Source: Terriglobus albidus (GTDB lineage Bacteria > Acidobacteriota > Terriglobia > Terriglobales > Acidobacteriaceae). From it: DNA of 64,000 nt. Below, piece by piece: positions 1-64,000 of the stretch (its first letter is position 1; every line of letters begins with the position of its first letter). Under the pieces are notes generated by a model. That model saw nothing but the letters and a program-made list of their open reading frames with translations. It had not been told where the DNA came from and made no database searches. The DNA lies in the NCBI RefSeq assembly GCF_025685425.1, contig NZ_JAGTAS010000054.1:124001-188000 (forward strand). The letters run 5' to 3'. Position numbers and translations under genes: made by a program.

Positions 1-1469
1 GCCTGCATGGAGGTGATGACATCGGGGAGTCCGTCACCGTTGATGTCGTAGACACCGATCTTCGCGCCGCCGGCGGAGGTGCGTCCCCACTTCCCGAAAG
101 GAGCGGGATGATAGGTCCACTTCGTTTCGGCGTCGTTCTGGGCAGGCTGTTCCCACCAACCGTACGCGCCGACGATGTCGATACGCCCATCGCCATTGAC
201 ATCACCGGCGCCGACGCCATGCGCGGGCCAGGGACCATGCTCGCTGACCTTATGAACGATCCACTTGCCGGTAGGGTTCGAGGGGTCCGGCTTGGCGTAG
301 CACATGTAGCCGCCGCCCATGTACACCAGCTCCGGCTTGCCATCCTTGTCGACATCGGCCAGCACCGTCTCTTCGCTGTCGATAGGAGCGACGACGGTGA
401 ACTTCTCCCAGCGCCGTGACTCTCCCTTTGGATTGACGTAGAGCACGGCTCCTGTCTGACCGCCACCCGCGTGGCTGGTAGTAATCACGTCAGGCCATCC
501 GTCACCGGTGAAGTCTGCGGCGTGCTGCACCCAGTCCTCCATCGAGTAGTTGGTAGAGGCGTTCACGACCTGCGCGGGATAGATCTCGCGCGACTGAGTA
601 AAGTCAGGCCCGAAGTAGATAAAAGGGCCGGAGACGATATCGAGCTTGCCGTCATGATTGAAATCGGCAGCCGCAGCCGACCAGCCGTAATAGAACTCGT
701 TGATCCGCTGCATACGAAAGTTAGGGCTGACCTGCTCTCTGGGCAGAGTCTTGATCGCAATGTCCTTGTAGGCGATGGCGCGGAAGTGAACGGTCCCACT
801 CCCGACGTAGAGCGCGAACGGACCATAGCCACTCATGTTTTCGGTCGCAACACTTACGGCATCTCCACCGTCGTTGAAGAATGCCCGCAGAATATCGGCA
901 TCGAGAAGCACCTCTACGTCGTTCCACTCACCGGCGCGTAAACCATGAACCGGACGCTGCAGAGGCGCCGTTACCCCCGCTGGCATCGGCACAGGCTCAG
1001 GAGGATTGAAACGACGGGCAGGTGTGCCAGGAGCGGGCGCAGGAGGCGCAAAGCGAATCTGGCCTCCGGCAAAGCGAAGCTGGGTATGGTCCGCCAGCTT
1101 GCCGGACTCATCGAAGGTGGCATGGTAGCCGGCCAGCTCCTGCGGCCGGATCGAGAGCAGATCTCCGCTCATACCGCTTGCGCTTTTGGCTGTGCGCATC
1201 ATGATGCCCGCATTGCATTCGCCTTCGCAGCGGAACTGCAGATAAACGGCACTGTCCTGTGCAGGCTTGTTGAAGACCAGCAGCCCGCTGCCGGTACCGG
1301 TGATCTCGCCATTCGAGGCGGACCACTGCGCGCCGCCCACCTGCTGCCATCCAGACAGAGACGAGCCCGTAAAGATGCCATCAGGAGCAAAGCTTGGGGA
1401 CTGCGCGACAAGCCCGGCAGACATGCTTACGGACAATGCGGAAGCTGCTAACAGGTACGACCGTCTCAT
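1..1469 (-). CDS. Secreted DUF1080-like/FG-GAP (VCBS) repeat protein, 3' end outside window
   Basis: An open frame of about 489 codons runs from an ATG at 1469 off the left edge, so the C-terminus is missing. The N-terminus has a short signal-like segment. Residues of roughly 25-215 resemble a concanavalin-type DUF1080/3-keto-disaccharide-hydrolase fold. Five calcium-binding FG-GAP/VCBS motifs follow (DFNHDGKLDIV, DFTGDGWPDVI, DVDKDGKPELV, DVNGDGRIDIV, DINGDGLPDVI), the mark of a secreted or surface beta-propeller. Its exact substrate is unknown. A role with extracellular carbohydrate is inferred from the DUF1080-like part and from sharing an operator pair (1502-1537) with the neighbouring sugar genes. 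The start is convincing because the operator lies just upstream. Confidence 0.8.
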   Translation of the reverse strand, partial: MRRSYLLAASALSVSMSAGLVAQSPSFAPDGIFTGSSLSGWQQVGGAQWSASNGEITGTGSGLLVFNKPAQDSAVYLQFRCEGECNAGIMMRTAKSASGMSGDLLSIRPQELAGYHATFDESGKLADHTQLRFAGGQIRFAPPAPAPGTPARRFNPPEPVPMPAGVTAPLQRPVHGLRAGEWNDVEVLLDADILRAFFNDGGDAVSVATENMSGYGPFALYVGSGTVHFRAIAYKDIAIKTLPREQVSPNFRMQRINEFYYGWSAAAADFNHDGKLDIVSGPFIYFGPDFTQSREIYPAQVVNASTNYSMEDWVQHAADFTGDGWPDVITTSHAGGGQTGAVLYVNPKGESRRWEKFTVVAPIDSEETVLADVDKDGKPELVYMGGGYMCYAKPDPSNPTGKWIVHKVSEHGPWPAHGVGAGDVNGDGRIDIVGAYGWWEQPAQNDAETKWTYHPAPFGKWGRTSAGGAKIGVYDINGDGLPDVITSMQ

Positions 1470-1501
1470 TTATGTCGAGCCTCGAAGAATGTTGGCTGCT
1501 G

Positions 1502-1537
1502 TCGCATAAGCTGCAATTTAGATTGCGTATTATGCAA
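1502..1537. promoter_or_regulatory. Paired 15-bp palindromic operator (IclR-type regulon), copy 1
   Basis: TCGCATAAGCTGCAA at 1502 and TTGCGTATTATGCAA at 1523 start 21 bp apart, 33 bp upstream of the VCBS protein start. The second 15-mer is identical to the one at 16489 and is the exact reverse complement of the one at 4551. Recurrence, palindromy and fixed spacing support a protein-binding site. Assignment to the IclR protein at 7158-7955 is inference. Confidence 0.75.
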
Positions 1538-1732
1538 AAGCCATTTTTGAAACGGAGCCATCCTAGCACCGGGATGTGGCATTGTCGAGAGGCGAATTCA
1601 TGCATTTTTTGCGGCTTGGAATTTCGCAAAAGAGCACGCCAGCGCGTGTATGCAGGGCGATGCCGTGGCGGTATGCGTGACAACGCACGACTTCTGCGAG
1701 TCATCGTTGGCTTGATTCCTTGACCTTAGTTG

Positions 1733-1936
1733 GGTGGGAGCAGCGGGCTTCAGCCCGCTGATAATGCACAAAACAGAATGGGCTTTAGCCCCGGGCCCTC
1801 TGCTGAAATTTGGAACCAAGCCCAGGGCTAAAAGCCCAATTTCTGATGACCCCGTAAACCGTGGGCTGAAGCCCACGGCTCCCACCGATTCGAGCTGCGC
1901 TCGAATAATTCATTCCAGCGAACAAGTTCGCTGGGG
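1733..1936. repeat. Composite intergenic palindromic repeat (GGTGGGAGC...GCTCCCACC type)
   Basis: The outer arms GGTGGGAGC and GCTCCCACC enclose several GGGCTTCAGCCC-like palindromes. A hairpin ATTCGAGC...GCTCGAAT and a hairpin CCAGCGAA...TTCGCTGG follow. The same modules in the same order recur at 25765-25847, and the last hairpin recurs at 10785-10810. No gene is seen in 1470-1989 apart from this element and the operator. Confidence 0.7.
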
Positions 1937-1989
1937 ACCCCGAACCTTCAGGACGGCAACGTTACGACAAAAACTTCTGAGACCGCACA

Positions 1990-2382
1990 CTAACCTGCAT
2001 CTGGAAAGTCGACGTCTTCAAAGAAGGCATAGTTCTTGAGACTTGCCGGTGGAGCAAAGAAACACGCGACCTTCATCTCCACATCGGATAGGTTCTGCAG
2101 CATGTGGATCTCGCCCTGAGGAAAGAGAACGGCGGAGCCGGTCTGCACCTCCGCAACCTCGCCATTGACCAGCACGCGGCCGTGGCCGCTCAGGATGTAG
2201 ATCACCTCTTCGCCATCGGGATGCGAGTGGGCGGGGCGTACCTTTTCTCCGGGAGCTACGCGGATGACCGCCATCGAACAGTACTTCGCGTCGCTGTTCT
2301 TTGGCGTGACCACCCAGCGCAGGTTTCTGCCGGGTAGATCGAGCTCTTCGACCGCGCTCTCATGAATTACTTTGACTGCCAT
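1990..2382 (-). CDS. Small cupin-domain protein
   Basis: This 130-residue single-domain cupin has the metal-site pattern PAHSHPDGEEVIYILSG (His, His, Glu) and a second His at GEIHML near residue 95. The length is normal for a stand-alone conserved beta-barrel cupin. Such proteins act as small-molecule isomerases, dioxygenases or sensors, and nothing here fixes the reaction. The gene starts 9 bp after the transketolase stop on the same strand, so it is almost certainly cotranscribed and under the operator pair at 4551-4586. A role in the same sugar pathway is inferred from that linkage. Confidence 0.85.
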   Translation of the reverse strand: MAVKVIHESAVEELDLPGRNLRWVVTPKNSDAKYCSMAVIRVAPGEKVRPAHSHPDGEEVIYILSGHGRVLVNGEVAEVQTGSAVLFPQGEIHMLQNLSDVEMKVACFFAPPASLKNYAFFEDVDFPDAG

Positions 2383-2391
2383 AAGTCTCCC

Positions 2392-4524
2392 TTAGTCCCC
2401 CGCAACGGCCTGCTGTACCGCCGACGCGATCTTTGCAGGCGTCAGACCGAAGACCTCAACTAGCTCTTCATAAGTGGCGGAGTGGATGAACTGTTTGTTG
2501 CCGTCTGCATCCAGCGTGTTCACCGTGAAGACACGGTTGAGCGAATCGAGCCTGGCGGAATCGCGATGGCGATACAGCACTTTGAGGAAGTTCTGCCAGA
2601 GATATCCGTTGTTCTGTTCGGCGAAGAAGATGGGAAGGCCGGTCTCATACAACCGCAACAAGAGCTCGTCATCGACCGATGGCATATCCACAACCATCAC
2701 ATTCACACCCGCCTTCTCGCACAGATCAGCGGCTCCAAGAGCCTCATGCACTCCCCTGCCGGCGCTGATCACGATGGCGCGGTCACTTTCACTCTGCCGC
2801 AGAACGTAGCCCTTGCTGTACTCGAACTCGTAGTCACCGTCATAGAGCACTGCCGAGGGCGTACGCATCACCCTCACATACACCAGGCCCTTATTCCCTT
2901 CCATCACCCACTTCATGATTGAAAGCAGCTGCTGCGGACAGGAGACATCGATGATCTTCAGATGCGCGACCGCGTCGAAGGTCGTGGCGTCATCGTTGCC
3001 CATGTGGGTGGCGCCGTTGGTGCGGGTCTCAAAGTTAGCGGCGGTGGCCAGGAAGGTGATGTCGAGGCCGTGCCCCTCGCTCAGCCAGCCGTCCGCGGCC
3101 TCCATCGTCTCCAGACGTTCCTGGTGCCCGACTGCAATCCGGCGAAGCACCTGCCAGTTGAAGAATGGGCAGAAGGTGCTGCACCAGGCGTTATAGCCCA
3201 GCGCTCCGAATGCCTCGGACATCAGCATCATGTTCGCTTCGGCGACACCGGCGTTGAGAGCACGCGCCTGGTCAACTGCGGCGATACCGCTCTCCAGACC
3301 ACTGGTCGAAGCCAGGTCGGAGTCAATCGACACGACACGTGGATCGCGGGCAAAGACCTTCATCCCCGCTGTCACCACTTCAGCGGCGCTGTAGCTCTTG
3401 TTACGGTCGAGCTTGGGAAGCGCGGCAGCGTCGTAGCGGATCTGCTTATCGCGCGGCGGAACTCGTTTTGTCAGAACCGGACTCATCACTTGCCCGAGGA
3501 AACCGACGCTGTCGTCGACTGCAAGATTCATGCCGGCAGCAGCCTGCAACAGCAGCTCGTGGACGGAGTCGTTTCCGGGAAGGCTGTCGAGCAGATCACG
3601 GAACTCGGCTGCCCGCGCCGCACGCTGCTTCTGCTGCATCTCCACTTCCTGCGCAAACAGGGCGTCGGGCACTGTGACCTTGTGCTTGTTCAGGAAGTCG
3701 GAGAACGCTCCAAAGCCTTTCTTGGAGTTGCAGACGATCACGGTCGGCCTTCCATTCCGCGGACCGTAGCGGAAGGCAGTCAATGCATCGAAGACTCCGT
3801 CAAAGCCGGTGGCGTCCACATTGAAGGCATTCCATCCGAACGACCGGAAGACATCGGCGAGCGGGGGCATGGGATAGAGCATGCGGTCATGAATATCGAG
3901 CTGGCCGTGGTTACGATCGACCAGAACACACAGATTCTCGAGGTTATGCTGCGAGGCATACATGATGACCTCCCAGCAGGAGCCCTCCTGCAGCTCTCCA
4001 TCACCCACCATGCAGTAGGAATCGAAGCGCGGGCTGCGTTTGCCGGCAACAGCGAAGCCCTCCGCAACACCAATTCCCTGCCCCATGGGGCCAGTAGCAA
4101 TATGGACTCCGGGCAGGACCGGGCCAGGGTGGCCGTTCAGCAGGCTGCTGTGTGAGCGGGAGTTCTTCAGCACGTCGGCGGAGAAGTAACCCAACTCCGC
4201 ATAGATCGAGGCCATTGCCGCGACAGCATGTCCCTTGCTGAGGGTGAAGATGTCCTGTCCACGACGCGTGGGATCTTCGATGTCAAGGCGCAGAAACCCG
4301 CCGTAGAAGAGGGTCACCATGGGCAGAATAGCCGAGAAAGCGCCGCCAGAGTGCAGCCCCTTATCCACTGCATCGCGGCTCTGTTCCAGCGTAAGGATGC
4401 GGATGTCGGAGTCCTTAATGGCAAGCAGCTTCAGTATGCCCTCGCGATATACCGACTCGCGGTGCAGCGAGAGATCTCCTGAGACAGATCTGGAGACAGC
4501 AGTCGACAGTACAGGCATGCTCAT
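2392..4524 (-). CDS. Transketolase-family enzyme (single chain, 710 aa)
   Basis: This thiamine-diphosphate enzyme carries both transketolase halves in one chain. The N-terminal half has SKGHAVAA and the TPP/Mg motif GDGELQEGSCWE. The C-terminal half has the pyrimidine-binding domain (SIDSDLASTSGL, AEANMMLMSEAFGALG) and the transketolase C-terminal domain. Transketolases move two-carbon units between sugar phosphates in the cytoplasm. The frame stays open upstream to 4692, but the ATG at 4524 is preferred because GGAAGGA lies about 7 bp upstream. The 56 extra codons would only translate the operator pair at 4551-4586. Its cotranscription with a cupin and its shared regulation suggest a dedicated catabolic paralogue rather than the housekeeping copy. 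Confidence 0.9.
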   Translation of the reverse strand: MSMPVLSTAVSRSVSGDLSLHRESVYREGILKLLAIKDSDIRILTLEQSRDAVDKGLHSGGAFSAILPMVTLFYGGFLRLDIEDPTRRGQDIFTLSKGHAVAAMASIYAELGYFSADVLKNSRSHSSLLNGHPGPVLPGVHIATGPMGQGIGVAEGFAVAGKRSPRFDSYCMVGDGELQEGSCWEVIMYASQHNLENLCVLVDRNHGQLDIHDRMLYPMPPLADVFRSFGWNAFNVDATGFDGVFDALTAFRYGPRNGRPTVIVCNSKKGFGAFSDFLNKHKVTVPDALFAQEVEMQQKQRAARAAEFRDLLDSLPGNDSVHELLLQAAAGMNLAVDDSVGFLGQVMSPVLTKRVPPRDKQIRYDAAALPKLDRNKSYSAAEVVTAGMKVFARDPRVVSIDSDLASTSGLESGIAAVDQARALNAGVAEANMMLMSEAFGALGYNAWCSTFCPFFNWQVLRRIAVGHQERLETMEAADGWLSEGHGLDITFLATAANFETRTNGATHMGNDDATTFDAVAHLKIIDVSCPQQLLSIMKWVMEGNKGLVYVRVMRTPSAVLYDGDYEFEYSKGYVLRQSESDRAIVISAGRGVHEALGAADLCEKAGVNVMVVDMPSVDDELLLRLYETGLPIFFAEQNNGYLWQNFLKVLYRHRDSARLDSLNRVFTVNTLDADGNKQFIHSATYEELVEVFGLTPAKIASAVQQAVAGD

Positions 4525-4550
4525 CGCCGGGTCCTTCCATGCAAGAGTAT

Positions 4551-4586
4551 TTGCATAATACGCAATATTAATTGCGTTATGTGGAG
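4551..4586. promoter_or_regulatory. Paired 15-bp palindromic operator, copy 2 (divergent promoter)
   Basis: TTGCATAATACGCAA at 4551 and TTGCGTTATGTGGAG at 4572 start 21 bp apart. They lie 27 bp upstream of the transketolase ATG at 4524 and 71 bp upstream of the divergent epimerase ATG at 4658, so one site could control both. A position close to a start codon fits repression. Confidence 0.8.
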
Positions 4587-4657
4587 CAAAGTATATGGAG
4601 TGGTTCCTGCTATCGTCAAGCAGTCCGTAGTACCTGCAAAACGGAGACAATCGATCT

Positions 4658-5608
4658 ATGCGCGTTGTGATCATCGGCGGTTCCGGCCACATTGGCAGCT
4701 ATCTGACACCCAGGCTCGTACGCGCGGGACACGAGGTTTTCTGTGTCACCCGTGGCGTGAAGTCTCCCTATCGGCCCGATCAGGCGTGGAAGTACGTCCA
4801 GCACGTCGTGCTGGACCGTGATGCGGAGGAGGCTGCCGGCAACTTCGGCGAGCGCATCGTGGCGCTGAATGCGCAGGCCGTGATCGACTTGACCTGCTAC
4901 ACACCGGAGAGTGCCGCTCAGCTCGCCGAGGCGCTGTTGGGCCGGTTGGAGCACTTTCTGCACTGTGGCACCATCTGGATTCACGGCCATAGCTGCCAGG
5001 TGCCGACGGCCGAAGATGCTCCACGATCGCCATTTGGCGAATATGGCATCCGGAAAGCTGCCATCGAAGACTATCTGCTGCGGCTGGCACGAACCAAAGG
5101 CTTCCCCGCAACGCTGCTGCATCCCGGTCACCTGGTCGGCACCGGTTGGAATCCCATCAATCCGCAGGGCAACTTCAACCCAGATGTCTTCACCACGCTT
5201 GCACGGGGCGGTGCACTGCCTTTGCCGAACCTGGGCCTGGAGACCGTGCACCATGTACATGCTGACGATGTGGCGCAGGCATTTGTACAGGCGTTGGCGC
5301 ACCGAAGCGTTGCGCTGGGAGAGAGTTTCCATGTGGTCTCTGCTGCAGCTTTGACCTTGCGAGGCTTCGCTGAGGGAATGTATCGCTGGTTCGGCCAGGA
5401 GCCGCGGCTGGAGTTCTATTCCTGGGAGACGTGGACGACGATGGTCAGCGAGAAAGATGCGCGCGCAACGTGGGATCACATCGCGCATTCTCCGAACTGC
5501 AGTATCGAAAAGGCGAAGACACTGCTCGGCTATCAGCCCCGTTACACCTCCTTCGAGGCAGTGCAGGAGGCAGTGACAGATATGCAGCGGCGCACAGTAA
5601 TTGAATGA
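4658..5608 (+). CDS. NAD(P)-dependent epimerase/dehydratase (extended SDR)
   Basis: This 316-residue protein begins with the Rossmann nucleotide-binding motif GGSGHIGSYL at residues 7-16. It has the active-site pair as YGIRK (Tyr-x3-Lys) around residue 128. Extended SDRs of this type epimerise, dehydrate or oxidise sugars, often as nucleotide or phospho derivatives. The substrate cannot be read from sequence. The gene is transcribed divergently from the transketolase across the shared operator pair and has a GGAGA ribosome site upstream. Its 3' end abuts the inverted repeat at 5614-6006. Membership of the local sugar pathway is inferred from the shared operator. Confidence 0.87.
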   Translation: MRVVIIGGSGHIGSYLTPRLVRAGHEVFCVTRGVKSPYRPDQAWKYVQHVVLDRDAEEAAGNFGERIVALNAQAVIDLTCYTPESAAQLAEALLGRLEHFLHCGTIWIHGHSCQVPTAEDAPRSPFGEYGIRKAAIEDYLLRLARTKGFPATLLHPGHLVGTGWNPINPQGNFNPDVFTTLARGGALPLPNLGLETVHHVHADDVAQAFVQALAHRSVALGESFHVVSAAALTLRGFAEGMYRWFGQEPRLEFYSWETWTTMVSEKDARATWDHIAHSPNCSIEKAKTLLGYQPRYTSFEAVQEAVTDMQRRTVIE

Positions 5609-5613
5609 TAGAA

Positions 5614-6006
5614 GAATTGAATGATTGAATAAGGGGTCCGAGCTTCGCTCGAATCTCATAACCGGCACATCAGTGTAGAAGGAAAATCAATTCAGTTCGC
5701 GCTATGCGCGAATGCCTTGCTTAAGGGGACGGCTTTCAGCCGTCCCGTACTGAGCCCAGAAGAGATGCGGCTTTAGCCGCTGAGGTCAGCTTGTCCATTT
5801 CTATCGAGTGTTCTCGGAACAAGCGAGAAACCCCGTACCTCAGCGGCTAAAGCCGCTGTTTTCGTGGAACCTGTACGGGACGGCTGAAGCCGTCCCCTTA
5901 AGCAAGGCATTCGCACCTTCGGTGCGAAGCGGATGCGCTGTGCACGAGCAAGGCCTTGTTCAATCCTTCAATCATTCCATCATTCACTTATTCAATCATT
6001 CAATTC
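5614..6006. repeat. 393-bp nested inverted-repeat element between convergent genes
   Basis: Perfect 20-bp outer arms lie at 5614-5633 and 5987-6006 (GAATTGAATGATTGAATAAG and its complement). Inside are about 41-bp arms at 5710-5750 and 5873-5912 built on TTGCTTAAGGGGACGGC. Inside those are 20-bp arms at 5766-5786 and 5837-5857 (GCGGCTTTAGCCGCTGAGGT). The whole can fold as one cruciform or act as a bidirectional terminator. The right outer arm encodes the last codons of the SMP-30 gene. The middle module recurs at 26983-27027. Confidence 0.8.
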
Positions 6007-7026
6007 CGTTCCATTATTCCAGTGCACCATGGGAAGTCCCGCAACCGGGCTTTGGAAGTACGGGATATTGTGTGCCCGCAGTGAACCGATATAGACGGTC
6101 TTCAGATCTGGACCGCCGAAGGTGACGCTGGCCATCCATGGAGCGATACCTCGGCCCGTGGCGAAGAGAACATCCTCTGTCACAGCGCCGGCCCGGAACT
6201 GGTCTTCGAGCGCCTTTACTTTGACCGGATCTCCCTCATCCAGCAGGACACGCAGATCGCCCTGCGGCGTAAGCACAAAGAGCTTGTCCGAGTAGACACA
6301 GGTGCCCCAAAGATTGCCGATGCTGTCAAAGGCAATGCCATCCGGCCAGGCGCCGGTCCCGAGGCTGCTGGGGCCGAAGATCTCGCGCTCGCCCAGCGTG
6401 CCGTCGTCGTGAACGCGAAGACGGCTGATGCAGCCACCCGTCGTCTCGACGACATACATATACTCTTCCTTCGCATCCATACGGATCTCGTTGGTGAAGT
6501 GGAAGCCCTCGGCCATGATGCGGAACTTGCCATCGATGTAGCGGGCGATGTAGCCATCGGGAAGATCGGGACGCAATGCGTGCATCCAGTTCTTGATCCT
6601 GGTGGAAACCGTGATCCAGATACGGCCCTTCGAGTCCCGCAGAACGAAATTGACCTTGCCGATTGCTTCTCCCTCGATGCTGTCGGCCAGCACTTTGGAT
6701 TCTCCCGTGCGGGTCATAATCTCCAGGCGGTCGGTGCCGAAGTTCGAGATCAGGATGTCGCCGTTCTCGGCGAAGGCAAGACCGTTCGGCAGCGTTCCGG
6801 TCAGGTAGCGGGTCGCTTCGCTGTCGGCTTTCGCGAAGTACGATGAGATCTTTTGGGTAATGATCTGCTGACTGCCGTCATGCCGCAGACGAACAACACC
6901 CCCGCGCGAATCGGCCGACCACAGTGTCCCATCCTTCTCCGCCAGGATGCACTCCGGACGTTGCAGGCCTTCCCCGATGTACTGCAGCTTCGATGTATCG
7001 ATCCCGAAATCCAGGATTGGATTCAT
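5992..7026 (-). CDS. SMP-30/gluconolactonase/LRE-family protein
   Basis: The protein has 344 residues with the repeated blades of a six-bladed SMP-30 propeller, including GLAFAENGDILISNFGTDRLE, NEIRMDAKEEYMYVVET and DGIAFDSIGNLWGTC. The last two carry the Glu/Asn/Asp positions typical of divalent-metal binding. Known members hydrolyse sugar lactones. There is no signal peptide, so it is probably cytoplasmic. The ATG at 7026 has GGAGGAAG directly upstream, and the operator pair at 7037-7072 begins 11 bp from the ATG, which implies tight repression. A lactonase next to SDR dehydrogenases and a PQQ dehydrogenase fits an aldose-lactone-aldonate route, which is an inference. Confidence 0.87.
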   Translation of the reverse strand: MNPILDFGIDTSKLQYIGEGLQRPECILAEKDGTLWSADSRGGVVRLRHDGSQQIITQKISSYFAKADSEATRYLTGTLPNGLAFAENGDILISNFGTDRLEIMTRTGESKVLADSIEGEAIGKVNFVLRDSKGRIWITVSTRIKNWMHALRPDLPDGYIARYIDGKFRIMAEGFHFTNEIRMDAKEEYMYVVETTGGCISRLRVHDDGTLGEREIFGPSSLGTGAWPDGIAFDSIGNLWGTCVYSDKLFVLTPQGDLRVLLDEGDPVKVKALEDQFRAGAVTEDVLFATGRGIAPWMASVTFGGPDLKTVYIGSLRAHNIPYFQSPVAGLPMVHWNNGTELND

Positions 7027-7036
7027 TCTTCCTCCG

Positions 7037-7072
7037 TTGCTTATAACGCAATCAATATTGCGATATATACAG
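7037..7072. promoter_or_regulatory. Paired 15-bp palindromic operator, copy 3
   Basis: TTGCTTATAACGCAA at 7037 and TTGCGATATATACAG at 7058 start 21 bp apart, immediately upstream of the lactonase ribosome binding site. The first copy is a near-perfect palindrome and the second keeps the left half-site. Confidence 0.72.
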
Positions 7073-7106
7073 CAACCAAAGCAAGGCCGGAGCCACAGAT
7101 TCCATG

Positions 7107-7133
7107 AAAAACGCGCCCTGCGACAGGGCGCGT
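7107..7133 (-). terminator. Rho-independent terminator of the isomerase-IclR operon
   Basis: Stem ACGCGCCCTG (7111-7120), a 3-base loop, and CAGGGCGCGT (7124-7133). On the minus strand the hairpin is followed by TTTTT, just downstream of the IclR stop at 7158. This is a classic strong terminator. Confidence 0.85.
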
Positions 7134-7157
7134 TCGTGAATCAAAGATACCGAAGAT

Positions 7158-7955
7158 CTATTCCTCCTCGTCGGAGGTCTCCTCGGTGATGCTGAGCCGT
7201 TCGCCGATCTTCTTCGCACACTGCACTACGCGTTTGGAGTGGGCGGCATAGTGCTCTTTCAGGAAGCGGGTTGCGGGCGCGGAGATGCCGATGGAACCGA
7301 CGATGGATCCATCGTGCAGGCGGATAGGAGCAGCGATGCAGCGCATGCCTTCCATGTACTCGGCCTCGTCTGTCGCATATCCCCGCTGCCGGATCGACTG
7401 GCACTCCTTCAGCAACGCCGGAAACGAGGTGATGGTTGTCTTTGTGAACTTCTGCAGCGATGAGCCGAAGGTATCCTTTAACTCTTCATCATCGAAGTCC
7501 GCGAGAAGCGCCTTTCCGTGGGCGGTAGCATGCAGGGGAACCAGTTCACCGGTCTGTCCGGCGACGGCGATCACGCGGCGGGCGTGGACTGAATCAATGA
7601 AGAGCGCGTTCTTTCCTTCGCGAACGGCGAGGTGGGCGGTCTCATTCAGACCGCCGGCCAGGTCCTTGAGCTCCTGATGGGCCACGCGGACGAGCATCTT
7701 GCTCCAGTCATACTGGCGCGAGAGCGTCCAGATCGCGGAGCCAAGGATGTAGTCTTTTCGGCCCGCGGGCGTGGAGAGGAAGCCGCGGCGTCTGAGGGTT
7801 TGCGCCAGCCGGAATGCACTGCTACGGTCAACATCGAGCAACTCTGCGAGCTCGCCCAGATTTACCGGGTGTTTTGACATTGCCACGGCCTGCAGGATCG
7901 TCAGGCCGCGGTCGAGACTTTGAATGAATGGGACCTGTGCGGCTTTTTTCGCCAT
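7158..7955 (-). CDS. IclR-family transcriptional regulator
   Basis: The protein has about 265 residues from the ATG at 7955. An N-terminal winged helix-turn-helix (SLDRGLTILQAVA, NLGELAELLDVDRSSAFRLAQTL) is followed by an IclR effector domain (LNETAHLAVREG, CIAAPIRLHDGSIVGSIGISAPATRF). IclR proteins bind DNA as dimers or tetramers and respond to small metabolites. A TTG ten codons upstream (7985) would overlap the preceding gene, but its AGGAG has no spacer, so the ATG is preferred. The gene follows the isomerase gene by 13 bp and would be autoregulated through the operator at 8907. It is the only local DNA-binding protein that fits the paired palindromes. The C-terminus is an acidic tail (EETSDEEE). 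Confidence 0.9.
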   Translation of the reverse strand: MAKKAAQVPFIQSLDRGLTILQAVAMSKHPVNLGELAELLDVDRSSAFRLAQTLRRRGFLSTPAGRKDYILGSAIWTLSRQYDWSKMLVRVAHQELKDLAGGLNETAHLAVREGKNALFIDSVHARRVIAVAGQTGELVPLHATAHGKALLADFDDEELKDTFGSSLQKFTKTTITSFPALLKECQSIRQRGYATDEAEYMEGMRCIAAPIRLHDGSIVGSIGISAPATRFLKEHYAAHSKRVVQCAKKIGERLSITEETSDEEE

Positions 7956-7968
7956 GTACCTACTGTAC

Positions 7969-8880
7969 TCAAACCCTGAATCCAACTCCTATCGACTTCA
8001 GGTAGTCCCTGCTTTGCTGGGCCAGGGTAGCGGAAGGGGTCGAGGAGGGATTCTTAAAATCGTTATCTAACTCGACCATTACCATACCACTAATCTTTCT
8101 GCCGTCCATCAGCTTCAGGATGGCGGGCACATCGACCTTCCCCCGGCCGAGCGGGCAGTAGCCCAGCAGGTGGTCGTCGTTCCCGTCAAAGTCCTTCAGA
8201 TGCATGTGCTGCACGATGGGGAGGAAGTCCTTGACGACCTTCACGGCGTCCTGGCCTCCCTTGGTCAACTGGCCCACATCGGGGCCGAATTTCAGGTGGC
8301 GGGTATCCACGGCCTCCAGCACGGCGTAGGTCTCGTCCCGGGACTCGATGCAGGTTCCGGTGTGCTGATGCAGGACCGGAGTGAGCCCCTCTTGCTCGAC
8401 CGTCTTTGCCAGTTCGTTGAGCATGCTGACGATATCGCTCTTGGTGGCGGCAAAGTCGTAGGTATCCCGCTTCACCGGGTTGGGGCCGACGACGAAGATG
8501 CGGCCTCCACACTCCTTAATAAGACCGCACCACTCCTTCGCCTTTGTGAGCTGCTCTTCTTTCCGCGATGGGTCCGTCAGGTTCACGGTGCAATAGCCGG
8601 AGATCAGCGGAAGGTTTTTTGCCTTCAGCACTGGCGCCAGACCGCCCCGGGCCTTCCATTTCGACAACACATCACCAAATGTCTCAAAGCCGTAGAATCC
8701 CAACGAGGAGACGGAGTCAACGGCTTGCTCGATCTGGTCGTTCCTCCAGGTGATGCCTGTGTATCCCACATGGATCTGCAGCTTTTTGGCCGGTGCGGCA
8801 AAAACGGGTGGACACACGGCGGCAGCCGTGATGCCGGCTGCTCCAAACAACAGCTCACGGCGGGTAAAAGGGCGAGTCAT
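7969..8880 (-). CDS. Tat-exported sugar phosphate isomerase/epimerase-like TIM barrel
   Basis: The protein has 303 residues. The N-terminus TRRELLFGAAG followed by a hydrophobic stretch ending PPVFAAP is a twin-arginine signal peptide with a likely AxA cleavage site, so the protein is exported folded. The remainder matches the AP-endonuclease-2/xylose-isomerase-like barrel, with candidate metal residues in VLHQHTGTCIES, HLKFGPDVGQL, MHLKDFDGND and MVMVELDN. Members isomerise or epimerise ketoses or inositol derivatives, and periplasmic Tat versions are common in Acidobacteria and Planctomycetes. The ATG at 8880 has GGGAGG upstream. The gene is first in an operon with IclR and lies under the operator pair at 8907. 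Confidence 0.87.
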   Translation of the reverse strand: MTRPFTRRELLFGAAGITAAAVCPPVFAAPAKKLQIHVGYTGITWRNDQIEQAVDSVSSLGFYGFETFGDVLSKWKARGGLAPVLKAKNLPLISGYCTVNLTDPSRKEEQLTKAKEWCGLIKECGGRIFVVGPNPVKRDTYDFAATKSDIVSMLNELAKTVEQEGLTPVLHQHTGTCIESRDETYAVLEAVDTRHLKFGPDVGQLTKGGQDAVKVVKDFLPIVQHMHLKDFDGNDDHLLGYCPLGRGKVDVPAILKLMDGRKISGMVMVELDNDFKNPSSTPSATLAQQSRDYLKSIGVGFRV

Positions 8881-8906
8881 GCAGGCCTCCCTGGCGAAGC
8901 TTTCGA

Positions 8907-8942
8907 TTGCACATCACGCAATTTTATTTGCGCGGAACGCAA
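8907..8942. promoter_or_regulatory. Paired 15-bp palindromic operator, copy 4
   Basis: TTGCACATCACGCAA at 8907 and TTGCGCGGAACGCAA at 8928 start 21 bp apart and keep both half-sites. They lie 27 bp upstream of the isomerase ATG, the same distance as the operator before the transketolase. Confidence 0.78.
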
Positions 8943-9050
8943 CTACTCTGCCCTGCCGGAGATATGCCTGTCAAGGATTCCCTGGCCGGATAGATACGCG
9001 GCATGAAGTCTGCGTGAAGAAAATCGGTGCAAAATTTAGGCTTTGCGATA

Positions 9051-9086
9051 TTGCACTATACGCAATATACTTCTCTCGTTACGCAA
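9051..9086. promoter_or_regulatory. Paired 15-bp palindromic operator, copy 5
   Basis: TTGCACTATACGCAA at 9051 is followed 21 bp on by TCTCTCGTTACGCAA, which keeps only the right half-site TACGCAA. The pair lies 65 bp upstream of the TTG start of the SDR gene at 9152. It is the second operator pair in the divergent isomerase/SDR interval. Confidence 0.72.
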
Positions 9087-9151
9087 CCGAATCAAAGCGA
9101 TCGAAAGCGGATCCAAGGATGAAGTGCTGTAACTCTGCGGAAGGAGCCGCC

Positions 9152-9934
9152 TTGCCAGATTATTCAAGCTTTCAACTGACGGACAAAATCGCCGTTGTGA
9201 CGGGCGCCTCTCAGGGAATTGGCCGGGCGATCGCGATCGGCCTTGCGCAGGCCGGCGCACACCTTGTACTGGCCAAGTATCCCGGCCCCCGCATGGAAGA
9301 GATCGAAGCGGTCAAACGTGAGATCGAAGGCCTGGGAAGAAGGGCGGAGATCGTCATCACCGACGTCAACAAGGTCGCGGACTGCGAGGCCCTCATTCAA
9401 AAGACCGTGGACCACTTTGGGCGTGTCGACATCCTGGTAAACAATGCAAGTTGGACCGGGACGGGCGACGCCGTGGATGTCACAGAAGAGGAGTACGACA
9501 AGACCTTCGACGCCACCGTCAAAAGCCTCTTCTTTGCGTCGCAGGCGGCGGGCAGGGTGATGCTGCAGCAGCCGGAAGGTGGGCGCATCATCCATATCGG
9601 TTCCAACTTCGGTGAGATTGCCTTCAAGAAACGCGCGGTCTATGCCGCGGCAAAGGCTGCGGTCCACCACATGGCCAAGGCGCTCTCACTGGAATGGGCC
9701 GGCAAGGGAGTGCTAGTGAACACCGTCGCACCCTGTATTACGGAGACCGAGTCGCGGAAGAACATCCTCGAGCGCCCTGGATATAAGGAGTGGGCGACGC
9801 AGGAGATGATTCCCCGCGGACGCTGGAACCAGCCGGAAGACCTCGTCGGCGCTGTACTCTTCCTCTCCAGCCCTTTTGCCGACATGATCGTCGGCCACAC
9901 CTTGATGGTCGATGGCGGATGGACCATTCACTGA
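9152..9934 (+). CDS. SDR-family oxidoreductase (260 aa, TTG start)
   Basis: This is a classical short-chain dehydrogenase. It has the cofactor motif TGASQGIGRA near residue 15, the structural motif LVNNAS, and the catalytic set with Ser in IGSNFGE and YAAAK 13 residues later. The C-terminal DGGW is typical. The TTG at 9152 is chosen because AAGGAG sits 5 bp upstream. The in-frame ATG at 9119 has no usable ribosome site, and frames reaching back to 8750 would translate both operators. Classical SDRs oxidise or reduce sugar or polyol hydroxyls with NAD(P). The following SDR lies 53 bp downstream and is probably cotranscribed. Substrate unknown. Confidence 0.88.
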   Translation: MPDYSSFQLTDKIAVVTGASQGIGRAIAIGLAQAGAHLVLAKYPGPRMEEIEAVKREIEGLGRRAEIVITDVNKVADCEALIQKTVDHFGRVDILVNNASWTGTGDAVDVTEEEYDKTFDATVKSLFFASQAAGRVMLQQPEGGRIIHIGSNFGEIAFKKRAVYAAAKAAVHHMAKALSLEWAGKGVLVNTVAPCITETESRKNILERPGYKEWATQEMIPRGRWNQPEDLVGAVLFLSSPFADMIVGHTLMVDGGWTIH

Positions 9935-9987
9935 AACACAACCAGCAGATATCCCAGGCAGTAGAAGATTGGGAAGGGTCACTCATT

Positions 9988-10743
9988 ATGAAGCTGCAAA
10001 AGAAGATCGCGATCGTTACCGGAGCGGGCCAGGGGATTGGACGCGGTATCGCAGAAACATTCGCCCGAGAAGGCGCTGATGTGGTCATCAATGATCTGCA
10101 CATTGATTCGCGGACCGAAGAGGTGAAGCGATATGTCGAGTCCCAGGGGCGCCGATGCATCGTGGTCGCCGGCGATGTCTCGCAGCGCTGTCACGTGGAA
10201 CGCCTCTTCGATGACACCTGGGCACAGCTCGGCCCTGCGGACATCCTGGTGAACAATGCGGGGATTGAGACTATTGTTCCCTTCACCGAACTCACCGACG
10301 AACAGTGGGATGCGGTGACGCAAACCAATCTGAAGAGCGAATGGATGTGCGCCCAGACGTTCTGCAAACGCCTGATCGCTGAAGGCCGCAAGGGCGCCAT
10401 CATCAACATTGGTTCTATCCAGGCCGCGCGTGTACTGCCGGGACGTACGCACTACGCGCCCAGCAAGTTGGCGGTGGAGGCGCTGACCCGCAACATCTCC
10501 GCGGAGATGGGCGCTCACGGTATTCGGGTGAACTGTATCCATCCGGGATTGATTGATACACCGATGATTCGCTGGGTCTTGGAGAGTCCGGAGATTCTGC
10601 CGCAGGTGGTGGCACAGATCTCTCTTGGACGTCCAGGCAAACCCTGCGAGATCGGCTCCGTCGCGGCATTTCTGGCGTCGGATGAAGCAGCCTATGTCAC
10701 CGGCCAGTCGCTGTATGTCGATGGCGGCTGGGTCGGCAAGTAA
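9988..10743 (+). CDS. SDR-family oxidoreductase (251 aa)
   Basis: This is a second classical SDR, with TGAGQGIGRG (cofactor), LVNNAGIE, the catalytic Ser in INIGSIQA, and YAPSK. It ends with VDGGWVGK. The ATG at 9988 has GGAAGG about 10 bp upstream. It is the second gene of a probable two-SDR operon driven from the operator pair at 9051. Similar enzymes are sugar, polyol or 3-oxoacyl dehydrogenases. Tandem SDR paralogues with clearly different sequences suggest successive or alternative oxidation steps, but the substrates cannot be inferred. Confidence 0.87.
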   Translation: MKLQKKIAIVTGAGQGIGRGIAETFAREGADVVINDLHIDSRTEEVKRYVESQGRRCIVVAGDVSQRCHVERLFDDTWAQLGPADILVNNAGIETIVPFTELTDEQWDAVTQTNLKSEWMCAQTFCKRLIAEGRKGAIINIGSIQAARVLPGRTHYAPSKLAVEALTRNISAEMGAHGIRVNCIHPGLIDTPMIRWVLESPEILPQVVAQISLGRPGKPCEIGSVAAFLASDEAAYVTGQSLYVDGGWVGK

Positions 10744-10784
10744 AGCTGCATCTATATCCTTTCGCCATTTTGCAGCGTTCGGGA

Positions 10785-10810
10785 GCCCCAGCGAACCTAT
10801 TCGCTGGGGC
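10785..10810 (+). terminator. Hairpin after the SDR pair (GCCCCAGCGA...TCGCTGGGGC)
   Basis: A 10-bp perfect stem with a 6-base loop lies 42 bp after the SDR stop. There is no strong U tract, so termination is only probable. The stem is the same CCAGCGAA hairpin found inside the repeats at 1733-1936 and 25765-25847. Confidence 0.5.
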
Positions 10811-10933
10811 GATGAGTGAAGGACCTGCTTTTTCAAAGCTTCGGATGCCACAGCTCTTCATGATTGATATCGGATCTTTAGATTCACCACGCCAAGGTGT
10901 ATCGATAGGTTCGCCTTTTACTGAAGAATTATG

Positions 10934-11020
10934 GAGCGGGCCTTCAGCCCTTGGATTTCAATATGCCCGAAACCTGGGGCGTTGCCCCAGGCTGATATAG
11001 GACGCGCCTTCAGCGCTATT
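10934..11020. repeat. Intergenic GC palindrome cluster
   Basis: It contains GCGGGCCTTCAGCCC, a hairpin CCTGGGGCGTTGCCCCAGG and GCGCCTTCAGCGC. The same three-part order occurs at 33039-33120. The 10744-11110 gap otherwise contains only the hairpin at 10785 and the PadR promoter region. Confidence 0.6.
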
Positions 11021-11110
11021 GCCGCATGCTCCACCTCTCCACCCTTCTTCCCATAGAAATCCGAGTGGTGTATTATTTCCTTCCAATAGAAGTTCGAGGG
11101 GAGAAGGGCT

Positions 11111-11464
11111 ATGCCGGGAAAGACCCAACCACAGAGTGAGATGCTGAAGGGCACGTTGGACATGATGATCCTGCGGACACTTGTCAGCGGTGACGCCCAT
11201 GGGCACACCATCGCGAAGGTCATTGAGCACACCTCGGAGAATCTTCTGGAGGTGGAGCAGGGCTCTCTCTATCCGGCGCTGCATCGGCTCGAAGACCGGA
11301 AATGGGTCTCGTCCTACTGGGGCGCGAGCGAAAACAATCGCAAAGCAAAGTTCTACCGGCTGACAGCGGAAGGCCGTAAGCAACTGGCTCGCGAGACCAG
11401 CCGCTGGCGCCAGATGACGCGAGCGATCGGTCTCGTGATGGGTGAAGAGGGAGGCGCGCAATGA
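11111..11464 (+). CDS. PadR-family transcriptional regulator
   Basis: The protein has 117 residues with the PadR winged-helix pattern LKGTLDMMILRTL, GDAHGHTIAKVIEH, LEVEQGSLYPALHRLEDRKWV and FYRLTAEGRKQL. PadR proteins usually repress efflux or membrane-protein genes. The ATG at 11111 has GGAGAAGGG upstream. Its stop overlaps the permease start by 4 bp (ATGA), so translation is coupled and the permease is the probable target. This PadR-permease pairing is repeated many times in acidobacterial genomes. Confidence 0.92.
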   Translation: MPGKTQPQSEMLKGTLDMMILRTLVSGDAHGHTIAKVIEHTSENLLEVEQGSLYPALHRLEDRKWVSSYWGASENNRKAKFYRLTAEGRKQLARETSRWRQMTRAIGLVMGEEGGAQ

Positions 11465-14103
11465 GCTGGCTGAGATTCCTTCGCCGTAAACGCAAGGATG
11501 CCGAGTTGCAAGCCGAGATCGAGACCTATCTATCGGAAGAGATTGCCGGCAACCTGGCGCGGGGCATGTCCGAGGAGGAGGCACGCCGGCGGGCGCGGGT
11601 GAAGCTCGGCAACTCGCAGCAGGTGCGCGAGTCGCTATGGGTGCAGAACTCTCCCATGCCATTGACCAATCTCGGTCGCGACTTAAAGTACGCCTTCCGC
11701 ACGCTGCGCCGCACGCCCGGATTCTCCGTCATTGCGGTTGCGGTCATGACCTTGTGCATGGGAGCCGCCATATCGCTTTTCACGATTGTGCGCTCGGTGC
11801 TGCTGAGGCCACTTCCTTTCAAGGACCCTGGCCGGCTGGTGGTTGTCTATGAACACCGCCGAGGAAACGCGCCGGCTAACAGCTACACGCAGGTTGCGCC
11901 TGCGGACTTTTACGATTGGCGAGCCAAAACTCATGGCTTTGAAGATATGGCCATCATTCGTTATGCCGGGTACAACCTGACTGGCGAACGGAATGAGCTG
12001 CCGGAGTCAGTCCGCGCCGCCGCAGGCTCATGGAACCTGTTTCAGCTTCTGGGAGTGACGCCGGCGTTTGGCCGAGCCTTCAGTGAGCCGGAGGACCGGC
12101 CGGGCAGTACCGCCGTCATGCTAAGCTGGAGCGTCTTTCAACGGCGCTTTGCCGGTGATCCCGCTATCGTCGGTCATCAGATTCATCTCGATGGCCGTCC
12201 CTTCACGGTAATTGGAGTGCTGCCTTCCTGGTTTGCCTATCCCGATGCCGGTATCCAGTTATGGCGTCCCTATCAAGCGGACGCCACGCCGGAGTTCTTA
12301 CAGCATCACGATTTCCATCAGAGCCAGGTCATCGCGCGGCTGCGCCCCAGTGTAAGCCTTGCGAGCGCCCTGGAAGAGGTTGGTGCAGTTCAGTATCAGC
12401 TCCATCTGCAATATCCGCATGACCCCGTGGCGGAAGATGTCACTTCAGGTTCGCTCAACGAGGACCTTGCCGGAAATGTGAAGAAGCCTCTCAACCTGAT
12501 GATGAGTGCTGTCGGCTGCATGCTGTTGATCGGCTGCCTCAACGTCTCCAATCTGCTGGTTGCGCGAGGTGCGGCACGGCAAAAAGAAGTGGCCATCCGC
12601 AGTGCTCTCGGAGCAAGGCGAGCCACGTTAATACGCGAGCAGTTGGCCGAGAGCGTGCTGATCTGCGGGGCCGGGTGCGTGGGTGGTATTTCCCTATCGG
12701 TACTTTCCACACGGTTGCTTGCGCAAGCGTGGAAAGATCTGCCTACCGCACAAGACATCTATATCGACGGACCTGTGATCGCATTTGCGAGCATTCTGAT
12801 GATCACGGCGGCGCTGGTCGCCGGCCTGCTGCCCGCACTCTCGACAACGGGCAAGGCGATGATGAATGCTCTGCACGCCTCCGCGCGCACCGGAGCCGGC
12901 AGTGTTTCGCGTACAGTGCTGCGGAAGATATTGCTCACGGCTGAGATCGGAATCACGGTCGTCCTGCTGGTCTCCGCCGGCCTGCTGCTCAAAAGCTTTC
13001 TGCGGCTGCGTTCCGAGGATGTGGGCTGCATCACTCAAAATATGCTCACGCTGCAGTACAACCTTCCGGGGAAGAAATACGATACGCCGGAGAAACAAAA
13101 CGCCTTCAATGAAGCGCTGTTGGAACGCGTGAGAAATATGCCGGGCGTACGCGGCGCCGCACTGGGAAACACCGTTCCGGGAGCGGGCTACTGGGGAGAC
13201 TTTGTATTCACAGTGCAGGAGCACCCGCCGCGCAAGGCCGGCGAAGAACGGCCGGAGGGGCTGATGCGCTGGGCCGATCCAGGTTACTTCAACGCCCTTG
13301 GCATTCCGCTCGTGAGTGGCCGGTTCTTCACGAATGATGAACGCGGTACTCGCGCGTACAAGGTGATCGTGAACCGCCAGCTTGTACGAAAATACTTCGG
13401 CGAAGAGGATCCCATCGGCAAACATCTGAACGTTCCGGCGTATCCTCATGCCGGAACGCCCGGTATCGCCGATTACGAGATCGTTGGCGTTGTCGGCGAT
13501 ACGTTGTATCAGGTTGGAAAAGACCCGAAGGCAGCCCTGTACTTCCCGATGCTCGCAGGCACCAGCTCCCAGACGCTCGCGGTGCATACAGCATCCGCCC
13601 CGCTATCGTTCTCGGTTCCAGTACAAAGGCAGATTGCATCTCTCGACCCGGAGCTTCCGGTTTCGCGTGTGCGCACCATGGACGAGGTCATCGGTGCGTC
13701 GTTGGTGAACGCAAGCCTTAGCGCAAGACTGGTGCTTGCCTTCGCCATTCTCTCGTTACTTCTGGCTGCGGTGGGGCTATATGGAGTGCTGTCGTACCTG
13801 GCCGCACAGCGGACCACGGAACTCGGTATCCGCATGGCACTCGGCGCGCAACGCGATCAGCTTTTGCGATTGATGCTCGGCGATGGCATGCGTCCGGCGC
13901 TGCTCGGGTTAGGACTTGGCCTGGCGGTAAGCGTCGTAGCGACACGCCTCTTTCAATCGATGCTCTTCGGAACGAAGCCTTTGGATCCCGTGGTTCTCTC
14001 CTGCGTGGTTGGCACCTTGTTTGCGGTCGCCATTCTGGCCTGTCTCATTCCCGCATGGCGAGCTTCCCGGTTAGATCCAATGCAGGCGCTCCGGACCGAT
14101 TAG
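11461..14103 (+). CDS. ADOP-type duplicated MacB/FtsX ABC permease
   Basis: The protein has 880 residues. A cytoplasmic N-terminal segment (residues 1-60, AELQAEIETYLSEEIAG) precedes two copies of a MacB periplasmic core plus FtsX unit. The first FtsX block is near residues 350-480 (LLIGCLNVSNLLVARGAARQKE) and the second near 755-875 (LLLAAVGLYGVLSYLAAQRTTE). There is no ATPase domain and no ATPase gene next to it, which fits the acidobacterial duplicated orphan permease class. The physiological substrate is unknown; related MacB systems move lipoproteins, toxins or peptides. Translation is coupled to the upstream PadR gene. It ends 4 bp from the convergent PQQ dehydrogenase gene. Confidence 0.9.
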   Translation: MSWLRFLRRKRKDAELQAEIETYLSEEIAGNLARGMSEEEARRRARVKLGNSQQVRESLWVQNSPMPLTNLGRDLKYAFRTLRRTPGFSVIAVAVMTLCMGAAISLFTIVRSVLLRPLPFKDPGRLVVVYEHRRGNAPANSYTQVAPADFYDWRAKTHGFEDMAIIRYAGYNLTGERNELPESVRAAAGSWNLFQLLGVTPAFGRAFSEPEDRPGSTAVMLSWSVFQRRFAGDPAIVGHQIHLDGRPFTVIGVLPSWFAYPDAGIQLWRPYQADATPEFLQHHDFHQSQVIARLRPSVSLASALEEVGAVQYQLHLQYPHDPVAEDVTSGSLNEDLAGNVKKPLNLMMSAVGCMLLIGCLNVSNLLVARGAARQKEVAIRSALGARRATLIREQLAESVLICGAGCVGGISLSVLSTRLLAQAWKDLPTAQDIYIDGPVIAFASILMITAALVAGLLPALSTTGKAMMNALHASARTGAGSVSRTVLRKILLTAEIGITVVLLVSAGLLLKSFLRLRSEDVGCITQNMLTLQYNLPGKKYDTPEKQNAFNEALLERVRNMPGVRGAALGNTVPGAGYWGDFVFTVQEHPPRKAGEERPEGLMRWADPGYFNALGIPLVSGRFFTNDERGTRAYKVIVNRQLVRKYFGEEDPIGKHLNVPAYPHAGTPGIADYEIVGVVGDTLYQVGKDPKAALYFPMLAGTSSQTLAVHTASAPLSFSVPVQRQIASLDPELPVSRVRTMDEVIGASLVNASLSARLVLAFAILSLLLAAVGLYGVLSYLAAQRTTELGIRMALGAQRDQLLRLMLGDGMRPALLGLGLGLAVSVVATRLFQSMLFGTKPLDPVVLSCVVGTLFAVAILACLIPAWRASRLDPMQALRTD

Positions 14104-14107
14104 AGCA

Positions 14108-16393
14108 TTATCTCCTGGTCACAGGCAGAGCGAAGACGTAGTAGCCCTGCGTTGTCTTTCCTCCTGCAGGCTCGGCGCTTCCCTGGTTAGGCTCCGAAGG
14201 CTGCTGATCGCCTACGGGTATCCGTTCGGGGTTAGGACGAGCGCTGATCGCAATATATTCCCTGCCGGCAACCTCGTAGACCGTGGGAATACCCTCCGGG
14301 CCTGCAGGCACAGAGAGCTCGCCGAGCTGCTTGCCTGTGTCCTTGTCGTAGAAGTGCAGCTTACCGTCAGACTTGGTCGGCACGATGATCAGACCGCCTG
14401 CGGTGACCGTAGCTCCTCCGCGAGGCCAGAAGCTGCCGGTGCCGGTGATGCCTTTCTCGGCCAGCGCAGTCACGTCTCCGATGGGAATCTTCCATTTGAT
14501 CTCGCCCTTGTTCATGTCGTAAGCCGTCAACGATGACCATGGCGGACTGATGGCCGGCAAGCCATCAGAAGAGTTCATGTAGCCGTAGCCGGTCCAGTAC
14601 CGCATTCCTCCGGGGCCTAGCTTGCCGGTGGTCGCCGGCGGAGGAGCCATGAGCCGGGCCAGCACGTCTGGGGCGATCTTCGCCTTCTCAGGCGACTTCA
14701 GATAAGCGATCAGACGATCGATGTCGTTGTCGTCGAGATCGGTCAAGGCCGGCATCGGAGGCAGCCCCGTCTTAACCGCAGTGCGCACACGATCCGCTCC
14801 CGCGCGCTGGATCACGCCATCGAGCGAAGGAATCGCGGGCGGCTGTCCTTTGCGGTCTTCGCCATGGCAGGCACGGCAGTTCTGCAGATACGTCACCATA
14901 CCGGCGTTCTCCGGCGGACCGGTCACAACGCGCTTCGGCGGCTTGGCCTCCAGATGCAGCAACGACGGAGCATCCTTCGACATGACGTAGAAGGTGGCGG
15001 TCGAGGCATCTACCGCTCCCGATCCCCAGTTGGCGCCGCCATTGTTCCCAGGCGTCTCCATCGTGGTGCCCAGGGTCGGTGGAGTATAGATACCCTCCTG
15101 GCGCGCCTCCGCGACCTGCTTACGGATCGCTTCCCGCTCCTTCGAGTCGGCGATGTAGGGGTTCACCATCTCTGGAGTGAACGCCTGCCGTGCGAATGGA
15201 GGAACATGTGTGGGAATGGGCTGAGTCGGCCAGGACTCCTCTCCCGGCACGTCAGACTTAGGCACAGGCCGCTCTTCAATCGGCCAGATCGGCCTACCGT
15301 TGGTTCGATCGAGAACGTAAACGAATCCGTTCTTGCCGGCCTGCACGACGACGTCCACACTCTTGCCATCGTGTTGGATGGTCAACAGCTTCGGCCCCGT
15401 CATCAGGTCGTAGTCCCAGAGATCGTGGTGCGTCGTCTGAAAGTGCCAGAGATATTTGCCGGTGCGTACATCGAGTGCCAGGATGCAGTCGGAGAAGAGG
15501 TTTGCACCCTTGCGGTCGGCGCCGTAGAAATCGTACGTCGGCGAGCCCAATGGGAAGTACGCAATTCCGCGTTTCTCGTCGATGGAGAACTCGCCCCAGT
15601 TATTCACGCCGCCAACGTACTTGTATGCATCCTTTGGCCAGGTGTCGTAGCCCATCTCGCCGGGATGCGGAACGGTGTGGAACTGCCATAGGAGCTTTCC
15701 GGTGACGACGTCGAAGGCGCGAAGATCGCCCGGCGGCGACTCGTACTCCTCCCCTGTCGCGGAGCCGGTGATGTAGAGGTTCTCAAAGACGCGTCCGGGC
15801 GTTCCGGACTCGATCTGGCGGATCGACTTCGGGTCGCGGCCCAGACCTTCGCGCAGATCCACAGCCCCGTTCTTCCCAAACATCGCGATCTCCTTACCGG
15901 TGCGTGTATCCAGCTCATGGATCTCGTTGTTCATGTGGAAGATCAGGCGCCGGTCTGAGCGGTCTTTGCTCTCCCAGTACGCCATGCCGCGATGCGAGAT
16001 CAATCGCGGGTTATTGGTGTGATAGCACCAGATCTCGCTGCCGTTCGTAGCATCCAGTGCGGCAATGTCGTTGTCTTTCCCGTAGACAAACATCACGCCG
16101 TCTACCACCAGCGGATTGGAGCCATACCGGAAGCCGTTGTTCCCGGAGGGATAAAACCACACCTGCTGCAACTGCCCTACATTCGAACGATTGATCTGCT
16201 TCAGGCTGGAATACTGCGCATCGGCGTTGGAGCCGCCATAGGCGAGCCATGAGCTGGAAGCCGCAGATTGAGCCGGGCCGGAGGCAGTCGCCGCCTCAAC
16301 CGCAGAGGTTGAGAGGCGTCCATACAGAAACCCAGCGCCTGCAACCAATACTCCGAAAACGGCGACATACTTTTCTTTCGGCAGAAATTGCAT
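14108..16393 (-). CDS. PQQ-dependent dehydrogenase with embedded cytochrome c domain
   Basis: The protein has about 761 residues. An N-terminal membrane or signal segment (VAVFGVLVAGAGFLYG) is followed by a quinoprotein beta-propeller with the dehydrogenase motif HHDLWDYD near residue 323. A c-type haem domain with CRACH is centred near residue 508. After it the propeller resumes (YWTGYGYMN..., SLTAYDMNKGEIKWKI), so the cytochrome is nested inside the propeller and not appended. Such enzymes oxidise sugars or alcohols in the periplasm and pass electrons to the respiratory chain. The ATG at 16393 is preferred over 16399 because AAGAAGG then has an 8-bp spacer. The operator pair at 16489 lies upstream. 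Confidence 0.88.
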   Translation of the reverse strand: MQFLPKEKYVAVFGVLVAGAGFLYGRLSTSAVEAATASGPAQSAASSSWLAYGGSNADAQYSSLKQINRSNVGQLQQVWFYPSGNNGFRYGSNPLVVDGVMFVYGKDNDIAALDATNGSEIWCYHTNNPRLISHRGMAYWESKDRSDRRLIFHMNNEIHELDTRTGKEIAMFGKNGAVDLREGLGRDPKSIRQIESGTPGRVFENLYITGSATGEEYESPPGDLRAFDVVTGKLLWQFHTVPHPGEMGYDTWPKDAYKYVGGVNNWGEFSIDEKRGIAYFPLGSPTYDFYGADRKGANLFSDCILALDVRTGKYLWHFQTTHHDLWDYDLMTGPKLLTIQHDGKSVDVVVQAGKNGFVYVLDRTNGRPIWPIEERPVPKSDVPGEESWPTQPIPTHVPPFARQAFTPEMVNPYIADSKEREAIRKQVAEARQEGIYTPPTLGTTMETPGNNGGANWGSGAVDASTATFYVMSKDAPSLLHLEAKPPKRVVTGPPENAGMVTYLQNCRACHGEDRKGQPPAIPSLDGVIQRAGADRVRTAVKTGLPPMPALTDLDDNDIDRLIAYLKSPEKAKIAPDVLARLMAPPPATTGKLGPGGMRYWTGYGYMNSSDGLPAISPPWSSLTAYDMNKGEIKWKIPIGDVTALAEKGITGTGSFWPRGGATVTAGGLIIVPTKSDGKLHFYDKDTGKQLGELSVPAGPEGIPTVYEVAGREYIAISARPNPERIPVGDQQPSEPNQGSAEPAGGKTTQGYYVFALPVTRR

Positions 16394-16488
16394 CGACATG
16401 CCTTCTTGTTACAGCTACAGACACATGGGAGGTGCGGACACCGCCGAAACGGCCGCCGCACTCGCGGGACGATTACGGATCTAATTTA

Positions 16489-16524
16489 TTGCGTATTATG
16501 CAATTTATATTGCTTATTACGAGG
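16489..16524. promoter_or_regulatory. Paired 15-bp palindromic operator, copy 6 (divergent promoter)
   Basis: TTGCGTATTATGCAA at 16489 (identical to 1523) and TTGCTTATTACGAGG at 16510 start 21 bp apart. They lie midway between the PQQ dehydrogenase (start 16393) and the divergent SDR (start 16621), about 96 bp from each. Confidence 0.8.
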
Positions 16525-16620
16525 TCGAATACTAGCAATCTGGCGTCAGAATCGTCAAGGAAAGAATCTGTCTTGCTTGCGTTCGCGGTAAGTGGCATTG
16601 CACCATGAGGATCGAGATCG

Positions 16621-17370
16621 ATGGAGTACAACTTGACTGGGAAGCCACTGCAAGGAAGAACGGCACTAATCACTGGAGGGTCGCGCGGGATTGGCCGGGC
16701 CATTGGCCTGCGACTTGCGGAGGCAGGATGCGCTGTGGCGATTAACTACCTGCACGCAAAGGACGAAGCCGAGGAGGCAGTAAGCCTGATTACGGAACAG
16801 GGCGGAAGCGCCGTTGCCGTGCGGGCCGACGTCTCGCGGGAAGGCGAAGTGCAGCACCTGGTCTCGGCCAGCGAGGATGCTTTGGGGCCGATCGATATCC
16901 TGGTCAACAACGCGGGCATCCTGCATCGCGTACCTCTCCAGGAGCTGGACCTTGCGGAATGGAATTACACGATCCAGGTAAACCTCACCTCTTCGTTCCT
17001 GATGTCTCAGATGGTGCTTGGAGGTATGAGGAAGCGCAAGTGGGGACGCCTGATCTTCCTGTCGTCGATTGCGGCGCAGACCGGTGGCGTGGTCGGCCCG
17101 CACTATGCCGCCAGCAAAGCCGGCATGCTAGGACTGATGCACAGCTATGCCAGCCTGCTGGTGAAAGAAGGCATTACCTCGAATGCCATTGCGCCGGCTC
17201 TGATCGATACCGACATGATCCGCAAAGGGACCGCCGTCCAGCCGGACCTGATTCCTATGGGCCGCTTCGGCACCTCAGACGAGATTGCGCAGGCGGCCCT
17301 CTTCCTCGCCACCACCGAGTACATCACCGGCCAGACCATTAACCTCAACGGCGGCTGGTATCCCAGCTAG
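16621..17370 (+). CDS. FabG-like SDR oxidoreductase (249 aa)
   Basis: This classical SDR has TGGSRGIGRA at residues 19-28, VNNAGILH, the catalytic Ser in IFLSSIAA and YAASK, and a C-terminal LNGGW. It is closest in pattern to 3-oxoacyl-ACP-reductase-like dehydrogenases, which include many sugar and polyol dehydrogenases. Its promoter faces the PQQ dehydrogenase across the shared operator pair, which suggests coordinated control. A start at the ATG at 16621 with GAGGAT upstream is reasonable. The OsmC-like gene follows 18 bp after the stop and is probably cotranscribed. Confidence 0.87.
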   Translation: MEYNLTGKPLQGRTALITGGSRGIGRAIGLRLAEAGCAVAINYLHAKDEAEEAVSLITEQGGSAVAVRADVSREGEVQHLVSASEDALGPIDILVNNAGILHRVPLQELDLAEWNYTIQVNLTSSFLMSQMVLGGMRKRKWGRLIFLSSIAAQTGGVVGPHYAASKAGMLGLMHSYASLLVKEGITSNAIAPALIDTDMIRKGTAVQPDLIPMGRFGTSDEIAQAALFLATTEYITGQTINLNGGWYPS

Positions 17371-17388
17371 GTATTGCTACCATGGCCT

Positions 17389-17793
17389 ATGAGCGAGACG
17401 GTAGTTCACTATCAGGGCGGCCTGCGCTGCCGGGCAGAACACGCGGAGTCCGGCACCGTCGTCATCACCGATGCGCCGAAGGACAACCACGGCAAGGGTG
17501 AGAGCTTCTCTCCCAGCGAGATGCTGGCCGTCTCCCTGGGAAGCTGTATTTTGAGCATCATGGCCATCGCCGCCCAGTCAATGGATCTCGATATTGCGGG
17601 CGCCACAGCCACAGTCGAAAAGGAGATGGCGAACGCTCCCCGGCGATTCTCGAGACTCGCCGTAACCGTGCATGTCCCCTATGCCCTCAACGAGGAGCAG
17701 GTCAGAAGGCTGGAGCGCGCCGCGCACGCCTGCCCGGTACACAACATCCTGAAACCTGAGATCGATGCCAGGATTACCTTCCGCTGGGGATAG
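17389..17793 (+). CDS. OsmC-family protein
   Basis: The protein has 134 residues. The OsmC fold is shown by a conserved Cys in LGSCILSIMAIAA (near residue 52) and a second Cys in HACPVHNILKPEI near the C-terminus, the two redox-active positions used by OsmC/Ohr proteins against organic peroxides. A TTG five codons upstream keeps the frame open, but the ATG at 17389 gives the normal OsmC N-terminus (MSETVVHYQGGLRC). It is coupled to the SDR upstream. A detoxification role alongside periplasmic sugar oxidation is possible but unproven. Confidence 0.85.
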   Translation: MSETVVHYQGGLRCRAEHAESGTVVITDAPKDNHGKGESFSPSEMLAVSLGSCILSIMAIAAQSMDLDIAGATATVEKEMANAPRRFSRLAVTVHVPYALNEEQVRRLERAAHACPVHNILKPEIDARITFRWG

Positions 17794-18236
17794 CCTGCCC
17801 CCGGAAACCGACGTAACTGAAGCTTTTCATTGAGATAAGTCTCCACTGGCGTGAACTGGCAATCTGGCCGGAAGAAGACCATGGAATTTCTGATCGAGAT
17901 GGAGTACTATCTCTGGTCTAAGAAAGTCTGTTTGCTTTCACGGGACTAAAGGTCACTGCGTCCCCAACCCAAGTAATCCATGATGGAAAGACGGGTGCAG
18001 CCATGATTCAACCATCGCTTTCTGCCGATAACCGTGTTTCTCCGGAGACGACGGCCTTCCTCAAAGAGCCACCTTCTCAAGAGCCGCCAGTCCCGTGCCG
18101 TTTCGGGCCTCGGAGAGTCCCTGTCGAGGAGTATGTGTTCTGGCATAGGCATCGCCTGGAAACGGTTCCGCCGCCCGACAAACGGGCAGCGTAAACGAGG
18201 TTCCGCATCGTAAGACTTCCCTTGTCGCTTTAGCGA

Positions 18237-18309
18237 ATTTTCCCTGTTGCTGGGTATTCCGGAAGGGGCGTGAAGCGGCGTTTTCATTGCAGAAACGCCC
18301 ATAGATACG
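18237..18309. repeat. 73-bp dispersed repeat, copy 1 (CCTGTTGCTGGGTAT type)
   Basis: This segment aligns with 25948-26020 with few mismatches. Both contain CCTGTTGCTGGGTAT, CCGGAAGG and GCGGCGTTTTCATTGC, and end ACGCCCATAGAT. The rest of the 17794-18320 interval shows no convincing gene. Confidence 0.7.
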
Positions 18310-18320
18310 GAAGTCCCGCT

Positions 18321-19832
18321 TTAGCGCGTCCGGAACGGTGATGCAGGCAGGCCTGCGCCGTTATAGAGACTGCATCTTGGGTTATCCAGCCAAGCATAAC
18401 GCGCCTGCACCGGATGTGGGACATCAGAGGAACGAAGGATTAGCGTACCGTTCTCGATCGATGCCGTTGCCGCGTGAAAGACCTTGTCTGCGCCTGCAAG
18501 CTCAAAGGAAGATGCGTTTGCATCCTTGAGCAGGAGTCCCTCTCCGTGCTCGAACCATATCCTCACCTGATCGCCGGCAATGATGGAGTTACGATAGATC
18601 GGCCCTGAGGGCTCGATCTCCTCGCCATAAGCGACCTTGCGGGCTGCGCGCGACAGCCGATCCGCAACATCCTGCTTGTTGCGCGGATGAACATTGGCCG
18701 CCTCGCCGATATCGGCGGTCACGGCCATCCCCGTGTTCTTCAGCGTCAGTGTCTGCATCTGCGCCTCGCGGATCTCAGCCCACTTATTCGTCGGCGACGA
18801 TGCCTTGACGTTCGCGATCTGCACAAAGAGAAATGGAAAATCCCCCTGTTTCCACTGCGCTCGCCAGTCTTCGATCATCGCCCGGAAGAGGGGAGCGTAA
18901 TAAGCGTAGTTCCACTCCGCGGTATTTGCTTCGCCCTGATACCAGAGGACGCCTTTGATCGGAAGCGGCGTCAGTGGAGCGATCATGGCGTTGAAGAGGT
19001 AGGCAGGATGCCAGGCATTGAGGTCGCGCGGAGCGGGCACCGGCTTCTGCCCTGCCGCCGCATTCTTTTGCGATTGCGTAAACCGGAGCTCCTCCTCGGT
19101 GCGGCCATCCAGAATCCTCGCCCAGGCGGCAAAGACAGGCGCCAATTCCGGAGTAGCAGTAAGCGCACGCATGCTGGTCCAGGCCTCGGCGGGGGTTCCT
19201 CCCCAGGACGATTCGATGATCCCCACCGGCACATGTTGGCTGTCTTCAATCCTGCGGGCGAAGAGATACGCCACTGCCGAGAAGTTCAGGAGATTGTTCG
19301 CATCCGCCTTCGCCCAGGAGGCGCCCGCCTTCAGATTCGCAAGTGGAAACTCCGAATAGGCATGACCGACGTTGACGATGCGAATGTCGTACTCACCCGC
19401 CTTCCTGAGCTCAGCCTCTGCATTCGCTACGGTCTTCATGCCGAACTCCATGTTCGACTGGCCGGAGGCCACCCAGATATCGCCGATCATCACGTCCTGA
19501 AGACGAACCTCATTCCTGCCGCGCACCACGACTTCAAAAGGACCGCCGGCTTGTCGGGAGGGAAGATAGACGCTCCATCGCCCCAGGTCGTCCGCTACCG
19601 CGTCGGCGGAGGCATCCTGCAGTTGCGCATGGATCTGCTCGCCCGGGTCGGCCATTCCCCAGAGATGAATCGGAAGGTCACGCTGCAGCACCATGTGGTC
19701 GCTGAAGAGACGGGCAAGCTCGACCTCGGCGGGGCATTGCGGAACAACGGCACAGGCAGCCAAAACGGCCATCCCGGCGAACAGGGTTTTCTTTTTCGCG
19801 GAGGGAAAATACCTACGCGCTGCAGGTCTCAT
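18321..19832 (-). CDS. Sialate O-acetylesterase-like SGNH esterase (SASA family)
   Basis: The protein has 503 residues with a signal peptide (KKTLFAGMAVLAACAVVPQCPA). The SGNH nucleophile is in WVASGQSNMEFG near residue 125, and GVLWYQGEAN carries the conserved block around residue 300. Family members remove O-acetyl groups from sialic acids or from plant polysaccharides such as acetylated xylan. In a soil bacterium the latter is likelier. The ATG at 19832 is chosen because AGGGGA lies about 9 bp upstream; the open frame further up would read through the palindrome at 19865. It is divergent from the fucosidase gene, which suggests joint attack on acetylated, fucosylated glycans. Confidence 0.88.
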   Translation of the reverse strand: MRPAARRYFPSAKKKTLFAGMAVLAACAVVPQCPAEVELARLFSDHMVLQRDLPIHLWGMADPGEQIHAQLQDASADAVADDLGRWSVYLPSRQAGGPFEVVVRGRNEVRLQDVMIGDIWVASGQSNMEFGMKTVANAEAELRKAGEYDIRIVNVGHAYSEFPLANLKAGASWAKADANNLLNFSAVAYLFARRIEDSQHVPVGIIESSWGGTPAEAWTSMRALTATPELAPVFAAWARILDGRTEEELRFTQSQKNAAAGQKPVPAPRDLNAWHPAYLFNAMIAPLTPLPIKGVLWYQGEANTAEWNYAYYAPLFRAMIEDWRAQWKQGDFPFLFVQIANVKASSPTNKWAEIREAQMQTLTLKNTGMAVTADIGEAANVHPRNKQDVADRLSRAARKVAYGEEIEPSGPIYRNSIIAGDQVRIWFEHGEGLLLKDANASSFELAGADKVFHAATASIENGTLILRSSDVPHPVQARYAWLDNPRCSLYNGAGLPASPFRTR

Positions 19833-19864
19833 GAGCGTCGTCCCCTTGTGAGATCTTCGGCAAA

Positions 19865-19876
19865 TTAATCGGTTAA
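19865..19876. promoter_or_regulatory. Candidate LacI-type operator (TTAATCGGTTAA)
   Basis: A 12-bp near-palindrome centred on CG lies between the divergent esterase (start 19832) and fucosidase (start 20036). The form resembles LacI-family operators. No LacI gene is in the window, so this is tentative. Confidence 0.35.
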
Positions 19877-20035
19877 CTAAAGTCATGTCAAGATGTATTA
19901 CCTATAAAACACAGTTTTTGCATATACACGAACTCCTCGACAAAACCCGGGTGAATCCCCTAATGTTGTTCCGTCTAGCGGAGGCCATATTTCCTGTTGC
20001 GAACGGTCGCCGGCATTCCACAACAAGGCTCAACC

Positions 20036-21487
20036 ATGAGGATGATACCTATGAACTCTTTTGTCCTGCGCCTGGCGCTTGGCGCGTGTGTTCTCTCTTC
20101 CGTATCCGCATACGGCCAACTGGAAGGGCACACGATCGAATCGTCCGCCACTCCCCATTCCGTACCTGCCATCCAGGACAAGGAGACTCCGGCACAACAT
20201 GATGCCCGCATGGCGTGGTGGCGTGAAGCAAGGTTCGGCATGTTCATCCATTGGGGACTGTATGCCGTTCCCGCGGGTGAGTGGCATGGTCAGCGCACCA
20301 CTCACATTGGGGAATGGATCATGAACGATCTCTCCATCCCGGTCGCTGACTATAAACAGTTCGCGACCAACTTCAATCCCACCGGCTTCTCCGCCCATGA
20401 CATCGTCGCACTGGCCAAGGATGCGGGCATGAAGTACATCGTGATTACCTCGAAGCATCACGATGGATTTGCGATGTTCGACTCCAAAACCGACCCATTC
20501 AACATCGTCGCCGCTACTCCGTTCAAGAAGGACCCTCTTCGCGAGCTCGCCGAAGAGTGCCATAAGGCAGGCATCCACCTCGGCTTCTACTATTCGCAGG
20601 CGCAGGACTGGACCGCTCCCGGTGGCGCGGCGGCGGTTCGCGGAAACCATAACAAGGAGACCGGTCACTGGGATGCGGCGCAGGATGGCAGCTTTGACGA
20701 CTACCTGAAGAACAAGGCGATCCCTCAGATCAAAGAGCTGCTCTCGAACTACAAGACCGCTCCCGACATCATCTGGTTTGATACGCCGACCAGCAAGATG
20801 ACCCCGGAGCGCGCTGCTGAAGTCGTAAAAGTACTGAACCAGTATCCCAAGCTGATCTGGAACAACCGCCTGGGCGGTGGATACAAGGGCGACACCGAGA
20901 CTCCGGAGCAGTACATCCCGGCACAGGGGTATCCCGGCCGTGACTGGGAGTCGTGCATGACCATCAACGACACCTGGGGCTACAAGTCGTTCGATACTAA
21001 CTTCAAGTCGACCGAGACGCTGTTGCACAACCTGATCGATATCACCAGCAAGGGTGGCAACTACCTGCTGAACATTGGACCGGATGCCCAGGGCAAGGTT
21101 CCTGAGCCCGAGGTCGAGCGCCTGCATGCCATGGGCAAGTGGCTGGCCGTCAATGGCGAGGCGATCTATGGAGCTAAGGCGACGCTTTTCGGACCGGAGG
21201 CAGGATCGTTTGCTCCGGCGGAAGGCAATGCCAAGCCGAAGTTTGTTCCCGCGTGGGAGTGGCGCTCGACCACCAAGGCCAACCGCATCTACATCCATCT
21301 CTTCGCCTGGCCCAAGGGCAGCTTCCACGTAGAAAAGGTTCCGCGTACGGTCACCAAGGCATACCTGTTGGCAGACCCGGGCCACAAGGCGCTGAAGTTT
21401 ACGCAGAAAGAGGGAGTGCTCGATGTCTCCCTGCCGGAGAAGGCGCTTGATCCTATTGCGACGGTGCTGGTTCTGGAATCGAAGTAA
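20036..21487 (+). CDS. Alpha-L-fucosidase (GH29)
   Basis: The protein has about 483 residues. A signal peptide (MNSFVLRLALGACVLSSVSAYGQ) points to export. Family 29 features are clear: WWREARFGMFIHWGLYAVPAGEWHG, YIVITSKHHDGFAMFDS, the nucleophile region DIIWFDTPT, and GGNYLLNIGPDAQGKV. The enzyme releases L-fucose from fucosylated glycans. Either the ATG at 20036 or the one at 20051 could start it; both keep the signal peptide, and the second has GAGG about 10 bp upstream. The nearby oxidising enzymes could process the released sugar, but the regulatory palindrome here differs from the IclR-type pairs. Confidence 0.9.
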   Translation: MRMIPMNSFVLRLALGACVLSSVSAYGQLEGHTIESSATPHSVPAIQDKETPAQHDARMAWWREARFGMFIHWGLYAVPAGEWHGQRTTHIGEWIMNDLSIPVADYKQFATNFNPTGFSAHDIVALAKDAGMKYIVITSKHHDGFAMFDSKTDPFNIVAATPFKKDPLRELAEECHKAGIHLGFYYSQAQDWTAPGGAAAVRGNHNKETGHWDAAQDGSFDDYLKNKAIPQIKELLSNYKTAPDIIWFDTPTSKMTPERAAEVVKVLNQYPKLIWNNRLGGGYKGDTETPEQYIPAQGYPGRDWESCMTINDTWGYKSFDTNFKSTETLLHNLIDITSKGGNYLLNIGPDAQGKVPEPEVERLHAMGKWLAVNGEAIYGAKATLFGPEAGSFAPAEGNAKPKFVPAWEWRSTTKANRIYIHLFAWPKGSFHVEKVPRTVTKAYLLADPGHKALKFTQKEGVLDVSLPEKALDPIATVLVLESK

Positions 21488-21553
21488 GCAGTACGATGGC
21501 GCCGGAGGACCACTCCGGCACCATTTCGTCGAAGGGCCGAAAGCCTTCTACTT

Positions 21554-21781
21554 TTATGCCTTATCAGGGAGCTCGCTGTTCCCACCACGTGAGAACCGAT
21601 AAACCAACTGCCCTAAGCCCCACAGAAAAATACCAAAGATCTCAATCCAAAACCAATGACCGAAACGCCTCGTGTCAGGAAACAGATCATGCCGAAACAA
21701 GAACGCAACCATAACGATCAGAGATCCTATTGCCGATAATCGTTTCCACCCCGTCCTTTCGGCAAATGATCTCCGCAGCAA
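21554..21781 (-). CDS. Small two-helix membrane protein, function unknown
   Basis: The protein has 75 residues from a TTG at 21781 with AGGAG 5 bp upstream. There are two hydrophobic segments (LSAIGSLIVMVAFLF and FWIEIFGIFLWGLGQLVY) separated by a charged loop. I do not recognise a family. It stands alone between the convergent fucosidase and the divergent diguanylate cyclase. The good ribosome site and clean membrane topology argue that it is real. Confidence 0.5.
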   Translation of the reverse strand: MLRRSFAERTGWKRLSAIGSLIVMVAFLFRHDLFPDTRRFGHWFWIEIFGIFLWGLGQLVYRFSRGGNSELPDKA

Positions 21782-21922
21782 GGCCGCTCCTGTTCGTAAA
21801 CATTACGATGCGTTCTTAAAGGACGTTCACAAATAGTGGGTTTGTGGCTTCTGAACAGTTATTTCCCCTATCTTACTCAGGTTTGATCTTATTTTGCCGA
21901 TGCAAATCAAGCGGGTACTGCT

Positions 21923-23182
21923 ATGCCCAGCGACCAGTCTCGACGACTCAACAAACCGATTCAGGAACAGATCGACTACTTGCGGTCGCACAGACTCGCG
22001 CGCATGCGCTTTGTTCCGGAACTGGAAACACGGTTCGAGAAGAATGTCTCTCAGATGCGCTCCCGCCGTCTGTCGTATGCCATGCTTCTGATGGCGCTGC
22101 TCAATGCATTTCTGTTTCTGGATGACCTTCGGTCCATCCCCAGCCGCATTCGTACCTCCGGCTATCTTCGTCTGCTTCTCTTCCCGCTTCTTGCAGCGGC
22201 GGCTTCCTTGTTTCTGCGGCTCAATCCGCGCCGCCTCGTCCGCGGCATCACCGTGATTGCAGTAGCGGGTGTAGCGGCAGGGAGCTTCTTTTATCTCTAT
22301 TCCGGTCCGGGAGAGACGCTGCTCGCCCACATGCAGGCAAGTCTGATGTTGCTGCTGCTCATCACCAATATCGTGATGCGCCTGCGCTGGAGCTATGCCC
22401 TGTTCTGTTCCGTGGCATACATCGTCACTTCCATCGTATTTCTTCGTATCAACTGGACCGCATCGTTCTTTGGAACCCTGGGGCTGGGCAGTATCTCCGC
22501 CTGTTGCGCCGGCATGATGTTGCTTGCCAACTACAGCCTGGAACGGGATGAACGCCTTTCCTATCTTCTTCAGCAGAGTAATGACCTGAAGAACACCGAG
22601 CTCAACCAACTGAATCTTGAGCTGGGACAATTGAATCGCGAGTTGGAGGTGCTGTCGCATCTGGACAGCCTGACGCAACTGGCCAACCGTGCGGCCTTTG
22701 ACCGCCGCCTGCCAGAGCTGTGGCAGAGCTCGGCAGAGTCCGGACAACCACTATCGGCGGTGATGATCGACATCGATCATTTCAAACTGGTGAATGACAC
22801 CCAGGGACACCTCTACGGCGATGCGGTGATTCGCCGCGTCGCCGCACTGGTGCAGCAGTCCATGCGTGGCCACGGCGACTTCGCCGCGCGTTACGGCGGC
22901 GAAGAGTTTGTGCTCCTGCTGCCCGGCGCCGATCTGATGACGGCGCTCTCTGTTGCGGAACGTGCCCGCATGATGGTGCACACCGCCGGAGCACCCGCCC
23001 CGAAACAGCCTGTCGCCCGGCCCGAGATCGGTTTGTGGACAACCGTGAGCTGTGGCGTGGCCACGGCTCTCCGGATGCCGGACACTGATTTCGTTCGCCT
23101 GCTGCACGCGGCCGATACTGCTCTATACCGCGCCAAAGCGGAAGGCCGGAATCGTGTATGCGCGGCAGCTTTGTTGGTCTAA
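21923..23182 (+). CDS. Membrane diguanylate cyclase (GGDEF)
   Basis: The protein has 419 residues. About six membrane segments lie between residues 50 and 200 (SYAMLLMALLNAFLFL ... LGLGSISACCAGMMLLANY). A short coiled coil (LNQLNLELGQLNRELEVL) leads to a C-terminal GGDEF domain with DIDHFKLVNDTQGHLYGD and the signature RYGGEEFVLLLPG. Intact signature residues predict cyclic-di-GMP synthesis at the membrane. The usual RxxD inhibitory site just before the signature reads GHGD, so product inhibition may be weak. There is no obvious ribosome site and no partner phosphodiesterase in the window. Confidence 0.9.
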   Translation: MPSDQSRRLNKPIQEQIDYLRSHRLARMRFVPELETRFEKNVSQMRSRRLSYAMLLMALLNAFLFLDDLRSIPSRIRTSGYLRLLLFPLLAAAASLFLRLNPRRLVRGITVIAVAGVAAGSFFYLYSGPGETLLAHMQASLMLLLLITNIVMRLRWSYALFCSVAYIVTSIVFLRINWTASFFGTLGLGSISACCAGMMLLANYSLERDERLSYLLQQSNDLKNTELNQLNLELGQLNRELEVLSHLDSLTQLANRAAFDRRLPELWQSSAESGQPLSAVMIDIDHFKLVNDTQGHLYGDAVIRRVAALVQQSMRGHGDFAARYGGEEFVLLLPGADLMTALSVAERARMMVHTAGAPAPKQPVARPEIGLWTTVSCGVATALRMPDTDFVRLLHAADTALYRAKAEGRNRVCAAALLV

Positions 23183-23231
23183 ATCAGGCTCAGAAGCAGA
23201 ACTATTCGACCGCGCTTTCATCTCCAACTCT

Positions 23232-23735
23232 CTACGGTTTCCATCGGCCTTTTCCGAGCGAAAACAAAAGATAGTCGGTCGCAGCATCTGCCAAATCAGA
23301 GAATTGTCTGGTGCATTGGTATCCCTTCCCCAAGGAGTACCAGCCGACAGTGAAGCCGTCATTGTTCTCCGTTATGAATGAGGACGGACTAAACCGTTTG
23401 TCGCAAGACTCAAGGAGCAGATCGTTGGCGACTTCGGGGTGCAGACGGAAGTAAGCTGCAATGCCGGCCGGGGGGAGAGCAGAAATTGCTAAGGCTGACT
23501 CAAGCCGAATGTTCCTGGTGTGGAAATCGTTCGGATATGATTCGTCCCTCCACTCTTCACGTTGATCCGACATGGCATAATTGTCGCTCCGAACGAAGTC
23601 GAGAAATACAGCTTTTATCCAACGGGGCACTCTCCTATCCCCTGAAGTAGGGCGGGACACCTCCCCCGAAAGTAGCTGTGACACTGCTTTCCTCTCTGCC
23701 ATCCTCAAAGCATCGGGACTGATACGGACCTGCAA
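23232..23735 (-). CDS. Hypothetical protein, 167 aa
   Basis: This is a soluble protein of unknown function, with no signal peptide, no membrane segment and no family I recognise. The TTG at 23735 has GGGGGA about 6 bp upstream. The C-terminal part (GFTVGWYSLGKGYQCTRQFSDLADAATDYLLFSLGKGRW) has the balanced composition of a folded domain. The codon bias is weaker than in the neighbours, which suggests transfer. Its start codon is only 24 bp from that of the divergent sigma factor, so one of the two starts is probably wrong or the promoters lie inside the opposite gene. Confidence 0.55.
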   Translation of the reverse strand: MQVRISPDALRMAERKAVSQLLSGEVSRPTSGDRRVPRWIKAVFLDFVRSDNYAMSDQREEWRDESYPNDFHTRNIRLESALAISALPPAGIAAYFRLHPEVANDLLLESCDKRFSPSSFITENNDGFTVGWYSLGKGYQCTRQFSDLADAATDYLLFSLGKGRWKP

Positions 23736-23759
23736 GAACGATCCCCCTGGAGGATTTCC

Positions 23760-24461
23760 GTGACCACATCGACGTTGGCCCCTTTACAGCACAAAACCAC
23801 TGCTCAGCAGAGAGCGACCCCGAAACTGCCGCAGGCTTCTTCCTCGCAGAGAACGATCGCGCAGCAGACAACCATCGACTCGGAAGAGCTCGTCGAGCTA
23901 AGCCGCAACGGAGATCTCTCGGCCTGGAGCGAGCTGATGAAGCGGCACAAAGGGATGGCATACAAAGCGGCAGTACGTATCCTGAAGAACTCTGAGGATG
24001 CTGAAGACGCCGTGCAGGACGCCATGCTCCGGGCCTTTCGCAAGCTTTCCACCTTCCGTGGTGAAGCCAGCTTCGCGACCTGGATCACACGCATCTCGAT
24101 CAACTCCGCTCTGATGCAGCTCAGGAAAAAGAGACGCCACCCCACCCTCGCCCTGGAGGACCTGCTTGGCAATGAATCCAACCAACCGGTCCTGCACCTG
24201 GTAGCCAACTGCCCGACACCGGAAGAACATTATTTCGATCGGGAGGCGCGGAAGCGACTGCACAAAGCGATCGGCCAGCTCCCCATGATCCTCCAGGGCG
24301 TCGCCAAGGACAGAATTGTGAAGGAGCTTCCGGTCGAAGAACTGGCCGTCAAGCATGGCCTGTCGAACGCCGCCGCAAAGTCCCGCCTGATGCGCGCCCG
24401 CCGCATGATTGCTCATCGCCTGGCGCCAGTGGCCAGAGTCGAGCCTCAGGTCTATTGCTAA
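23760..24461 (+). CDS. ECF-type RNA polymerase sigma factor
   Basis: The protein has 233 residues. After a polar N-terminal extension (residues 1-40) comes sigma region 2 (WSELMKRHKGMAYKAAVRILKNSEDAEDAVQDAMLRAFRKL, TWITRISINSALMQLRKKRR). A region 4 helix-turn-helix (ELPVEELAVKHGLSNAAAKSRLMRARRMI) is near the C-terminus. GTG start with GGAGG 6 bp upstream. ECF factors redirect RNA polymerase to stress or envelope genes. No anti-sigma gene is adjacent, unlike the second sigma factor at 48803. The following toxin-antitoxin module is separately promoted. Confidence 0.88.
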   Translation: MTTSTLAPLQHKTTAQQRATPKLPQASSSQRTIAQQTTIDSEELVELSRNGDLSAWSELMKRHKGMAYKAAVRILKNSEDAEDAVQDAMLRAFRKLSTFRGEASFATWITRISINSALMQLRKKRRHPTLALEDLLGNESNQPVLHLVANCPTPEEHYFDREARKRLHKAIGQLPMILQGVAKDRIVKELPVEELAVKHGLSNAAAKSRLMRARRMIAHRLAPVARVEPQVYC

Positions 24462-24491
24462 GCATGCTGAGAAAGGTGCCTTGCTTTTAAG

Positions 24492-24525
24492 CTCGAATTC
24501 GAGAATAATTTTCCTCGAAAGCGAG
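24492..24525. promoter_or_regulatory. Twin palindromic operator of the Xre/RES module
   Basis: CTCGAATTCGAG at 24492-24503 and CTCGAAAGCGAG at 24514-24525 start 22 bp apart, with the second ending 7 bp before the antitoxin ATG. Two phased 12-bp palindromes at the start codon are what is expected for autorepression by an Xre-type antitoxin. Confidence 0.65.
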
Positions 24526-24532
24526 ATAAAGT

Positions 24533-24979
24533 ATGGCAACCGCCACAGCACTCGTTCTTCCCAGAATCGCGGGCTATGATTTTGACTCCGGCGCCGATCT
24601 CGGCAATCCATCTGAGCGTGCGGAGCTCTCCTCCGCGGCGATCAAGGCTTTTCTCAATCTCCGCAAAAAGTGGGATCTGAACGAGGAACAGTCGCGCGCT
24701 CTGCTGGGTGGAGTTGCCTCTTCCACCTTCCATGCCTGGAAGACCAACCCCAGGCGGACGCTCGACCAGGACACGCTCACCCGTATCTCGCTGTTGATTG
24801 GCATCTACAAAGCGCTCCACATCTACTTCGGCAAGCCGTGGGCAGATCGCTGGATCACGCTTGAAAATCGCGGATCGCTCTTCTCCGGCCGGACCCCGCT
24901 GGCCTATATGATCCAGCGCGGCATGCCCGGCATGCTGGACGTCCGTCGCATGCTCGACGCCTGGCGAGGCGGGCAGTGA
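24533..24979 (+). CDS. Xre/MbcA/ParS-type antitoxin (DUF2384)
   Basis: The protein has 148 residues. An N-terminal Xre-like helix-turn-helix region (LRKKWDLNEEQSRALLGGVASSTFHAWK) is followed by the MbcA/ParS toxin-binding domain (LTRISLLIGIYKALHIYFG, ADRWITLENRGSLFSGRTPLAYMIQRG). This is the standard antitoxin partner of RES toxins: it binds DNA and neutralises the toxin. The stop overlaps the toxin start (GTGA), so the two are translationally coupled. The twin palindrome upstream is its likely operator. Confidence 0.9.
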   Translation: MATATALVLPRIAGYDFDSGADLGNPSERAELSSAAIKAFLNLRKKWDLNEEQSRALLGGVASSTFHAWKTNPRRTLDQDTLTRISLLIGIYKALHIYFGKPWADRWITLENRGSLFSGRTPLAYMIQRGMPGMLDVRRMLDAWRGGQ

Positions 24980-25704
24980 CCCCACCCCTCCGGCGGATCA
25001 ACCAGAACGGCATGCATCGCTTGATCCCCTCCCGCTATAGCGACAGCGGCACCGTGCTCGGCGATCTTGCGGACGACGACGCGATGCTCGAAAAGCTCAT
25101 CCGGCTCGACGGCGCCACGAATGATCGCATTCAGGGCGAACAATCCGGTCTTATCGGCATCAGCACCTATGAGCTCGTCTACGGCATCCCAAATGCCCAT
25201 ATCATCCGCGCCGCCTACCTTCATCCAAGTCCGACAGGATCGAGGTTTAACGACTCGACCCGCGGAGCCTGGTATGCCGCGGATAAGGTCGAAACCTCAC
25301 TGGACGAGGTGGGCCATCACAAGGCGAAACGTCTGGCGGAGATCGTAGTTCCGGAGTCAGCCGATGGTGTGCCGCCCTATGAATCGTCCACCTATGACGA
25401 TTGGCTCGCGGACTTTCACGCCGACTTTCACGCACTGGAGCCTGCGGCCGACCATAAGGATTGCCTCGCCGCTGAGCCTGTTCCAGAGTGCTATGCGGAA
25501 TCACAGAAACTCGCAGTGCGACTTCTGAAGATGCAATCAAACGGTATTTATTACCCAAGCGTCAGACGCAAAGGTGGACGATGCCTGGCATGTTTCCGGC
25601 CGGCGCTTGTGTACCAGCCGCGACGGGATAAGCGCTATGAGATCTCGTTCCGCTGGGAGCGCCGGCGATATAAACGCGAAGTCCACGAAGTACCCATTGA
25701 ATAG
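24976..25704 (+). CDS. RES-domain toxin (NAD+ phosphorylase type)
   Basis: The protein has 242 residues with the RES fold. The conserved Arg is in HRLIPSRYSDSG, the region SRFNDSTRGAWYAADKVETSLDEVGHHK carries the Arg/Tyr/Glu positions that give the family its name, and a Ser-rich segment follows. RES toxins degrade NAD+ and stop growth when free of antitoxin. The GTG at 24976 overlaps the antitoxin stop. The C-terminal part (CFRPALVYQPRRDKRYEISFRWERRRYK) is longer than in minimal RES proteins and strongly basic. Confidence 0.88.
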   Translation: MTPPLRRINQNGMHRLIPSRYSDSGTVLGDLADDDAMLEKLIRLDGATNDRIQGEQSGLIGISTYELVYGIPNAHIIRAAYLHPSPTGSRFNDSTRGAWYAADKVETSLDEVGHHKAKRLAEIVVPESADGVPPYESSTYDDWLADFHADFHALEPAADHKDCLAAEPVPECYAESQKLAVRLLKMQSNGIYYPSVRRKGGRCLACFRPALVYQPRRDKRYEISFRWERRRYKREVHEVPIE

Positions 25705-25764
25705 AGGCCTGAGTCGTTTCGACAAATTAGGTTGATCTGCACAGCCCAGAACATGGCTGACCCG

Positions 25765-25847
25765 GGTGGGAGACGCGGGGTTCAGCCCGCGTTTGTTGGC
25801 TCCCACCCCATTCGAGCTTTGCTCGAATGGTTCACCCCAGCGAACCA
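25765..25847. repeat. Composite intergenic palindromic repeat, second copy
   Basis: The arms GGGTGGGAG/CTCCCACCC enclose CGCGGGGTTCAGCCCGCG. They are followed by ATTCGAGC...GCTCGAAT and CCCCAGCGAA. The order matches 1733-1936 but the copy is shorter. Confidence 0.65.
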
Positions 25848-25947
25848 AAGGCCAAAACTAGACAGCCGCTACAACAGTCCTTCGCAGTCCATCACACCGT
25901 ACGTGATGGACTGCGGATGGCCCGCTACTGCTCCACCGGCTCGAAAG

Positions 25948-26020
25948 CATTTCCCCTGTTGCTGGGTATCCCGGAAGGAGCGTGCAGCGGCGTTTTCATT
26001 GCGGAAAACGCCCATAGATG
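25948..26020. repeat. 73-bp dispersed repeat, copy 2
   Basis: This is the partner of 18237-18309 (CCTGTTGCTGGGTAT ... ACGCCCATAGAT). Both copies can be read as a conserved Cys-Cys-Trp peptide on the plus strand, but no ribosome site supports translation. Confidence 0.65.
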
Positions 26021-26054
26021 CGATGCGCTGGACTACACCTACAGGGAAAATGCT

Positions 26055-26816
26055 CTAGTCGCCAGCCTGGCTGAGACTGGCTGGAGCTGCCGATACGTCC
26101 AGTTCAATCTCTTCGTCCGGCAGAGCGAAAAAGGTCCGCGAGATCGCTCCGCCCAGAATCGCTCCGACGATAGGAGCCACCCAGAAGAGCCATAACTGAC
26201 CGAGAGCCCAGCCTCCGACAAAGATCGCCGGGCCGGTGCTGCGCACGGGATTGACTGAGGTGTTGGTCACCGGAATGCTGATCAGATGGATCAGCGTCAG
26301 GCAGAGACCAATGGCGATCGGTGCAAGGCCCTTCGGCGCGCGTTCATCGGTAGAGCCCAGAATCACCAGCAGGAAGAAGGCCGTAAGCACCACTTCTGCA
26401 ATCAGGCAGGCCAGCAGCGAGTAACCGCCCGGAGAGTGATCAGCATAACCATTCGACGCGAAGCCGCCAGCTAGGCTGAATCCCGGCTTGCCGCTGGCGA
26501 TTAAGTAGAGCGTGCCCGAGGCAGCAATGGCGCCGAAAACCTGCGCGATGACATAGGCCGGAAGCTCGGAGATCTTGAAGCGGCCGCCAACAACCAATCC
26601 CACCGAAACCGCGGGATTAAGGTGACAGCCGGAGATATGACCGATGGCGAAGGCCATAGTGAGGACGGTTAATCCGAAGGCAAGAGCTACGCCAACGAAG
26701 CCAATGCCGAGAGACGGGAAAGCCGCAGCCAATACAGCGCTGCCGCACCCTCCGAAAACCAGCCAGAACGTTCCAAAAAACTCAGCAAGAGCTCGCTTGG
26801 TCAGGGGCACACCCAT
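26055..26816 (-). CDS. aqpZ: Aquaporin (AqpZ-like)
   Basis: The protein has 253 residues with six membrane helices and two pore loops. The first loop has the classic NPA box ([13 protein letters not shown]) and the second reads NPV ([12 protein letters not shown]), a seen but uncommon variant. The length and the N-terminal [19 protein letters not shown] are typical of bacterial water-selective AqpZ. The ATG at 26816 has GGAGGG 5 bp upstream; a GTG at 26828 would place the ribosome site inside the gene. It is monocistronic, flanked by repeats on both sides. Confidence 0.92.
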
Positions 26817-26982
26817 GAATCCCTCCACAGTACGGCAGCATGAGATCTACGGCGGGATCATCCTACCACGCGAGAAAAAACAGGAGATTTTTATTTGGTT
26901 GCTTCCTGGATGGGAGCAGCGGGCGTGACCCTAAATTCTCTTACTTCCGCTCCCTCCACGGCGTTCGGCGAATGGCGCGAAT

Positions 26983-27027
26983 GTCTTGCTTAAGGGGACG
27001 GCTTGAAGCCGTGCCCTTAAGCAAGAC
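26983..27027. repeat. 45-bp inverted repeat (GTCTTGCTTAAGGG module)
   Basis: Arms GTCTTGCTTAAGGG and CCCTTAAGCAAGAC enclose GACGGCTT/AAGCCGT. It is the same module as the middle arms of the element at 5614-6006. It lies in the 26817-27075 gap and may terminate the patatin transcript. Confidence 0.6.
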
Positions 27028-27075
27028 AAAAGCTAAAACAAACAAATCGCAGAATCGAGATTTAGCGAAGTACTC

Positions 27076-30000
27076 CTACTGCACATGCTCTTTCACCCAA
27101 TCCTGAATCTCCTTTTTCAGAATGATGTGTTCGCCCAGCCGGCGATAGCTTTCAAACTGCGACTCGCTAAAGAACTGATCGAGAGTCGTATCAAAGGGAA
27201 AGGCCGGATGCACACGGTGGTAGTTCAGGATGTCCGCCGGCTCATCACCCGTGAGAGTGCTCTTCAGATAGAGCAGCTTTCCGGAGGGCTCGCCCCTCTT
27301 GTCTTCGGGATAGTAGATATCTGCCTCCAACGCGTGAAACAGATTGCCTGGAAAATGTTTGAACTTGAGCAGACCTTCCGCCCCCGAAGGCTGGTGCTGG
27401 TCCGGAGGTGAGGGGGCGGTAGCATCGACAGTAGGCTCGACGATCTCAACCTGCAGCGGTTTACTCTCGTTTGGTTTTGCCGGCGCTTTATCGGCGGCTG
27501 CGCGTTCTCCTTCGGGCGCCGGATAATCCACCGTATTGGTGATGCGGATCTCGATGCCGAAGTCCAGGCGTACCTTGCGAATCGCCATGCCAATACCTTC
27601 AAACCGTAGTGCACCATCCGCCTCTGCATCGCAGACAATCACGGTCCGGCAGCGCCGGCGCAGCAACTCATAAAGCCCCATGTTCTCGAAGTGGCCACCG
27701 TCGGAGAGATACACATATCCTGCGGTATCGTTCGTCACTCCCCAAAGCTCTTTGACCAGTTGCGCCAGTCCATTACGCGGATAATCGGGAATTCCAGAGC
27801 GGCGCGGGTTCCTGATCCACCAGCCCAGGCGAACGTTGAAGACCGTCATCAGGAAGGCCATCGCTTTGCTGGAATGGAAGCCCATGTTGGGCGAAGCCGC
27901 TGCTCCGGAGATAGCGACGGCGCTTGCAACCGTAATGCCCTTGCCCCATTTGATGTGAGCGATGGTGGGGACAAAGCCGTTATATTGCAGCTTCTCGTCA
28001 GTACCGTCAGTCCAACCGGTCGAGTATCCGGAGTAGAGCGGCGTGATCGCAAAGCTGGCCGCCTTCCGCTCTTGATACGCCAGGTCGCGCCCGGTGGTGA
28101 GATTGAGGGCGGTACAGAAGATGGGGAATGGCCCCTGATAGGAGCCGGGCTGATTGTTGAGATCTACCCAGGAAGAAGGCACCAGATCTCTGACCCGCAG
28201 CCGGCCGTCTTCGACATCGAAACCCGTAAATCGATTCGGAACGCGGTTTGGGTTCGACGCTCCGGCATAGCAGCGCGCCAGGCGGTCACGGTAGAACGCG
28301 TTCATCGAGAACTCATTGATGTCGATGCGGCTGCTGAAGAAGAATGCTGTCGCCACCATCGCCAGAAGCAGCCATGCCCACCGGGAGGTCACCTCCATCA
28401 CCACCTTTTGATCGCCACCTTCAAGTAACCAACTGATCAGCGTGGCCAACAGAATGAACAGGCCGGCAATGAAGATAGGCGGGGCGATTTTGACGACCAG
28501 CTCAGCGGGATTCCAGCTACCGCCCTGACCTGGAGCATCAGGATCGTCATTGGGCTTACCGCTCGTCAAACGGCTCTTGCCCAGCAGAACGCCCGAGATT
28601 GTACTGACAACCCATGTGCTCCAGACTGCATACTTCACAATCACCTGCTGTGCAATCAGTTCCGATACATAGCGTCCGAGCAACGAAACGCCAAACAAGG
28701 CGAACCATACCACGCCATATTGCACCGAGACGGCGCGCAGCCGTGCGACCCACTCCCGCTGCGCGCTGCCGAAGAGCGTGCCCATCAGACCGGTGCAGAG
28801 CTCCAGCGAGATGAAAGGAACCGCCAACAGCAACGAAGGAAGAACGGCGATGCCCAGCGAGGCAATCAGTTTCTGATGCACGAGGAAGGTTCCCACAAAG
28901 AACAGATACCCAATGCCGTAAAGCAGCACGATGCAGAAGATACCGCCAAAGAGTGGAAACAGAAGGGAGAGGGCCTTCCACCGAGCCGTGGCCGATTCCT
29001 TGTGCGCAGTCCAGATAGCTAAGCAGAAGAGGATGCACAACACCGGAAAGACGTCGTAGAGCCAGATCAAAGGAGACTCGTCCATCCGCGATGCCTCCGG
29101 CGTAATGAGGTGGCGATCCACGTACGCCTGATGGGTCGCCTCACACGGAATCCATTTAGCCTTGAGCACCGCTGGGACACTGCACTTGGGTTTGTAGTCA
29201 GACCAGGCGCGGGCAAGGCGCAGATCATTCTGTGATGGAGCAGGTTTGCAGCTATCCCCGCGGTCTTTACAGATGGTCCACTCGGCCTTGGTCGTATCGG
29301 AGTTCGTCTGGACGATCACCCGGTCTGAGGGCGACTGCGGTCTCGGCCACTGCGCATAAGCGCGATTGGCCCGCCTGCTGAACTGTGATCCGCCTGGCAC
29401 CGAAAGCTTGTACACCACGGGTGCAACACAGACTGCGAGCAACAGCCAGCTAGTCACAATCGCATGCACGTGCCATGGGTGCGTGCGGTCACCGCAACAA
29501 GCCTTCCGCGTCTTCTTATCGGCCTCTGTAACGGCATCGCAGAACCGCGGGAAGGCATACCAGAGCACTCCGGCCGCCCAAAGTGCGGCGCCCGCAAGAA
29601 GCGCAAAGATCAGCACACGGACCGTGAGGCTGCCTACACTGCCGACACCAAGGTTGCGCACCACCCACTCCGTCACTGCGACATGGGGCAAGAGCAGAAG
29701 CACCATGATGGCGGAGATCAGAATCACGAGGTTGAGCAGCATGTTGCGAACCCAAACGGTAAAGATGGTCCACACATCGGCTCCGAAGAGACTGACGGAA
29801 GGCGATAGATAGTTCGAGTAACGGCGCAGCCAGCGGATAGGCTCCGGCGGAATCACGCGTCCGGAGCCCACGGCAGGAATGGGAACCATCTTCTGCTGCA
29901 CACTTCCGAGTCCCTCGCGTTTGATCCACGACGCCAGAAACTGATGAATATAGCCGCCGCCGGAGACGCTGGAGAGGTAGGCAATCTCTCCCAGCTTCTG

Positions 30001-30477
30001 CAGTTGCGCCAGCCCCTGGAGAACGCCGAGATTGAACGTCGCACTGCGAATGCCTCCGCCCGAGAGACATACCCCGACGTCGCGCACCGTCTTCGCACGT
30101 TCGTACACATCGGTCGTCGTGTCCGCTTGATCAATCAGGCGTTTGCCTGGATCCTTTGGATCGAGCCGGGCCTTGAACTCCTGCTCGAGCAGCCATTTTC
30201 CGGGCGTGTATTGCGTGAGCAGAGCGATCCTCGATTGCAGATCGGGGTGACACTGGAAGTTGCGGATCAGTGCAGCTTCATCCAGGAACTCCCCGCGAAG
30301 GGCGTCTTCCGTGCCGGCATAGGTACCGCTTTCGAGAAGCTGGACGATCTCAGGGCAGCACGGGTGTTTGGCGTCTCCACAACACATCGCAATCGCGGTC
30401 TGCGCAAGCCGTTTGCGGTATTGCTGATCGGAATCGAGGGAAGGTGCATTCGGCTGGGAAGAATACGAATCTGACAT
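27076..30477 (-). CDS. Large membrane patatin-like phospholipase
   Basis: The protein has 1,133 residues. A patatin fold is split by a membrane section. The oxyanion loop CLSGGGIRSATFNLGVLQGL and nucleophile box SSVSGGGY lie near residues 135-175. The catalytic Asp box LSDGGHFENMGLYELL is near residue 925, and about 10 hydrophobic helices lie between residues 245 and 760. Patatins hydrolyse acyl chains from membrane lipids. The length is far above that of soluble patatins because of the membrane insertion. The ATG at 30477 is preferred over 30519, giving MSDSYSSQPN with AGAGAG upstream. It is divergent from the PLD-like gene across a 294-bp gap. Confidence 0.85.
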   Translation of the reverse strand: MSDSYSSQPNAPSLDSDQQYRKRLAQTAIAMCCGDAKHPCCPEIVQLLESGTYAGTEDALRGEFLDEAALIRNFQCHPDLQSRIALLTQYTPGKWLLEQEFKARLDPKDPGKRLIDQADTTTDVYERAKTVRDVGVCLSGGGIRSATFNLGVLQGLAQLQKLGEIAYLSSVSGGGYIHQFLASWIKREGLGSVQQKMVPIPAVGSGRVIPPEPIRWLRRYSNYLSPSVSLFGADVWTIFTVWVRNMLLNLVILISAIMVLLLLPHVAVTEWVVRNLGVGSVGSLTVRVLIFALLAGAALWAAGVLWYAFPRFCDAVTEADKKTRKACCGDRTHPWHVHAIVTSWLLLAVCVAPVVYKLSVPGGSQFSRRANRAYAQWPRPQSPSDRVIVQTNSDTTKAEWTICKDRGDSCKPAPSQNDLRLARAWSDYKPKCSVPAVLKAKWIPCEATHQAYVDRHLITPEASRMDESPLIWLYDVFPVLCILFCLAIWTAHKESATARWKALSLLFPLFGGIFCIVLLYGIGYLFFVGTFLVHQKLIASLGIAVLPSLLLAVPFISLELCTGLMGTLFGSAQREWVARLRAVSVQYGVVWFALFGVSLLGRYVSELIAQQVIVKYAVWSTWVVSTISGVLLGKSRLTSGKPNDDPDAPGQGGSWNPAELVVKIAPPIFIAGLFILLATLISWLLEGGDQKVVMEVTSRWAWLLLAMVATAFFFSSRIDINEFSMNAFYRDRLARCYAGASNPNRVPNRFTGFDVEDGRLRVRDLVPSSWVDLNNQPGSYQGPFPIFCTALNLTTGRDLAYQERKAASFAITPLYSGYSTGWTDGTDEKLQYNGFVPTIAHIKWGKGITVASAVAISGAAASPNMGFHSSKAMAFLMTVFNVRLGWWIRNPRRSGIPDYPRNGLAQLVKELWGVTNDTAGYVYLSDGGHFENMGLYELLRRRCRTVIVCDAEADGALRFEGIGMAIRKVRLDFGIEIRITNTVDYPAPEGERAAADKAPAKPNESKPLQVEIVEPTVDATAPSPPDQHQPSGAEGLLKFKHFPGNLFHALEADIYYPEDKRGEPSGKLLYLKSTLTGDEPADILNYHRVHPAFPFDTTLDQFFSESQFESYRRLGEHIILKKEIQDWVKEHVQ

Positions 30478-30771
30478 GATGCTCTCTCTTGGACAAATAA
30501 GGACGACGACACAGCTCAAGGCTGCCGGGAATACAAGAGATCAGGGAGAAAGGGGAGGGCCCGTAGCGAAGCTGCCACAACACGGCGGCAACTTATATAG
30601 GTCTGTTTTGAACTCCACCCACTATGGCCCACCGGTCCGGCCTCGTCAAGTATTCACATAGCGCATGAAGACGAAGCCGGACGCGATGCTACACTGTCCG
30701 CGTTCACGGTATTCATCTGTTTGTAGCGGCCCGCTTGTATAGATGTGTCTGCCTGTCTTGAGGAGGAGTTG

Positions 30772-32670
30772 ATGGCAGTCGTTACCGCAACCAAAGGTTC
30801 ATTCTCTGTCAAAGCCTATATCGGCGATTCGAAAACTCTGCTGGCCTTTAACTTTGCAAGTGCCGCCGATGCCAAAAATCTGGCCGGTTTCAGCATCTAC
30901 TGCCAGCCGCCCAGTGGCGCGAAGCCGTATTACCTCTCCAACAACCTGCGCTTCGCACTTCCTGCCAATCACGCGCAGGTTGCCAGTGAGCCCCCTACCT
31001 CGACAGCCAACGCTCCCGTCCAGAAGTACCGCTGGGTAGCGTTCCCTGGACTGATGCATGGCGGCACCCAACCTCCGGCGGGCGACTACCTTTATACGGT
31101 CACGCCCAGGTTCTTCGATGGCAACGGAACGATGCTTCCCATCGACTCCAGCCGTGCGGCCACGGTTAAGGTGCCCGTCGGCCCCTTCGCCAAAGGTGCG
31201 CTGACGATTGGTTTCACACGCGGCTACATGCAATCGCAGGCGTATGCCCACCACTTCGGTACAGCCACACGCATCGAACCCGCAAATCGCGGCCTGCAGT
31301 ACAACACCTCCGCGCAGGCCGGAACCAATGCGCAGGGCACACCCTGCACCTATAACGACATCTATGCCTGGATGGGAGCCTCGGCCCGCAAGCTGGTCTT
31401 TGATCTGTTAAGCGATGTGGAAAATGATGACTCACTCACGCTCGATGTCTTTGCCTACGACCTCGATGAACCGGACATCGTCACCATCTTTCTGAAGCTG
31501 GCTGCCCAGGGTAAGGTCCGCATGATTCTGGACGATGCGACTCTGCACATTCAGCACACGGATTCGAAGACGCACAAGACGATCACGCCGCTGGAGGTGC
31601 CCTTCGCGCAACAGTTCCAGGCGATGGCCAAGGCGCCGGCGGCTCTGGTGCGCGGATGCTTCGATCGCTACTCGCACGACAAGATCTTCATCCTCTCGAA
31701 GAACGGCAGCCCGATTCGGGTGTTAACCGGCTCGACGAACTTCTCGGTCACCGGACTCTACGTCAACGCCAACCACGTGCTGGTCTTTGACGACCCAGGT
31801 GTGGCTCAGCATTACTCAGATGTCTTCGAGCAAAGCTGGACGCTGCTGCAGCAGTATCCGAATCAGTCGCAGGCTGCTGCTTCGACCTTTGCCGCCACGC
31901 CATTGGCAGAGCAGCCGTTTACTCCCACCGGCCGGCGTGTACCGCAGATGAGCGTCACCTTCTCGCCACATACGCTCGACACCACCCAGAGCCTGCTGAG
32001 CGCCATCTCTGACCGCATCACCAGCGAAGCGCAGGCAGACAAAGGAAACGTCATCTTCGCGGTGATGCAATTGACCGGCAGCAACACCCCGGTCTACAAC
32101 ACGCTGGACGCCATCCACAACACAAGCACGCTCTACAGCTACGGCATCTCCGATGCCCCCGAGGGCACGTACCTTTACAAACCGGGTTCTCCGAACGGTG
32201 TTCTGGTTACGGGCAGGCCAGGTAAGACAACGCTACCGCCTCCCTTCGACCAGGTGCCGACACCACCGGGACACGAGGTCCACGACAAGTTCGTTGTTTG
32301 CGGACTGAACGGAGACGATCCGGTGGTTTACTGCGGATCTTCCAATCTGGCCACAGGAGGCGAGCAGCAGAACGGCGACAACCTGCTGCAGATTCACGAC
32401 GCCGATGTAGCCACTGCCTTTGCGATCGAGGCGCTGCTGCTGGTGGACCACTATAGCTTCCTCAATCGCTACGCCAATCCCAAGAAGCCGCACGCGGCGA
32501 TGAAGACGACGATCAAAGCTGCCACGAAGAAAGCTGCAAAGAAGACGTCTAAGAAAGCTACCGTGAAAAAAACTGCGGTAAAGACGACAGCGAAGAAAGT
32601 GGCGAAGAAGGCCATCAAGAAAGCTGCAAAGAAAACAACCAGGAATGCTTCGGAGAAGACCCTAAAGTAG
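30772..32670 (+). CDS. PLD-like protein with lysine-rich histone-like tail
   Basis: The protein has 632 residues from an ATG with GAGGAGG 5 bp upstream. Two phospholipase D half-sites are present: SHDKIFIL...GSTN near residue 305 and VHDKFVVC...GSSN near residue 510. In both, the gap from His to GSxN is 18 residues and the usual Asp after HxK is Ser or Gly, so this is a variant PLD subfamily. The last 60 residues are repeats of AKKA/KKTA, like histone H1 or AlgP tails, which bind polyanions. There is no signal peptide. Substrate could be phospholipid or nucleic acid. It is probably cotranscribed with the small gene at 32695. Confidence 0.8.
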   Translation: MAVVTATKGSFSVKAYIGDSKTLLAFNFASAADAKNLAGFSIYCQPPSGAKPYYLSNNLRFALPANHAQVASEPPTSTANAPVQKYRWVAFPGLMHGGTQPPAGDYLYTVTPRFFDGNGTMLPIDSSRAATVKVPVGPFAKGALTIGFTRGYMQSQAYAHHFGTATRIEPANRGLQYNTSAQAGTNAQGTPCTYNDIYAWMGASARKLVFDLLSDVENDDSLTLDVFAYDLDEPDIVTIFLKLAAQGKVRMILDDATLHIQHTDSKTHKTITPLEVPFAQQFQAMAKAPAALVRGCFDRYSHDKIFILSKNGSPIRVLTGSTNFSVTGLYVNANHVLVFDDPGVAQHYSDVFEQSWTLLQQYPNQSQAAASTFAATPLAEQPFTPTGRRVPQMSVTFSPHTLDTTQSLLSAISDRITSEAQADKGNVIFAVMQLTGSNTPVYNTLDAIHNTSTLYSYGISDAPEGTYLYKPGSPNGVLVTGRPGKTTLPPPFDQVPTPPGHEVHDKFVVCGLNGDDPVVYCGSSNLATGGEQQNGDNLLQIHDADVATAFAIEALLLVDHYSFLNRYANPKKPHAAMKTTIKAATKKAAKKTSKKATVKKTAVKTTAKKVAKKAIKKAAKKTTRNASEKTLK

Positions 32671-32694
32671 GTTGATAACCGGAAGGAGACCCGT

Positions 32695-32889
32695 ATGGCA
32701 CCGCGCAAACCGAAGACCGCCGCACCAGTATCGACGCCTCAACCCCAACCGCTGCTTGCGGCGCAGCCGCAATCTGCTCAAGCGGCAGCGGCGCAGAAGG
32801 GATTATTTCTCTACACCGATGATTCCTGGTCGCAGGACTACTTCAATAAGAACGACCTGCATTTTATTGAGCGGGAGTTGTTTGGGTAG
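32695..32889 (+). CDS. Small unknown protein downstream of the PLD-like gene
   Basis: The protein has 64 residues and starts 24 bp after the PLD stop with a strong AGGAG site. The N-terminal two thirds are Pro/Ala/Gln-rich and probably disordered (PQPQPLLAAQPQSAQAAAA). The end is a compact aromatic-acidic segment (GLFLYTDDSWSQDYFNKNDLHFIERELF). I do not recognise a family. Position and ribosome site argue that it is a real member of the PLD operon. Confidence 0.6.
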   Translation: MAPRKPKTAAPVSTPQPQPLLAAQPQSAQAAAAQKGLFLYTDDSWSQDYFNKNDLHFIERELFG

Positions 32890-33013
32890 AGCAAGCCGCA
32901 GAGCGCGGCTTACCCTACTCAATAGCGGGGACGTTCGCGCATGGAAGACGCAGTTCAGACAATGGTTGCAGGTTGACCGGTTCCGGGAAACGATCACGAT
33001 CCATAAACATTAA

Positions 33014-33120
33014 GCCCGCTCTATCGATCCTCCTATAGAGCGGGCCTTCAGCCCTTCTCCTCATTTCTTATCTCAAACCTGGGCCTGCAGCCCAGGCTGG
33101 TATAGAGCGCGCCTTCAGCA
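33014..33120. repeat. Hairpin plus GC palindrome cluster between convergent genes
   Basis: A strong hairpin GCCCGCTCTAT...ATAGAGCGGGC at 33014-33045 can terminate the PLD transcript. It merges into GGGCCTTCAGCCC, CCTGGGC..GCCCAGG and GCGCGCCTTCAGC, the same order as at 10934-11020. Confidence 0.65.
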
Positions 33121-33142
33121 CTTTGAAGTCATAAAGGCCGTA

Positions 33143-34519
33143 TCACCTCTCCTGCATGATGCGGTCGCGGCTCTCGCGCTTCGCTCGGTTCGACCATCCC
33201 AGACGCAGGCCGAGGTAGCCCGCAGCTAACAGAGCTGCGAAGAGCATGGCGATCAGGCGGTTGTAGTAGACCAAACTTGCGAGGCAGATGCCTGCTGCGA
33301 TCAGAGTCCAGATGGGCAGCAGCGGGTAGAGCGGAGCGCGGAAGGGGCGTGCCATCGCAGGCTCGCTCTTTCGCAGGCGGAAGAGGGCGAGCATGCTGAC
33401 GATGTACATCACCAGCGCTCCCAGCACCGACATGGTGACGATGTTGGCGGTCAGCGGCTGCCCGCCGAACTGGATCCAGTTGTCACTATAGATCGCCGCG
33501 ATACCAACAACTCCGCCGGCGAGAATAGCGATATGCGGTGTGCGGAAGCGTGGATGGATCTTGCCGAGAAACGCCGGGAGATAGCCGGCTCGGGCCAGGG
33601 CGAAGATCTGGCGGGAGTAGCCGAAGACGATACCGTGCAGAGAAGCCACCAGACCGAAGAGCCCGAGCCAGACCAGCATGTGCAACCATCCGCTGCTGCC
33701 GCCGACGACGATCTTCATCGCCTGCGGTAGCGGATCATTGATATTGGCCAGCACGGTCCAGTCGCCGACTCCACCGGCGAAGACCATTACGCCTAAGGCA
33801 AGGATCAGAAGCGTGACGATGCCGCCGATGTAAGCGATGGGAATGGAGCGTGCCGGTCGCTTTACCTCTTCTGCCGCCATTGCTACACCTTCAATGGCAA
33901 GGAAGAACCAGATAGCGAACGGCACTGCGGCAAACATGCCGACGACCGTATGTGGTGTGAGGTGATCGTGACCGGCCCAGCCATGGGCGAGGAAGTTCGT
34001 CAGGTGGAAGCCGGGAGCAACCACAGCCATGAAGACCAGCAGCTCTATGATGGCGAGCACCGTCACCATCAGCTCAAAGCTGGCAGCGACGTGGACGCCG
34101 AGGATATTGATCGCCATGAAGAGCAGGTAGGCGAGTACAGCGGCGTGCTTGGGAGCGAGGCCGGGGAACTGCACATGAAGATAGGCTCCAATGGCCAGCG
34201 CGATGGCAGGCGGAGCGAAGACGAACTCCACCAGCGTGGCTGCAGCGGCGATGTAACCACCGGTGTCTCCGAAGGCGCGTTGTGCATAGGCAAATGGACC
34301 GCCGGCGTGTGGGATCGCCGTGGTGAGCTCGGTGAAGCTAAAGATGAAGGCTGCATACATGGTCGCGACCAGGACGGTGACCAGAAGAAAGCCAAGTGTA
34401 CCGGCGCTGGCCCAGCCGTAGCTCCAGCCGAAGTATTCGCCGGAGATGACGAGGCCGACAGCAATTCCCCAGAGCTGCCAGGTGTTGAGCGTGGCTTTCA
34501 GATGCGAGTGATCTTCCAA
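33143..34519 (-). CDS. Ethanolamine/amino-acid permease (APC superfamily)
   Basis: The protein has 458 residues with about twelve membrane helices. The N-terminal LNTWQLWGIAVGLVISGEYFGWSYGWASAGTLG is characteristic of the Eat ethanolamine permease family, and the APC helix-3/loop pattern (TELTTAIPHAGGPFAYAQRAFGDTGGY) is intact. It imports ethanolamine or a small amine or amino acid with cation coupling. The start is a TTG at 34519 with GAGG 5 bp upstream. No ethanolamine ammonia-lyase genes are nearby, so the substrate is uncertain. Monocistronic. Confidence 0.85.
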   Translation of the reverse strand: MEDHSHLKATLNTWQLWGIAVGLVISGEYFGWSYGWASAGTLGFLLVTVLVATMYAAFIFSFTELTTAIPHAGGPFAYAQRAFGDTGGYIAAAATLVEFVFAPPAIALAIGAYLHVQFPGLAPKHAAVLAYLLFMAINILGVHVAASFELMVTVLAIIELLVFMAVVAPGFHLTNFLAHGWAGHDHLTPHTVVGMFAAVPFAIWFFLAIEGVAMAAEEVKRPARSIPIAYIGGIVTLLILALGVMVFAGGVGDWTVLANINDPLPQAMKIVVGGSSGWLHMLVWLGLFGLVASLHGIVFGYSRQIFALARAGYLPAFLGKIHPRFRTPHIAILAGGVVGIAAIYSDNWIQFGGQPLTANIVTMSVLGALVMYIVSMLALFRLRKSEPAMARPFRAPLYPLLPIWTLIAAGICLASLVYYNRLIAMLFAALLAAGYLGLRLGWSNRAKRESRDRIMQER

Positions 34520-35064
34520 GGTCGCCTCGTTGCGATGCGTATGATGTTTGAGCTTATCTGATTTGTCATCCCGTAGGTGTGAGTTGATTTCGGTATCTAA
34601 TTGTTTTGGAAGAGGTTAAATAGCCACATTACGACTGTGCAGATACTGTGCAGGACATTTGTGCAGGTTTGGCTAATTTTTTAGTCCAAGAGCGATGTGG
34701 CGATGTGTATGTGCAACCGTAGAGCGAGGGCTGGAGAGCCGCATTCCAATGAAGCGAGCCTTCATTTCTTCGCCAACTGTTCCAGTGAGTCGCATTTGTC
34801 ATTAGAAGGTAGCAGCGCATCGCCCAGCGATGCATCGGCTTTCTTACCTTCTCAACAGCAGTGGATCTGATTGATGACTGCCATAGCTGATTTTGCGACT
34901 GAGAATAAGCTTGTGCGATAGCCATGGGACTAGGGCCAACCACTTTTCCGTAGATGCGGCAACATGAACGGCGGGGGCGGAGATTCGTCCCGTGGGAATA
35001 CCCGCGGAAGTTCCTGCTCTGGCTCTCATGGAATCTGGATCAATGCGGCGTCCCGAAGGAAGGA
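34520..35064. other. 545-bp interval without a recognised gene
   Basis: It holds the upstream region of the permease. A 104-codon minus-strand frame at 34629-34943 lacks a recognisable ribosome site and family. The sequence may contain decayed mobile-element material, given its position at the edge of the accessory region, but I see no intact structure. Confidence 0.4.
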
Positions 35065-35403
35065 TTAACGATGCTGATCAGAGGGGGCAAAAAGCATTTC
35101 CTTAGGATTGGCGGGATTGATCCTAACGACAACCGCTCGGTTTTCTGAGAAATTCAGAGCATAACTCTTGGCTGATCTACGCAGAAAGAACGGCACGTCG
35201 TCCTCTCCCTGCTGTGAGCCTCCATTGGCAACAATCTGATAGTGGACCTTCACGCTTGGACATCCTATGTCCGGGTCTATGACTGTCGAGTCCAAGACAG
35301 TGGCTGTGCTGCGGTTCCATCGCAAGCTCTTGAGGAACCGTATAGCGCGTAACACACTCTTGAAGAGAAACATCAGAGCAATATCGAGTACGAAGCCACC
35401 CAT
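35065..35403 (-). CDS. DUF3592-like small protein downstream of an RHS gene
   Basis: The protein has 112 residues with GGAGG upstream of the ATG at 35403. An N-terminal hydrophobic anchor (VLDIALMFLFKSVLRAI) is followed by a beta-rich domain (STATVLDSTVIDPDIGCPSVKVHYQI ... VVVRINPANPKEMLF) resembling DUF3592. It starts 21 bp after the RHS stop. That position is often occupied by the immunity gene for an RHS C-terminal toxin, so an immunity role is possible. The matching RHS C-terminus has no toxin domain I can name. Confidence 0.65.
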   Translation of the reverse strand: MGGFVLDIALMFLFKSVLRAIRFLKSLRWNRSTATVLDSTVIDPDIGCPSVKVHYQIVANGGSQQGEDDVPFFLRRSAKSYALNFSENRAVVVRINPANPKEMLFAPSDQHR

Positions 35404-35424
35404 TCGATCAGCCCTCCTTATACC

Positions 35425-37896
35425 CTAAAACGTAGGTGGAAGATATGGTTGTAGACTCGGCGTGGAGTAAGCCGCACATGCTGCGTGGACTCCGACCTGT
35501 ACGCCTGTTGAAACGGCAGCCACCGGAGCGACGACATCCGCCACCGCGTAGTGCATGATATCTGCCACTAAACCGCTCCCCAAGGCGGTGATGACCTGCG
35601 TGCTGTTATTTTCTAGATATCTGAGGCCCGTATAAGCACCATATTTCAGAGCACTTCCACCAACATCTCCTATGGCCGAATGGAGTCGCTCAGGTCCAAG
35701 GAGCGGGGATGCCAAGCTGAAGAAGTTTACAACCTTACCTACACTTGTCTGGTTGAATTTGTTTAGGCATGTGTTGTAAGCCTGCTTATTGAAGCCATTA
35801 CTTGGGGCACCTCCGGTACCCATTCCATTTCCTCCGAGTGCGGTCGCACCTCCAAACCACATGCCACCTGTATCCGGAAGCGTATCCGGAGGTGCAGCCA
35901 GAGGACTATCCGTCGACGGATCCATATCGTAGGAAAATGTGCACTGTACCTCATAAGTAACAGGCCCAGGTGAGTTCGGATTTGGGCTAAAGCCAACTGG
36001 TTCACATCTCCAGGAAGTTTTCAACCCCAATGGGTCAACTGCTGCGAGGGGGTTGTTCCGTACATAGCTGTAACGATTGAAGCTCTGGGGATCGAAGATG
36101 TTGTAGCTGCCATCGTAGGGATCTGGACTCATCCAGCGCCCGTAGGAAGGAGCGTATTCGCGAAACACAGCATGTTCCAATGTGAAATTTCCCTGTCCCA
36201 AGTCATGATCGGTACCAGCAAAGTGAGGAAGGTTGGTATCTGCAGACGGTGTCGTATAGTTGTCCCCGAATTCAGCCGATTGGAATTGAGCTTCGGCGCC
36301 CGTTCCGGAATTGTTGGTCCGCACCCGCTCCGTGCCCACAAGATCCTGATGTTGATAGTGAATATGACCGTCCATCGCGAGCCAATACGCTATCGGGGAA
36401 TCGCCTGCATAGTATTGCGACAGAGCGGTGGTGCCGTTATCGTACCAAATCGTAGCTAGTCGGGAGAACAGATCGAACCCGCACCGATAGATCCCCCTTA
36501 CGTCCGCAAACTTTACCCGCTGATTGAATGCATCGTAGATGTACGATGCGGTTGCTCCGCCATCAACCGATAGCAGTTTTCCGTCATCATCATATTGATA
36601 GCTATGATTTGGGTCTTGGGTGAGATTTCCGGCAGCATCATAGACATAGCCGGAACTATTGATCTGATTGTTGGCAGTGTTGAAACTCAAAGCCGTGGTC
36701 AAACCACCGTTGTAAGAGGTCTGCTGCCAGCGATTGCCATAACGATCATAGGAATAGTCGGAGATGGATGTCCCTGACGAACTGCTGTGTTTCAAGCGTC
36801 CAAACTCATCATACGTGTAGTCGAGACAGTTGCCTTCGATGGTGTCGCATCTCCAATTTACTTGTGCCCCAACTGGGCCAGAGGAAAATCCATACAGCTC
36901 GCTGCTCCCTCCTGCGCAGTCAACGGAATAACTTCCAGCGCAGATGTATGTGCCGCTCACCCGGCCGCTTGATTCGAAGTGGTTGTTTCCCTTCAAACCA
37001 TTGCCAAAATCGAACGTCGAAATTCCAAACGGATTTGCAGTAGCAGCGCTATAGATCAGGTCAGCATGCGTGGAGTCGTTCTGCCCCCCATTGACCGAAG
37101 TCAACTGGCCTGCGAGATTGTAGCCGTAGCGCACCGGGAAATAGCCGACTGAAGTTGTGTATGATTCCTGGGTCAGTCGCGACGCGAGGTCATACGAATA
37201 AGCCCGCCACACGTCGTGCGCTGAATTACCACACCAGTCAGGCAGGCATTGCCCGATGATACTTATACGGCTGGCGGAATCGTAGAGGAATTCGCTCTCC
37301 ATCCATATCGCGCCGATGGAAGCATGTGCATTCGTCAACGTCCCTTTCGACGAACCTAGGTTCGTTCCGCCCCATCCTGTCGCTTGATCATAGCTATAGA
37401 TCTTAGTGGGGGTCTTTCCGTCATCATAGATGAGCGAATTCAGGCGCCCTTGTGCGTCGTACTGCATCGTCGCCGTGGTCTTCACATTTGGATCCGTTTG
37501 ATTCGCACGAGGGCGGGTACGAGTCACCGCTAAACCAGTTGAATTGTAGGAATAGCTGTAATCAGTGACTCCGCGCTCTGGTTCTTCCGTATGAATCACG
37601 CGGCCGGCGGCGTCGGTTTGGAAGACGCGTGTCTGGCTGCCCTGTGTGATCGTCTCTTTGTGGTTGACATCGTCATAGTCGTAGTGCGTGTTATAGCCTG
37701 TTCCCGCGATGTCGGTTGGACAGGCGGAGGGTGCGCCTGAGTTCGGGAAGGTTGTTCCGGTGAGTTCGCAGACCTCCTTAACACGCCCGATGAGATCGTA
37801 TTGCGTGATGGTCCCTTTTCCGGGATTGAGTTGTCTTTGAACTGCGCGCGACCAGTAAGTATTTGATACCGAAGAACCATCCGCCCGAGAAGTGTG
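35425..37896 (-). pseudogene. RHS/YD-repeat protein, C-terminal part after a frameshift
   Basis: About 820 residues continue the RHS protein started at 40061, but in a different frame. YD repeats run through to the RHS core end motif (FREYAPSYGRWMSPDPYDGSYNIFDPQSFNRYSYVRNNPLAAVDPLGL). A variable tail of about 190 residues follows, with hydrophobic segments (ALKYGAYTGLRYL, VAAVSTGVQVGVHAACAAY) and no nuclease motif I recognise. Reading becomes RHS-like immediately after 37896 (HTSRADGSSVSNTYW). A single missing base near 37896/37897 explains the break. The gene may be dead, phase-variable, or a sequencing error. Confidence 0.8.
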
Positions 37897-40061
37897 AGAA
37901 CACGACCGAGGCCATCGTACGTGTAGCCGGTGCTGTTGGAGGTGCACTGCGAGCTTCCAGCATCGGAGGAGGAAGAGTAGGGCGCGCTCGTAGACTGCAG
38001 GTGGCCAGTGGCGTCGTAGCAGGAATCAGTCAGATACCAGTTTGACGAAGTACTGCTCACAGCGTTACGTACCGGTCGTCCGTAGCTGTCAAAGAAGGTC
38101 TCCTGCGTGGACCAGTCTGAACTGTTGAGCTTTGTTTGTACCGTAATTTTTCCTGGCGTATAGGTGTATAGAACCTCACCACCGCCTGGAGTCGTCACGT
38201 CCTTTGGACGCATCAGCGCGTCATATTGAACTATTTCCGTCGTCTGCCCGGAGTTGTACCCCGTAGACGTGAGCTGGGCAGCCGAAGATGCGTCGTAGGT
38301 GCTCGAAGTCGAAAGTGAGCTGACAGCCGAGTTGCCGGACGTCTGTGTACTCGTCCCAGTCACGAAAGCTTGGGTCGTGTCATAGGAGTAGTCCGTCTCC
38401 AGGCCATTGAAGGTAGTGGTTTTGCGAGCACCCGTGTCGTAATTGGTGTAGCTGGTATTGATGTAGGTTGAACCACCTGCCCATACGGAGGAGGATGTGA
38501 GATTTCCCGGAGTTGATTCTGCTGTCCCGCGCTGCGGGAGTCCAGATGTAGGGGTAGCCGACGTCTCGTCGTAGTGATAATCAGTTTCGGACAAGATGTT
38601 GCTTCCAGAAGAACTTGCTGCCCTTGTCATTCGGTTAGCCGATCCGTAACTGTAATTCCAGGTTTCTAGCATAACGCTGGGCGTGGCTGGGTCGAAACTA
38701 AACCAACTGGCGAGACTTACACTATCTGAACCATAGTTATAGTGCACGGAGACTTGGGAACCGCCGTTGTAGGACGTTGTCGTTACGCGCCGAAGCAATG
38801 GATTCCGGCTTGGCCCACCCAAAGAGAAACTTGTACTCATTTCCATCAAAGGTGTCGCCGAATTACTCGATCCGTCCCAGATGCGCCGCCGGGTTTCATA
38901 TGGAAGATTGCCCTGGATATTCGCCGAGAACTCAAAGGAGCGGAGCTTATTGGCTTCGTCGACAACATCTGTGCTTGAAGTACCGGCTCCAGTTATAGCT
39001 CGCGTGAAAGTCTTCGATCCGGACGTGGTGGTTCTGGTGAGGACCACCGGATTGCCATCAGAGGAGATGCCGGTCCCATTGCAGCCGCCAGTGTAGGAGT
39101 AACTTATTGTTCCGCCGGTGGGCAGCGTGACGGACTTCAAGCGACCTGTCACCGCTCCTCCAACACCTGTTGTGTCTTCGTATTGAAAGGAGTACTTGTC
39201 GGCGGAAGAATCTGGATATTCAACGGTGTCAACAAGGTCAACGGTTGTCGGGCCATATTCACTGATTCCCGAACATTGGAAGTTCGTCTGAATGGTATAG
39301 GTGCGGTACGTGACCTTTACACTCGCGGACGTCGCGCTATTGGCCTGGCGGGTTATGGGGTAGGTGAAGTAACGAGGGCTTCCCGCATTGCCGCTTCCTG
39401 AAATGGTCAACGCTGTGACACCAAGGGTGTCAATGAATGTTCCGTCTCCATTCACCGAGATCGTATTGCCGTTGCTGTCCGTGATTGAACCCGAACCGCT
39501 CGCGCTCATCGGAACGTCGATCGTGGTTCCGGTGGGGGTATGAATCACGAAAGTATTGTCGATGGAGTATCCGGATCCATCGGTCGCCGTTCCGTCACCA
39601 TCAACAATAGAGGCCGCGCCACCGCTGCACTGCTTCAGCTCGTAGTTAAATGGGTGAACGATGCCCTCCGGCTGGTGGTAAGCAAGATTCGTATAGTACG
39701 TTCCCGGATAGGTGCCTCCACCATATAAATCGCAGGACGCCGTCGAGGTTGAGTACGAGAGAAAACCGATGAAGCCGTCACCGACATTGCCGTGGAATCC
39801 CCATTGCTGGTCCGGCAGCCAGGCATTTCCCTGCGGAGACCAGATCAGACCGTCGTATGTGAGGGAATAGTTAAATGCAAGGCCGCGTCCCGGACGACTG
39901 ACAATGGGAAGCTCGAAGTGGGTATTAAGATTGCCGATATTGACGGTGTCAAACCCCTTGCTGTCATAGGCGCCAAAGGGGTAGAGACCAACGCCAGTGT
40001 TTTGAGCAAATACCGATGTAACAAGGCAGAGGAACAGCGCAAGGCGAACGACGATCTTCAT
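37897..40061 (-). pseudogene. RHS/YD-repeat protein, N-terminal part before the frameshift
   Basis: About 720 residues from the ATG at 40061. A clear signal peptide (MKIVVRLALFLCLVTSVFAQ) precedes the acidobacterial RHS N-terminal domain (GFDTVNIGNLNTHFELPIVSRPGRGLAFNYSLTYDGLIW). Ser/Thr-rich YD repeats follow, ending at STGYTYDGLGRVL, where the frame leaves the family (next stop at 37596). RHS proteins form a large beta-cocoon shell around a C-terminal effector. The open frame extends upstream to 40142, but the signal peptide fixes the start at 40061. Joined to the second part, the intact protein would be about 1,545 residues. Confidence 0.8.
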
Positions 40062-40377
40062 TTTTCTGGAGCAACCCTTCTTCGATTGCACACAGAGGAG
40101 GAGAAAAAGAGAAAAATCTTTCTTTTTGTAGCTGTAGAGCAAGCATCATCGCCGTTTGCTCACTTGTCAAGCATCCTTTTATGAAGACAACGGACGACGT
40201 CATTCCCAAGTCACCATCGGTGAAGAGTATGGATACTCGAATTCGTCGATACGCTCTAGCGGCTTTCAGAGGTGTAGCACACAGCACAAGTCGATTGACT
40301 TAGGGCAACCAACCGCCGCAAGTGGCCGGAAGAGGGTTCGGGAGAAACCCGCAGGGTGTCTTCCGGCTGCCGAAAAG

Positions 40378-40410
40378 GAAGCACGGGAGCGCTTTCGTCT
40401 CCCGTGCTTC
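40378..40410 (-). terminator. Terminator hairpin (GAAGCACGGGAG...CTCCCGTGCTTC)
   Basis: A perfect 12-bp stem with a 9-base loop, followed on the minus strand by CTTTTC. It lies just after the stop of the DUF6908-like gene at 40439. The rest of 40062-40438 is promoter region for the RHS gene, with no other gene seen. Confidence 0.75.
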
Positions 40411-40438
40411 GGTAGATTTGTGGTTTCCCTATAGACAG

Positions 40439-40852
40439 CTACCCAAGAATGCATTTGTCGGTGAAGACGGCGGCGAAGCCCTGGAAACGGAGATTGCTAT
40501 CCCACGCGTGAGCAAAGCGAAGATGCTGCTCGTGCAACGCGGTGAGGCATAGGTAGTGATCGCGGACGATATTGCGGCTCCACTGCTCGATGCCGAGATA
40601 GTCCTGGCGGTAGTAGTACGGATCGAGGTTAGGACCGCCCACGAAGCCGATTTCGAAGCACATCTCCGGATCGCGCATCGAGTCCCCGTTTTGTTGACCA
40701 TAATGAGCGACGGAGAGAGCCGGAAGCCCAAGAGGACCGGATTCATCTAGCCCTTCGATGACCAGCTCCAGATAGGGAGGATTCTCGATTTTGAGGTAGA
40801 GGCTGGGGCGCCAGCCGCCAGCCTTCTGAAGGATCTCGAGTATGGATTTCAT
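40439..40852 (-). CDS. DUF6908-like protein
   Basis: The protein has 137 residues and is soluble. The segment ALSVAHYGQQNGDSMRDPEMCFEIGF followed by PYYYRQDYLGIEQWS matches my memory of the DUF6908 family found in plasmids and integrative elements. The function is unknown. It overlaps the ArdC-like gene by 4 bp (ATGA), so the two are translationally coupled. Their joint presence marks the start of the mobile region. Confidence 0.75.
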   Translation of the reverse strand: MKSILEILQKAGGWRPSLYLKIENPPYLELVIEGLDESGPLGLPALSVAHYGQQNGDSMRDPEMCFEIGFVGGPNLDPYYYRQDYLGIEQWSRNIVRDHYLCLTALHEQHLRFAHAWDSNLRFQGFAAVFTDKCILG

Positions 40853-41742
40853 GCCGCCACCGCCGTGAGTTCCGCTTCGGTGGCTGTTTCTTCTTCGTCT
40901 TCTGCCGGTGGTTCCAATGCTGCCAGAATCACGCTGGCCGTCTGCTGGATGACTTCCAGACTCTCCGCTAGCAGAGAAGCGTTGCCGTGATAGAGATGGA
41001 TATAGTCAGCGGAAGCCGTACCTGTCTTCAGGCCAAGGGCTTTGCCGACCACGAACGCCACCGCTTCGGCCTCGGTTTCGCGTACTGCCTTCGTCGTTGC
41101 TGTGCGCCGCTCTGCTTTATGTAGCAGTTCATGCGCCGTTTCATGAATGAGCGTCGAGAACTCCTCGGCCTTTGACTGCCCCGGAAGGATGGCAATTCGT
41201 CCGCCGTAACTCACGCCAAGGGCGGGTGCAATCCCCTCGTTGTAGACAAGCTGAATGCCGCGTGAGCGGACAAAGGCAGCCAACCGGTCGATGTTCTCGC
41301 CAACGTCACCGGAGACACGTTCCATCTCGGGAAGGTCTACGCCTTCCGTCTGCGAGATATCGAAGACATAAGCGTTACGGAAACCCACCAGTACGCGGGT
41401 GTTCTGCGTGGTGATATCTTTCTCGGCCTCGTCATCCTTCTTGCGGCGGACGCCGACAATAGGAGCGAGAATCCGGATGCCCTTTTGTCCAGCCGTCACG
41501 GAACGTCCGAGGTTCTTCCATGTCCAGAATCCGGCAACACGGGTTGCTGTAGGCATCTGACGGGCGATCTCCAGCACGTTGCCAAAGCTGTAGTTGTGAA
41601 AACGGCTCATGGCGGTGAGGTAGTTGGTGAGGGCATCGGAGTGTCCGGCCTCTAACTGCTCAATCAGCAGCTTGATGTTGGCGGCGATGAGTTCCTGTTT
41701 CTGGGCAGGCTTCTTGCTGTCGATGGTGTTTGCGGTCTTCAT
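40849..41742 (-). CDS. ArdC-like antirestriction protein with metallopeptidase domain
   Basis: The protein has 297 residues. The N-terminal ArdC single-strand-DNA-binding domain spans about residues 10-130 (FHNYSFGNVLEIARQMPTATRVAGFWTWKNLGRSV, KGIRILAPI). An M78/ImmA-like peptidase domain carries the zinc site HETAHELLH near residue 215 and a downstream Glu in TEAEAVAFVVG. ArdC proteins protect incoming plasmid DNA during conjugation. The ATG at 41742 has AGGAG 8 bp upstream, and longer frames run through a GC-rich leader. It is the first gene of a two-gene operon with the DUF6908-like gene. Confidence 0.88.
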   Translation of the reverse strand: MKTANTIDSKKPAQKQELIAANIKLLIEQLEAGHSDALTNYLTAMSRFHNYSFGNVLEIARQMPTATRVAGFWTWKNLGRSVTAGQKGIRILAPIVGVRRKKDDEAEKDITTQNTRVLVGFRNAYVFDISQTEGVDLPEMERVSGDVGENIDRLAAFVRSRGIQLVYNEGIAPALGVSYGGRIAILPGQSKAEEFSTLIHETAHELLHKAERRTATTKAVRETEAEAVAFVVGKALGLKTGTASADYIHLYHGNASLLAESLEVIQQTASVILAALEPPAEDEEETATEAELTAVAA

Positions 41743-42451
41743 TGTGTTTGCTCCTTTGGCTTTTGCACGTCCGCGTTGAAACGCGGCATGTACATGCCGA
41801 ACGCCTCCTGGCGAAGGCGGGGCGGCAAAGCACAAGGGAGGGGTATCTCCCACCCGGAGCAAAGCGGAGGGCGGAAGCGCAGCGACGGTCTGCACAAGCG
41901 AAGCGCGGAAGACTGTTGGGAAACCCTTGTGCTGCGCCAGGGCAGCGCCCTCAGGGAAGGTTTGGTTTCCGTGTTCGTGCGTGTCAGCGCACAGGATTTA
42001 TAGGGGCGGGCGTTGCGGGGCAGGAACAGGCCCCGCAGAGGTGGAAGCGGAGAACGCGCAGGCGGTCGAAGCGGGGAGGAAACCTCCTCCGCAAGAGCAC
42101 GCAATCCCAGTGAACCGTACCGTTGCTAGGGTGGCGTTCGCGTCGACAGCGCGCGCAATTCCACGTCGATGCCGAGATTTAAAAGGCTCTCCAAGCAGAG
42201 ATTGCATCATCAGACGCATCTGATCTCTTGCGGAATTCGGGCTTTCAGCTTTTCTCTTGCGGAATTCGGGCTTTCAGCTTTGCCTGGATGTCGGACCCTT
42301 TCTGTCTCCATCCCATTTGAGACAGGCAAAGTCTTCAGCCATTGGGGAGTTTGTAGGCAGATCGAATGTGGTCGAACCGTTGAACTCGACAACGACTCGA
42401 CGCGGGCTCAGCCGAAGGGCTAGTTGAAATTGGGATTCAGAGGGGTGAACC
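41743..42451. other. GC-rich leader and intergenic region of the ardC operon
   Basis: About 700 bp without a convincing gene between divergent ardC and the recombinase cassette. The 41790-42110 part is purine-skewed and rich in GCGGAAGCG-like steps. The 42224-42281 part is a tandem duplication (separate entry). It may hold both promoters and one end of the recombinase element. Confidence 0.5.
42224..42281. repeat. Two tandem copies of a 29-bp unit
   Basis: TCTCTTGCGGAATTCGGGC plus CTTTCAGCTT-type sequence occurs at 42224-42252 and again at 42253-42281 with essentially no change. It lies 170 bp upstream of the first recombinase and could be a recombinase binding site or a simple duplication. 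Confidence 0.7.
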
Positions 42452-43696
42452 TTGATTGAGAGCGTTTCAGTCTTTCCGAGTTTTCAGCGACGTCACCGTT
42501 CCGCACCACTGCTGAAGGAACGCGAGGAATATCTGACCCATTTGCTGCGGATTGGCCGAGATGCGAATCATGTTCGATCTGTCGCAGCTTACCTGATCCA
42601 CATCGTCCACATCATGGAACTTACCAATTTGCGCCCCGTCAAACTCGCCGAGATTGAAGAAGCTGGGGCGCGCTGGGCCAGCGACAGAGGACCTGAACGG
42701 AGAGGCCACCGCCCAGAAACTTCTCCGAGGATTTTTACAAAGATTGCTCGGCAATGGATGCTCTTTAAAGGGTTCCTGGCGATTCCGGCCAAGTCATCGG
42801 GGCACTTCGATTCGCATCTCGCCGAATTCAGAAATGCACTTCAATTACGTGGACTGGCTTCTATCACTATAAAAACCTACGTACAACGAACGCAGATTTT
42901 CCTGCGATGGGCGTCGGAGCGCTTCAGAGACCTTCCATCCGTTTCTTTGAGAGACGTAGATGACTTTCTGGCTAGCAACCATAAGGCAGGATGGCGTCTC
43001 TCGACGCTGACAAGTCACTGCATCTCACTACGCGCCTTTTTTATCTTCGCCGAAGAGAGAGGTTTGTGCTCCCCAAGAATCTGGCGGGGTATTGTGGGCC
43101 CACCGATCCCTCAATACGTGGAAGTTCCCAAGGGCCCGAGTTGGGCGAACGTCCGCCGGCTCATTCGCTCAATCAAGGGGAGAACTTCCGCAGAATTGCG
43201 TTCACGGGCCCTGCTGCTTTTGTATTCGATTTACGGGCTCCGTGCCAGCGAAGTGGCGCGGTTACGCATAGGTGACTTCGATTGGCGGAATGAGACTTTC
43301 TGTGTTCACCGAGCCAAACGCGGCGGCATCCAACAATTCCCGATCCAGTATGAGGTTGGCGAAGCCATCCTCGACTATCTTCAACATGGGCGGCCGCAAT
43401 GTGCCTGCAGATTTATTTTTCTCACATTGTTGCCCCCGTATCGCCCCTTGACGAGTGGAGCAATGTGGGACATCGTCAGCAAGCGGATCAAGAACCTAGG
43501 CATCCAGGCGGAACATCGCGGGCCTCATTCGCTCCGCCATGCATGCGCGACCTATCTACTAAAGAGAGGTAGCTCACTGAAGGAGATCGCTGATTTTCTT
43601 GGCCATCGAACTACCAAATCCGTGGCGATTTATGCGAAATACGACCAACGATCCTTACGCAAAGTGGCAGCCTTTAGTCTGGCAGGGATACTGTGA
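42452..43696 (+). CDS. Tyrosine recombinase A1 of a four-gene cassette
   Basis: The protein has 414 residues. The core-binding SAM-like domain covers about residues 115-205 and the catalytic domain the rest. All catalytic positions are present: Arg in YGLRASEVARL, Lys in RAKRGGIQQFPI, HSLRHACAT, GH in FLGHRTTKSV, and the nucleophile Tyr in AIYAKYD. The start is a TTG at 42452 behind GGGGTGA. It overlaps the next gene by 4 bp (GTGA) and has a close homologue two genes on (44774). Overlapping recombinases of this kind occur in RIT elements, which have three genes. Confidence 0.88.
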   Translation: MIESVSVFPSFQRRHRSAPLLKEREEYLTHLLRIGRDANHVRSVAAYLIHIVHIMELTNLRPVKLAEIEEAGARWASDRGPERRGHRPETSPRIFTKIARQWMLFKGFLAIPAKSSGHFDSHLAEFRNALQLRGLASITIKTYVQRTQIFLRWASERFRDLPSVSLRDVDDFLASNHKAGWRLSTLTSHCISLRAFFIFAEERGLCSPRIWRGIVGPPIPQYVEVPKGPSWANVRRLIRSIKGRTSAELRSRALLLLYSIYGLRASEVARLRIGDFDWRNETFCVHRAKRGGIQQFPIQYEVGEAILDYLQHGRPQCACRFIFLTLLPPYRPLTSGAMWDIVSKRIKNLGIQAEHRGPHSLRHACATYLLKRGSSLKEIADFLGHRTTKSVAIYAKYDQRSLRKVAAFSLAGIL

Positions 43697-44781
43697 ACTT
43701 TATTGAGGCCTTGGGCACTTATATAGATCGAAAGCGCTCAGAAGGGCTTTCCTATGGCTGGTCCGCTTGGTATCTTGTCGCCCTAGGTAAGCAGGTTGGA
43801 GATGTTCCCCTCCAATGCATCACCGTCCACGAAGTGATGGAGTTTCTGAATACCCCCAAGACTTCTGCAGGGACTTGGGACGCAAAGTATCGGCTGCTTC
43901 GACGGTTCTTCGATTACTGGCTCGCCCGCAGTGAGATCAGTGCCCCTCCGATGCCGGTCAAGAAAATAATCAAGCAGAAACCATTTAGCCCATATATCTA
44001 CACTCAATCGGAAATCCGTGCCCTGTTGAAGACGACGCGAGGATGTCAGAAGGCCGCCCGATGTTGCATAGACCCCATCACGCTTCGCACCGTCTTGATC
44101 TTTATCTATGGAACAGGAGCTCTCATTGGGGAGGCCGTTCGGCTACTAGGCGAGGATATTGACTTTAAGAAGGGGGTAATCACGATCCGTCATGATCGCT
44201 TCAATCGCGTGCGGGCTATTCCGATCGGTCCGCATCTAAAGACCGTACTGGGAAAATATTCGGCCTCAAAGCGACGAAGAGGCGCAACCAACAAGCACTT
44301 TTTCCTGAACATGAGAGGGGAAGCCCTTAGCATTGCTACCGTCGAGCGTTCATTCAAGAGGCTGCGCCGAATTGCAGGGATTTGTCGGCGCGACGATGCT
44401 AGTTATCAACCGCGCATCTATGATTTGCGGCACACCTTCGCGGTACATCGGATTGCTGCGTGGATGAAGCATGGCGCTGACCTGAATCGCATGCTGCCGG
44501 CGCTCTCGGTCTATATGGGACTAGTGGGCCTCAGAACAACCGAAAAGTACTTGTCGCTCACACCGGAACGCTTTCATGCTCAGCTCATCAAGCTGAGTCC
44601 ACAGCGTGGCATAAAGAGATGGCGCGATGACCCCGCGCTCATGAAATTCCTATCTCAATTGTCAGATGACTCCGGCCATAATCGCAGCCTCAATGCAGGT
44701 GCTTCTACCGCAAGTGACAAAGATCGCCTCTCCGGCGAGACGAAGCGCTCGAAGCAGCGAATGAGGAGGAAGAATGTTTGA
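43693..44781 (+). CDS. Degenerate tyrosine-recombinase-like protein B1
   Basis: The protein has 362 residues with the recombinase fold but damaged active site. Box I reads YGTGALIGEAVRL, so the first catalytic Arg is replaced by Leu. HxLRH reads YDLRH. The GH box reads YMGLVG. The Tyr region TTEKYLSLTPERF remains. It is probably structural, working with the A protein, as accessory recombinases do in RIT or Tn554-like systems. It has a GTG start overlapping A1 by 4 bp, and its stop overlaps A2 by 8 bp. The basic, Ser-rich tail (RLSGETKRSKQRMRRKN) is absent from B2. Confidence 0.85.
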   Translation: MNFIEALGTYIDRKRSEGLSYGWSAWYLVALGKQVGDVPLQCITVHEVMEFLNTPKTSAGTWDAKYRLLRRFFDYWLARSEISAPPMPVKKIIKQKPFSPYIYTQSEIRALLKTTRGCQKAARCCIDPITLRTVLIFIYGTGALIGEAVRLLGEDIDFKKGVITIRHDRFNRVRAIPIGPHLKTVLGKYSASKRRRGATNKHFFLNMRGEALSIATVERSFKRLRRIAGICRRDDASYQPRIYDLRHTFAVHRIAAWMKHGADLNRMLPALSVYMGLVGLRTTEKYLSLTPERFHAQLIKLSPQRGIKRWRDDPALMKFLSQLSDDSGHNRSLNAGASTASDKDRLSGETKRSKQRMRRKNV

Positions 44782-46018
44782 GCAGATTTATCGAAGGCCC
44801 AGAGTCATTGAAAGGCATCGCCAGGCGCCGTTGCGCTTGGCGCGGGAGCAATATCTGAGGCATATGCTCGAAAAGGGTTACACCCACCGAGCATTGACCA
44901 CCTCAGCAGCCTACATGCTCCAGCTTGTCCGCATTCTCGGACTGCATGAGCTTCGTGTGGTTTACGAAGATGAGATTAAACACGCTGCGGAAGTCTGGGC
45001 TGAATATCAGGGCCCATTTCGACATCCTGGACACTGCAACCATCGGTCCCCGCGATCTTTTATCAAGTTCGTCCGCGCGTGGCTTCGGTTCCATGGCAAA
45101 TTGGCCCTTCCATCTGTTCCTCCCTTCCTCGAACAAACGCAAGCATTCTCGCACTCGCTACAAGTCAACTATGGTCTCGCCGAAGCAACCGTTCGGGGCT
45201 ATTCCAATCGGGCTCAGGCATTCTTGACGTGGTTGGCAGCGCAGGGTGGAGACTTAGAAGCGGTGTCTGTGGCCGATATTGACAAGTTCATCCTTGCAAA
45301 GCGTGTTGAAGGATGGACCCCCCGAGGTATCGGCAACCAATGTCAGGCATTGCGAAGTTTCTTCCGTTTTGCCGAGACGCGCGGCTGGTCCGCACCGAAT
45401 CTCGCGTTAGCCATCCGAATTCCGCGTATCCCGAAAGACAAACCGTATCCCGTTGGGCCCACTTGGCCGCAAGTTCGACAAATCATAAAGCTAGCAGAAG
45501 GATGCGAACCTGAGCATCTTCGAGCCAAGGCTCTTCTGCTGCTGTTCACCGTTTATGGGCTCCGCAGCGGCGAGGTCATTCACCTGCGTCTGGAGGACTT
45601 TGATTGGCGGAGCGAAGTATTCACAGTTCGGCGCTCCAAGCACGCCGGCACGCAACAATATCCGATTCAGTACGAAGTGGGAGAGGCGATTCTGAAATAC
45701 CTTCAATATGCCCGACCACAAGTCGAGAACCGGCACGTCTTCCTTGGAGAACGACGCCCTTGGGGACCGCTTCTGCATACTACTGTTTGGAGGACCGTGG
45801 CGAAGCGGTTGCGGATACTTGGAATAGAGCTCGATCATCGTGGCCCTCACGCTTTACGTCACGCATGTGCAACCCGGCTGCTCAAGAAGGGCTCGTCCCT
45901 TAAAGAAATTGCTGACTTCCTAGGACATCGCGACACAAGATCTGTTGGCATCTATGCGAAATGCGATATCGCTGCTCTTCGGAAGGTTGCCGCATTCCGC
46001 CTTGCTGGGTTGCAATGA
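44774..46018 (+). CDS. Tyrosine recombinase A2
   Basis: The protein has 414 residues, the same length as A1, and is clearly its paralogue (shared GSSLKEIADFLGHR and LRKVAAF at the end). All catalytic positions are intact: Arg in YGLRSGEVIHL, Lys in RRSKHAGTQQYPI, HALRH, FLGHRDTRSV, and Tyr in GIYAKCD. It starts at an ATG within the last codons of B1 and overlaps B2 by 4 bp, so all four genes form one tightly coupled operon. Confidence 0.88.
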   Translation: MFEQIYRRPRVIERHRQAPLRLAREQYLRHMLEKGYTHRALTTSAAYMLQLVRILGLHELRVVYEDEIKHAAEVWAEYQGPFRHPGHCNHRSPRSFIKFVRAWLRFHGKLALPSVPPFLEQTQAFSHSLQVNYGLAEATVRGYSNRAQAFLTWLAAQGGDLEAVSVADIDKFILAKRVEGWTPRGIGNQCQALRSFFRFAETRGWSAPNLALAIRIPRIPKDKPYPVGPTWPQVRQIIKLAEGCEPEHLRAKALLLLFTVYGLRSGEVIHLRLEDFDWRSEVFTVRRSKHAGTQQYPIQYEVGEAILKYLQYARPQVENRHVFLGERRPWGPLLHTTVWRTVAKRLRILGIELDHRGPHALRHACATRLLKKGSSLKEIADFLGHRDTRSVGIYAKCDIAALRKVAAFRLAGLQ

Positions 46019-46989
46019 AACTCCAAGAGGGAATCAAAACCTATATCGAAGCCAGGCAAGCCGAAGGTACGCCCTGGGAGAAAGGCGCGCAGAGCCTGCG
46101 TTCCCTCTACCGTCACATTGGTGATGTGCCCTTGGCTCGAATCTGTGTCAACGATGTTGCTCCCTTTCTCGATGGCCCTATGACCGCCGCAGCTACCTGG
46201 TACAACAAGTATTGCGTACTGCGCCAGTTCTTCTGTTACTGGAAAGTACGCAATGAGATTTATGGGTTGCCGCTGCCTCCATCAAGGCGTTTTCCAGTAC
46301 AGACGTTTGTCCCCCATGTCTTCTCGCGGACTGAACTACACCGACTGTTGATAGCGGCGGGATTCACTCAACGAGGAATGAACTCCGCAATCGGCGCTCA
46401 CACCTTTCGCACCTTGCTTCTGTTTCTCTATGGAACCGGCGCGGGGCTCAGCGAAGCGGTTCAACTGGAACGCCGTGATGTGGACTTTCGCAGGAGGCGA
46501 GTCACCCTCCGCAGTAGCTTATGCCGTCGCGTGCGAGAGATTCCGATCGGTCCCGATCTCTATGACATTCTGCTGAGATACCGTCGAACGCATCACCTAA
46601 AGAATGCGATGAGAGCCCCGCAATTCTTTTTGACTAAAGATGGATCCCAGATTAAAGCGGGCACGGCGAACAAGACTTTCCGAAGGGTGCGCAAGAAGGC
46701 CGGCATTGCTCGTTGCGATGGAGCACAATACCAGCCACGAATACAGGACCTGCGATACACATTTGCTGTCCATAGGTTGACAGCATGGTTTAGACACGGA
46801 GCGGACATGGGGCGAATGATCCCTGCGCTTTCCGCTTACCTAGGGCAAAGCGACCTGAGCGTGGCGGAACGTTATCTACGTTTGACCCCAGAACGGTTTC
46901 GGGCTCAACTCAACAAGCTCAGTCCCAAACAAGGCAAGAGGAGATGGCGGGACGACGCCGCATTGATGAAGTTTCTTGACAGCCTGTGA
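46015..46989 (+). CDS. Degenerate tyrosine-recombinase-like protein B2
   Basis: The protein has 324 residues from the ATG at 46015 that overlaps the A2 stop (ATGA). It is a paralogue of B1 (shared FAVHR..AW...GAD..RM.PALS.Y.G and YLRLTPERFRAQL). The active site is more eroded than in B1: box I YGTGAGLSEAVQL has Gly for Arg, HxLRH reads QDLRY, and the GH box reads YLGQSD. The Tyr in AERYLRL remains. Loss of the same residues in both B copies suggests long-term maintenance of a non-catalytic partner, not decay. Confidence 0.85.
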   Translation: MKLQEGIKTYIEARQAEGTPWEKGAQSLRSLYRHIGDVPLARICVNDVAPFLDGPMTAAATWYNKYCVLRQFFCYWKVRNEIYGLPLPPSRRFPVQTFVPHVFSRTELHRLLIAAGFTQRGMNSAIGAHTFRTLLLFLYGTGAGLSEAVQLERRDVDFRRRRVTLRSSLCRRVREIPIGPDLYDILLRYRRTHHLKNAMRAPQFFLTKDGSQIKAGTANKTFRRVRKKAGIARCDGAQYQPRIQDLRYTFAVHRLTAWFRHGADMGRMIPALSAYLGQSDLSVAERYLRLTPERFRAQLNKLSPKQGKRRWRDDAALMKFLDSL

Positions 46990-47006
46990 TGGGAGAGGAC
47001 AGGTCT

Positions 47007-47468
47007 CTAAAGATTGCGCGCGTCTAGAGTTGGCCCCACATTTTTCTTGATCAGTTCAGGCCCGGCGGACAATTCCTCTAGGCCAGCTCGTCGCAGCGTT
47101 ACTTTAAAGGTAAGAAATACCGATACGATCTCGTCGTGGCGGGGATCGTCGTCGAGCCCATCCCCTAGCCCGGACCAATAGGCCTTGTCGACATCAGAAA
47201 GACATGGCAAGACACACTCCAATATTTCTTCGCTGGAAGGGCCCTCAAACAGTTCGCTCAAATGCTCGCCCGTGATCCCTGAAAGGTCTGTTTCCAATGC
47301 CATGCGAGCGATACGTCGCAGCGTTGGCGGGGACGATGCAATTGCCTGTAGGAGAATTTTCTGCCTCATCGTGAATTCAGCCATCTCCTTCGGTTGAATT
47401 TGGATATCGAAGTCAGCGAAGAAGCGAAACGCTATCGGATCGGGAAAATGTGGTAAGGAAATCTCCAT
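47007..47468 (-). CDS. Hypothetical protein, 153 aa
   Basis: This is an acidic soluble protein of unknown function. The ATG at 47468 has GAGGA about 6 bp upstream. Its central region (LQAIASSPPTLRRIARMALETDLSGITGEHLSELFEG) is helical and Leu-rich. It has no signal or membrane segment and no recognised family. It is convergent with the recombinase cassette (17 bp between stops) and may be element cargo. Confidence 0.65.
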   Translation of the reverse strand: MEISLPHFPDPIAFRFFADFDIQIQPKEMAEFTMRQKILLQAIASSPPTLRRIARMALETDLSGITGEHLSELFEGPSSEEILECVLPCLSDVDKAYWSGLGDGLDDDPRHDEIVSVFLTFKVTLRRAGLEELSAGPELIKKNVGPTLDARNL

Positions 47469-47569
47469 AAGGGGTCCTCAAAGACATCGCTGTATTCAGT
47501 ACCACTCGGTATTAACCCGGTACGCCGTTCACCGGTCATCATCTCTTAACGGAACTTTCAGATGCAGAT

Positions 47570-48781
47570 TTAAGGGTGATTAGGCTGTATCTGCAAGTCG
47601 GCCATCAGCAGGGGTTTGCCGGTAGGCTTGGTACTACCTCCTAGTGGCTCTGCCGTTACAAAAACTTTATTCAGATGGGCCAGGGTCTTCGTGTCGTTGA
47701 AACGCAGCACCCATCTTTTCTTCGTATCCTCCTGATAGAACAGGCCTAGGCTGACATTTTGCTGTTCGTCCACATTTCCCCAAGCCTGGAAAGCGACCGT
47801 TCGTTTGAGCCCTGGCTGTTTGTCCAAGTCGTACCCATAGAAAACTAGGGATTTATCTTTCGTATAGAAGATGCGTCCGAAAGGTCTGGAAGTCTTTCCG
47901 GTCTGCGTGACGTCCAAAATGTCGGCAATGTAAAGGTCCCGCGCGCCAATTAACTCGCGGATATCGCGATCACGCGCCAGCAGCTCTCTATCAAAAGCCA
48001 ACGTCCTCTCCTTCTCTTCCAGCACCCCGGAAAGCTCATTGAGCCGGGCTTCGAGAATGGTGAGCCGTAATTGGTACTGTCTAGACTCGTTCGCGGTTGA
48101 TGTGGTTTTTTCCCGGAGAGACTCTACTTGTTGAAGTGCGGCTGCGAGTTGCCGGTCCATTGCGTCTCTTTCGCCGCTGATTCTCTGTCTTTCCTTTTGC
48201 TCAACCTGCAGATGTTCGCGAATTTTAGTTAGGTGTCTATTCGCCTGATTACCCTCTTTGGTGGCATTGTCCAAGGCGGCACGCAGATCGGTGATCTCTT
48301 TCTGCGCCGTCTGAAGTTGAGGTCTTAGGTCCGGAGGAGTCGGTCTGATCACGGGAGACGCATCCTGCCGCACCGTCGCGACGTTCGTAGGAAACGTCGA
48401 CGGGTGCTTCTCTGCCGCGAAATGAAATCCGAGCCATCCTATGCCCGCGATCCCAGCGGCGATCGCCAAAGACGACACCATCTTGAAGTATCTGGGAGGG
48501 ACTCTCTTTGTTGAAGAAGATTGACACGTATCCAATGCACCCATCAATCGCTTTTCCGCAGCACTGAGCGCCTCAGACCATTCGCTCTCGTCCTCCGCAG
48601 CGGCCGCAGCCATCGCGGGTACAACCTCGTCTGCGATTTGCCGATATTCGGCAAAAAGCTCTTGGCAGGACTCACAATAGGCGAGGTGCACCTGTAATAG
48701 CGCCCACTCTTCCTCGGTAAGTTCACCAGACGGATAGAGGGCACAGAGGCCAACGAACTCGTCATGCCATTGGGTGTTCAT
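47570..48781 (-). CDS. Anti-sigma-type membrane protein with coiled coil
   Basis: The protein has 403 residues. The N-terminus carries a zinc-finger anti-sigma motif (HLAYCESCQELF, H-x3-C-x2-C, near residue 35). One membrane segment (MVSSLAIAAGIAGIGWLGFHFA) is near residue 105-125. A long coiled coil (residues about 155-270) follows, and a C-terminal beta-rich domain (KTSRPFGRIFYTKDKSLVFYGYDL...RWVLRFNDTKTLAHLNKVFVTAEP) resembles an anti-sigma-K-type C-terminal domain. It should hold the sigma factor encoded 21 bp upstream at the membrane and release it on an extracytoplasmic signal. Confidence 0.85.
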   Translation of the reverse strand: MNTQWHDEFVGLCALYPSGELTEEEWALLQVHLAYCESCQELFAEYRQIADEVVPAMAAAAAEDESEWSEALSAAEKRLMGALDTCQSSSTKRVPPRYFKMVSSLAIAAGIAGIGWLGFHFAAEKHPSTFPTNVATVRQDASPVIRPTPPDLRPQLQTAQKEITDLRAALDNATKEGNQANRHLTKIREHLQVEQKERQRISGERDAMDRQLAAALQQVESLREKTTSTANESRQYQLRLTILEARLNELSGVLEEKERTLAFDRELLARDRDIRELIGARDLYIADILDVTQTGKTSRPFGRIFYTKDKSLVFYGYDLDKQPGLKRTVAFQAWGNVDEQQNVSLGLFYQEDTKKRWVLRFNDTKTLAHLNKVFVTAEPLGGSTKPTGKPLLMADLQIQPNHP

Positions 48782-48802
48782 CGGCTCTGCTCTCCGATGT
48801 GG

Positions 48803-49510
48803 CTATTGTCTACCAGTTCTCTCACTTTGCGGCGGCTTCCCTCGAAATATGTGATTGCGCAATCGTTGAATGCCCCGGTAATAGAGACTCCGAACATTGC
48901 CGTAATTTTGGCCAATATTCTCCGCGATCTCTCGGAACGAGTAGCCTTCAAAGAAATGAAGCTCTATCACCCGTACCTGTTCTGCAGTCAATTCGTCACG
49001 CAGTTTAGTCAATAGGGCATGACCGTCAACCGTGTCACCAAGATTGGGGCAAGGGTTCACAAATGTCCTGTCTTCAAGGAGCTCCTGCCGGTCGTAATAA
49101 CACCGCGACTGCAAGTAGCGGCGTCTGTCGATGGCGCGGTGGTATGCCATCTGGATAATCCAGGACGCTGCCGTTCCCTTACTGCAATCGAATCGTGAGG
49201 CCTTCTGAAAAATGTAAATGAATATATCCTGACGCAAATCTTCAGCTTCAGATTCATCCTTTAGAATTCGCCGCGCAACGTTATAGACCGCTCGTCCATG
49301 CCTTCTTAGCAGCAGAGCAAGTGCGGCTCTCGCGCCGTTAGCCATCTGACCAACAAGAGCTTCGTCTGACATTTCGTCGGAGACTGGCGATTCTCTTTCG
49401 CTCGTGAGAGGCACACTTCCTACGGCTGCGCTTTCGTCCGAACGAACGCTCTTTGCCTGAGCGATTCCCACCATCGACCCCGAGAAGTATGCGGCATCTT
49501 TTGGAATCAC
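48803..49510 (-). CDS. ECF RNA polymerase sigma factor
   Basis: The protein has 235 residues. Region 2 (LLRRHGRAVYNVARRILKDESEAEDLRQDIFIYIFQKASRFD, SWIIQMAYHRAIDRRRYL) and region 4 (LTAEQVRVIELHFFEGYSFREIAENIGQNYGNVRSLYYRGIQRLRNHI) are complete. It starts at a GTG with GAGGA upstream; the first 45 residues are poorly conserved and a start nearer region 2 is possible. It forms an operon with the anti-sigma gene. Targets cannot be inferred, though the pair sits inside the mobile region. Confidence 0.88.
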   Translation of the reverse strand: MIPKDAAYFSGSMVGIAQAKSVRSDESAAVGSVPLTSERESPVSDEMSDEALVGQMANGARAALALLLRRHGRAVYNVARRILKDESEAEDLRQDIFIYIFQKASRFDCSKGTAASWIIQMAYHRAIDRRRYLQSRCYYDRQELLEDRTFVNPCPNLGDTVDGHALLTKLRDELTAEQVRVIELHFFEGYSFREIAENIGQNYGNVRSLYYRGIQRLRNHIFRGKPPQSERTGRQ

Positions 49511-49667
49511 AATGTCCTCGTTTCACCAACAACTGCATGGAGTAGGCGATTTGAATCGGTTTCGAGCCATCGTGCTTCCCATCGAAGGAACACGTGATGG
49601 CAATAGGGACCGCACGAGTTATCCGATAGGCTAACTTAGCCTTTAGCATAACCTCAAAACTAGAGAG

Positions 49668-49883
49668 GTGGCAATTGATGTTTCCATCCGACTCGGAAGA
49701 AGAATTCGAGAACTGCGGGATAAGCGCGGCTGGAGTCAGGCGTACCTATCGGAGCTTTCTGGGATTGGCAAAATCTACATAAGTCAGCTAGAAAACGGCC
49801 ACAAAACACCCTCAATCCGAACAGTAGAGACGCTCGCGATCAGTTTCGAAATGACGATATCGGACTTCACCAAAGGCGTGTGA
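49668..49883 (+). CDS. Small Xre-family DNA-binding protein
   Basis: The protein has 71 residues, a single Cro/C1 helix-turn-helix (LGRRIRELRDKRGWSQAYLSELSGIGKIYISQLENGHKTPSIRTVETLAISF). The start is a GTG at 49668 without a clear ribosome site. Small Xre proteins of this kind commonly control mobile-element functions. It points toward the relaxase gene and away from the sigma gene, so it may repress transfer. Confidence 0.8.
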   Translation: MAIDVSIRLGRRIRELRDKRGWSQAYLSELSGIGKIYISQLENGHKTPSIRTVETLAISFEMTISDFTKGV

Positions 49884-49949
49884 GTAGGAGCCTCCCGCAT
49901 GAGGCATGCCCAAGATGATCCCAGTGTCTTCGCATAAATCGTCATGCGG

Positions 49950-52691
49950 CTACATTGAAATGCCGTGGCCGTATTCCTTTTGCTGCCTAGCCTCCGGCTG
50001 CGCCGCCAAGCCATTTTCCAAGTTGACTTTAGGCGTATGGGCGCTCTGGTGTGAAACTTCGTGGCCGAGCGCGGCGGGTAGTTTTTCGCGGTCGTTGGTA
50101 AATATTTGCGCGTCGTGCGCTCCTCGTGAAACGGCCACATAGGCCATGCGGTTATTAAGCAGGTCTTTGGCTCCGAGCTCGGTATCAACGTGGACTAGCA
50201 CTCGCTCTGCGGTCTGTCCCTGGCTGGAGTGGCTGGTGACCGCATAACCATGATCTAGATGTGGATTGCGTACCGGGTCGATCTCCATGGAGCGACCACC
50301 GTCCATCCGTAAGCTCATCCGGCCTTCGTTGATCCGCTCTACTGTGCCCATTTCGCGGTTGGCGATCTTTAGATCGTTGTCAGGCGCAGTGAACTGGATG
50401 CGATCCCCTACGGAGAACGCCCGCTCCTCCTCGCGGTAGACCGACACACCCTGCTGGCGGCGCGGATCATAGCTCTGATTCCGGCCATCGAATAACGAAA
50501 CCGTGATCCGGTTGCGCGCAGCATCGATGCAGATCACGCGAGCGTATTCGCCTTTCCGGATTCCGGTTTCCTTCGAGCCTCGGCTGTAACGCAAAACATC
50601 GCCGACCTCATACTTTTCTGCCCAGGTGCGGGCGGCTCCGGTAAGGTCCTGGCGCGGCACCAGCGTCCGCATCCGGTGTTCTTCTAGGTTCACAATGCCA
50701 CGCTGTTGCAGCTCGGCATGGATACGGCCATTGATCTCCGTGCGGGAGCGGTTGTCAGGCGAGACCACCAACGTGCTCTCGGAAGTCTTTGCATACTCCT
50801 TCGCGATGGCGCCGATCCGCTCCTCGCGGCCTTTGAACTCATGCACGCGGCCCTGCTCGTCTAGCTTCTTGACCGCAGCGCCAACCTCTCCACGCGCGAG
50901 TTGCTCAACCACATGGCGCAGTTCCGGATCTTTCTGGCGCACAATCTGATCGAGCGAGATAGTCTTCATCCCCGCCTGCTGCAACTGCGCAAACGGCCTT
51001 CCGGCCTGTACCGCTTCATGCTGCCTGCGATCGCCCACCAGCAGAACCCGGTCGTTGGGATGCAGGCGAGTTAGGAACTCGTGCATCTGCTTGGTGGAAG
51101 CCAGGGAAGATTCGTCTAGCACGTACAGACGTCTCTCGCCGGTGTCAGGCTTCTGCCCACGCGCCAAATGCATTTGCAAGGTGGAAGTCTCAATTCCGGC
51201 TTCGCCCAGCTTCTGCGCTGATCGAGACGTAGGCGCGAAACCCTCCAAGGTATAGCCCTCACGTTCTGCGCCTTCGCGCACAACCGCGAGCGTCGTGGTC
51301 TTACCCGCGCCGGCAACGCCGTCCATGCCTACGATCTTCTCCCGCGCCGCAAAGATCTCCTCCACGGCCTGACGCTGGGAAGTATTCAGTTCGGGATGGC
51401 AGTCAATCGTATCGAACCGCTCGCGGCCCTCCAGCAGCATAGGACGGTTCTGTTCATTGCTCCGATGAAGGATGCTGACGATCTCTTTTTCCGTGCGGAT
51501 CATCTCAGCGGTGGTGATCTCCGGGCCACGCACGGATTCCGGGGCCTGTCGAAACTCGCCGGACTCGAACCTCCGCTCGATCTCTCGCCGCACTTGGCTG
51601 TACGTTACTTCACCCATGCCACGCTGTAGGGCGGTTTCATAGAGAGCGCGCCGGTCCTGAACAGCAGACTTCTCGAACAGGTGATCGCGGGCGTACGTCA
51701 CTGCCCGCTGAGCTGCGTTCTCCGGCTCATAACTTTGGCGCTGCTCATGTGCCTTAGCCTGAGCAATAACACGATCCGCCTGATCACCATACTGCGCAGC
51801 CAGTTCACGATGCTGTCGCAGTACCTCGTCAGGCGACAGCAGTTCCTTGCTGTCACGCGTGTGATGTGCCGCCACCTGTGCGGCTCCTGCTCCATCGAGT
51901 CCCTGCTCGCGGAGATGATCCTTGATTTGTTCGCGGCGCGGGCTTGAGGCTTCGAGATACTCCTTCGTATAGCCTTTGATCTCCGGCTGCCCGTACTTAC
52001 CTGGTTCAATCTCGTAGCCCAGCCTCTGCAACCGAGACGCCAGTTCCGCTCGGTAGATCGATGTGGCGTAGTGTTGCGAGGCGTACAGCTCGTGGGATTG
52101 AACGGAGCGTGTCTGTCCATTGTCGCGCTCGGTGACATTGAAGATGACCGCGTGGGTGTGGAGTTGCGGTGCGGCGTAGCCGTCCACGGGCCGGGCGGTA
52201 TCGTGTTCGAAGGTCGCGGCAACAAACCTGCCCGTCGTCTCCGGTGCATGGACGTTCCCAATCCGCGCCTGGGTGTACCGCTCCAGTTCCTCCAGAGCTA
52301 CGCGCACACTCTCGCGGTGCGCAACCCGAACACGATTATCCCCACCCACAAGCGCAGTCAAAGAAACTGACTTCGGAGCAGAGAAAGTTGCATCCCATCC
52401 AGCACGGTGCTCGACGCTCGTGACTTCTTTACCGTTCTTGCCCTCGTAAGTCCGGGACACTTGATGGCGCACAAGTTGCGCCTCGGTGAACGGATGTTGG
52501 CCTTCGGTCAACCTCGCGAAGTGCTCAGAACCGACCTCACCTTGCAGTCCCCACTGATTGGCAAGCTTACCCAACCACTCGCTGTGCCCCTGCTGGTCCC
52601 GGCTCCAGTAGTTCTGCCGCTCGGACGCAAACTCTCGCTCATGGTACGTGCGTACCTGTCCGGCTGACAGCGGCTTGGAGAGCGTCAGCAT
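49950..52691 (-). CDS. MobF-family conjugative relaxase (TrwC/TraI-like)
   Basis: The protein has 913 residues. The relaxase domain spans about residues 1-300, with N-terminal tyrosines Y16 and Y28 in the spacing used by TrwC. It has WDATFSAPKSVSL and the histidine triad region APQLHTHAVIFN. A SF1 helicase domain has Walker A GVAGAGKTTT near residue 458, VLDESSLAS, and a late motif YAVTSHSSQGQTAERV. It nicks oriT, stays bound to the strand and unwinds it during transfer. It is shorter than plasmid TraI but has both activities. It lies downstream of the coupling-protein operon. Confidence 0.92.
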   Translation of the reverse strand: MLTLSKPLSAGQVRTYHEREFASERQNYWSRDQQGHSEWLGKLANQWGLQGEVGSEHFARLTEGQHPFTEAQLVRHQVSRTYEGKNGKEVTSVEHRAGWDATFSAPKSVSLTALVGGDNRVRVAHRESVRVALEELERYTQARIGNVHAPETTGRFVAATFEHDTARPVDGYAAPQLHTHAVIFNVTERDNGQTRSVQSHELYASQHYATSIYRAELASRLQRLGYEIEPGKYGQPEIKGYTKEYLEASSPRREQIKDHLREQGLDGAGAAQVAAHHTRDSKELLSPDEVLRQHRELAAQYGDQADRVIAQAKAHEQRQSYEPENAAQRAVTYARDHLFEKSAVQDRRALYETALQRGMGEVTYSQVRREIERRFESGEFRQAPESVRGPEITTAEMIRTEKEIVSILHRSNEQNRPMLLEGRERFDTIDCHPELNTSQRQAVEEIFAAREKIVGMDGVAGAGKTTTLAVVREGAEREGYTLEGFAPTSRSAQKLGEAGIETSTLQMHLARGQKPDTGERRLYVLDESSLASTKQMHEFLTRLHPNDRVLLVGDRRQHEAVQAGRPFAQLQQAGMKTISLDQIVRQKDPELRHVVEQLARGEVGAAVKKLDEQGRVHEFKGREERIGAIAKEYAKTSESTLVVSPDNRSRTEINGRIHAELQQRGIVNLEEHRMRTLVPRQDLTGAARTWAEKYEVGDVLRYSRGSKETGIRKGEYARVICIDAARNRITVSLFDGRNQSYDPRRQQGVSVYREEERAFSVGDRIQFTAPDNDLKIANREMGTVERINEGRMSLRMDGGRSMEIDPVRNPHLDHGYAVTSHSSQGQTAERVLVHVDTELGAKDLLNNRMAYVAVSRGAHDAQIFTNDREKLPAALGHEVSHQSAHTPKVNLENGLAAQPEARQQKEYGHGISM

Positions 52692-52983
52692 AGTGAGAAA
52701 GCCTCGCCCGAATCACGTTTCTACGTCCCAACAAGAAGCTAGCTGGACAAGTATCGACGAAGCGAGGGCCTTTTTCGAACAAGAATGCGGAAACCAGGCC
52801 AATCGCTCGTTGCTACGTTGCGAGGCCGGTTTGCGTCCCAGTTCTGAAACTCTTCACGTTGAGGCGATTGAAGGCTTTCTGCCACATCGCAGATTTCGAC
52901 ATGCCAGCGCATCATATTGTTGGCCCATGCGAGCCGTGCTAAGTTTTGTCTGCGGGGATTGCGCGCCTTCATTAACGTAGCTC

Positions 52984-53409
52984 CTACTTCAGAGATTTCG
53001 AGGGGGGGAAATTTTGGACATCAGGCACTATCGCTGCCCGTCCAGAGAAGGCAATAGGCACCTCAAGGATTAAATGAGGTGCTTGGGTGTATGCCTTTTC
53101 CATAAGGAAGTCGAGAGCTTTCGAGACTTCAGTATCTGAAGCCTCGATCGAAAGCTCGTGAACGCTCCAGGCCTCCAACAGGCGTTTGGTTTCGAGTGGC
53201 GCTAAGGCGACCTCAACCGCACCTGCTTGTTCAGAGAAGAGCAATGCCGTTGCCGCCCCGAATCTGGGCAGCCGGGATTTTCCCGAAGGTCCGGCTGGAG
53301 GAAGCTCGTTATCCTCCGAGCCCGGTACTACCGCTTGATCCCTCGGTAGGAGAGTCCCACGGTTTGCGACGCGCATCAACTCCGGAAAAGGGCACATCCC
53401 ATTGTCCAT
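52984..53409 (-). CDS. Hypothetical protein, 141 aa, in the mobilisation operon
   Basis: This is a soluble protein of unknown family. The C-terminal half (LETKRLLEAWSVHELSIEASDTEVSKALDFLMEKAYTQAPHLILEVPIAF) looks like a folded alpha/beta domain and the N-terminal part is Pro-rich. The ATG at 53409 makes it overlap the preceding gene by 101 bp, so the true start may be further in. It lies between the coupling protein and the relaxase on the same strand. The 292 bp between it and the relaxase start show no gene. Confidence 0.5.
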   Translation of the reverse strand: MDNGMCPFPELMRVANRGTLLPRDQAVVPGSEDNELPPAGPSGKSRLPRFGAATALLFSEQAGAVEVALAPLETKRLLEAWSVHELSIEASDTEVSKALDFLMEKAYTQAPHLILEVPIAFSGRAAIVPDVQNFPPSKSLK

Positions 53410-53650
53410 CCAGATTTAGGAGTTCTACACCATACTTATCGATCTCATAAGCACATGCTTCCTCCTCGGTTTCCATTTCCAGACCTCGGAACCGCTCTGC
53501 AAGCTGAGCGATCATCAAGGAAAGCTCCGATGGGTCCAGTGACTCCCGGAAGGAATGTACCATTTGCAAGACCGAAGCAGCTGCTTGAGACGCATTGCGC
53601 TCTTTTTGCTGCAAAATGCTCCGAAGTTCTTCTTTGCGTTCTTCTGTCAT
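53309..53650 (-). CDS. Hypothetical protein, 113 aa, in the mobilisation operon
   Basis: A small acidic helical protein (TEERKEELRSILQQKERNA, DPSELSLMIAQLAERFRGLEME). The start at 53650 has GAAGGTG a few bases upstream. Its C-terminus is a Gly/Ser-rich tail. It begins 86 bp after the coupling-protein stop. No family recognised. Retained position in a transfer operon suggests an accessory role, unproven. Confidence 0.6.
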   Translation of the reverse strand: MTEERKEELRSILQQKERNASQAAASVLQMVHSFRESLDPSELSLMIAQLAERFRGLEMETEEEACAYEIDKYGVELLNLDGQWDVPFSGVDARRKPWDSPTEGSSGSTGLGG

Positions 53651-53736
53651 AAGCACCTTCAAGATAGTTGATGAGCCCGCTAATAACTTCTGATCGTTGC
53701 ATAAATGCCTCTGCAAAAAACAAGTCCGCACTTAAT

Positions 53737-55710
53737 TCATTCGATTCCCTTACTTTCATCCCAACTGAACCCCTCCCGCTTCCCGATAGGAGGCACTTCC
53801 TCCAGAGGCAAAACCGCCTGCGCCGGCTTCTTCTTTGTCTCTGGGGCCTTCACAGTAGCCGCAGTCTTCACTTCATCCACTTTGCGCGGCAGAGGCTGTT
53901 CTCTAATCCGTTCCAGGAACTCCGGCTCTTTGTTGTGTTTCTTTGCCAGCCGGAACCTTGCTTGGATAACCTGATTCTCCAACTTGATAAAACCTGTGAG
54001 CGGCAGGAGTCCCGCGATCTCGGACGCCATGACGAGCGGCTTGGTAGCAATCTCCATCGCAAAGCTCTTCCTGGAACCAAATATCCGCATGCTTCGAGAC
54101 TCTTTCAAGCGCTCAACCTCGATCTCGCCGATAGCTTCGGAGACCCATTTGGCCGCACGCGGCTCGGAGGTCTTCAAAAAGATCTTCGTCGCAGGCTGGG
54201 AGAGCATGGCTTCTGCATCCTGGCCGTAACGCTTCTCCATTTGGCTGCGTCCCTGCACGGCTAGGACGACAGGATTTCCGTACTTGCGATTCTCGGTCAC
54301 AGCGGTATGGAGTTGCGGCAGCTTGTTCAAGCTGGCCAACTCATCCAGCACAAACCAGACAGGCTTTACCGCAGGGTCTTCGCAGTAGCCCATCATGCGC
54401 AAGACGAACAAATCGAGCCATACCGAATGCAGCGGCAGCACCTTCTCCCGGTAGGCAGCAGAAGAGGTTAGGAAGACCCAGCGTTTACGCTCCTTATACC
54501 ATTCCGCCGTCGCAAAGGTCGGCCTCGTGTGCTCCCACTCGGGCAACAGCTCCAGGCTGTCGGCCACCATGTTCAGGCTGGAGAGCACCCCCGCCCGCTG
54601 CGCAGGAGCGCCCGGATCGAGCAATGCCGCCAGTGGCGTTCCCTTGACTGCGGCCTCTATATAAGAAGGGTCAGCCATCATTCGTAGGATGTCCCTTGGC
54701 TGCAGCCTGTTCCTCAGCAAATGGGCCAACACCCGGCGCGGTGCATCAGTGAAAAACGCCTTCTCATATTCCTTTTCCGGCAGCATCGCTACGGCGATGG
54801 TGGTGGCCGTTTCGGGCCGGTCAATCTCCTTTCCCAAGCTCCAGTACGGGCATCGCCGGTCAAGCGGATTCAGAATCAGATCGCCTCGCTTTGGGTTGTA
54901 AAACTCACCTACGAAGTCCATTGCCGGGTCGTACACAATGGCACTCTCGCCGCGGTCTTCAACCTGGCGAAGCAGTTGCCGGATGGCGGAACTTTTGCCG
55001 GAGCCAGTGTCCCCCATCAGCAGGATGTGGCTGGCGTCCAGCCGGCGCGGGATGCGGAAACCACGAGCCGGAAGGAATCTGCCAAGTGTACCCTCGCGCT
55101 CCATCTGAAAGCGGATACCGCCATCTCGAGAGCTGCGCCGCGCCGCCATCAGTTGGGGGCCCTTGGTGCGGCGTCCATGGCGTTGTTCCTGCTGCTGGCT
55201 GACCCGAAGTTTATGGCCAAAGAAGAGCCATAGGCCATACAGAAACAACACTGCTGCCGTCAGATAAAGAATGGGCCGAAGGTAGATCAGCCATGGGCTG
55301 TCGCCGTCATAAACCGTCTCCCGCAGGTATGCTTCCAACTCCCTCGCACGAACCTTGCCGGGCGGCATCATCATCACACCGCGCCAGCCTTCTGCGAGCG
55401 CTTTCGGACTGAGAGCGATGGGATGTTGCGCATCCGGTCCCTTCACCGCATCATCGGGCAACAATGGTGCCGGCTTCCGTCCCGGAGCCGTTTTCTCGAC
55501 GTAGCGAACGGTAGTCAGTGTTCCTGGGTAACGGCTCAACGTAGAGCAGGCGGCATAGGTTCCGAGGTAGTGGATCTGGACCGGATTCATGGTCCAGTTG
55601 AGCCAAAGCATACCCGGAAGAATCAGCAAAAATGGACCTACGGCGAAGAGCAAAATTAGCCAAAGAAACCATCGGCCCCGGCTGGGAAAACCCATCGGTT
55701 CCGCGCTCAC
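53737..55710 (-). CDS. Type IV coupling protein (VirD4/TraD-like)
   Basis: The protein has 657 residues. Two N-terminal membrane helices (LWLILLFAVGPFLLILPGMLWL and YLTAAVLFLYGLWLFFG) anchor a RecA-like ATPase. Walker A is GDTGSGKSSA near residue 235 and Walker B is PVWFVLDELASL near residue 450. It joins the relaxosome to a type IV secretion channel and pumps DNA. No channel genes are in the window, so a helper system is implied. Its start overlaps the ribbon-helix-helix gene by 4 bp. Confidence 0.92.
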   Translation of the reverse strand: MSAEPMGFPSRGRWFLWLILLFAVGPFLLILPGMLWLNWTMNPVQIHYLGTYAACSTLSRYPGTLTTVRYVEKTAPGRKPAPLLPDDAVKGPDAQHPIALSPKALAEGWRGVMMMPPGKVRARELEAYLRETVYDGDSPWLIYLRPILYLTAAVLFLYGLWLFFGHKLRVSQQQEQRHGRRTKGPQLMAARRSSRDGGIRFQMEREGTLGRFLPARGFRIPRRLDASHILLMGDTGSGKSSAIRQLLRQVEDRGESAIVYDPAMDFVGEFYNPKRGDLILNPLDRRCPYWSLGKEIDRPETATTIAVAMLPEKEYEKAFFTDAPRRVLAHLLRNRLQPRDILRMMADPSYIEAAVKGTPLAALLDPGAPAQRAGVLSSLNMVADSLELLPEWEHTRPTFATAEWYKERKRWVFLTSSAAYREKVLPLHSVWLDLFVLRMMGYCEDPAVKPVWFVLDELASLNKLPQLHTAVTENRKYGNPVVLAVQGRSQMEKRYGQDAEAMLSQPATKIFLKTSEPRAAKWVSEAIGEIEVERLKESRSMRIFGSRKSFAMEIATKPLVMASEIAGLLPLTGFIKLENQVIQARFRLAKKHNKEPEFLERIREQPLPRKVDEVKTAATVKAPETKKKPAQAVLPLEEVPPIGKREGFSWDESKGIE

Positions 55711-56132
55711 TTCTGTCCTCCGGTTTCATCCTCCCCGGCGAGGAAATCGGTGAGCAGCTTCCGGGCGTCTGCCAGCTTCCGAGCCTCTGCCTTATCGCGG
55801 ATTTTGACGACGGATTCCGGGAGCAGGTACTTGCCTTCGGCCTGCGCCGTGGCCGAGGCGTGGAAGAGATTTAGGAGGATGTACCGGAGCGCCAGGACCT
55901 CGGAAAGCATCAGTTCCGTTGGGTCGGCAGGCCTCGCCCGCGCGGCATTCAGGGCAAGTTCGCGCAGCCACACCGCGAGCGTTTTGCCGCTCTTTTCGGC
56001 AGCCGCCTCGACCTCCCGCAATTCCTCAGGAGTAATCCGTGTGGCGATGGTTTTGGTGCGGAAGCCAGGTTTCTCCTGTGTACTTTCAGGAGGACTGGAA
56101 ACAGTCGATGTGCCGTTGACGAGTGTGCTCAT
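55707..56132 (-). CDS. Relaxosome accessory protein (ribbon-helix-helix/MobC-like)
   Basis: The protein has 141 residues from the ATG at 56132 (GCGAGG 7 bp upstream). The core TIATRITPEELREVEAAAEKSGKTLAVWLRELAL is a ribbon-helix-helix DNA-binding domain as in MobC/TraY proteins, which bind oriT and bring in the relaxase. The C-terminal helical part may contact the coupling protein. It is first in the transfer operon and next to the candidate oriT. Confidence 0.85.
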   Translation of the reverse strand: MSTLVNGTSTVSSPPESTQEKPGFRTKTIATRITPEELREVEAAAEKSGKTLAVWLRELALNAARARPADPTELMLSEVLALRYILLNLFHASATAQAEGKYLLPESVVKIRDKAEARKLADARKLLTDFLAGEDETGGQK

Positions 56133-56227
56133 CGTTGAACCTCGCCTTAGAAACAGCTTGCCCCCGTCCGTGCGACACGTCAATCTCCCGATTTCACCAA
56201 AACGACTGAAGCTTCTGCGAAATCAAC

Positions 56228-56348
56228 GTGTTTACGCCGATGCAGATTCTTCGTTTACGCAGAGCGCCCTAAGCGCTCCCATCAAAGCGAACCATTCCGT
56301 GCAAAGCGGAACGCAACAGATTCTAAAGCTGTTTACCGGCGTAAACAG
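56228..56348. other. Candidate oriT (GTTTAC repeats and inverted repeats)
   Basis: GTTTACG at 56230, GTTTACGC at 56253 and a perfect inverted repeat CTGTTTAC-CGGC-GTAAACAG at 56329-56348 recur within 120 bp. A palindrome GAGCG...CGCTC lies at 56262-56278. This non-coding stretch begins 96 bp upstream of the ribbon-helix-helix gene, where oriT is usually found. No nick site can be identified by eye. Confidence 0.4.
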
Positions 56349-56387
56349 GAAGACCGCCGCGCGGGATTCCTGCAGATCCCAATTGGG

Positions 56388-56552
56388 GGTGACGTGTCGC
56401 AGCCACTTCCGATGCCGTAGGCAGCGTGCTCTTCAAACGCAGTAGCAACCAAACTGGACGGACACGATGTAGACCACACGAAGCCGGTAAGATGTAGCGA
56501 ATGAAAGAGCCGTGCGGTGAGGGCCGAGCGAGCCATACCAGGTCCGAGTCAT
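56388..56552 (+). repeat. 165-bp structured repeat, copy 1 (possible group II intron fragment)
   Basis: The segment aligns over its length with 63833-64000 in the same orientation. Shared blocks include AGTAGCAACCA, CACGATGTAGACC, AAGCCGG, GATGTAGCG and AAGAGCCGT. Conservation of blocks separated by variable stretches fits a structured RNA such as the 5' part of a group II intron. The remainder of 56552-56883 shows no gene. Confidence 0.5.
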
Positions 56553-56883
56553 GCAGCACGGTCGCAAGGATGTGATCGGTGGGTCCAGGATCTGCGTGGG
56601 AACGGTGAAAAGCCGTAGGCCCATGGCGCCGTGATCTCCCCACCCGCAGCATAGGCTTGTACAGTCCGAGATGCGTAGATTACCAGGCTGATGAGAGCGG
56701 CGCTGGCAGATGTATCAGGGTGGCCGTTACCGGTCCGGCAGAGGCTTTATACTCCACCCCGATAGGCCGCCAAAAGGCGGCCTATAACGACAGACGCACA
56801 AGATGTTCTTTGGGTAAATAGCCGCCCCTTCGGAAAACTCGATGCGGGCCAGACCCCCCATACAAGCGGGAAATTTATTGTCA

Positions 56884-57165
56884 TCAGACAATTGCACTCA
56901 TTCTGGAAACGCAGTCATCGTCAACCCCCATAAGGGCATGAAGTTTGCCAATTTCTGCTAAAACATCACTCGATATTGGACGACGGACCTCGAAGAGGTA
57001 ATCGCAGAGTGCATGCATCGCGATCTCAAATTCGTATTCCCTTATGTTTTCATCGAAATATGCTCTGGCCTGCTCCGCTTCTGGGTTGGTAGAAAAGAGG
57101 AAGCGCAATGCTGTTAGCCGCCCCCTCAATTCTTCATAGCGCGTCGATTGATCTGCGTGATTCAT
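56884..57165 (-). CDS. MafI-like immunity protein
   Basis: The protein has 93 residues from the ATG at 57165, 13 bp after the RHS-EndoU stop. It is an acidic all-helical protein with NIREYEFEIAMHALCDYLFEVRRPISSDVLAEIGKLHALMGVD, which resembles the MafI immunity family. Known MafI proteins neutralise MafB toxins, some with EndoU domains, which fits the gene before it. The match rests on pattern and context, not a search. Confidence 0.75.
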   Translation of the reverse strand: MNHADQSTRYEELRGRLTALRFLFSTNPEAEQARAYFDENIREYEFEIAMHALCDYLFEVRRPISSDVLAEIGKLHALMGVDDDCVSRMSAIV

Positions 57166-57178
57166 AGAGTTCTCTATC

Positions 57179-60100
57179 CTAGGGATTCCGTGGAACATTC
57201 GTTGGATATGCTGCCCAAGGTTCGCCGTTTCTTATAATCACACGGACGTCGACTCCATCACGCGTTCCAGTTACGACCGTATCTCGCCCCTGTGTCACAC
57301 GTGGCGCATTCGGGTCAGTGGCAATATCCTCTATCACTTCTTCGATTTTGGCATCGCTCCATTCAGCGGGGAATTCACTCTTTCCGGGCATACCTGTACC
57401 CGCTCGGTGACCTCCACCTGTAGCGTCTCCGTCCAGAATGTGCTTCATTCGTCTAGCTGGGATGAGACCTGCTCCCCCATAAATAAACTTTAGGGCGTCA
57501 ACCTTCCCCAATTGTTTACTTGGAGGCATTTGTGGCATCTGCTGATGCGGTTTCGCGGGTGTTACACGTTCGAACACCCATTGCCGAATGGTTTGCCTAA
57601 CAGTCGGAATATCTGGAAGCGAATAACAAGTTCCCGCGATAAGCGTATTGGTGCTGGCGTCCCATCTATCGTTAGTACAAAGCGTTTCATGGCCGTCCTC
57701 GTCAACTCTCGATAGTGGGTTATTCCACACGTAGCCGTAAAGGTTCAATGATTGAGGATTGTCCAATTTGGAAAAGGGGATCGCATCCTGCCATTCCGAC
57801 CAATCCGGGCTCATCCACCGTCCCATCGTTGGGCTGTAGTACCTGGCCCCGAAGTAGTCCAGCCCTGATTCAACGTCCCTTTCTTTGCCGGTAAATTTGT
57901 AGTGATTTGCGGAAGCTACCGGATTGATCTCCTGCCCATAGGGCTGGAACTCTGAGGTCTGAGTCGGCCAGCCTTCCACAGTCAGAGCCATACTGGTGGA
58001 TCCGAGATGATCGGCCAAGTAGTGCGTTGTTGAAACGCTGGGATAGGTCGCCGTGTTGAAGCCCTGCAGGTTCCTTATGTTCCAGAAGTTGTTGGTAATC
58101 GCATTTCCTGACTGCACACCCTGCCAGATCTGCCATCCAGGCTGCCCCTGGCCACTCTGGTAGATCGGCAACACACTTCCATCTGCCCGCAGAATGGCCG
58201 CATTGTTGACCAAGACGATCGAGCGGCTTCCATTGGTGATGGAATTCGTCTCTCCGTCAACCACCACGCAGGCTCCCGTAAGAGTGTGTCCAGCCCAGGA
58301 ATCGAGTGGAACTACACGGGTAAGCCAGGCGCCCGAAGTATCGTGCCAGCTATTGGTCAAGTCGCCATCGAGGGCATGCAAAGCCCAACTCGTGGAATTC
58401 CCATTGGAGTCGAAGAGGCACATCCCGCCGCGGGCATTGAACTGCTCCTGCTGCCAGACCAAACGGTCACCGGTACGGATGACTGCGTAGGATTGGCCGG
58501 TGTTCGGGTTAGTCCCTCCGGGGATCGAGATGGGAAGCGTCATGCCGATCCAGGAGACACCGTGGGGATCGAAGTCTCCACCTACCTGGATCTCGTTCTC
58601 GAAGGTATCCGCTTTGGCCACCTTCTTGCCATTGGCATAGATGTAGTCGGACCAGGAGCCGTCGCTATGCTTCTCCGAGAGCGGCTGCCCGTTCATATAC
58701 ACATACTCAGTCCAATCGCCACCGGCGTCCTTGTGGACGCGATTCCCTTCTGTGTCGTATTGATATCCCGCCAGAGAGGTGCTGCCGGAGTTGATCTGCG
58801 AGACCCGACTCTCAGCGTCATAGCTGTACTGGTGCAACGTGCCCCAGGCGGCTAACCCGTCGCACAGTTGATTGCCCGCGTCATCGAAGGCGGTCTGTGT
58901 AGCGGCGCAGGGCAGGCTGTTCACCCGGTTGTCACTGCCAAAGGTCATCGTGGCAGTGCCGTTCACCGAAGGAGAGCTGTTGCCGAAGCTGTCGATACTG
59001 AAATTCGTCGTAAAAGCGCCGTCGGACCGGCTAGCGTAGGTCAGCCGGTTGAGGCAGTCATACTGGAAGGTCTGCGTGTGGTAAGCGTTCAGCCCATCCA
59101 CAATCGACCAGATGTTGCCGTTGTTCCCGGCAGTCATACACGTCCCCGTTGTAGAGGGGGCGAAGCTGTACTGCCGGTCCATCAAATTCTGGCTGAAACC
59201 GGAGGCCTGGATACGTGTTGTCTGTAACCGGCTGTTATAGCTGAAGCTCTGGCCCGCGTTGCCAACCTTCCAGGAACTGACTGCACCTGCGGGCGTATAG
59301 CAGATCGATGTACTGCTGGAGCAGTCTCCCTTAACGTAGGTGTAGGGGAAATCGACATTCGTGGGAGAGAAGGAGTTAAAGTTGGTTGCGTTTGCTACCC
59401 ACCCCGTCATCGTGGCCGACTTTAGCCTTCCCGCCGAATCGAAACTTTGGGTGACGACGCGGCCACTTGGGTAGCCGATCGTGACCGGATTTCCGGCGAG
59501 GTCGTAGCGGTAGTGAATGCCATGTCCAGGCTGGTTCTGATCGGATGGAAGTTTTCCACCGATATCCCTTATACGGCCCATCTCGTCATAGGAGAAAACC
59601 CGGTCGGTCTGGTGGACGGCTCCGATCAGCGTCTCGGTTAGCCGGCCGATGCCATTCGAAGGAGTTCCCGCCCAGGTTGAGCTTTGATCGTAATAGAAGT
59701 AAGCCCACGGAGTTCCGTCTGTATACTCCTTCCGTGTCAAACGATTCAATGCGTCATAAAAGAAGTTTGTCCGAACGCCGCGAGCATCGGTCATGTAGAG
59801 AAGATTGCCGTTTGCGTCGTAACCATCCGCCGTGCAGCCTGACTCGGTGCCGTCTCCATGGCCGTAGCAGATCACGCCCGTTTCAGGATTGTGAGACCAG
59901 AGAAGGCGGGAAAATGAATCATATTTGAAACTCCGCGTCCGGCTTGTCTCAGCGGATTTTCCATGCTGCGTCACAGACGTGAGATTAGCTAAACCGTCAT
60001 AGCCATATTCGGTATGAAGATTTGCGCCATCCGGGTCTTCATAGACATCCGTAAGACGACCCAGAGAATCCACGATCCGTTTCGTCTTGCGTTGCGATTC

Positions 60101-62797
60101 ATCAACGATCACCGTACTGCTACCGTCGAAAGTCGTATCAATCTCAGAGCTATCCGGGTTGACCCGCTTGACTGTACGTCCCAGAACGTCGTACTGAAAA
60201 GAAGTCCATATAGCCGAGGCGGCGCCAGCCGCAGTGTGAGGGTTGGAGACTTGCTGTATTTGCCCCTCGGTGTTGTACTGCGTATTTTGATACGAGTCAG
60301 CCGATTCCGAACCTATCTGAATCGTTCTTCCCAGTCCGTCAATAAGCTCTGATTGAACATTCGCGCCGGAACTGGCAGGACACGCTGTAGAGGTAGACGG
60401 CACCGTCAACCCAGCGTTCATTGCAGAATAGGTCTTGATGGTTTTCGCATCTGGGTAGCAATAAACCGTAGTCGCACCAGATGCAGAACCAAGGTTGGGC
60501 GCTTTTACGCTCCACAAGCGGCCCGCGCTGTCATAGCTGTAGCTTGTCACCTGCTGATTCTGATCAGTGTACGATTGCAGGGCTCCGGTATTACCGTCAT
60601 ATTGATAATTTTCGATGTGAGTAATTGTCCCCGTTGTAGGGGACTGGATCTTTTGGGGGTAGAGTCCCGTACCGTCATATGTAACGGTCGTCGAGTTTAG
60701 ATTGGAGTCTTTAATCTCTACCGGCATGCCGGCAGTGTTGTACTTAATTGATGTTACGAATGATGTATTTGCGGTGTCGAGCCATCGCTTAATGGATGTC
60801 TGGTTGCCAAGGACGCCCTGAGGGCTTCCGTTATTGTCGTCGTATGTATATTCCGTCTTCCCAACGACATTCCCTTCGGCATCCAGGACTTGCGTGTCGG
60901 CCACAAGATCGAGTTGATTCACGTTGTAGTACGACTGATGAGTTGAACTCCAATAATTCGTGACATTAGCCTTCAATAAATTGCTCGCGGAATCGCGGAC
61001 GTCTTCTTCCTGCACTTGCCCCAAGTACACGGTTGGGTTCCATCCGGACACGGCGGTGCAGCCCGTTGGAGTTCCATTGGGTGTGCATACCAATTCGGCC
61101 GCGGTATAGAACGGTTGATAGTGGAGTTCATCGATGACAGAGGATGCACCCTTCAGCGTGGTAGTTACTCGACTAGCGAGCACATTGAAGGCGCCCTCTT
61201 CACCATAAGGCTGATTCGACTGGTATTCTGTACCAACTGTTTTGAGAACGGTCCCACTCTGGCACGTTCCTTGACAATATTTAGTTTCCACCTCGTAAAG
61301 AGGGGCGTTTGAGTAGGCGTTGGCAGGTCGAACAGATTGGAAAGTGTGTTTTATTTCATCGCCTGAGCCGTTGAAGTGTTCCAGCGTCGTGAACGAACTC
61401 GATGTTGGCGAAGCGTAGGAGTACGTGGTACTTGAGACGTTGCCCATCCCATCGTCTACGGTTCGAGAAGTTATGGCGTGAAAGACCGATGGCGATCCAT
61501 AACCTGGATAGCGAACGATATTGCCATAACCGTAGCTGATTTTCCCGCCTGCTGGGGTCCTGATCTCCTTGATAGACCCGTAGGAGATTGGCACGCCCGT
61601 CTGGGCGACGTAAGATTGCAAGTCGGTACATTGACAATCGTAAGCGTCGTAAACAAATCCCCAATAAGTGCCATCGGGCAGCTTGATCGATTGAATTGCA
61701 AAACCGCCGGCTATCGTATTAATGGCACCGGTCAACGACCACGATCCCCCTCCAACTGGGACGTCCATAGGATTCACAAAATAGTTGCCAGACCAAGGCC
61801 AGACGCCGGTATTTGTCGGATCTTCATCTCCATAGAGTCCGGTGTGATATACCAGCTCCTTGGTATAGCAAATCAGATATTGAACTGGCTGTCCGTTGGG
61901 ACCCGGTACACTCCATGGCACCGAAAATAGCGGGCTTTGACCAGTCACTCCGAGATTGGGGCACCCAGAGGTATCTGGAGGGGTTGTTCCATAAGCATAC
62001 TGGTCAAATGCCCATTCAATGGCCGACTCAGGACTCGTAATCGATCTCCCCACTGAATCCTGAAAGGAGATGATGCCATTTGAGGCGGTGCTTTGGGTTA
62101 TCTGATTCCCCTCGGGATCAGATGCATAAAAAGAATCGCCGTAGGCTTGAACCGAATATCTATTTCCGTGCTTGTCATAGACGACACGCAAACCATTGAC
62201 TGAGGTATATGGGTTCGAAGGATTTGCATCAGTAACAAATGTATAGCCCTTACCTTCTGCATCGTGAAGGAGGCTCCAATTAGCAGAGTCTGGAAGCATA
62301 GGCACTTGGTGTCCAGTCGGATCGGTAAGGAGAAAATGTCGTCTTCCTTTCTGCACCGCCACGCCACAGTCGAATGGACCATTTCCGTCGCCAAAAAAAT
62401 TGGCCAAGCAATCCGAGACAAAGGTGTCATACCGATCATCAGCTTGCAAGCTTGAGGGGGCCAAGCTCGAACTAATTCCAGGACCAAACTGGGCCAACTG
62501 CATATAGATAAAGCATCGTCCGCTGTCAATGTCACACGTCTCTTTTTCTTCAAATGCATTGCTATTCAGGTTGATCGCAAAAGAGAGGGGCTCCAGCTTT
62601 CCCTTTTGTTGATAAGAAAGCAATGGGATCGACGCGACCAGAGAACCATTTGATAGATCAACATGGTCAAAGTTCCCACCAGCATAACTGGCCGACGGTC
62701 GTATCCCAAGGGAGGCGTTTGACTGGTTAAACTGCGAGAATGACGTTCCTAAGACTGCGAAAAGGAGTGCGATTATGTAAAGAACCTTCGACTTCAT
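57179..62797 (-). CDS. RHS-repeat polymorphic toxin with C-terminal EndoU nuclease domain
   Basis: The protein has 1,872 residues. A signal peptide (KVLYIIALLFAVLGTSFSQ) is followed by a long N-terminal domain, dozens of YD repeats, and the RHS core end (ARYYSPTMGRWMSPDWSEW...NPQSLNLYGYVWNNPLSRVDEDG). The last 90 residues match bacterial EndoU: MKHILDGDATGGGHRAG, FPAEWSDAKIEEVIEDIATDPNAP and AAYPTNVP, with the first catalytic His in HILDGD and the second in GGHRAG. EndoU toxins cleave RNA in rival cells. The ATG at 62797 overlaps the previous stop by one base behind GAGGAG, and longer frames would place the signal peptide internally. Confidence 0.88.
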   Translation of the reverse strand: MKSKVLYIIALLFAVLGTSFSQFNQSNASLGIRPSASYAGGNFDHVDLSNGSLVASIPLLSYQQKGKLEPLSFAINLNSNAFEEKETCDIDSGRCFIYMQLAQFGPGISSSLAPSSLQADDRYDTFVSDCLANFFGDGNGPFDCGVAVQKGRRHFLLTDPTGHQVPMLPDSANWSLLHDAEGKGYTFVTDANPSNPYTSVNGLRVVYDKHGNRYSVQAYGDSFYASDPEGNQITQSTASNGIISFQDSVGRSITSPESAIEWAFDQYAYGTTPPDTSGCPNLGVTGQSPLFSVPWSVPGPNGQPVQYLICYTKELVYHTGLYGDEDPTNTGVWPWSGNYFVNPMDVPVGGGSWSLTGAINTIAGGFAIQSIKLPDGTYWGFVYDAYDCQCTDLQSYVAQTGVPISYGSIKEIRTPAGGKISYGYGNIVRYPGYGSPSVFHAITSRTVDDGMGNVSSTTYSYASPTSSSFTTLEHFNGSGDEIKHTFQSVRPANAYSNAPLYEVETKYCQGTCQSGTVLKTVGTEYQSNQPYGEEGAFNVLASRVTTTLKGASSVIDELHYQPFYTAAELVCTPNGTPTGCTAVSGWNPTVYLGQVQEEDVRDSASNLLKANVTNYWSSTHQSYYNVNQLDLVADTQVLDAEGNVVGKTEYTYDDNNGSPQGVLGNQTSIKRWLDTANTSFVTSIKYNTAGMPVEIKDSNLNSTTVTYDGTGLYPQKIQSPTTGTITHIENYQYDGNTGALQSYTDQNQQVTSYSYDSAGRLWSVKAPNLGSASGATTVYCYPDAKTIKTYSAMNAGLTVPSTSTACPASSGANVQSELIDGLGRTIQIGSESADSYQNTQYNTEGQIQQVSNPHTAAGAASAIWTSFQYDVLGRTVKRVNPDSSEIDTTFDGSSTVIVDESQRKTKRIVDSLGRLTDVYEDPDGANLHTEYGYDGLANLTSVTQHGKSAETSRTRSFKYDSFSRLLWSHNPETGVICYGHGDGTESGCTADGYDANGNLLYMTDARGVRTNFFYDALNRLTRKEYTDGTPWAYFYYDQSSTWAGTPSNGIGRLTETLIGAVHQTDRVFSYDEMGRIRDIGGKLPSDQNQPGHGIHYRYDLAGNPVTIGYPSGRVVTQSFDSAGRLKSATMTGWVANATNFNSFSPTNVDFPYTYVKGDCSSSTSICYTPAGAVSSWKVGNAGQSFSYNSRLQTTRIQASGFSQNLMDRQYSFAPSTTGTCMTAGNNGNIWSIVDGLNAYHTQTFQYDCLNRLTYASRSDGAFTTNFSIDSFGNSSPSVNGTATMTFGSDNRVNSLPCAATQTAFDDAGNQLCDGLAAWGTLHQYSYDAESRVSQINSGSTSLAGYQYDTEGNRVHKDAGGDWTEYVYMNGQPLSEKHSDGSWSDYIYANGKKVAKADTFENEIQVGGDFDPHGVSWIGMTLPISIPGGTNPNTGQSYAVIRTGDRLVWQQEQFNARGGMCLFDSNGNSTSWALHALDGDLTNSWHDTSGAWLTRVVPLDSWAGHTLTGACVVVDGETNSITNGSRSIVLVNNAAILRADGSVLPIYQSGQGQPGWQIWQGVQSGNAITNNFWNIRNLQGFNTATYPSVSTTHYLADHLGSTSMALTVEGWPTQTSEFQPYGQEINPVASANHYKFTGKERDVESGLDYFGARYYSPTMGRWMSPDWSEWQDAIPFSKLDNPQSLNLYGYVWNNPLSRVDEDGHETLCTNDRWDASTNTLIAGTCYSLPDIPTVRQTIRQWVFERVTPAKPHQQMPQMPPSKQLGKVDALKFIYGGAGLIPARRMKHILDGDATGGGHRAGTGMPGKSEFPAEWSDAKIEEVIEDIATDPNAPRVTQGRDTVVTGTRDGVDVRVIIRNGEPWAAYPTNVPRNP

Positions 62798-63672
62798 TAC
62801 TTGAGCTCCTCTTCGAACTTGGTCTTGTTGTATTCGGCGTTCGGAGTAAAAGAGATCAAGACTTGTTTTTGGGCAGGAAATCCTGGAGGCCCGGCATATA
62901 CGACCGATGGTATTTTCAAGCCTTGGATCCCTTGCCAATCCGAGAAGTCGTATTTCCGCCAAGAAATTGAAGTCGACTGTGAGAAGCTGGGAGGTCGAAG
63001 GCTTACAGACAGAGGAAGGTGGGTTTCCGTCGAAATCGTCCAGAGCTGTTCCAGTACATATGGATCGCCGCTTTTGCGATGCCAATAGATGTCAACACAT
63101 TGCCTAGCGCTGGCCTCACATTGTGATGCAGCCTCTTCACGCACAAGATAGTTCTCATTCTGCAAAACAATTTGCGCAGCAACGGAGGGGAGGTGCGTCG
63201 CGATTACGCGTGCTTGATCAAGTTCTGCGATATTAGCAGGCGCATCTCCACCTTGAAACGACCGCTGCGACGAACTGTCATGATCTTTAGGGGAATTCGA
63301 CTGTCCTTTTATCCCTCTTAAATATTTGGTGTTGCCTGTATGCCAGTCATCGGTTAGCAGGAAATCCTTGGCGCTGTCTCCACTTCCTACGCGAAAATGG
63401 ACTTCGGAACTCTTCACGTGTTGCCAGGCAGATTCCCCGCCGGTATATACGATCACCTCTTTTAGGGCCTTTTGTGCAGCCGGATCAGAAGTGGTGTCAG
63501 GCGGCAAAACTGCTTTGCCAGCAAGAGCTTTCGGGGGCCGTGGCGGGAAAACAATCACGTTTTGAGTCTGTCCACTAACGATTGATTGAGAGCAGAACGA
63601 AAGCAGGAATAAGGCAAGTGCGCTACAAGGCTTCAAGGTACATCTCCACTGATTGAAGACACGGAGGTTCAT
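62797..63672 (-). CDS. Secreted protein encoded upstream of the RHS-EndoU gene
   Basis: The protein has 291 residues with a signal peptide (PCSALALFLLSFCSQSIVSG). The mature part is beta-rich (ESAWQHVKSSEVHFRVGSGDSAKDFLLTDDWHTGNTKYLRG, KIPSVVYAGPPGFPAQKQVLISFTP) and resembles outer-membrane-lipoprotein-sorting-like folds seen in LolA-type proteins, though I cannot name the family. A TAATG stop-start overlap couples it to the RHS gene, which suggests a role in export or presentation of the toxin. The ATG at 63672 is preferred over the TTG at 63681. Confidence 0.75.
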   Translation of the reverse strand: MNLRVFNQWRCTLKPCSALALFLLSFCSQSIVSGQTQNVIVFPPRPPKALAGKAVLPPDTTSDPAAQKALKEVIVYTGGESAWQHVKSSEVHFRVGSGDSAKDFLLTDDWHTGNTKYLRGIKGQSNSPKDHDSSSQRSFQGGDAPANIAELDQARVIATHLPSVAAQIVLQNENYLVREEAASQCEASARQCVDIYWHRKSGDPYVLEQLWTISTETHLPLSVSLRPPSFSQSTSISWRKYDFSDWQGIQGLKIPSVVYAGPPGFPAQKQVLISFTPNAEYNKTKFEEELK

Positions 63673-63832
63673 TAGTTCCAAAGCTCAAAAAGGGCGGTGG
63701 AACCACGGCGGAAAACAAACTTGTGTTGAAACTAGGCCATTCTTACAGAGCCCTTTTTCCCTGTCGAGTACCCAAGATTATTAGAAAAGTGGTTAACATC
63801 TTCAAATCCACTTCTCCATCCTTGCATCTTGC

Positions 63833-64000
63833 GGTGGAGTGTCGTAGGCGCCAACCCGATGCGCAAGCATCGTTGTTCTTCAACCGTAGTAGCAACCAGA
63901 TTGGAGGGCCACGATGTAGACCGCATCAAGCCGGCAGGATGTAGCGGATGCAAGAGCCGTACGGTGAAGGCGTAGCGAGCCACACCGGCCCCGAGTCTTG
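63833..64000 (+). repeat. Structured repeat, copy 2 (possible group II intron 5' part, runs off window)
   Basis: This copy begins near GGTGGAGTGTCGTAGGC and continues to the right edge. It aligns with 56388-56552. It is likely the better-preserved copy, and an intron reverse-transcriptase gene may follow beyond the window. The 63673-63832 stretch holds the upstream region of the toxin operon. Confidence 0.5.

Follow-up and report, generated by a model that had tools for sequence, protein, structure and literature searches.

The genome of Terriglobus albidus contains four tyrosine recombinase (YR) genes which overlap one another in the order A1-B1-A2-B2, and the question raised by this locus is where such a quartet comes from and what it could be for. 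All positions below are those of the window, namely the whole stretch of 64,000 nucleotides that was analysed.

Four overlapping genes

The quartet as a whole occupies 42452-46989, and its genes are the following:

42452..43696, + strand: A1, RitA-like tyrosine recombinase; TTG start, 414 aa, R-K-H-R-H-Y intact
43693..44781, + strand: B1, RitB-like body with a RitC-like tail and a further extension of about 38 aa; 362 aa; in its site R1, K, H2 and H3 are substituted, R2 and Tyr retained
44774..46018, + strand: A2, RitA-like tyrosine recombinase; 414 aa, R-K-H-R-H-Y intact; AF2 mean pLDDT 87.6
46015..46989, + strand: B2, RitB-like body with a RitC-like tail; 324 aa; in its site R1, K, H2 and H3 are substituted, R2 and Tyr retained; AF2 mean pLDDT 85.2

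All four proteins match PF00589 (Phage_integrase), with E-values from 4.3e-14 to 4.2e-28. The initial annotation had placed four YR open reading frames at these positions, with A1 and A2, both of 414 aa, as one pair of paralogues, B1 and B2 as another, and an overlap of 4 or 8 bp at every junction. The ORF list and the PF00589 matches bear this out: the identity is 48% between A1 and A2 and 46% between B1 and B2, and the overlaps are 4, 8 and 4 bp, given a B2 start at 46015 (the mechanical ORF call puts this start at 45961 instead).

Quartets and lone pairs in other genomes

Blocks of the A-B-A'-B' type, which the initial annotation had suggested looking for, do exist elsewhere: five are complete, counting the window, and two are partial. 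Among 299 genomes of the class, complete blocks with a similar spacing are present in G040, G099 and G263, and the fifth one was found in Granulicella sp. L46, where the frame of A1 is broken ahead of the catalytic end; this makes the window plus four other genomes of the family. The frequency is at least 4 of the 299 class genomes, the window included, with the best 6 candidates per genome scored. As for the partial blocks, L062 has A2-B2 on a contig which begins within A2 (A2 being in two frames), while L073 has the last 133 aa of A2 followed by B2, internal to its contig. The overlaps are of 4, 8 and 4 bp in three of the five complete quartets. The genes of the window, which share 59-67% (A1), 56-64% (B1), 65-75% (A2) and 68-79% (B2) identity with their orthologues, are nearer to these than A1 is to A2 or B1 to B2. 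Five complete blocks rule out a chance tandem of unrelated elements.

We also found 15 A-B pairs without a second pair. In pairs and quartets alike, B lies directly downstream of A, with a 4-bp overlap in those inspected, and this two-gene unit occurs in Terriglobia, mostly Acidobacteriaceae. A viral origin was considered and rejected: the 7 viral contigs found are 6 ordinary RIT trios and 1 fragment. The best phage records have 28% identity.

Relationship with RIT elements

The window quartet has in common with RIT elements (ritA-ritB-ritC) a RitA-like A, a RitB-like B, the gene order, the short overlaps of 4-8 bp that are a RIT trait, and the association with plasmids and ICEs. A2 can be aligned over its full length with plasmid RitA, for instance at 36% over 414 aa on pBPHY02. 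Two core-binding domains are a feature of RitA (PMC8138268), and A2 appears to have them, according to this alignment and to a model which predicts two helical bundles (residues 9-106 and 119-202) before the catalytic domain; Pfam matches the second bundle only. The plasmid relatives listed are RIT-like, and 8 loci were checked in detail, 2 of 10 (pHG1 and Ca. Megaera, with split genes) being left out. In these 8 plasmid RITs, A and B overlap by 4 bp in 6 and B and C by 8 bp in 5. Matches of the outgroup trios include plasmid RITs and a remnant of a RitC-like gene on pHG1. The latter plasmid is one that is named in the RIT literature.

There are also differences. The quartet has two A-B pairs instead of one trio, and no RitC gene was found beside the five complete quartets or the 15 pairs (some of the flanking stretches are short). 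In RITs the catalytic motif is retained in each of the three YRs, whereas the B site is degenerate here: all six residues are present in 0 of 28 pair or quartet B rows, against 14/15 trio rows and 8/8 plasmid RIT rows; in other words 22 of the 23 RitB controls are intact and the remaining one has a single change. Each pair or quartet B lacks at least one catalytic residue, with R1 lost in 25/28, K in 26/28 and the last H in 26/28. The site of A is intact in 39 of 41 rows (D_G199_A and Q_L073p_A2, which are too short, were left out of this table and of the trees). Since Tyr and R2 are retained in 27 of the 28 B rows, some residual activity of B, or a donation of its Tyr in trans, may be conceivable. 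For Edaphobacter lichenicola M8UP22, a carrier of the quartet, versus dw_441, dN/dS is 0.14 for A1, 0.14 for B1, 0.11 for A2 and 0.09 for B2; these ratios, which come from one close pair, indicate purifying selection on the genes tested, the degenerate B included.

The helix found only on RitC in RITs is found here on B. An HMM of the RitC tail scores at least 9 bits for 24 of 28 pair or quartet B proteins, for 0 of 15 trio B proteins and for 1 of 14,000 shuffles. In the AF2 model of B2, a terminal helix is predicted at residues 315-323, where the confidence is lower. The tail model and the table for C were built from 7 RitC rows, 9 of 16 being left out (end of stretch or stop). Neither the lost residues of B nor the RitC-type tail had been mentioned in the initial annotation.

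From these sequences we concluded that quartets derive from RIT elements yet are not RITs. The quartet had already been set apart from three-gene RIT elements, and this distinction holds.

The carrier element and the ends of the quartet

The following features surround the quartet:

40849..41895, - strand: ArdC-like antirestriction protein of the element
42090..42103, no strand: stop of homology of the flank upstream of ArdC, versus 4 of 6 ICE relatives
42370..42412, + strand: 43-bp block that precedes A1, with a similar block ahead of 3 of the 4 other quartets
49950..52691, - strand: MobF/TrwC relaxase-helicase, element backbone, outside the quartet
53737..55710, - strand: type IV secretion coupling protein of the TrwB/TraD kind, with a homologue near 5 of 5 quartets

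Besides the TrwC relaxase and the TrwB/TraD coupling protein, a protein matching Phage_integrase is encoded some 37 kb beyond B2. A separate integrase gene of 472 aa is found near 4 of 5 quartets, and 6 of 15 pairs have a relative of the relaxase, the coupling protein or the integrase in their vicinity. Judging from these neighbours, the quartets appear to reside on ICE-like elements. Seven loci of this element family, including a second copy in the genome of the window, have their own integrase and no intact quartet or pair, which means that the ICE can do without the module.

Could the 4.5-kb block be a self-mobile transposon of the RIT type, which moves itself and has merely accumulated in ICEs? 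Similarity among most quartets spans approximately from the A1 start to the B2 stop and no further. Placement relative to like genes also differs: the quartet lies between ArdC and the relaxase in the window, whereas in M8UP22, dw_441 and L46 its neighbours on the two sides are the coupling-protein gene and the integrase. Fragments are found as well, of B in the ArdC-relaxase interval of M8UP22, of the 3' part of B2 just before the relaxase in G060, and of A1 elsewhere in G060. All this would suit a mobile block; the ends do not. Inverted repeats, for which the initial annotation had proposed a test, flank 10 of 14 RIT trios but none of the 18 A-B pairs and quartets (blastn, E below 0.005; the null gives 4/306 at E below 0.01), and neither the repeat finder run on the window nor two blastn tests revealed terminal ones for pairs or quartets. 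The RIT half-site TTATGT-N11-TTATGT has no full match near pairs or quartets, with at most 9 of 12 positions. RitC is absent and B is degenerate. No second copy of the quartet was found in the genome of the window, nor two quartets in any one of the genomes searched. Moreover M8UP22 and dw_441 have a common left flank for 3 kb, which shows inheritance in place. Self-mobility thus weighed appears unlikely.

Direct repeats around the quartet were absent in 4 of 5 quartets; in dw_441, a direct repeat of 93 bp (81%) was rejected as a target duplication, its copies being pieces of an adjacent gene, one that ICE relatives conserve. Neither a recombination substrate nor an att site or a product came to light. 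The term "integration machine" used in the initial annotation is not borne out, given the separate integrase at 4 of 5 quartets and the lack of terminal inverted repeats and att site. In the comparison with relatives, homology of the flank stops near 42,100 versus G284, G159, G230 and M8UP22, but earlier versus G111 (42,032) and C39 (42,057). Possibly 42090..42103 is the left border of a variable slot between ArdC and the relaxase, or the mere end of constraint. In Chal12 a like block lies 9 kb from ArdC, and copies of it occur in other ICE loci; hence the stretch around 42,100 may be conserved backbone, not an insertion border.

The 43-bp block has 25, 27 and 29 matches of 43 in other quartets, two of the three loci being near-identical. 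It is a candidate operator, promoter or recombination site, and the fact that 4 of 5 quartets have it ahead of A1 would also suit another explanation, according to which the B proteins or the whole complex are DNA-binding regulators and do not recombine. There is a precedent in MrpR of prophage SPbeta, a YR fold in which, in the accessible part of PMC10516654, most catalytic residues are lost and the kept Tyr seems crucial for DNA binding; the retention of Tyr and R2 in B recalls this. MrpR is a phage repressor, and that part of the source describes it without an active YR as operon partner, whereas here B is directly downstream of A, and A1 and A2 retain the full catalytic set. We hold a purely regulatory role to be improbable.

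Origin of the quartet

In the trees, trios are split from pairs and quartets with a support of 100/100. The two halves of the quartet, A1B1 and A2B2, are each monophyletic, and A1B1 is sister to the stand-alone pairs D_AB60 and D_Chal12 (100/99). A single clade of A1B1 and A2B2 is rejected with p-AU 0.00028; for the same clade with D_AB60 and D_Chal12 included, p is 0.035, which is weak. This rejection of a duplication within the quartet indicates that two distinct A-B pairs were joined into one operon. The halves may lack a fully shared history, as the subtrees of Q1 and Q2 place AB60 and L46 in conflicting orders. In the B tree, the long branches of G163 and G269 were flagged and are possibly misplaced. 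Of the "duplicated two-subunit unit" of the initial annotation, the two-subunit A-B unit stands, since lone pairs exist, while simple duplication does not. A tandem duplication of one A-B pair in this lineage, without any sharing-out of functions between the copies, would explain the homology of 46-48% between the halves, but is very improbable in view of the sister pairs, of both AU tests and of the purifying selection on the four genes (one close pair).

A proposed function

We propose that the quartet is a RIT-derived, ICE-resident heteromeric YR with a catalytic A and a non-catalytic B, and we give this reading a probability of about 0.5. The recombinase probably acts as a complex in which active and inactive subunits are combined. 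Taking the trio as the presumed ancestral state, A1 and A2 would cleave strands, while B1 and B2 would be DNA-binding architectural partners completing the synaptic tetramer by means of the docking helix. As half of the protomers look inactive, each complex would exchange only a single pair of strands, and resolution of the Holliday junction would be left to replication or to enzymes of the host. Each of the two A-B pairs would have a different half-site or end to recognise. It is probably the ICE that profits from the reaction, through a second route of integration or excision, dimer resolution or rearrangement; self-transposition of the 4.5-kb block seems a less likely purpose. More tentatively, and with considerable doubt on our part, the synaptic tetramer could consist of four different YR chains, catalytic A1 and A2 and pseudo-enzymes B1 and B2, the left and the right site each being read by its own A-B pair, so that exchange would be obligatorily one-sided.

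Several known systems resemble this one in part. XerC/XerD is a heteromeric YR pair, and Xer structures, together with those of lambda Int, are among the nearest solved folds. Both proteins of XerCD are catalytic. The quartet differs in that its B is not canonical and its genes are on a mobile element. In Tn554 (tnpA-tnpB-tnpC) and relatives, two adjacent YRs are required together, as stated in the accessible text of PMC3414803, whereas the quartet proteins belong with Rit families. A precedent for non-catalytic YR partners is given by GinC and Tfp (PMC10214605, in the part available): GInt (ginABCD) and SE, the strand-biased circularizing elements (intA-tfp-intB-srap), have multi-YR operons in which this one member has no catalytic residues (available parts of PMC10214605 and PMC5385486). 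B1 and B2 are likewise YR-like members without the catalytic motif, but these inactive members are RitB-like, ends of the GInt/SE type were not found for the quartet, and no clear srap or ginD counterpart is seen among ORFs of at least 80 aa beside the window quartet. In the window, no such ORF starts on the + strand in 46989-48763; other quartets have some + strand ORFs downstream.

Finally, the need for three recombinases to cleave the four strands of a RIT has been called difficult to understand (PMC3414803, accessible text). Pairs and quartets would be a natural experiment in this respect, in which RitC is gone, its helix is on B, and the catalysis of B has been dispensed with. The prediction is that the complex would need the helix of RitC and not its catalysis, and the division of labour in multi-YR systems would become testable. 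A recombinase with four chains and an asymmetric action, if real, could also be attractive as a tool for changing DNA in one direction.

Four overlapping recombinase genes

The initial annotation described four overlapping tyrosine recombinase (YR) genes in the order A1-B1-A2-B2 at 42452-46989, in two paralogous sets; we found the four open reading frames (ORFs) there on the + strand, each with a Phage_integrase match, and the junctions overlap by 4, 8 and 4 bp if the start of B2 is taken as 46015. A1 and A2 are 48% identical and B1 and B2 46%, so that the paralogy holds as well. The window is contig C55, 124001-188000, of the 6.1-Mb genome G000, in which no second copy of this quartet was found. 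Two 29-bp copies, 90% alike, lie in tandem upstream (42217-42274), while 47007-49510 (-), downstream, encodes a 153-aa ORF, an anti-sigma-like protein and an ECF-type sigma factor. A sigma/anti-sigma pair is also found downstream of an A-B pair in genome G287, and anti-sigma N-terminal fragments lie upstream of A1 in Edaphobacter lichenicola M8UP22 and in dw_441. Other features of the window are:

10973-11017 (+): Acido-Lenti-1 RNA, 44.9 bits
35425-40142 (-): two overlapping long ORFs in different frames, of 840 aa (RHS repeat) and 848 aa (no Pfam match), perhaps one interrupted gene
57179-63085 (-): RHS-repeat protein of 1968 aa with a bacterial EndoU nuclease C-terminus

Recurrence of quartets, pairs and trios

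The search for further A-B-A'-B' blocks that had been proposed gave A- and B-profile matches in that order in G000, G040, G099 and G263, hence in at least 4 of 299 class genomes, at most the best 6 candidates per genome being scored. From a scan of named genome contigs we obtained 15 loci, among which those of dw_441 (L059), M8UP22 (L060) and AB60 (L063) are the very contigs that carry the blocks of G040, G099 and G263. A fifth complete block occurs in Granulicella sp. L46 (L061), with the A1 frame broken near its catalytic end. L062 has A2-B2, its A2 truncated by the contig start and split over two frames; L073, inside a contig, has no more of A2 than its final 133 aa, followed by B2. The 4/8/4 overlaps, computed from coordinates, are common to the window, M8UP22 and dw_441; they are 4/38/4 in AB60, and L46, with A1 broken, has a 41-bp gap ahead of A2 and a 4-bp A2/B2 overlap. 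Identity to the window genes is 59-67% for A1, 56-64% for B1, 65-75% for A2 and 68-79% for B2.

Single A-B pairs without a third YR gene occur in other genomes, chiefly of the window's family, and a few come from other Terriglobia (Sulfotelmatobacter, Terriglobia bins, G199); AB60 has both the quartet and an A1B1-type pair. A-B-C trios occur in other genomes of the class and in one within the family (G066). These trios are RIT-like by sequence, since 522 plasmid records match their C protein at E up to 1e-40, among them pHG1, which PMC3414803 mentions in connection with RITs. In eight plasmid trios, A and B overlap by 4 bp in six and B and C by 8 bp in five. Among 396 genomes sampled from the phylum (E up to 1e-55), only the window's family gave B matches that span the tail; in two genomes outside it, and in G066 inside it, the match reaches only the trio-type end.

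Origin of the quartet

In a concatenated A+B tree of 41 rows, trios are separated from pairs and quartets at 100/100. The A1B1 halves (5 rows, 100/99) have as sister the pairs of AB60 contig 2 and Chal_Metagen_Bin12 (100/99), and the A2B2 halves (6 rows) form another clade at 100/100. A single clade of both halves is rejected (p-AU 0.00028), and one that also includes these two pairs weakly so (p-AU 0.035). Separate A and B trees give the same clades, with the deeper order unsettled and, for B, a warning on two long branches. The block had been read as a duplicated two-subunit unit: the A-B unit stands, as stand-alone pairs exist, but its duplication within the quartet does not. Because the single clade is rejected, the trees indicate that the quartet is two already distinct pairs joined, most simply once. 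The halves conflict as to whether AB60 or L46 branches first, which counts against a wholly shared history.

Catalytic residues and the tail of B

The A proteins have the complete R-K-H-R-H-Y set in 39 of 41 rows, the exceptions being the pair of G163 and the broken A1 of L46. The set is also complete in 14 of 15 trio B proteins (G216 has Q replacing H2), in 8/8 plasmid RIT B and in 7/7 trio C. None of the 28 pair and quartet B rows has all six residues: R2 and the tyrosine are each kept in 27, H2 in 12, R1 in 3, and K and H3 in 2 each. Nevertheless the B genes are not decaying, because dN/dS between M8UP22 and dw_441 is low (B1 0.14, B2 0.09; A1 0.14, A2 0.11); two comparisons of stand-alone pairs gave 0.05-0.15 for A and B, with synonymous sites nearer saturation.

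A profile built solely from the last 20 residues of seven trio RitC proteins reaches at least 9 bits in 24 of the 28 B rows, the others being G269 (5.3 bits), G163, G199 and L062. Scores do not exceed 0.5 bits in 15 trio B or 1.2 bits in 8 plasmid RIT B, and 1 of 14,000 shuffled sequences reached 9 bits. The profile is imperfect even on RitC, two of eight plasmid RitC scoring just 3.1 and 3.6. AF2 models of B2 (pLDDT 85) and A2 (pLDDT 88) are both YR folds, with Xer, lambda Int and Tn1549 Int as nearest structures; that of B2 has a separate terminal helix (315-323) in a lower-confidence stretch (block means 58-71).

Carrier element and ends

All five quartets have nearby a relative of the window's type IV coupling-protein gene, and four have a TrwC relaxase, in two pieces in AB60. 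A 472-aa integrase (Phage_integrase) accompanies the window's quartet and three others, with 84-88% identity in these three; matches to it, some fragmentary, occur in 15 of 299 class genomes. As it lies some 37 kb beyond B2, we only infer that the window's integrase belongs to the same ICE-like element as the quartet. Another 15 loci of this family, picked by best coupling-protein matches and including several short contigs, showed no intact A or B; seven of them have the integrase, and among the seven is a second copy within the window's genome. That genome holds a second family element (C39, 36000-95999; L097-L099) with relaxase 94%, coupling protein 90% and integrase 94% identical, and with no A or B match. 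One locus (L084, 1585-8056) has a GTPase-associated system (DO-GTPase1, GASH, GAP1-N1, calcineurin-like phosphoesterase) between relaxase and integrase. Element-gene relatives (relaxase, coupling protein or integrase) lie in the stretch examined around 6 of 15 pairs.

In the window the block lies between ArdC and the relaxase. M8UP22, dw_441 and L46 have it between the coupling-protein gene and the integrase, and in AB60 it comes after the coupling-protein gene. In Chal12 the ArdC-relaxase interval is occupied by a pair, with 9 kb of other DNA on the ArdC side, and in M8UP22 by a B fragment; it is near-empty in G159, with about 30 bp from a conserved ArdC-upstream block to the relaxase end. 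No ArdC was found in G060, in which a B2 fragment lies directly ahead of the relaxase and an A1 fragment elsewhere.

Inverted repeats lie outside ritA and ritC in 10 of 14 trios (E < 0.005; two trios are near-copies in one genome), several with TTATGT-N11-TTATGT spacing. In L047, L053, L057 and L148 the inverted repeats contain TTATGT as a direct repeat with a 17-bp period, one copy in L057 ending in C; it is likely a recombinase binding unit. The same test gave flanking inverted repeats in none of 18 pairs and quartets (best E 0.04). Left-flank homology of the window ends at 42,090-42,103 against four of six relatives and earlier against the other two. Upstream of ArdC, an 81-bp stretch (42030-42110), palindrome-like at its right end, has counterparts elsewhere in the element family, several other loci matching it over 49-72 bp at 84-89% identity. 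Four of five quartets share a similar 43-bp stretch upstream of A1; two of the four are near-identical loci, and plain blastn recovers only the L46 match. Since it is kept although the window's block has another position in the ICE, part of the DNA upstream may move together with the quartet genes.

Proposed mechanism

In the YR synaptic tetramer, one pair of strands is exchanged and then the second. Because A is catalytic and B has lost R1, K and H, strand chemistry would be carried out by A protomers, and B protomers would provide DNA binding and the helix contact given by RitC in RITs. By analogy with MrpR (PMC10516654), the retained tyrosine of B may serve DNA binding. With only A protomers doing chemistry, the junction would have to be resolved by replication or by the host, a fate akin to the copy-out routes discussed for SEs in PMC10214605. 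A1 and A2 are 35-42% identical in two N-terminal regions and 58-61% in the catalytic domain; orthologues share this trend more weakly, so that it only hints at different targets.

Our literature search turned up no account of RIT derivatives of two or four genes whose B protein is of this kind, though the main RIT paper (Ricker 2013) could mention one. Since the terminal helix is described in PMC8138268 as found in RitC and absent from all other YRs, a RitB-like body with a RitC-type helix is a departure from the RIT recombinases described there.
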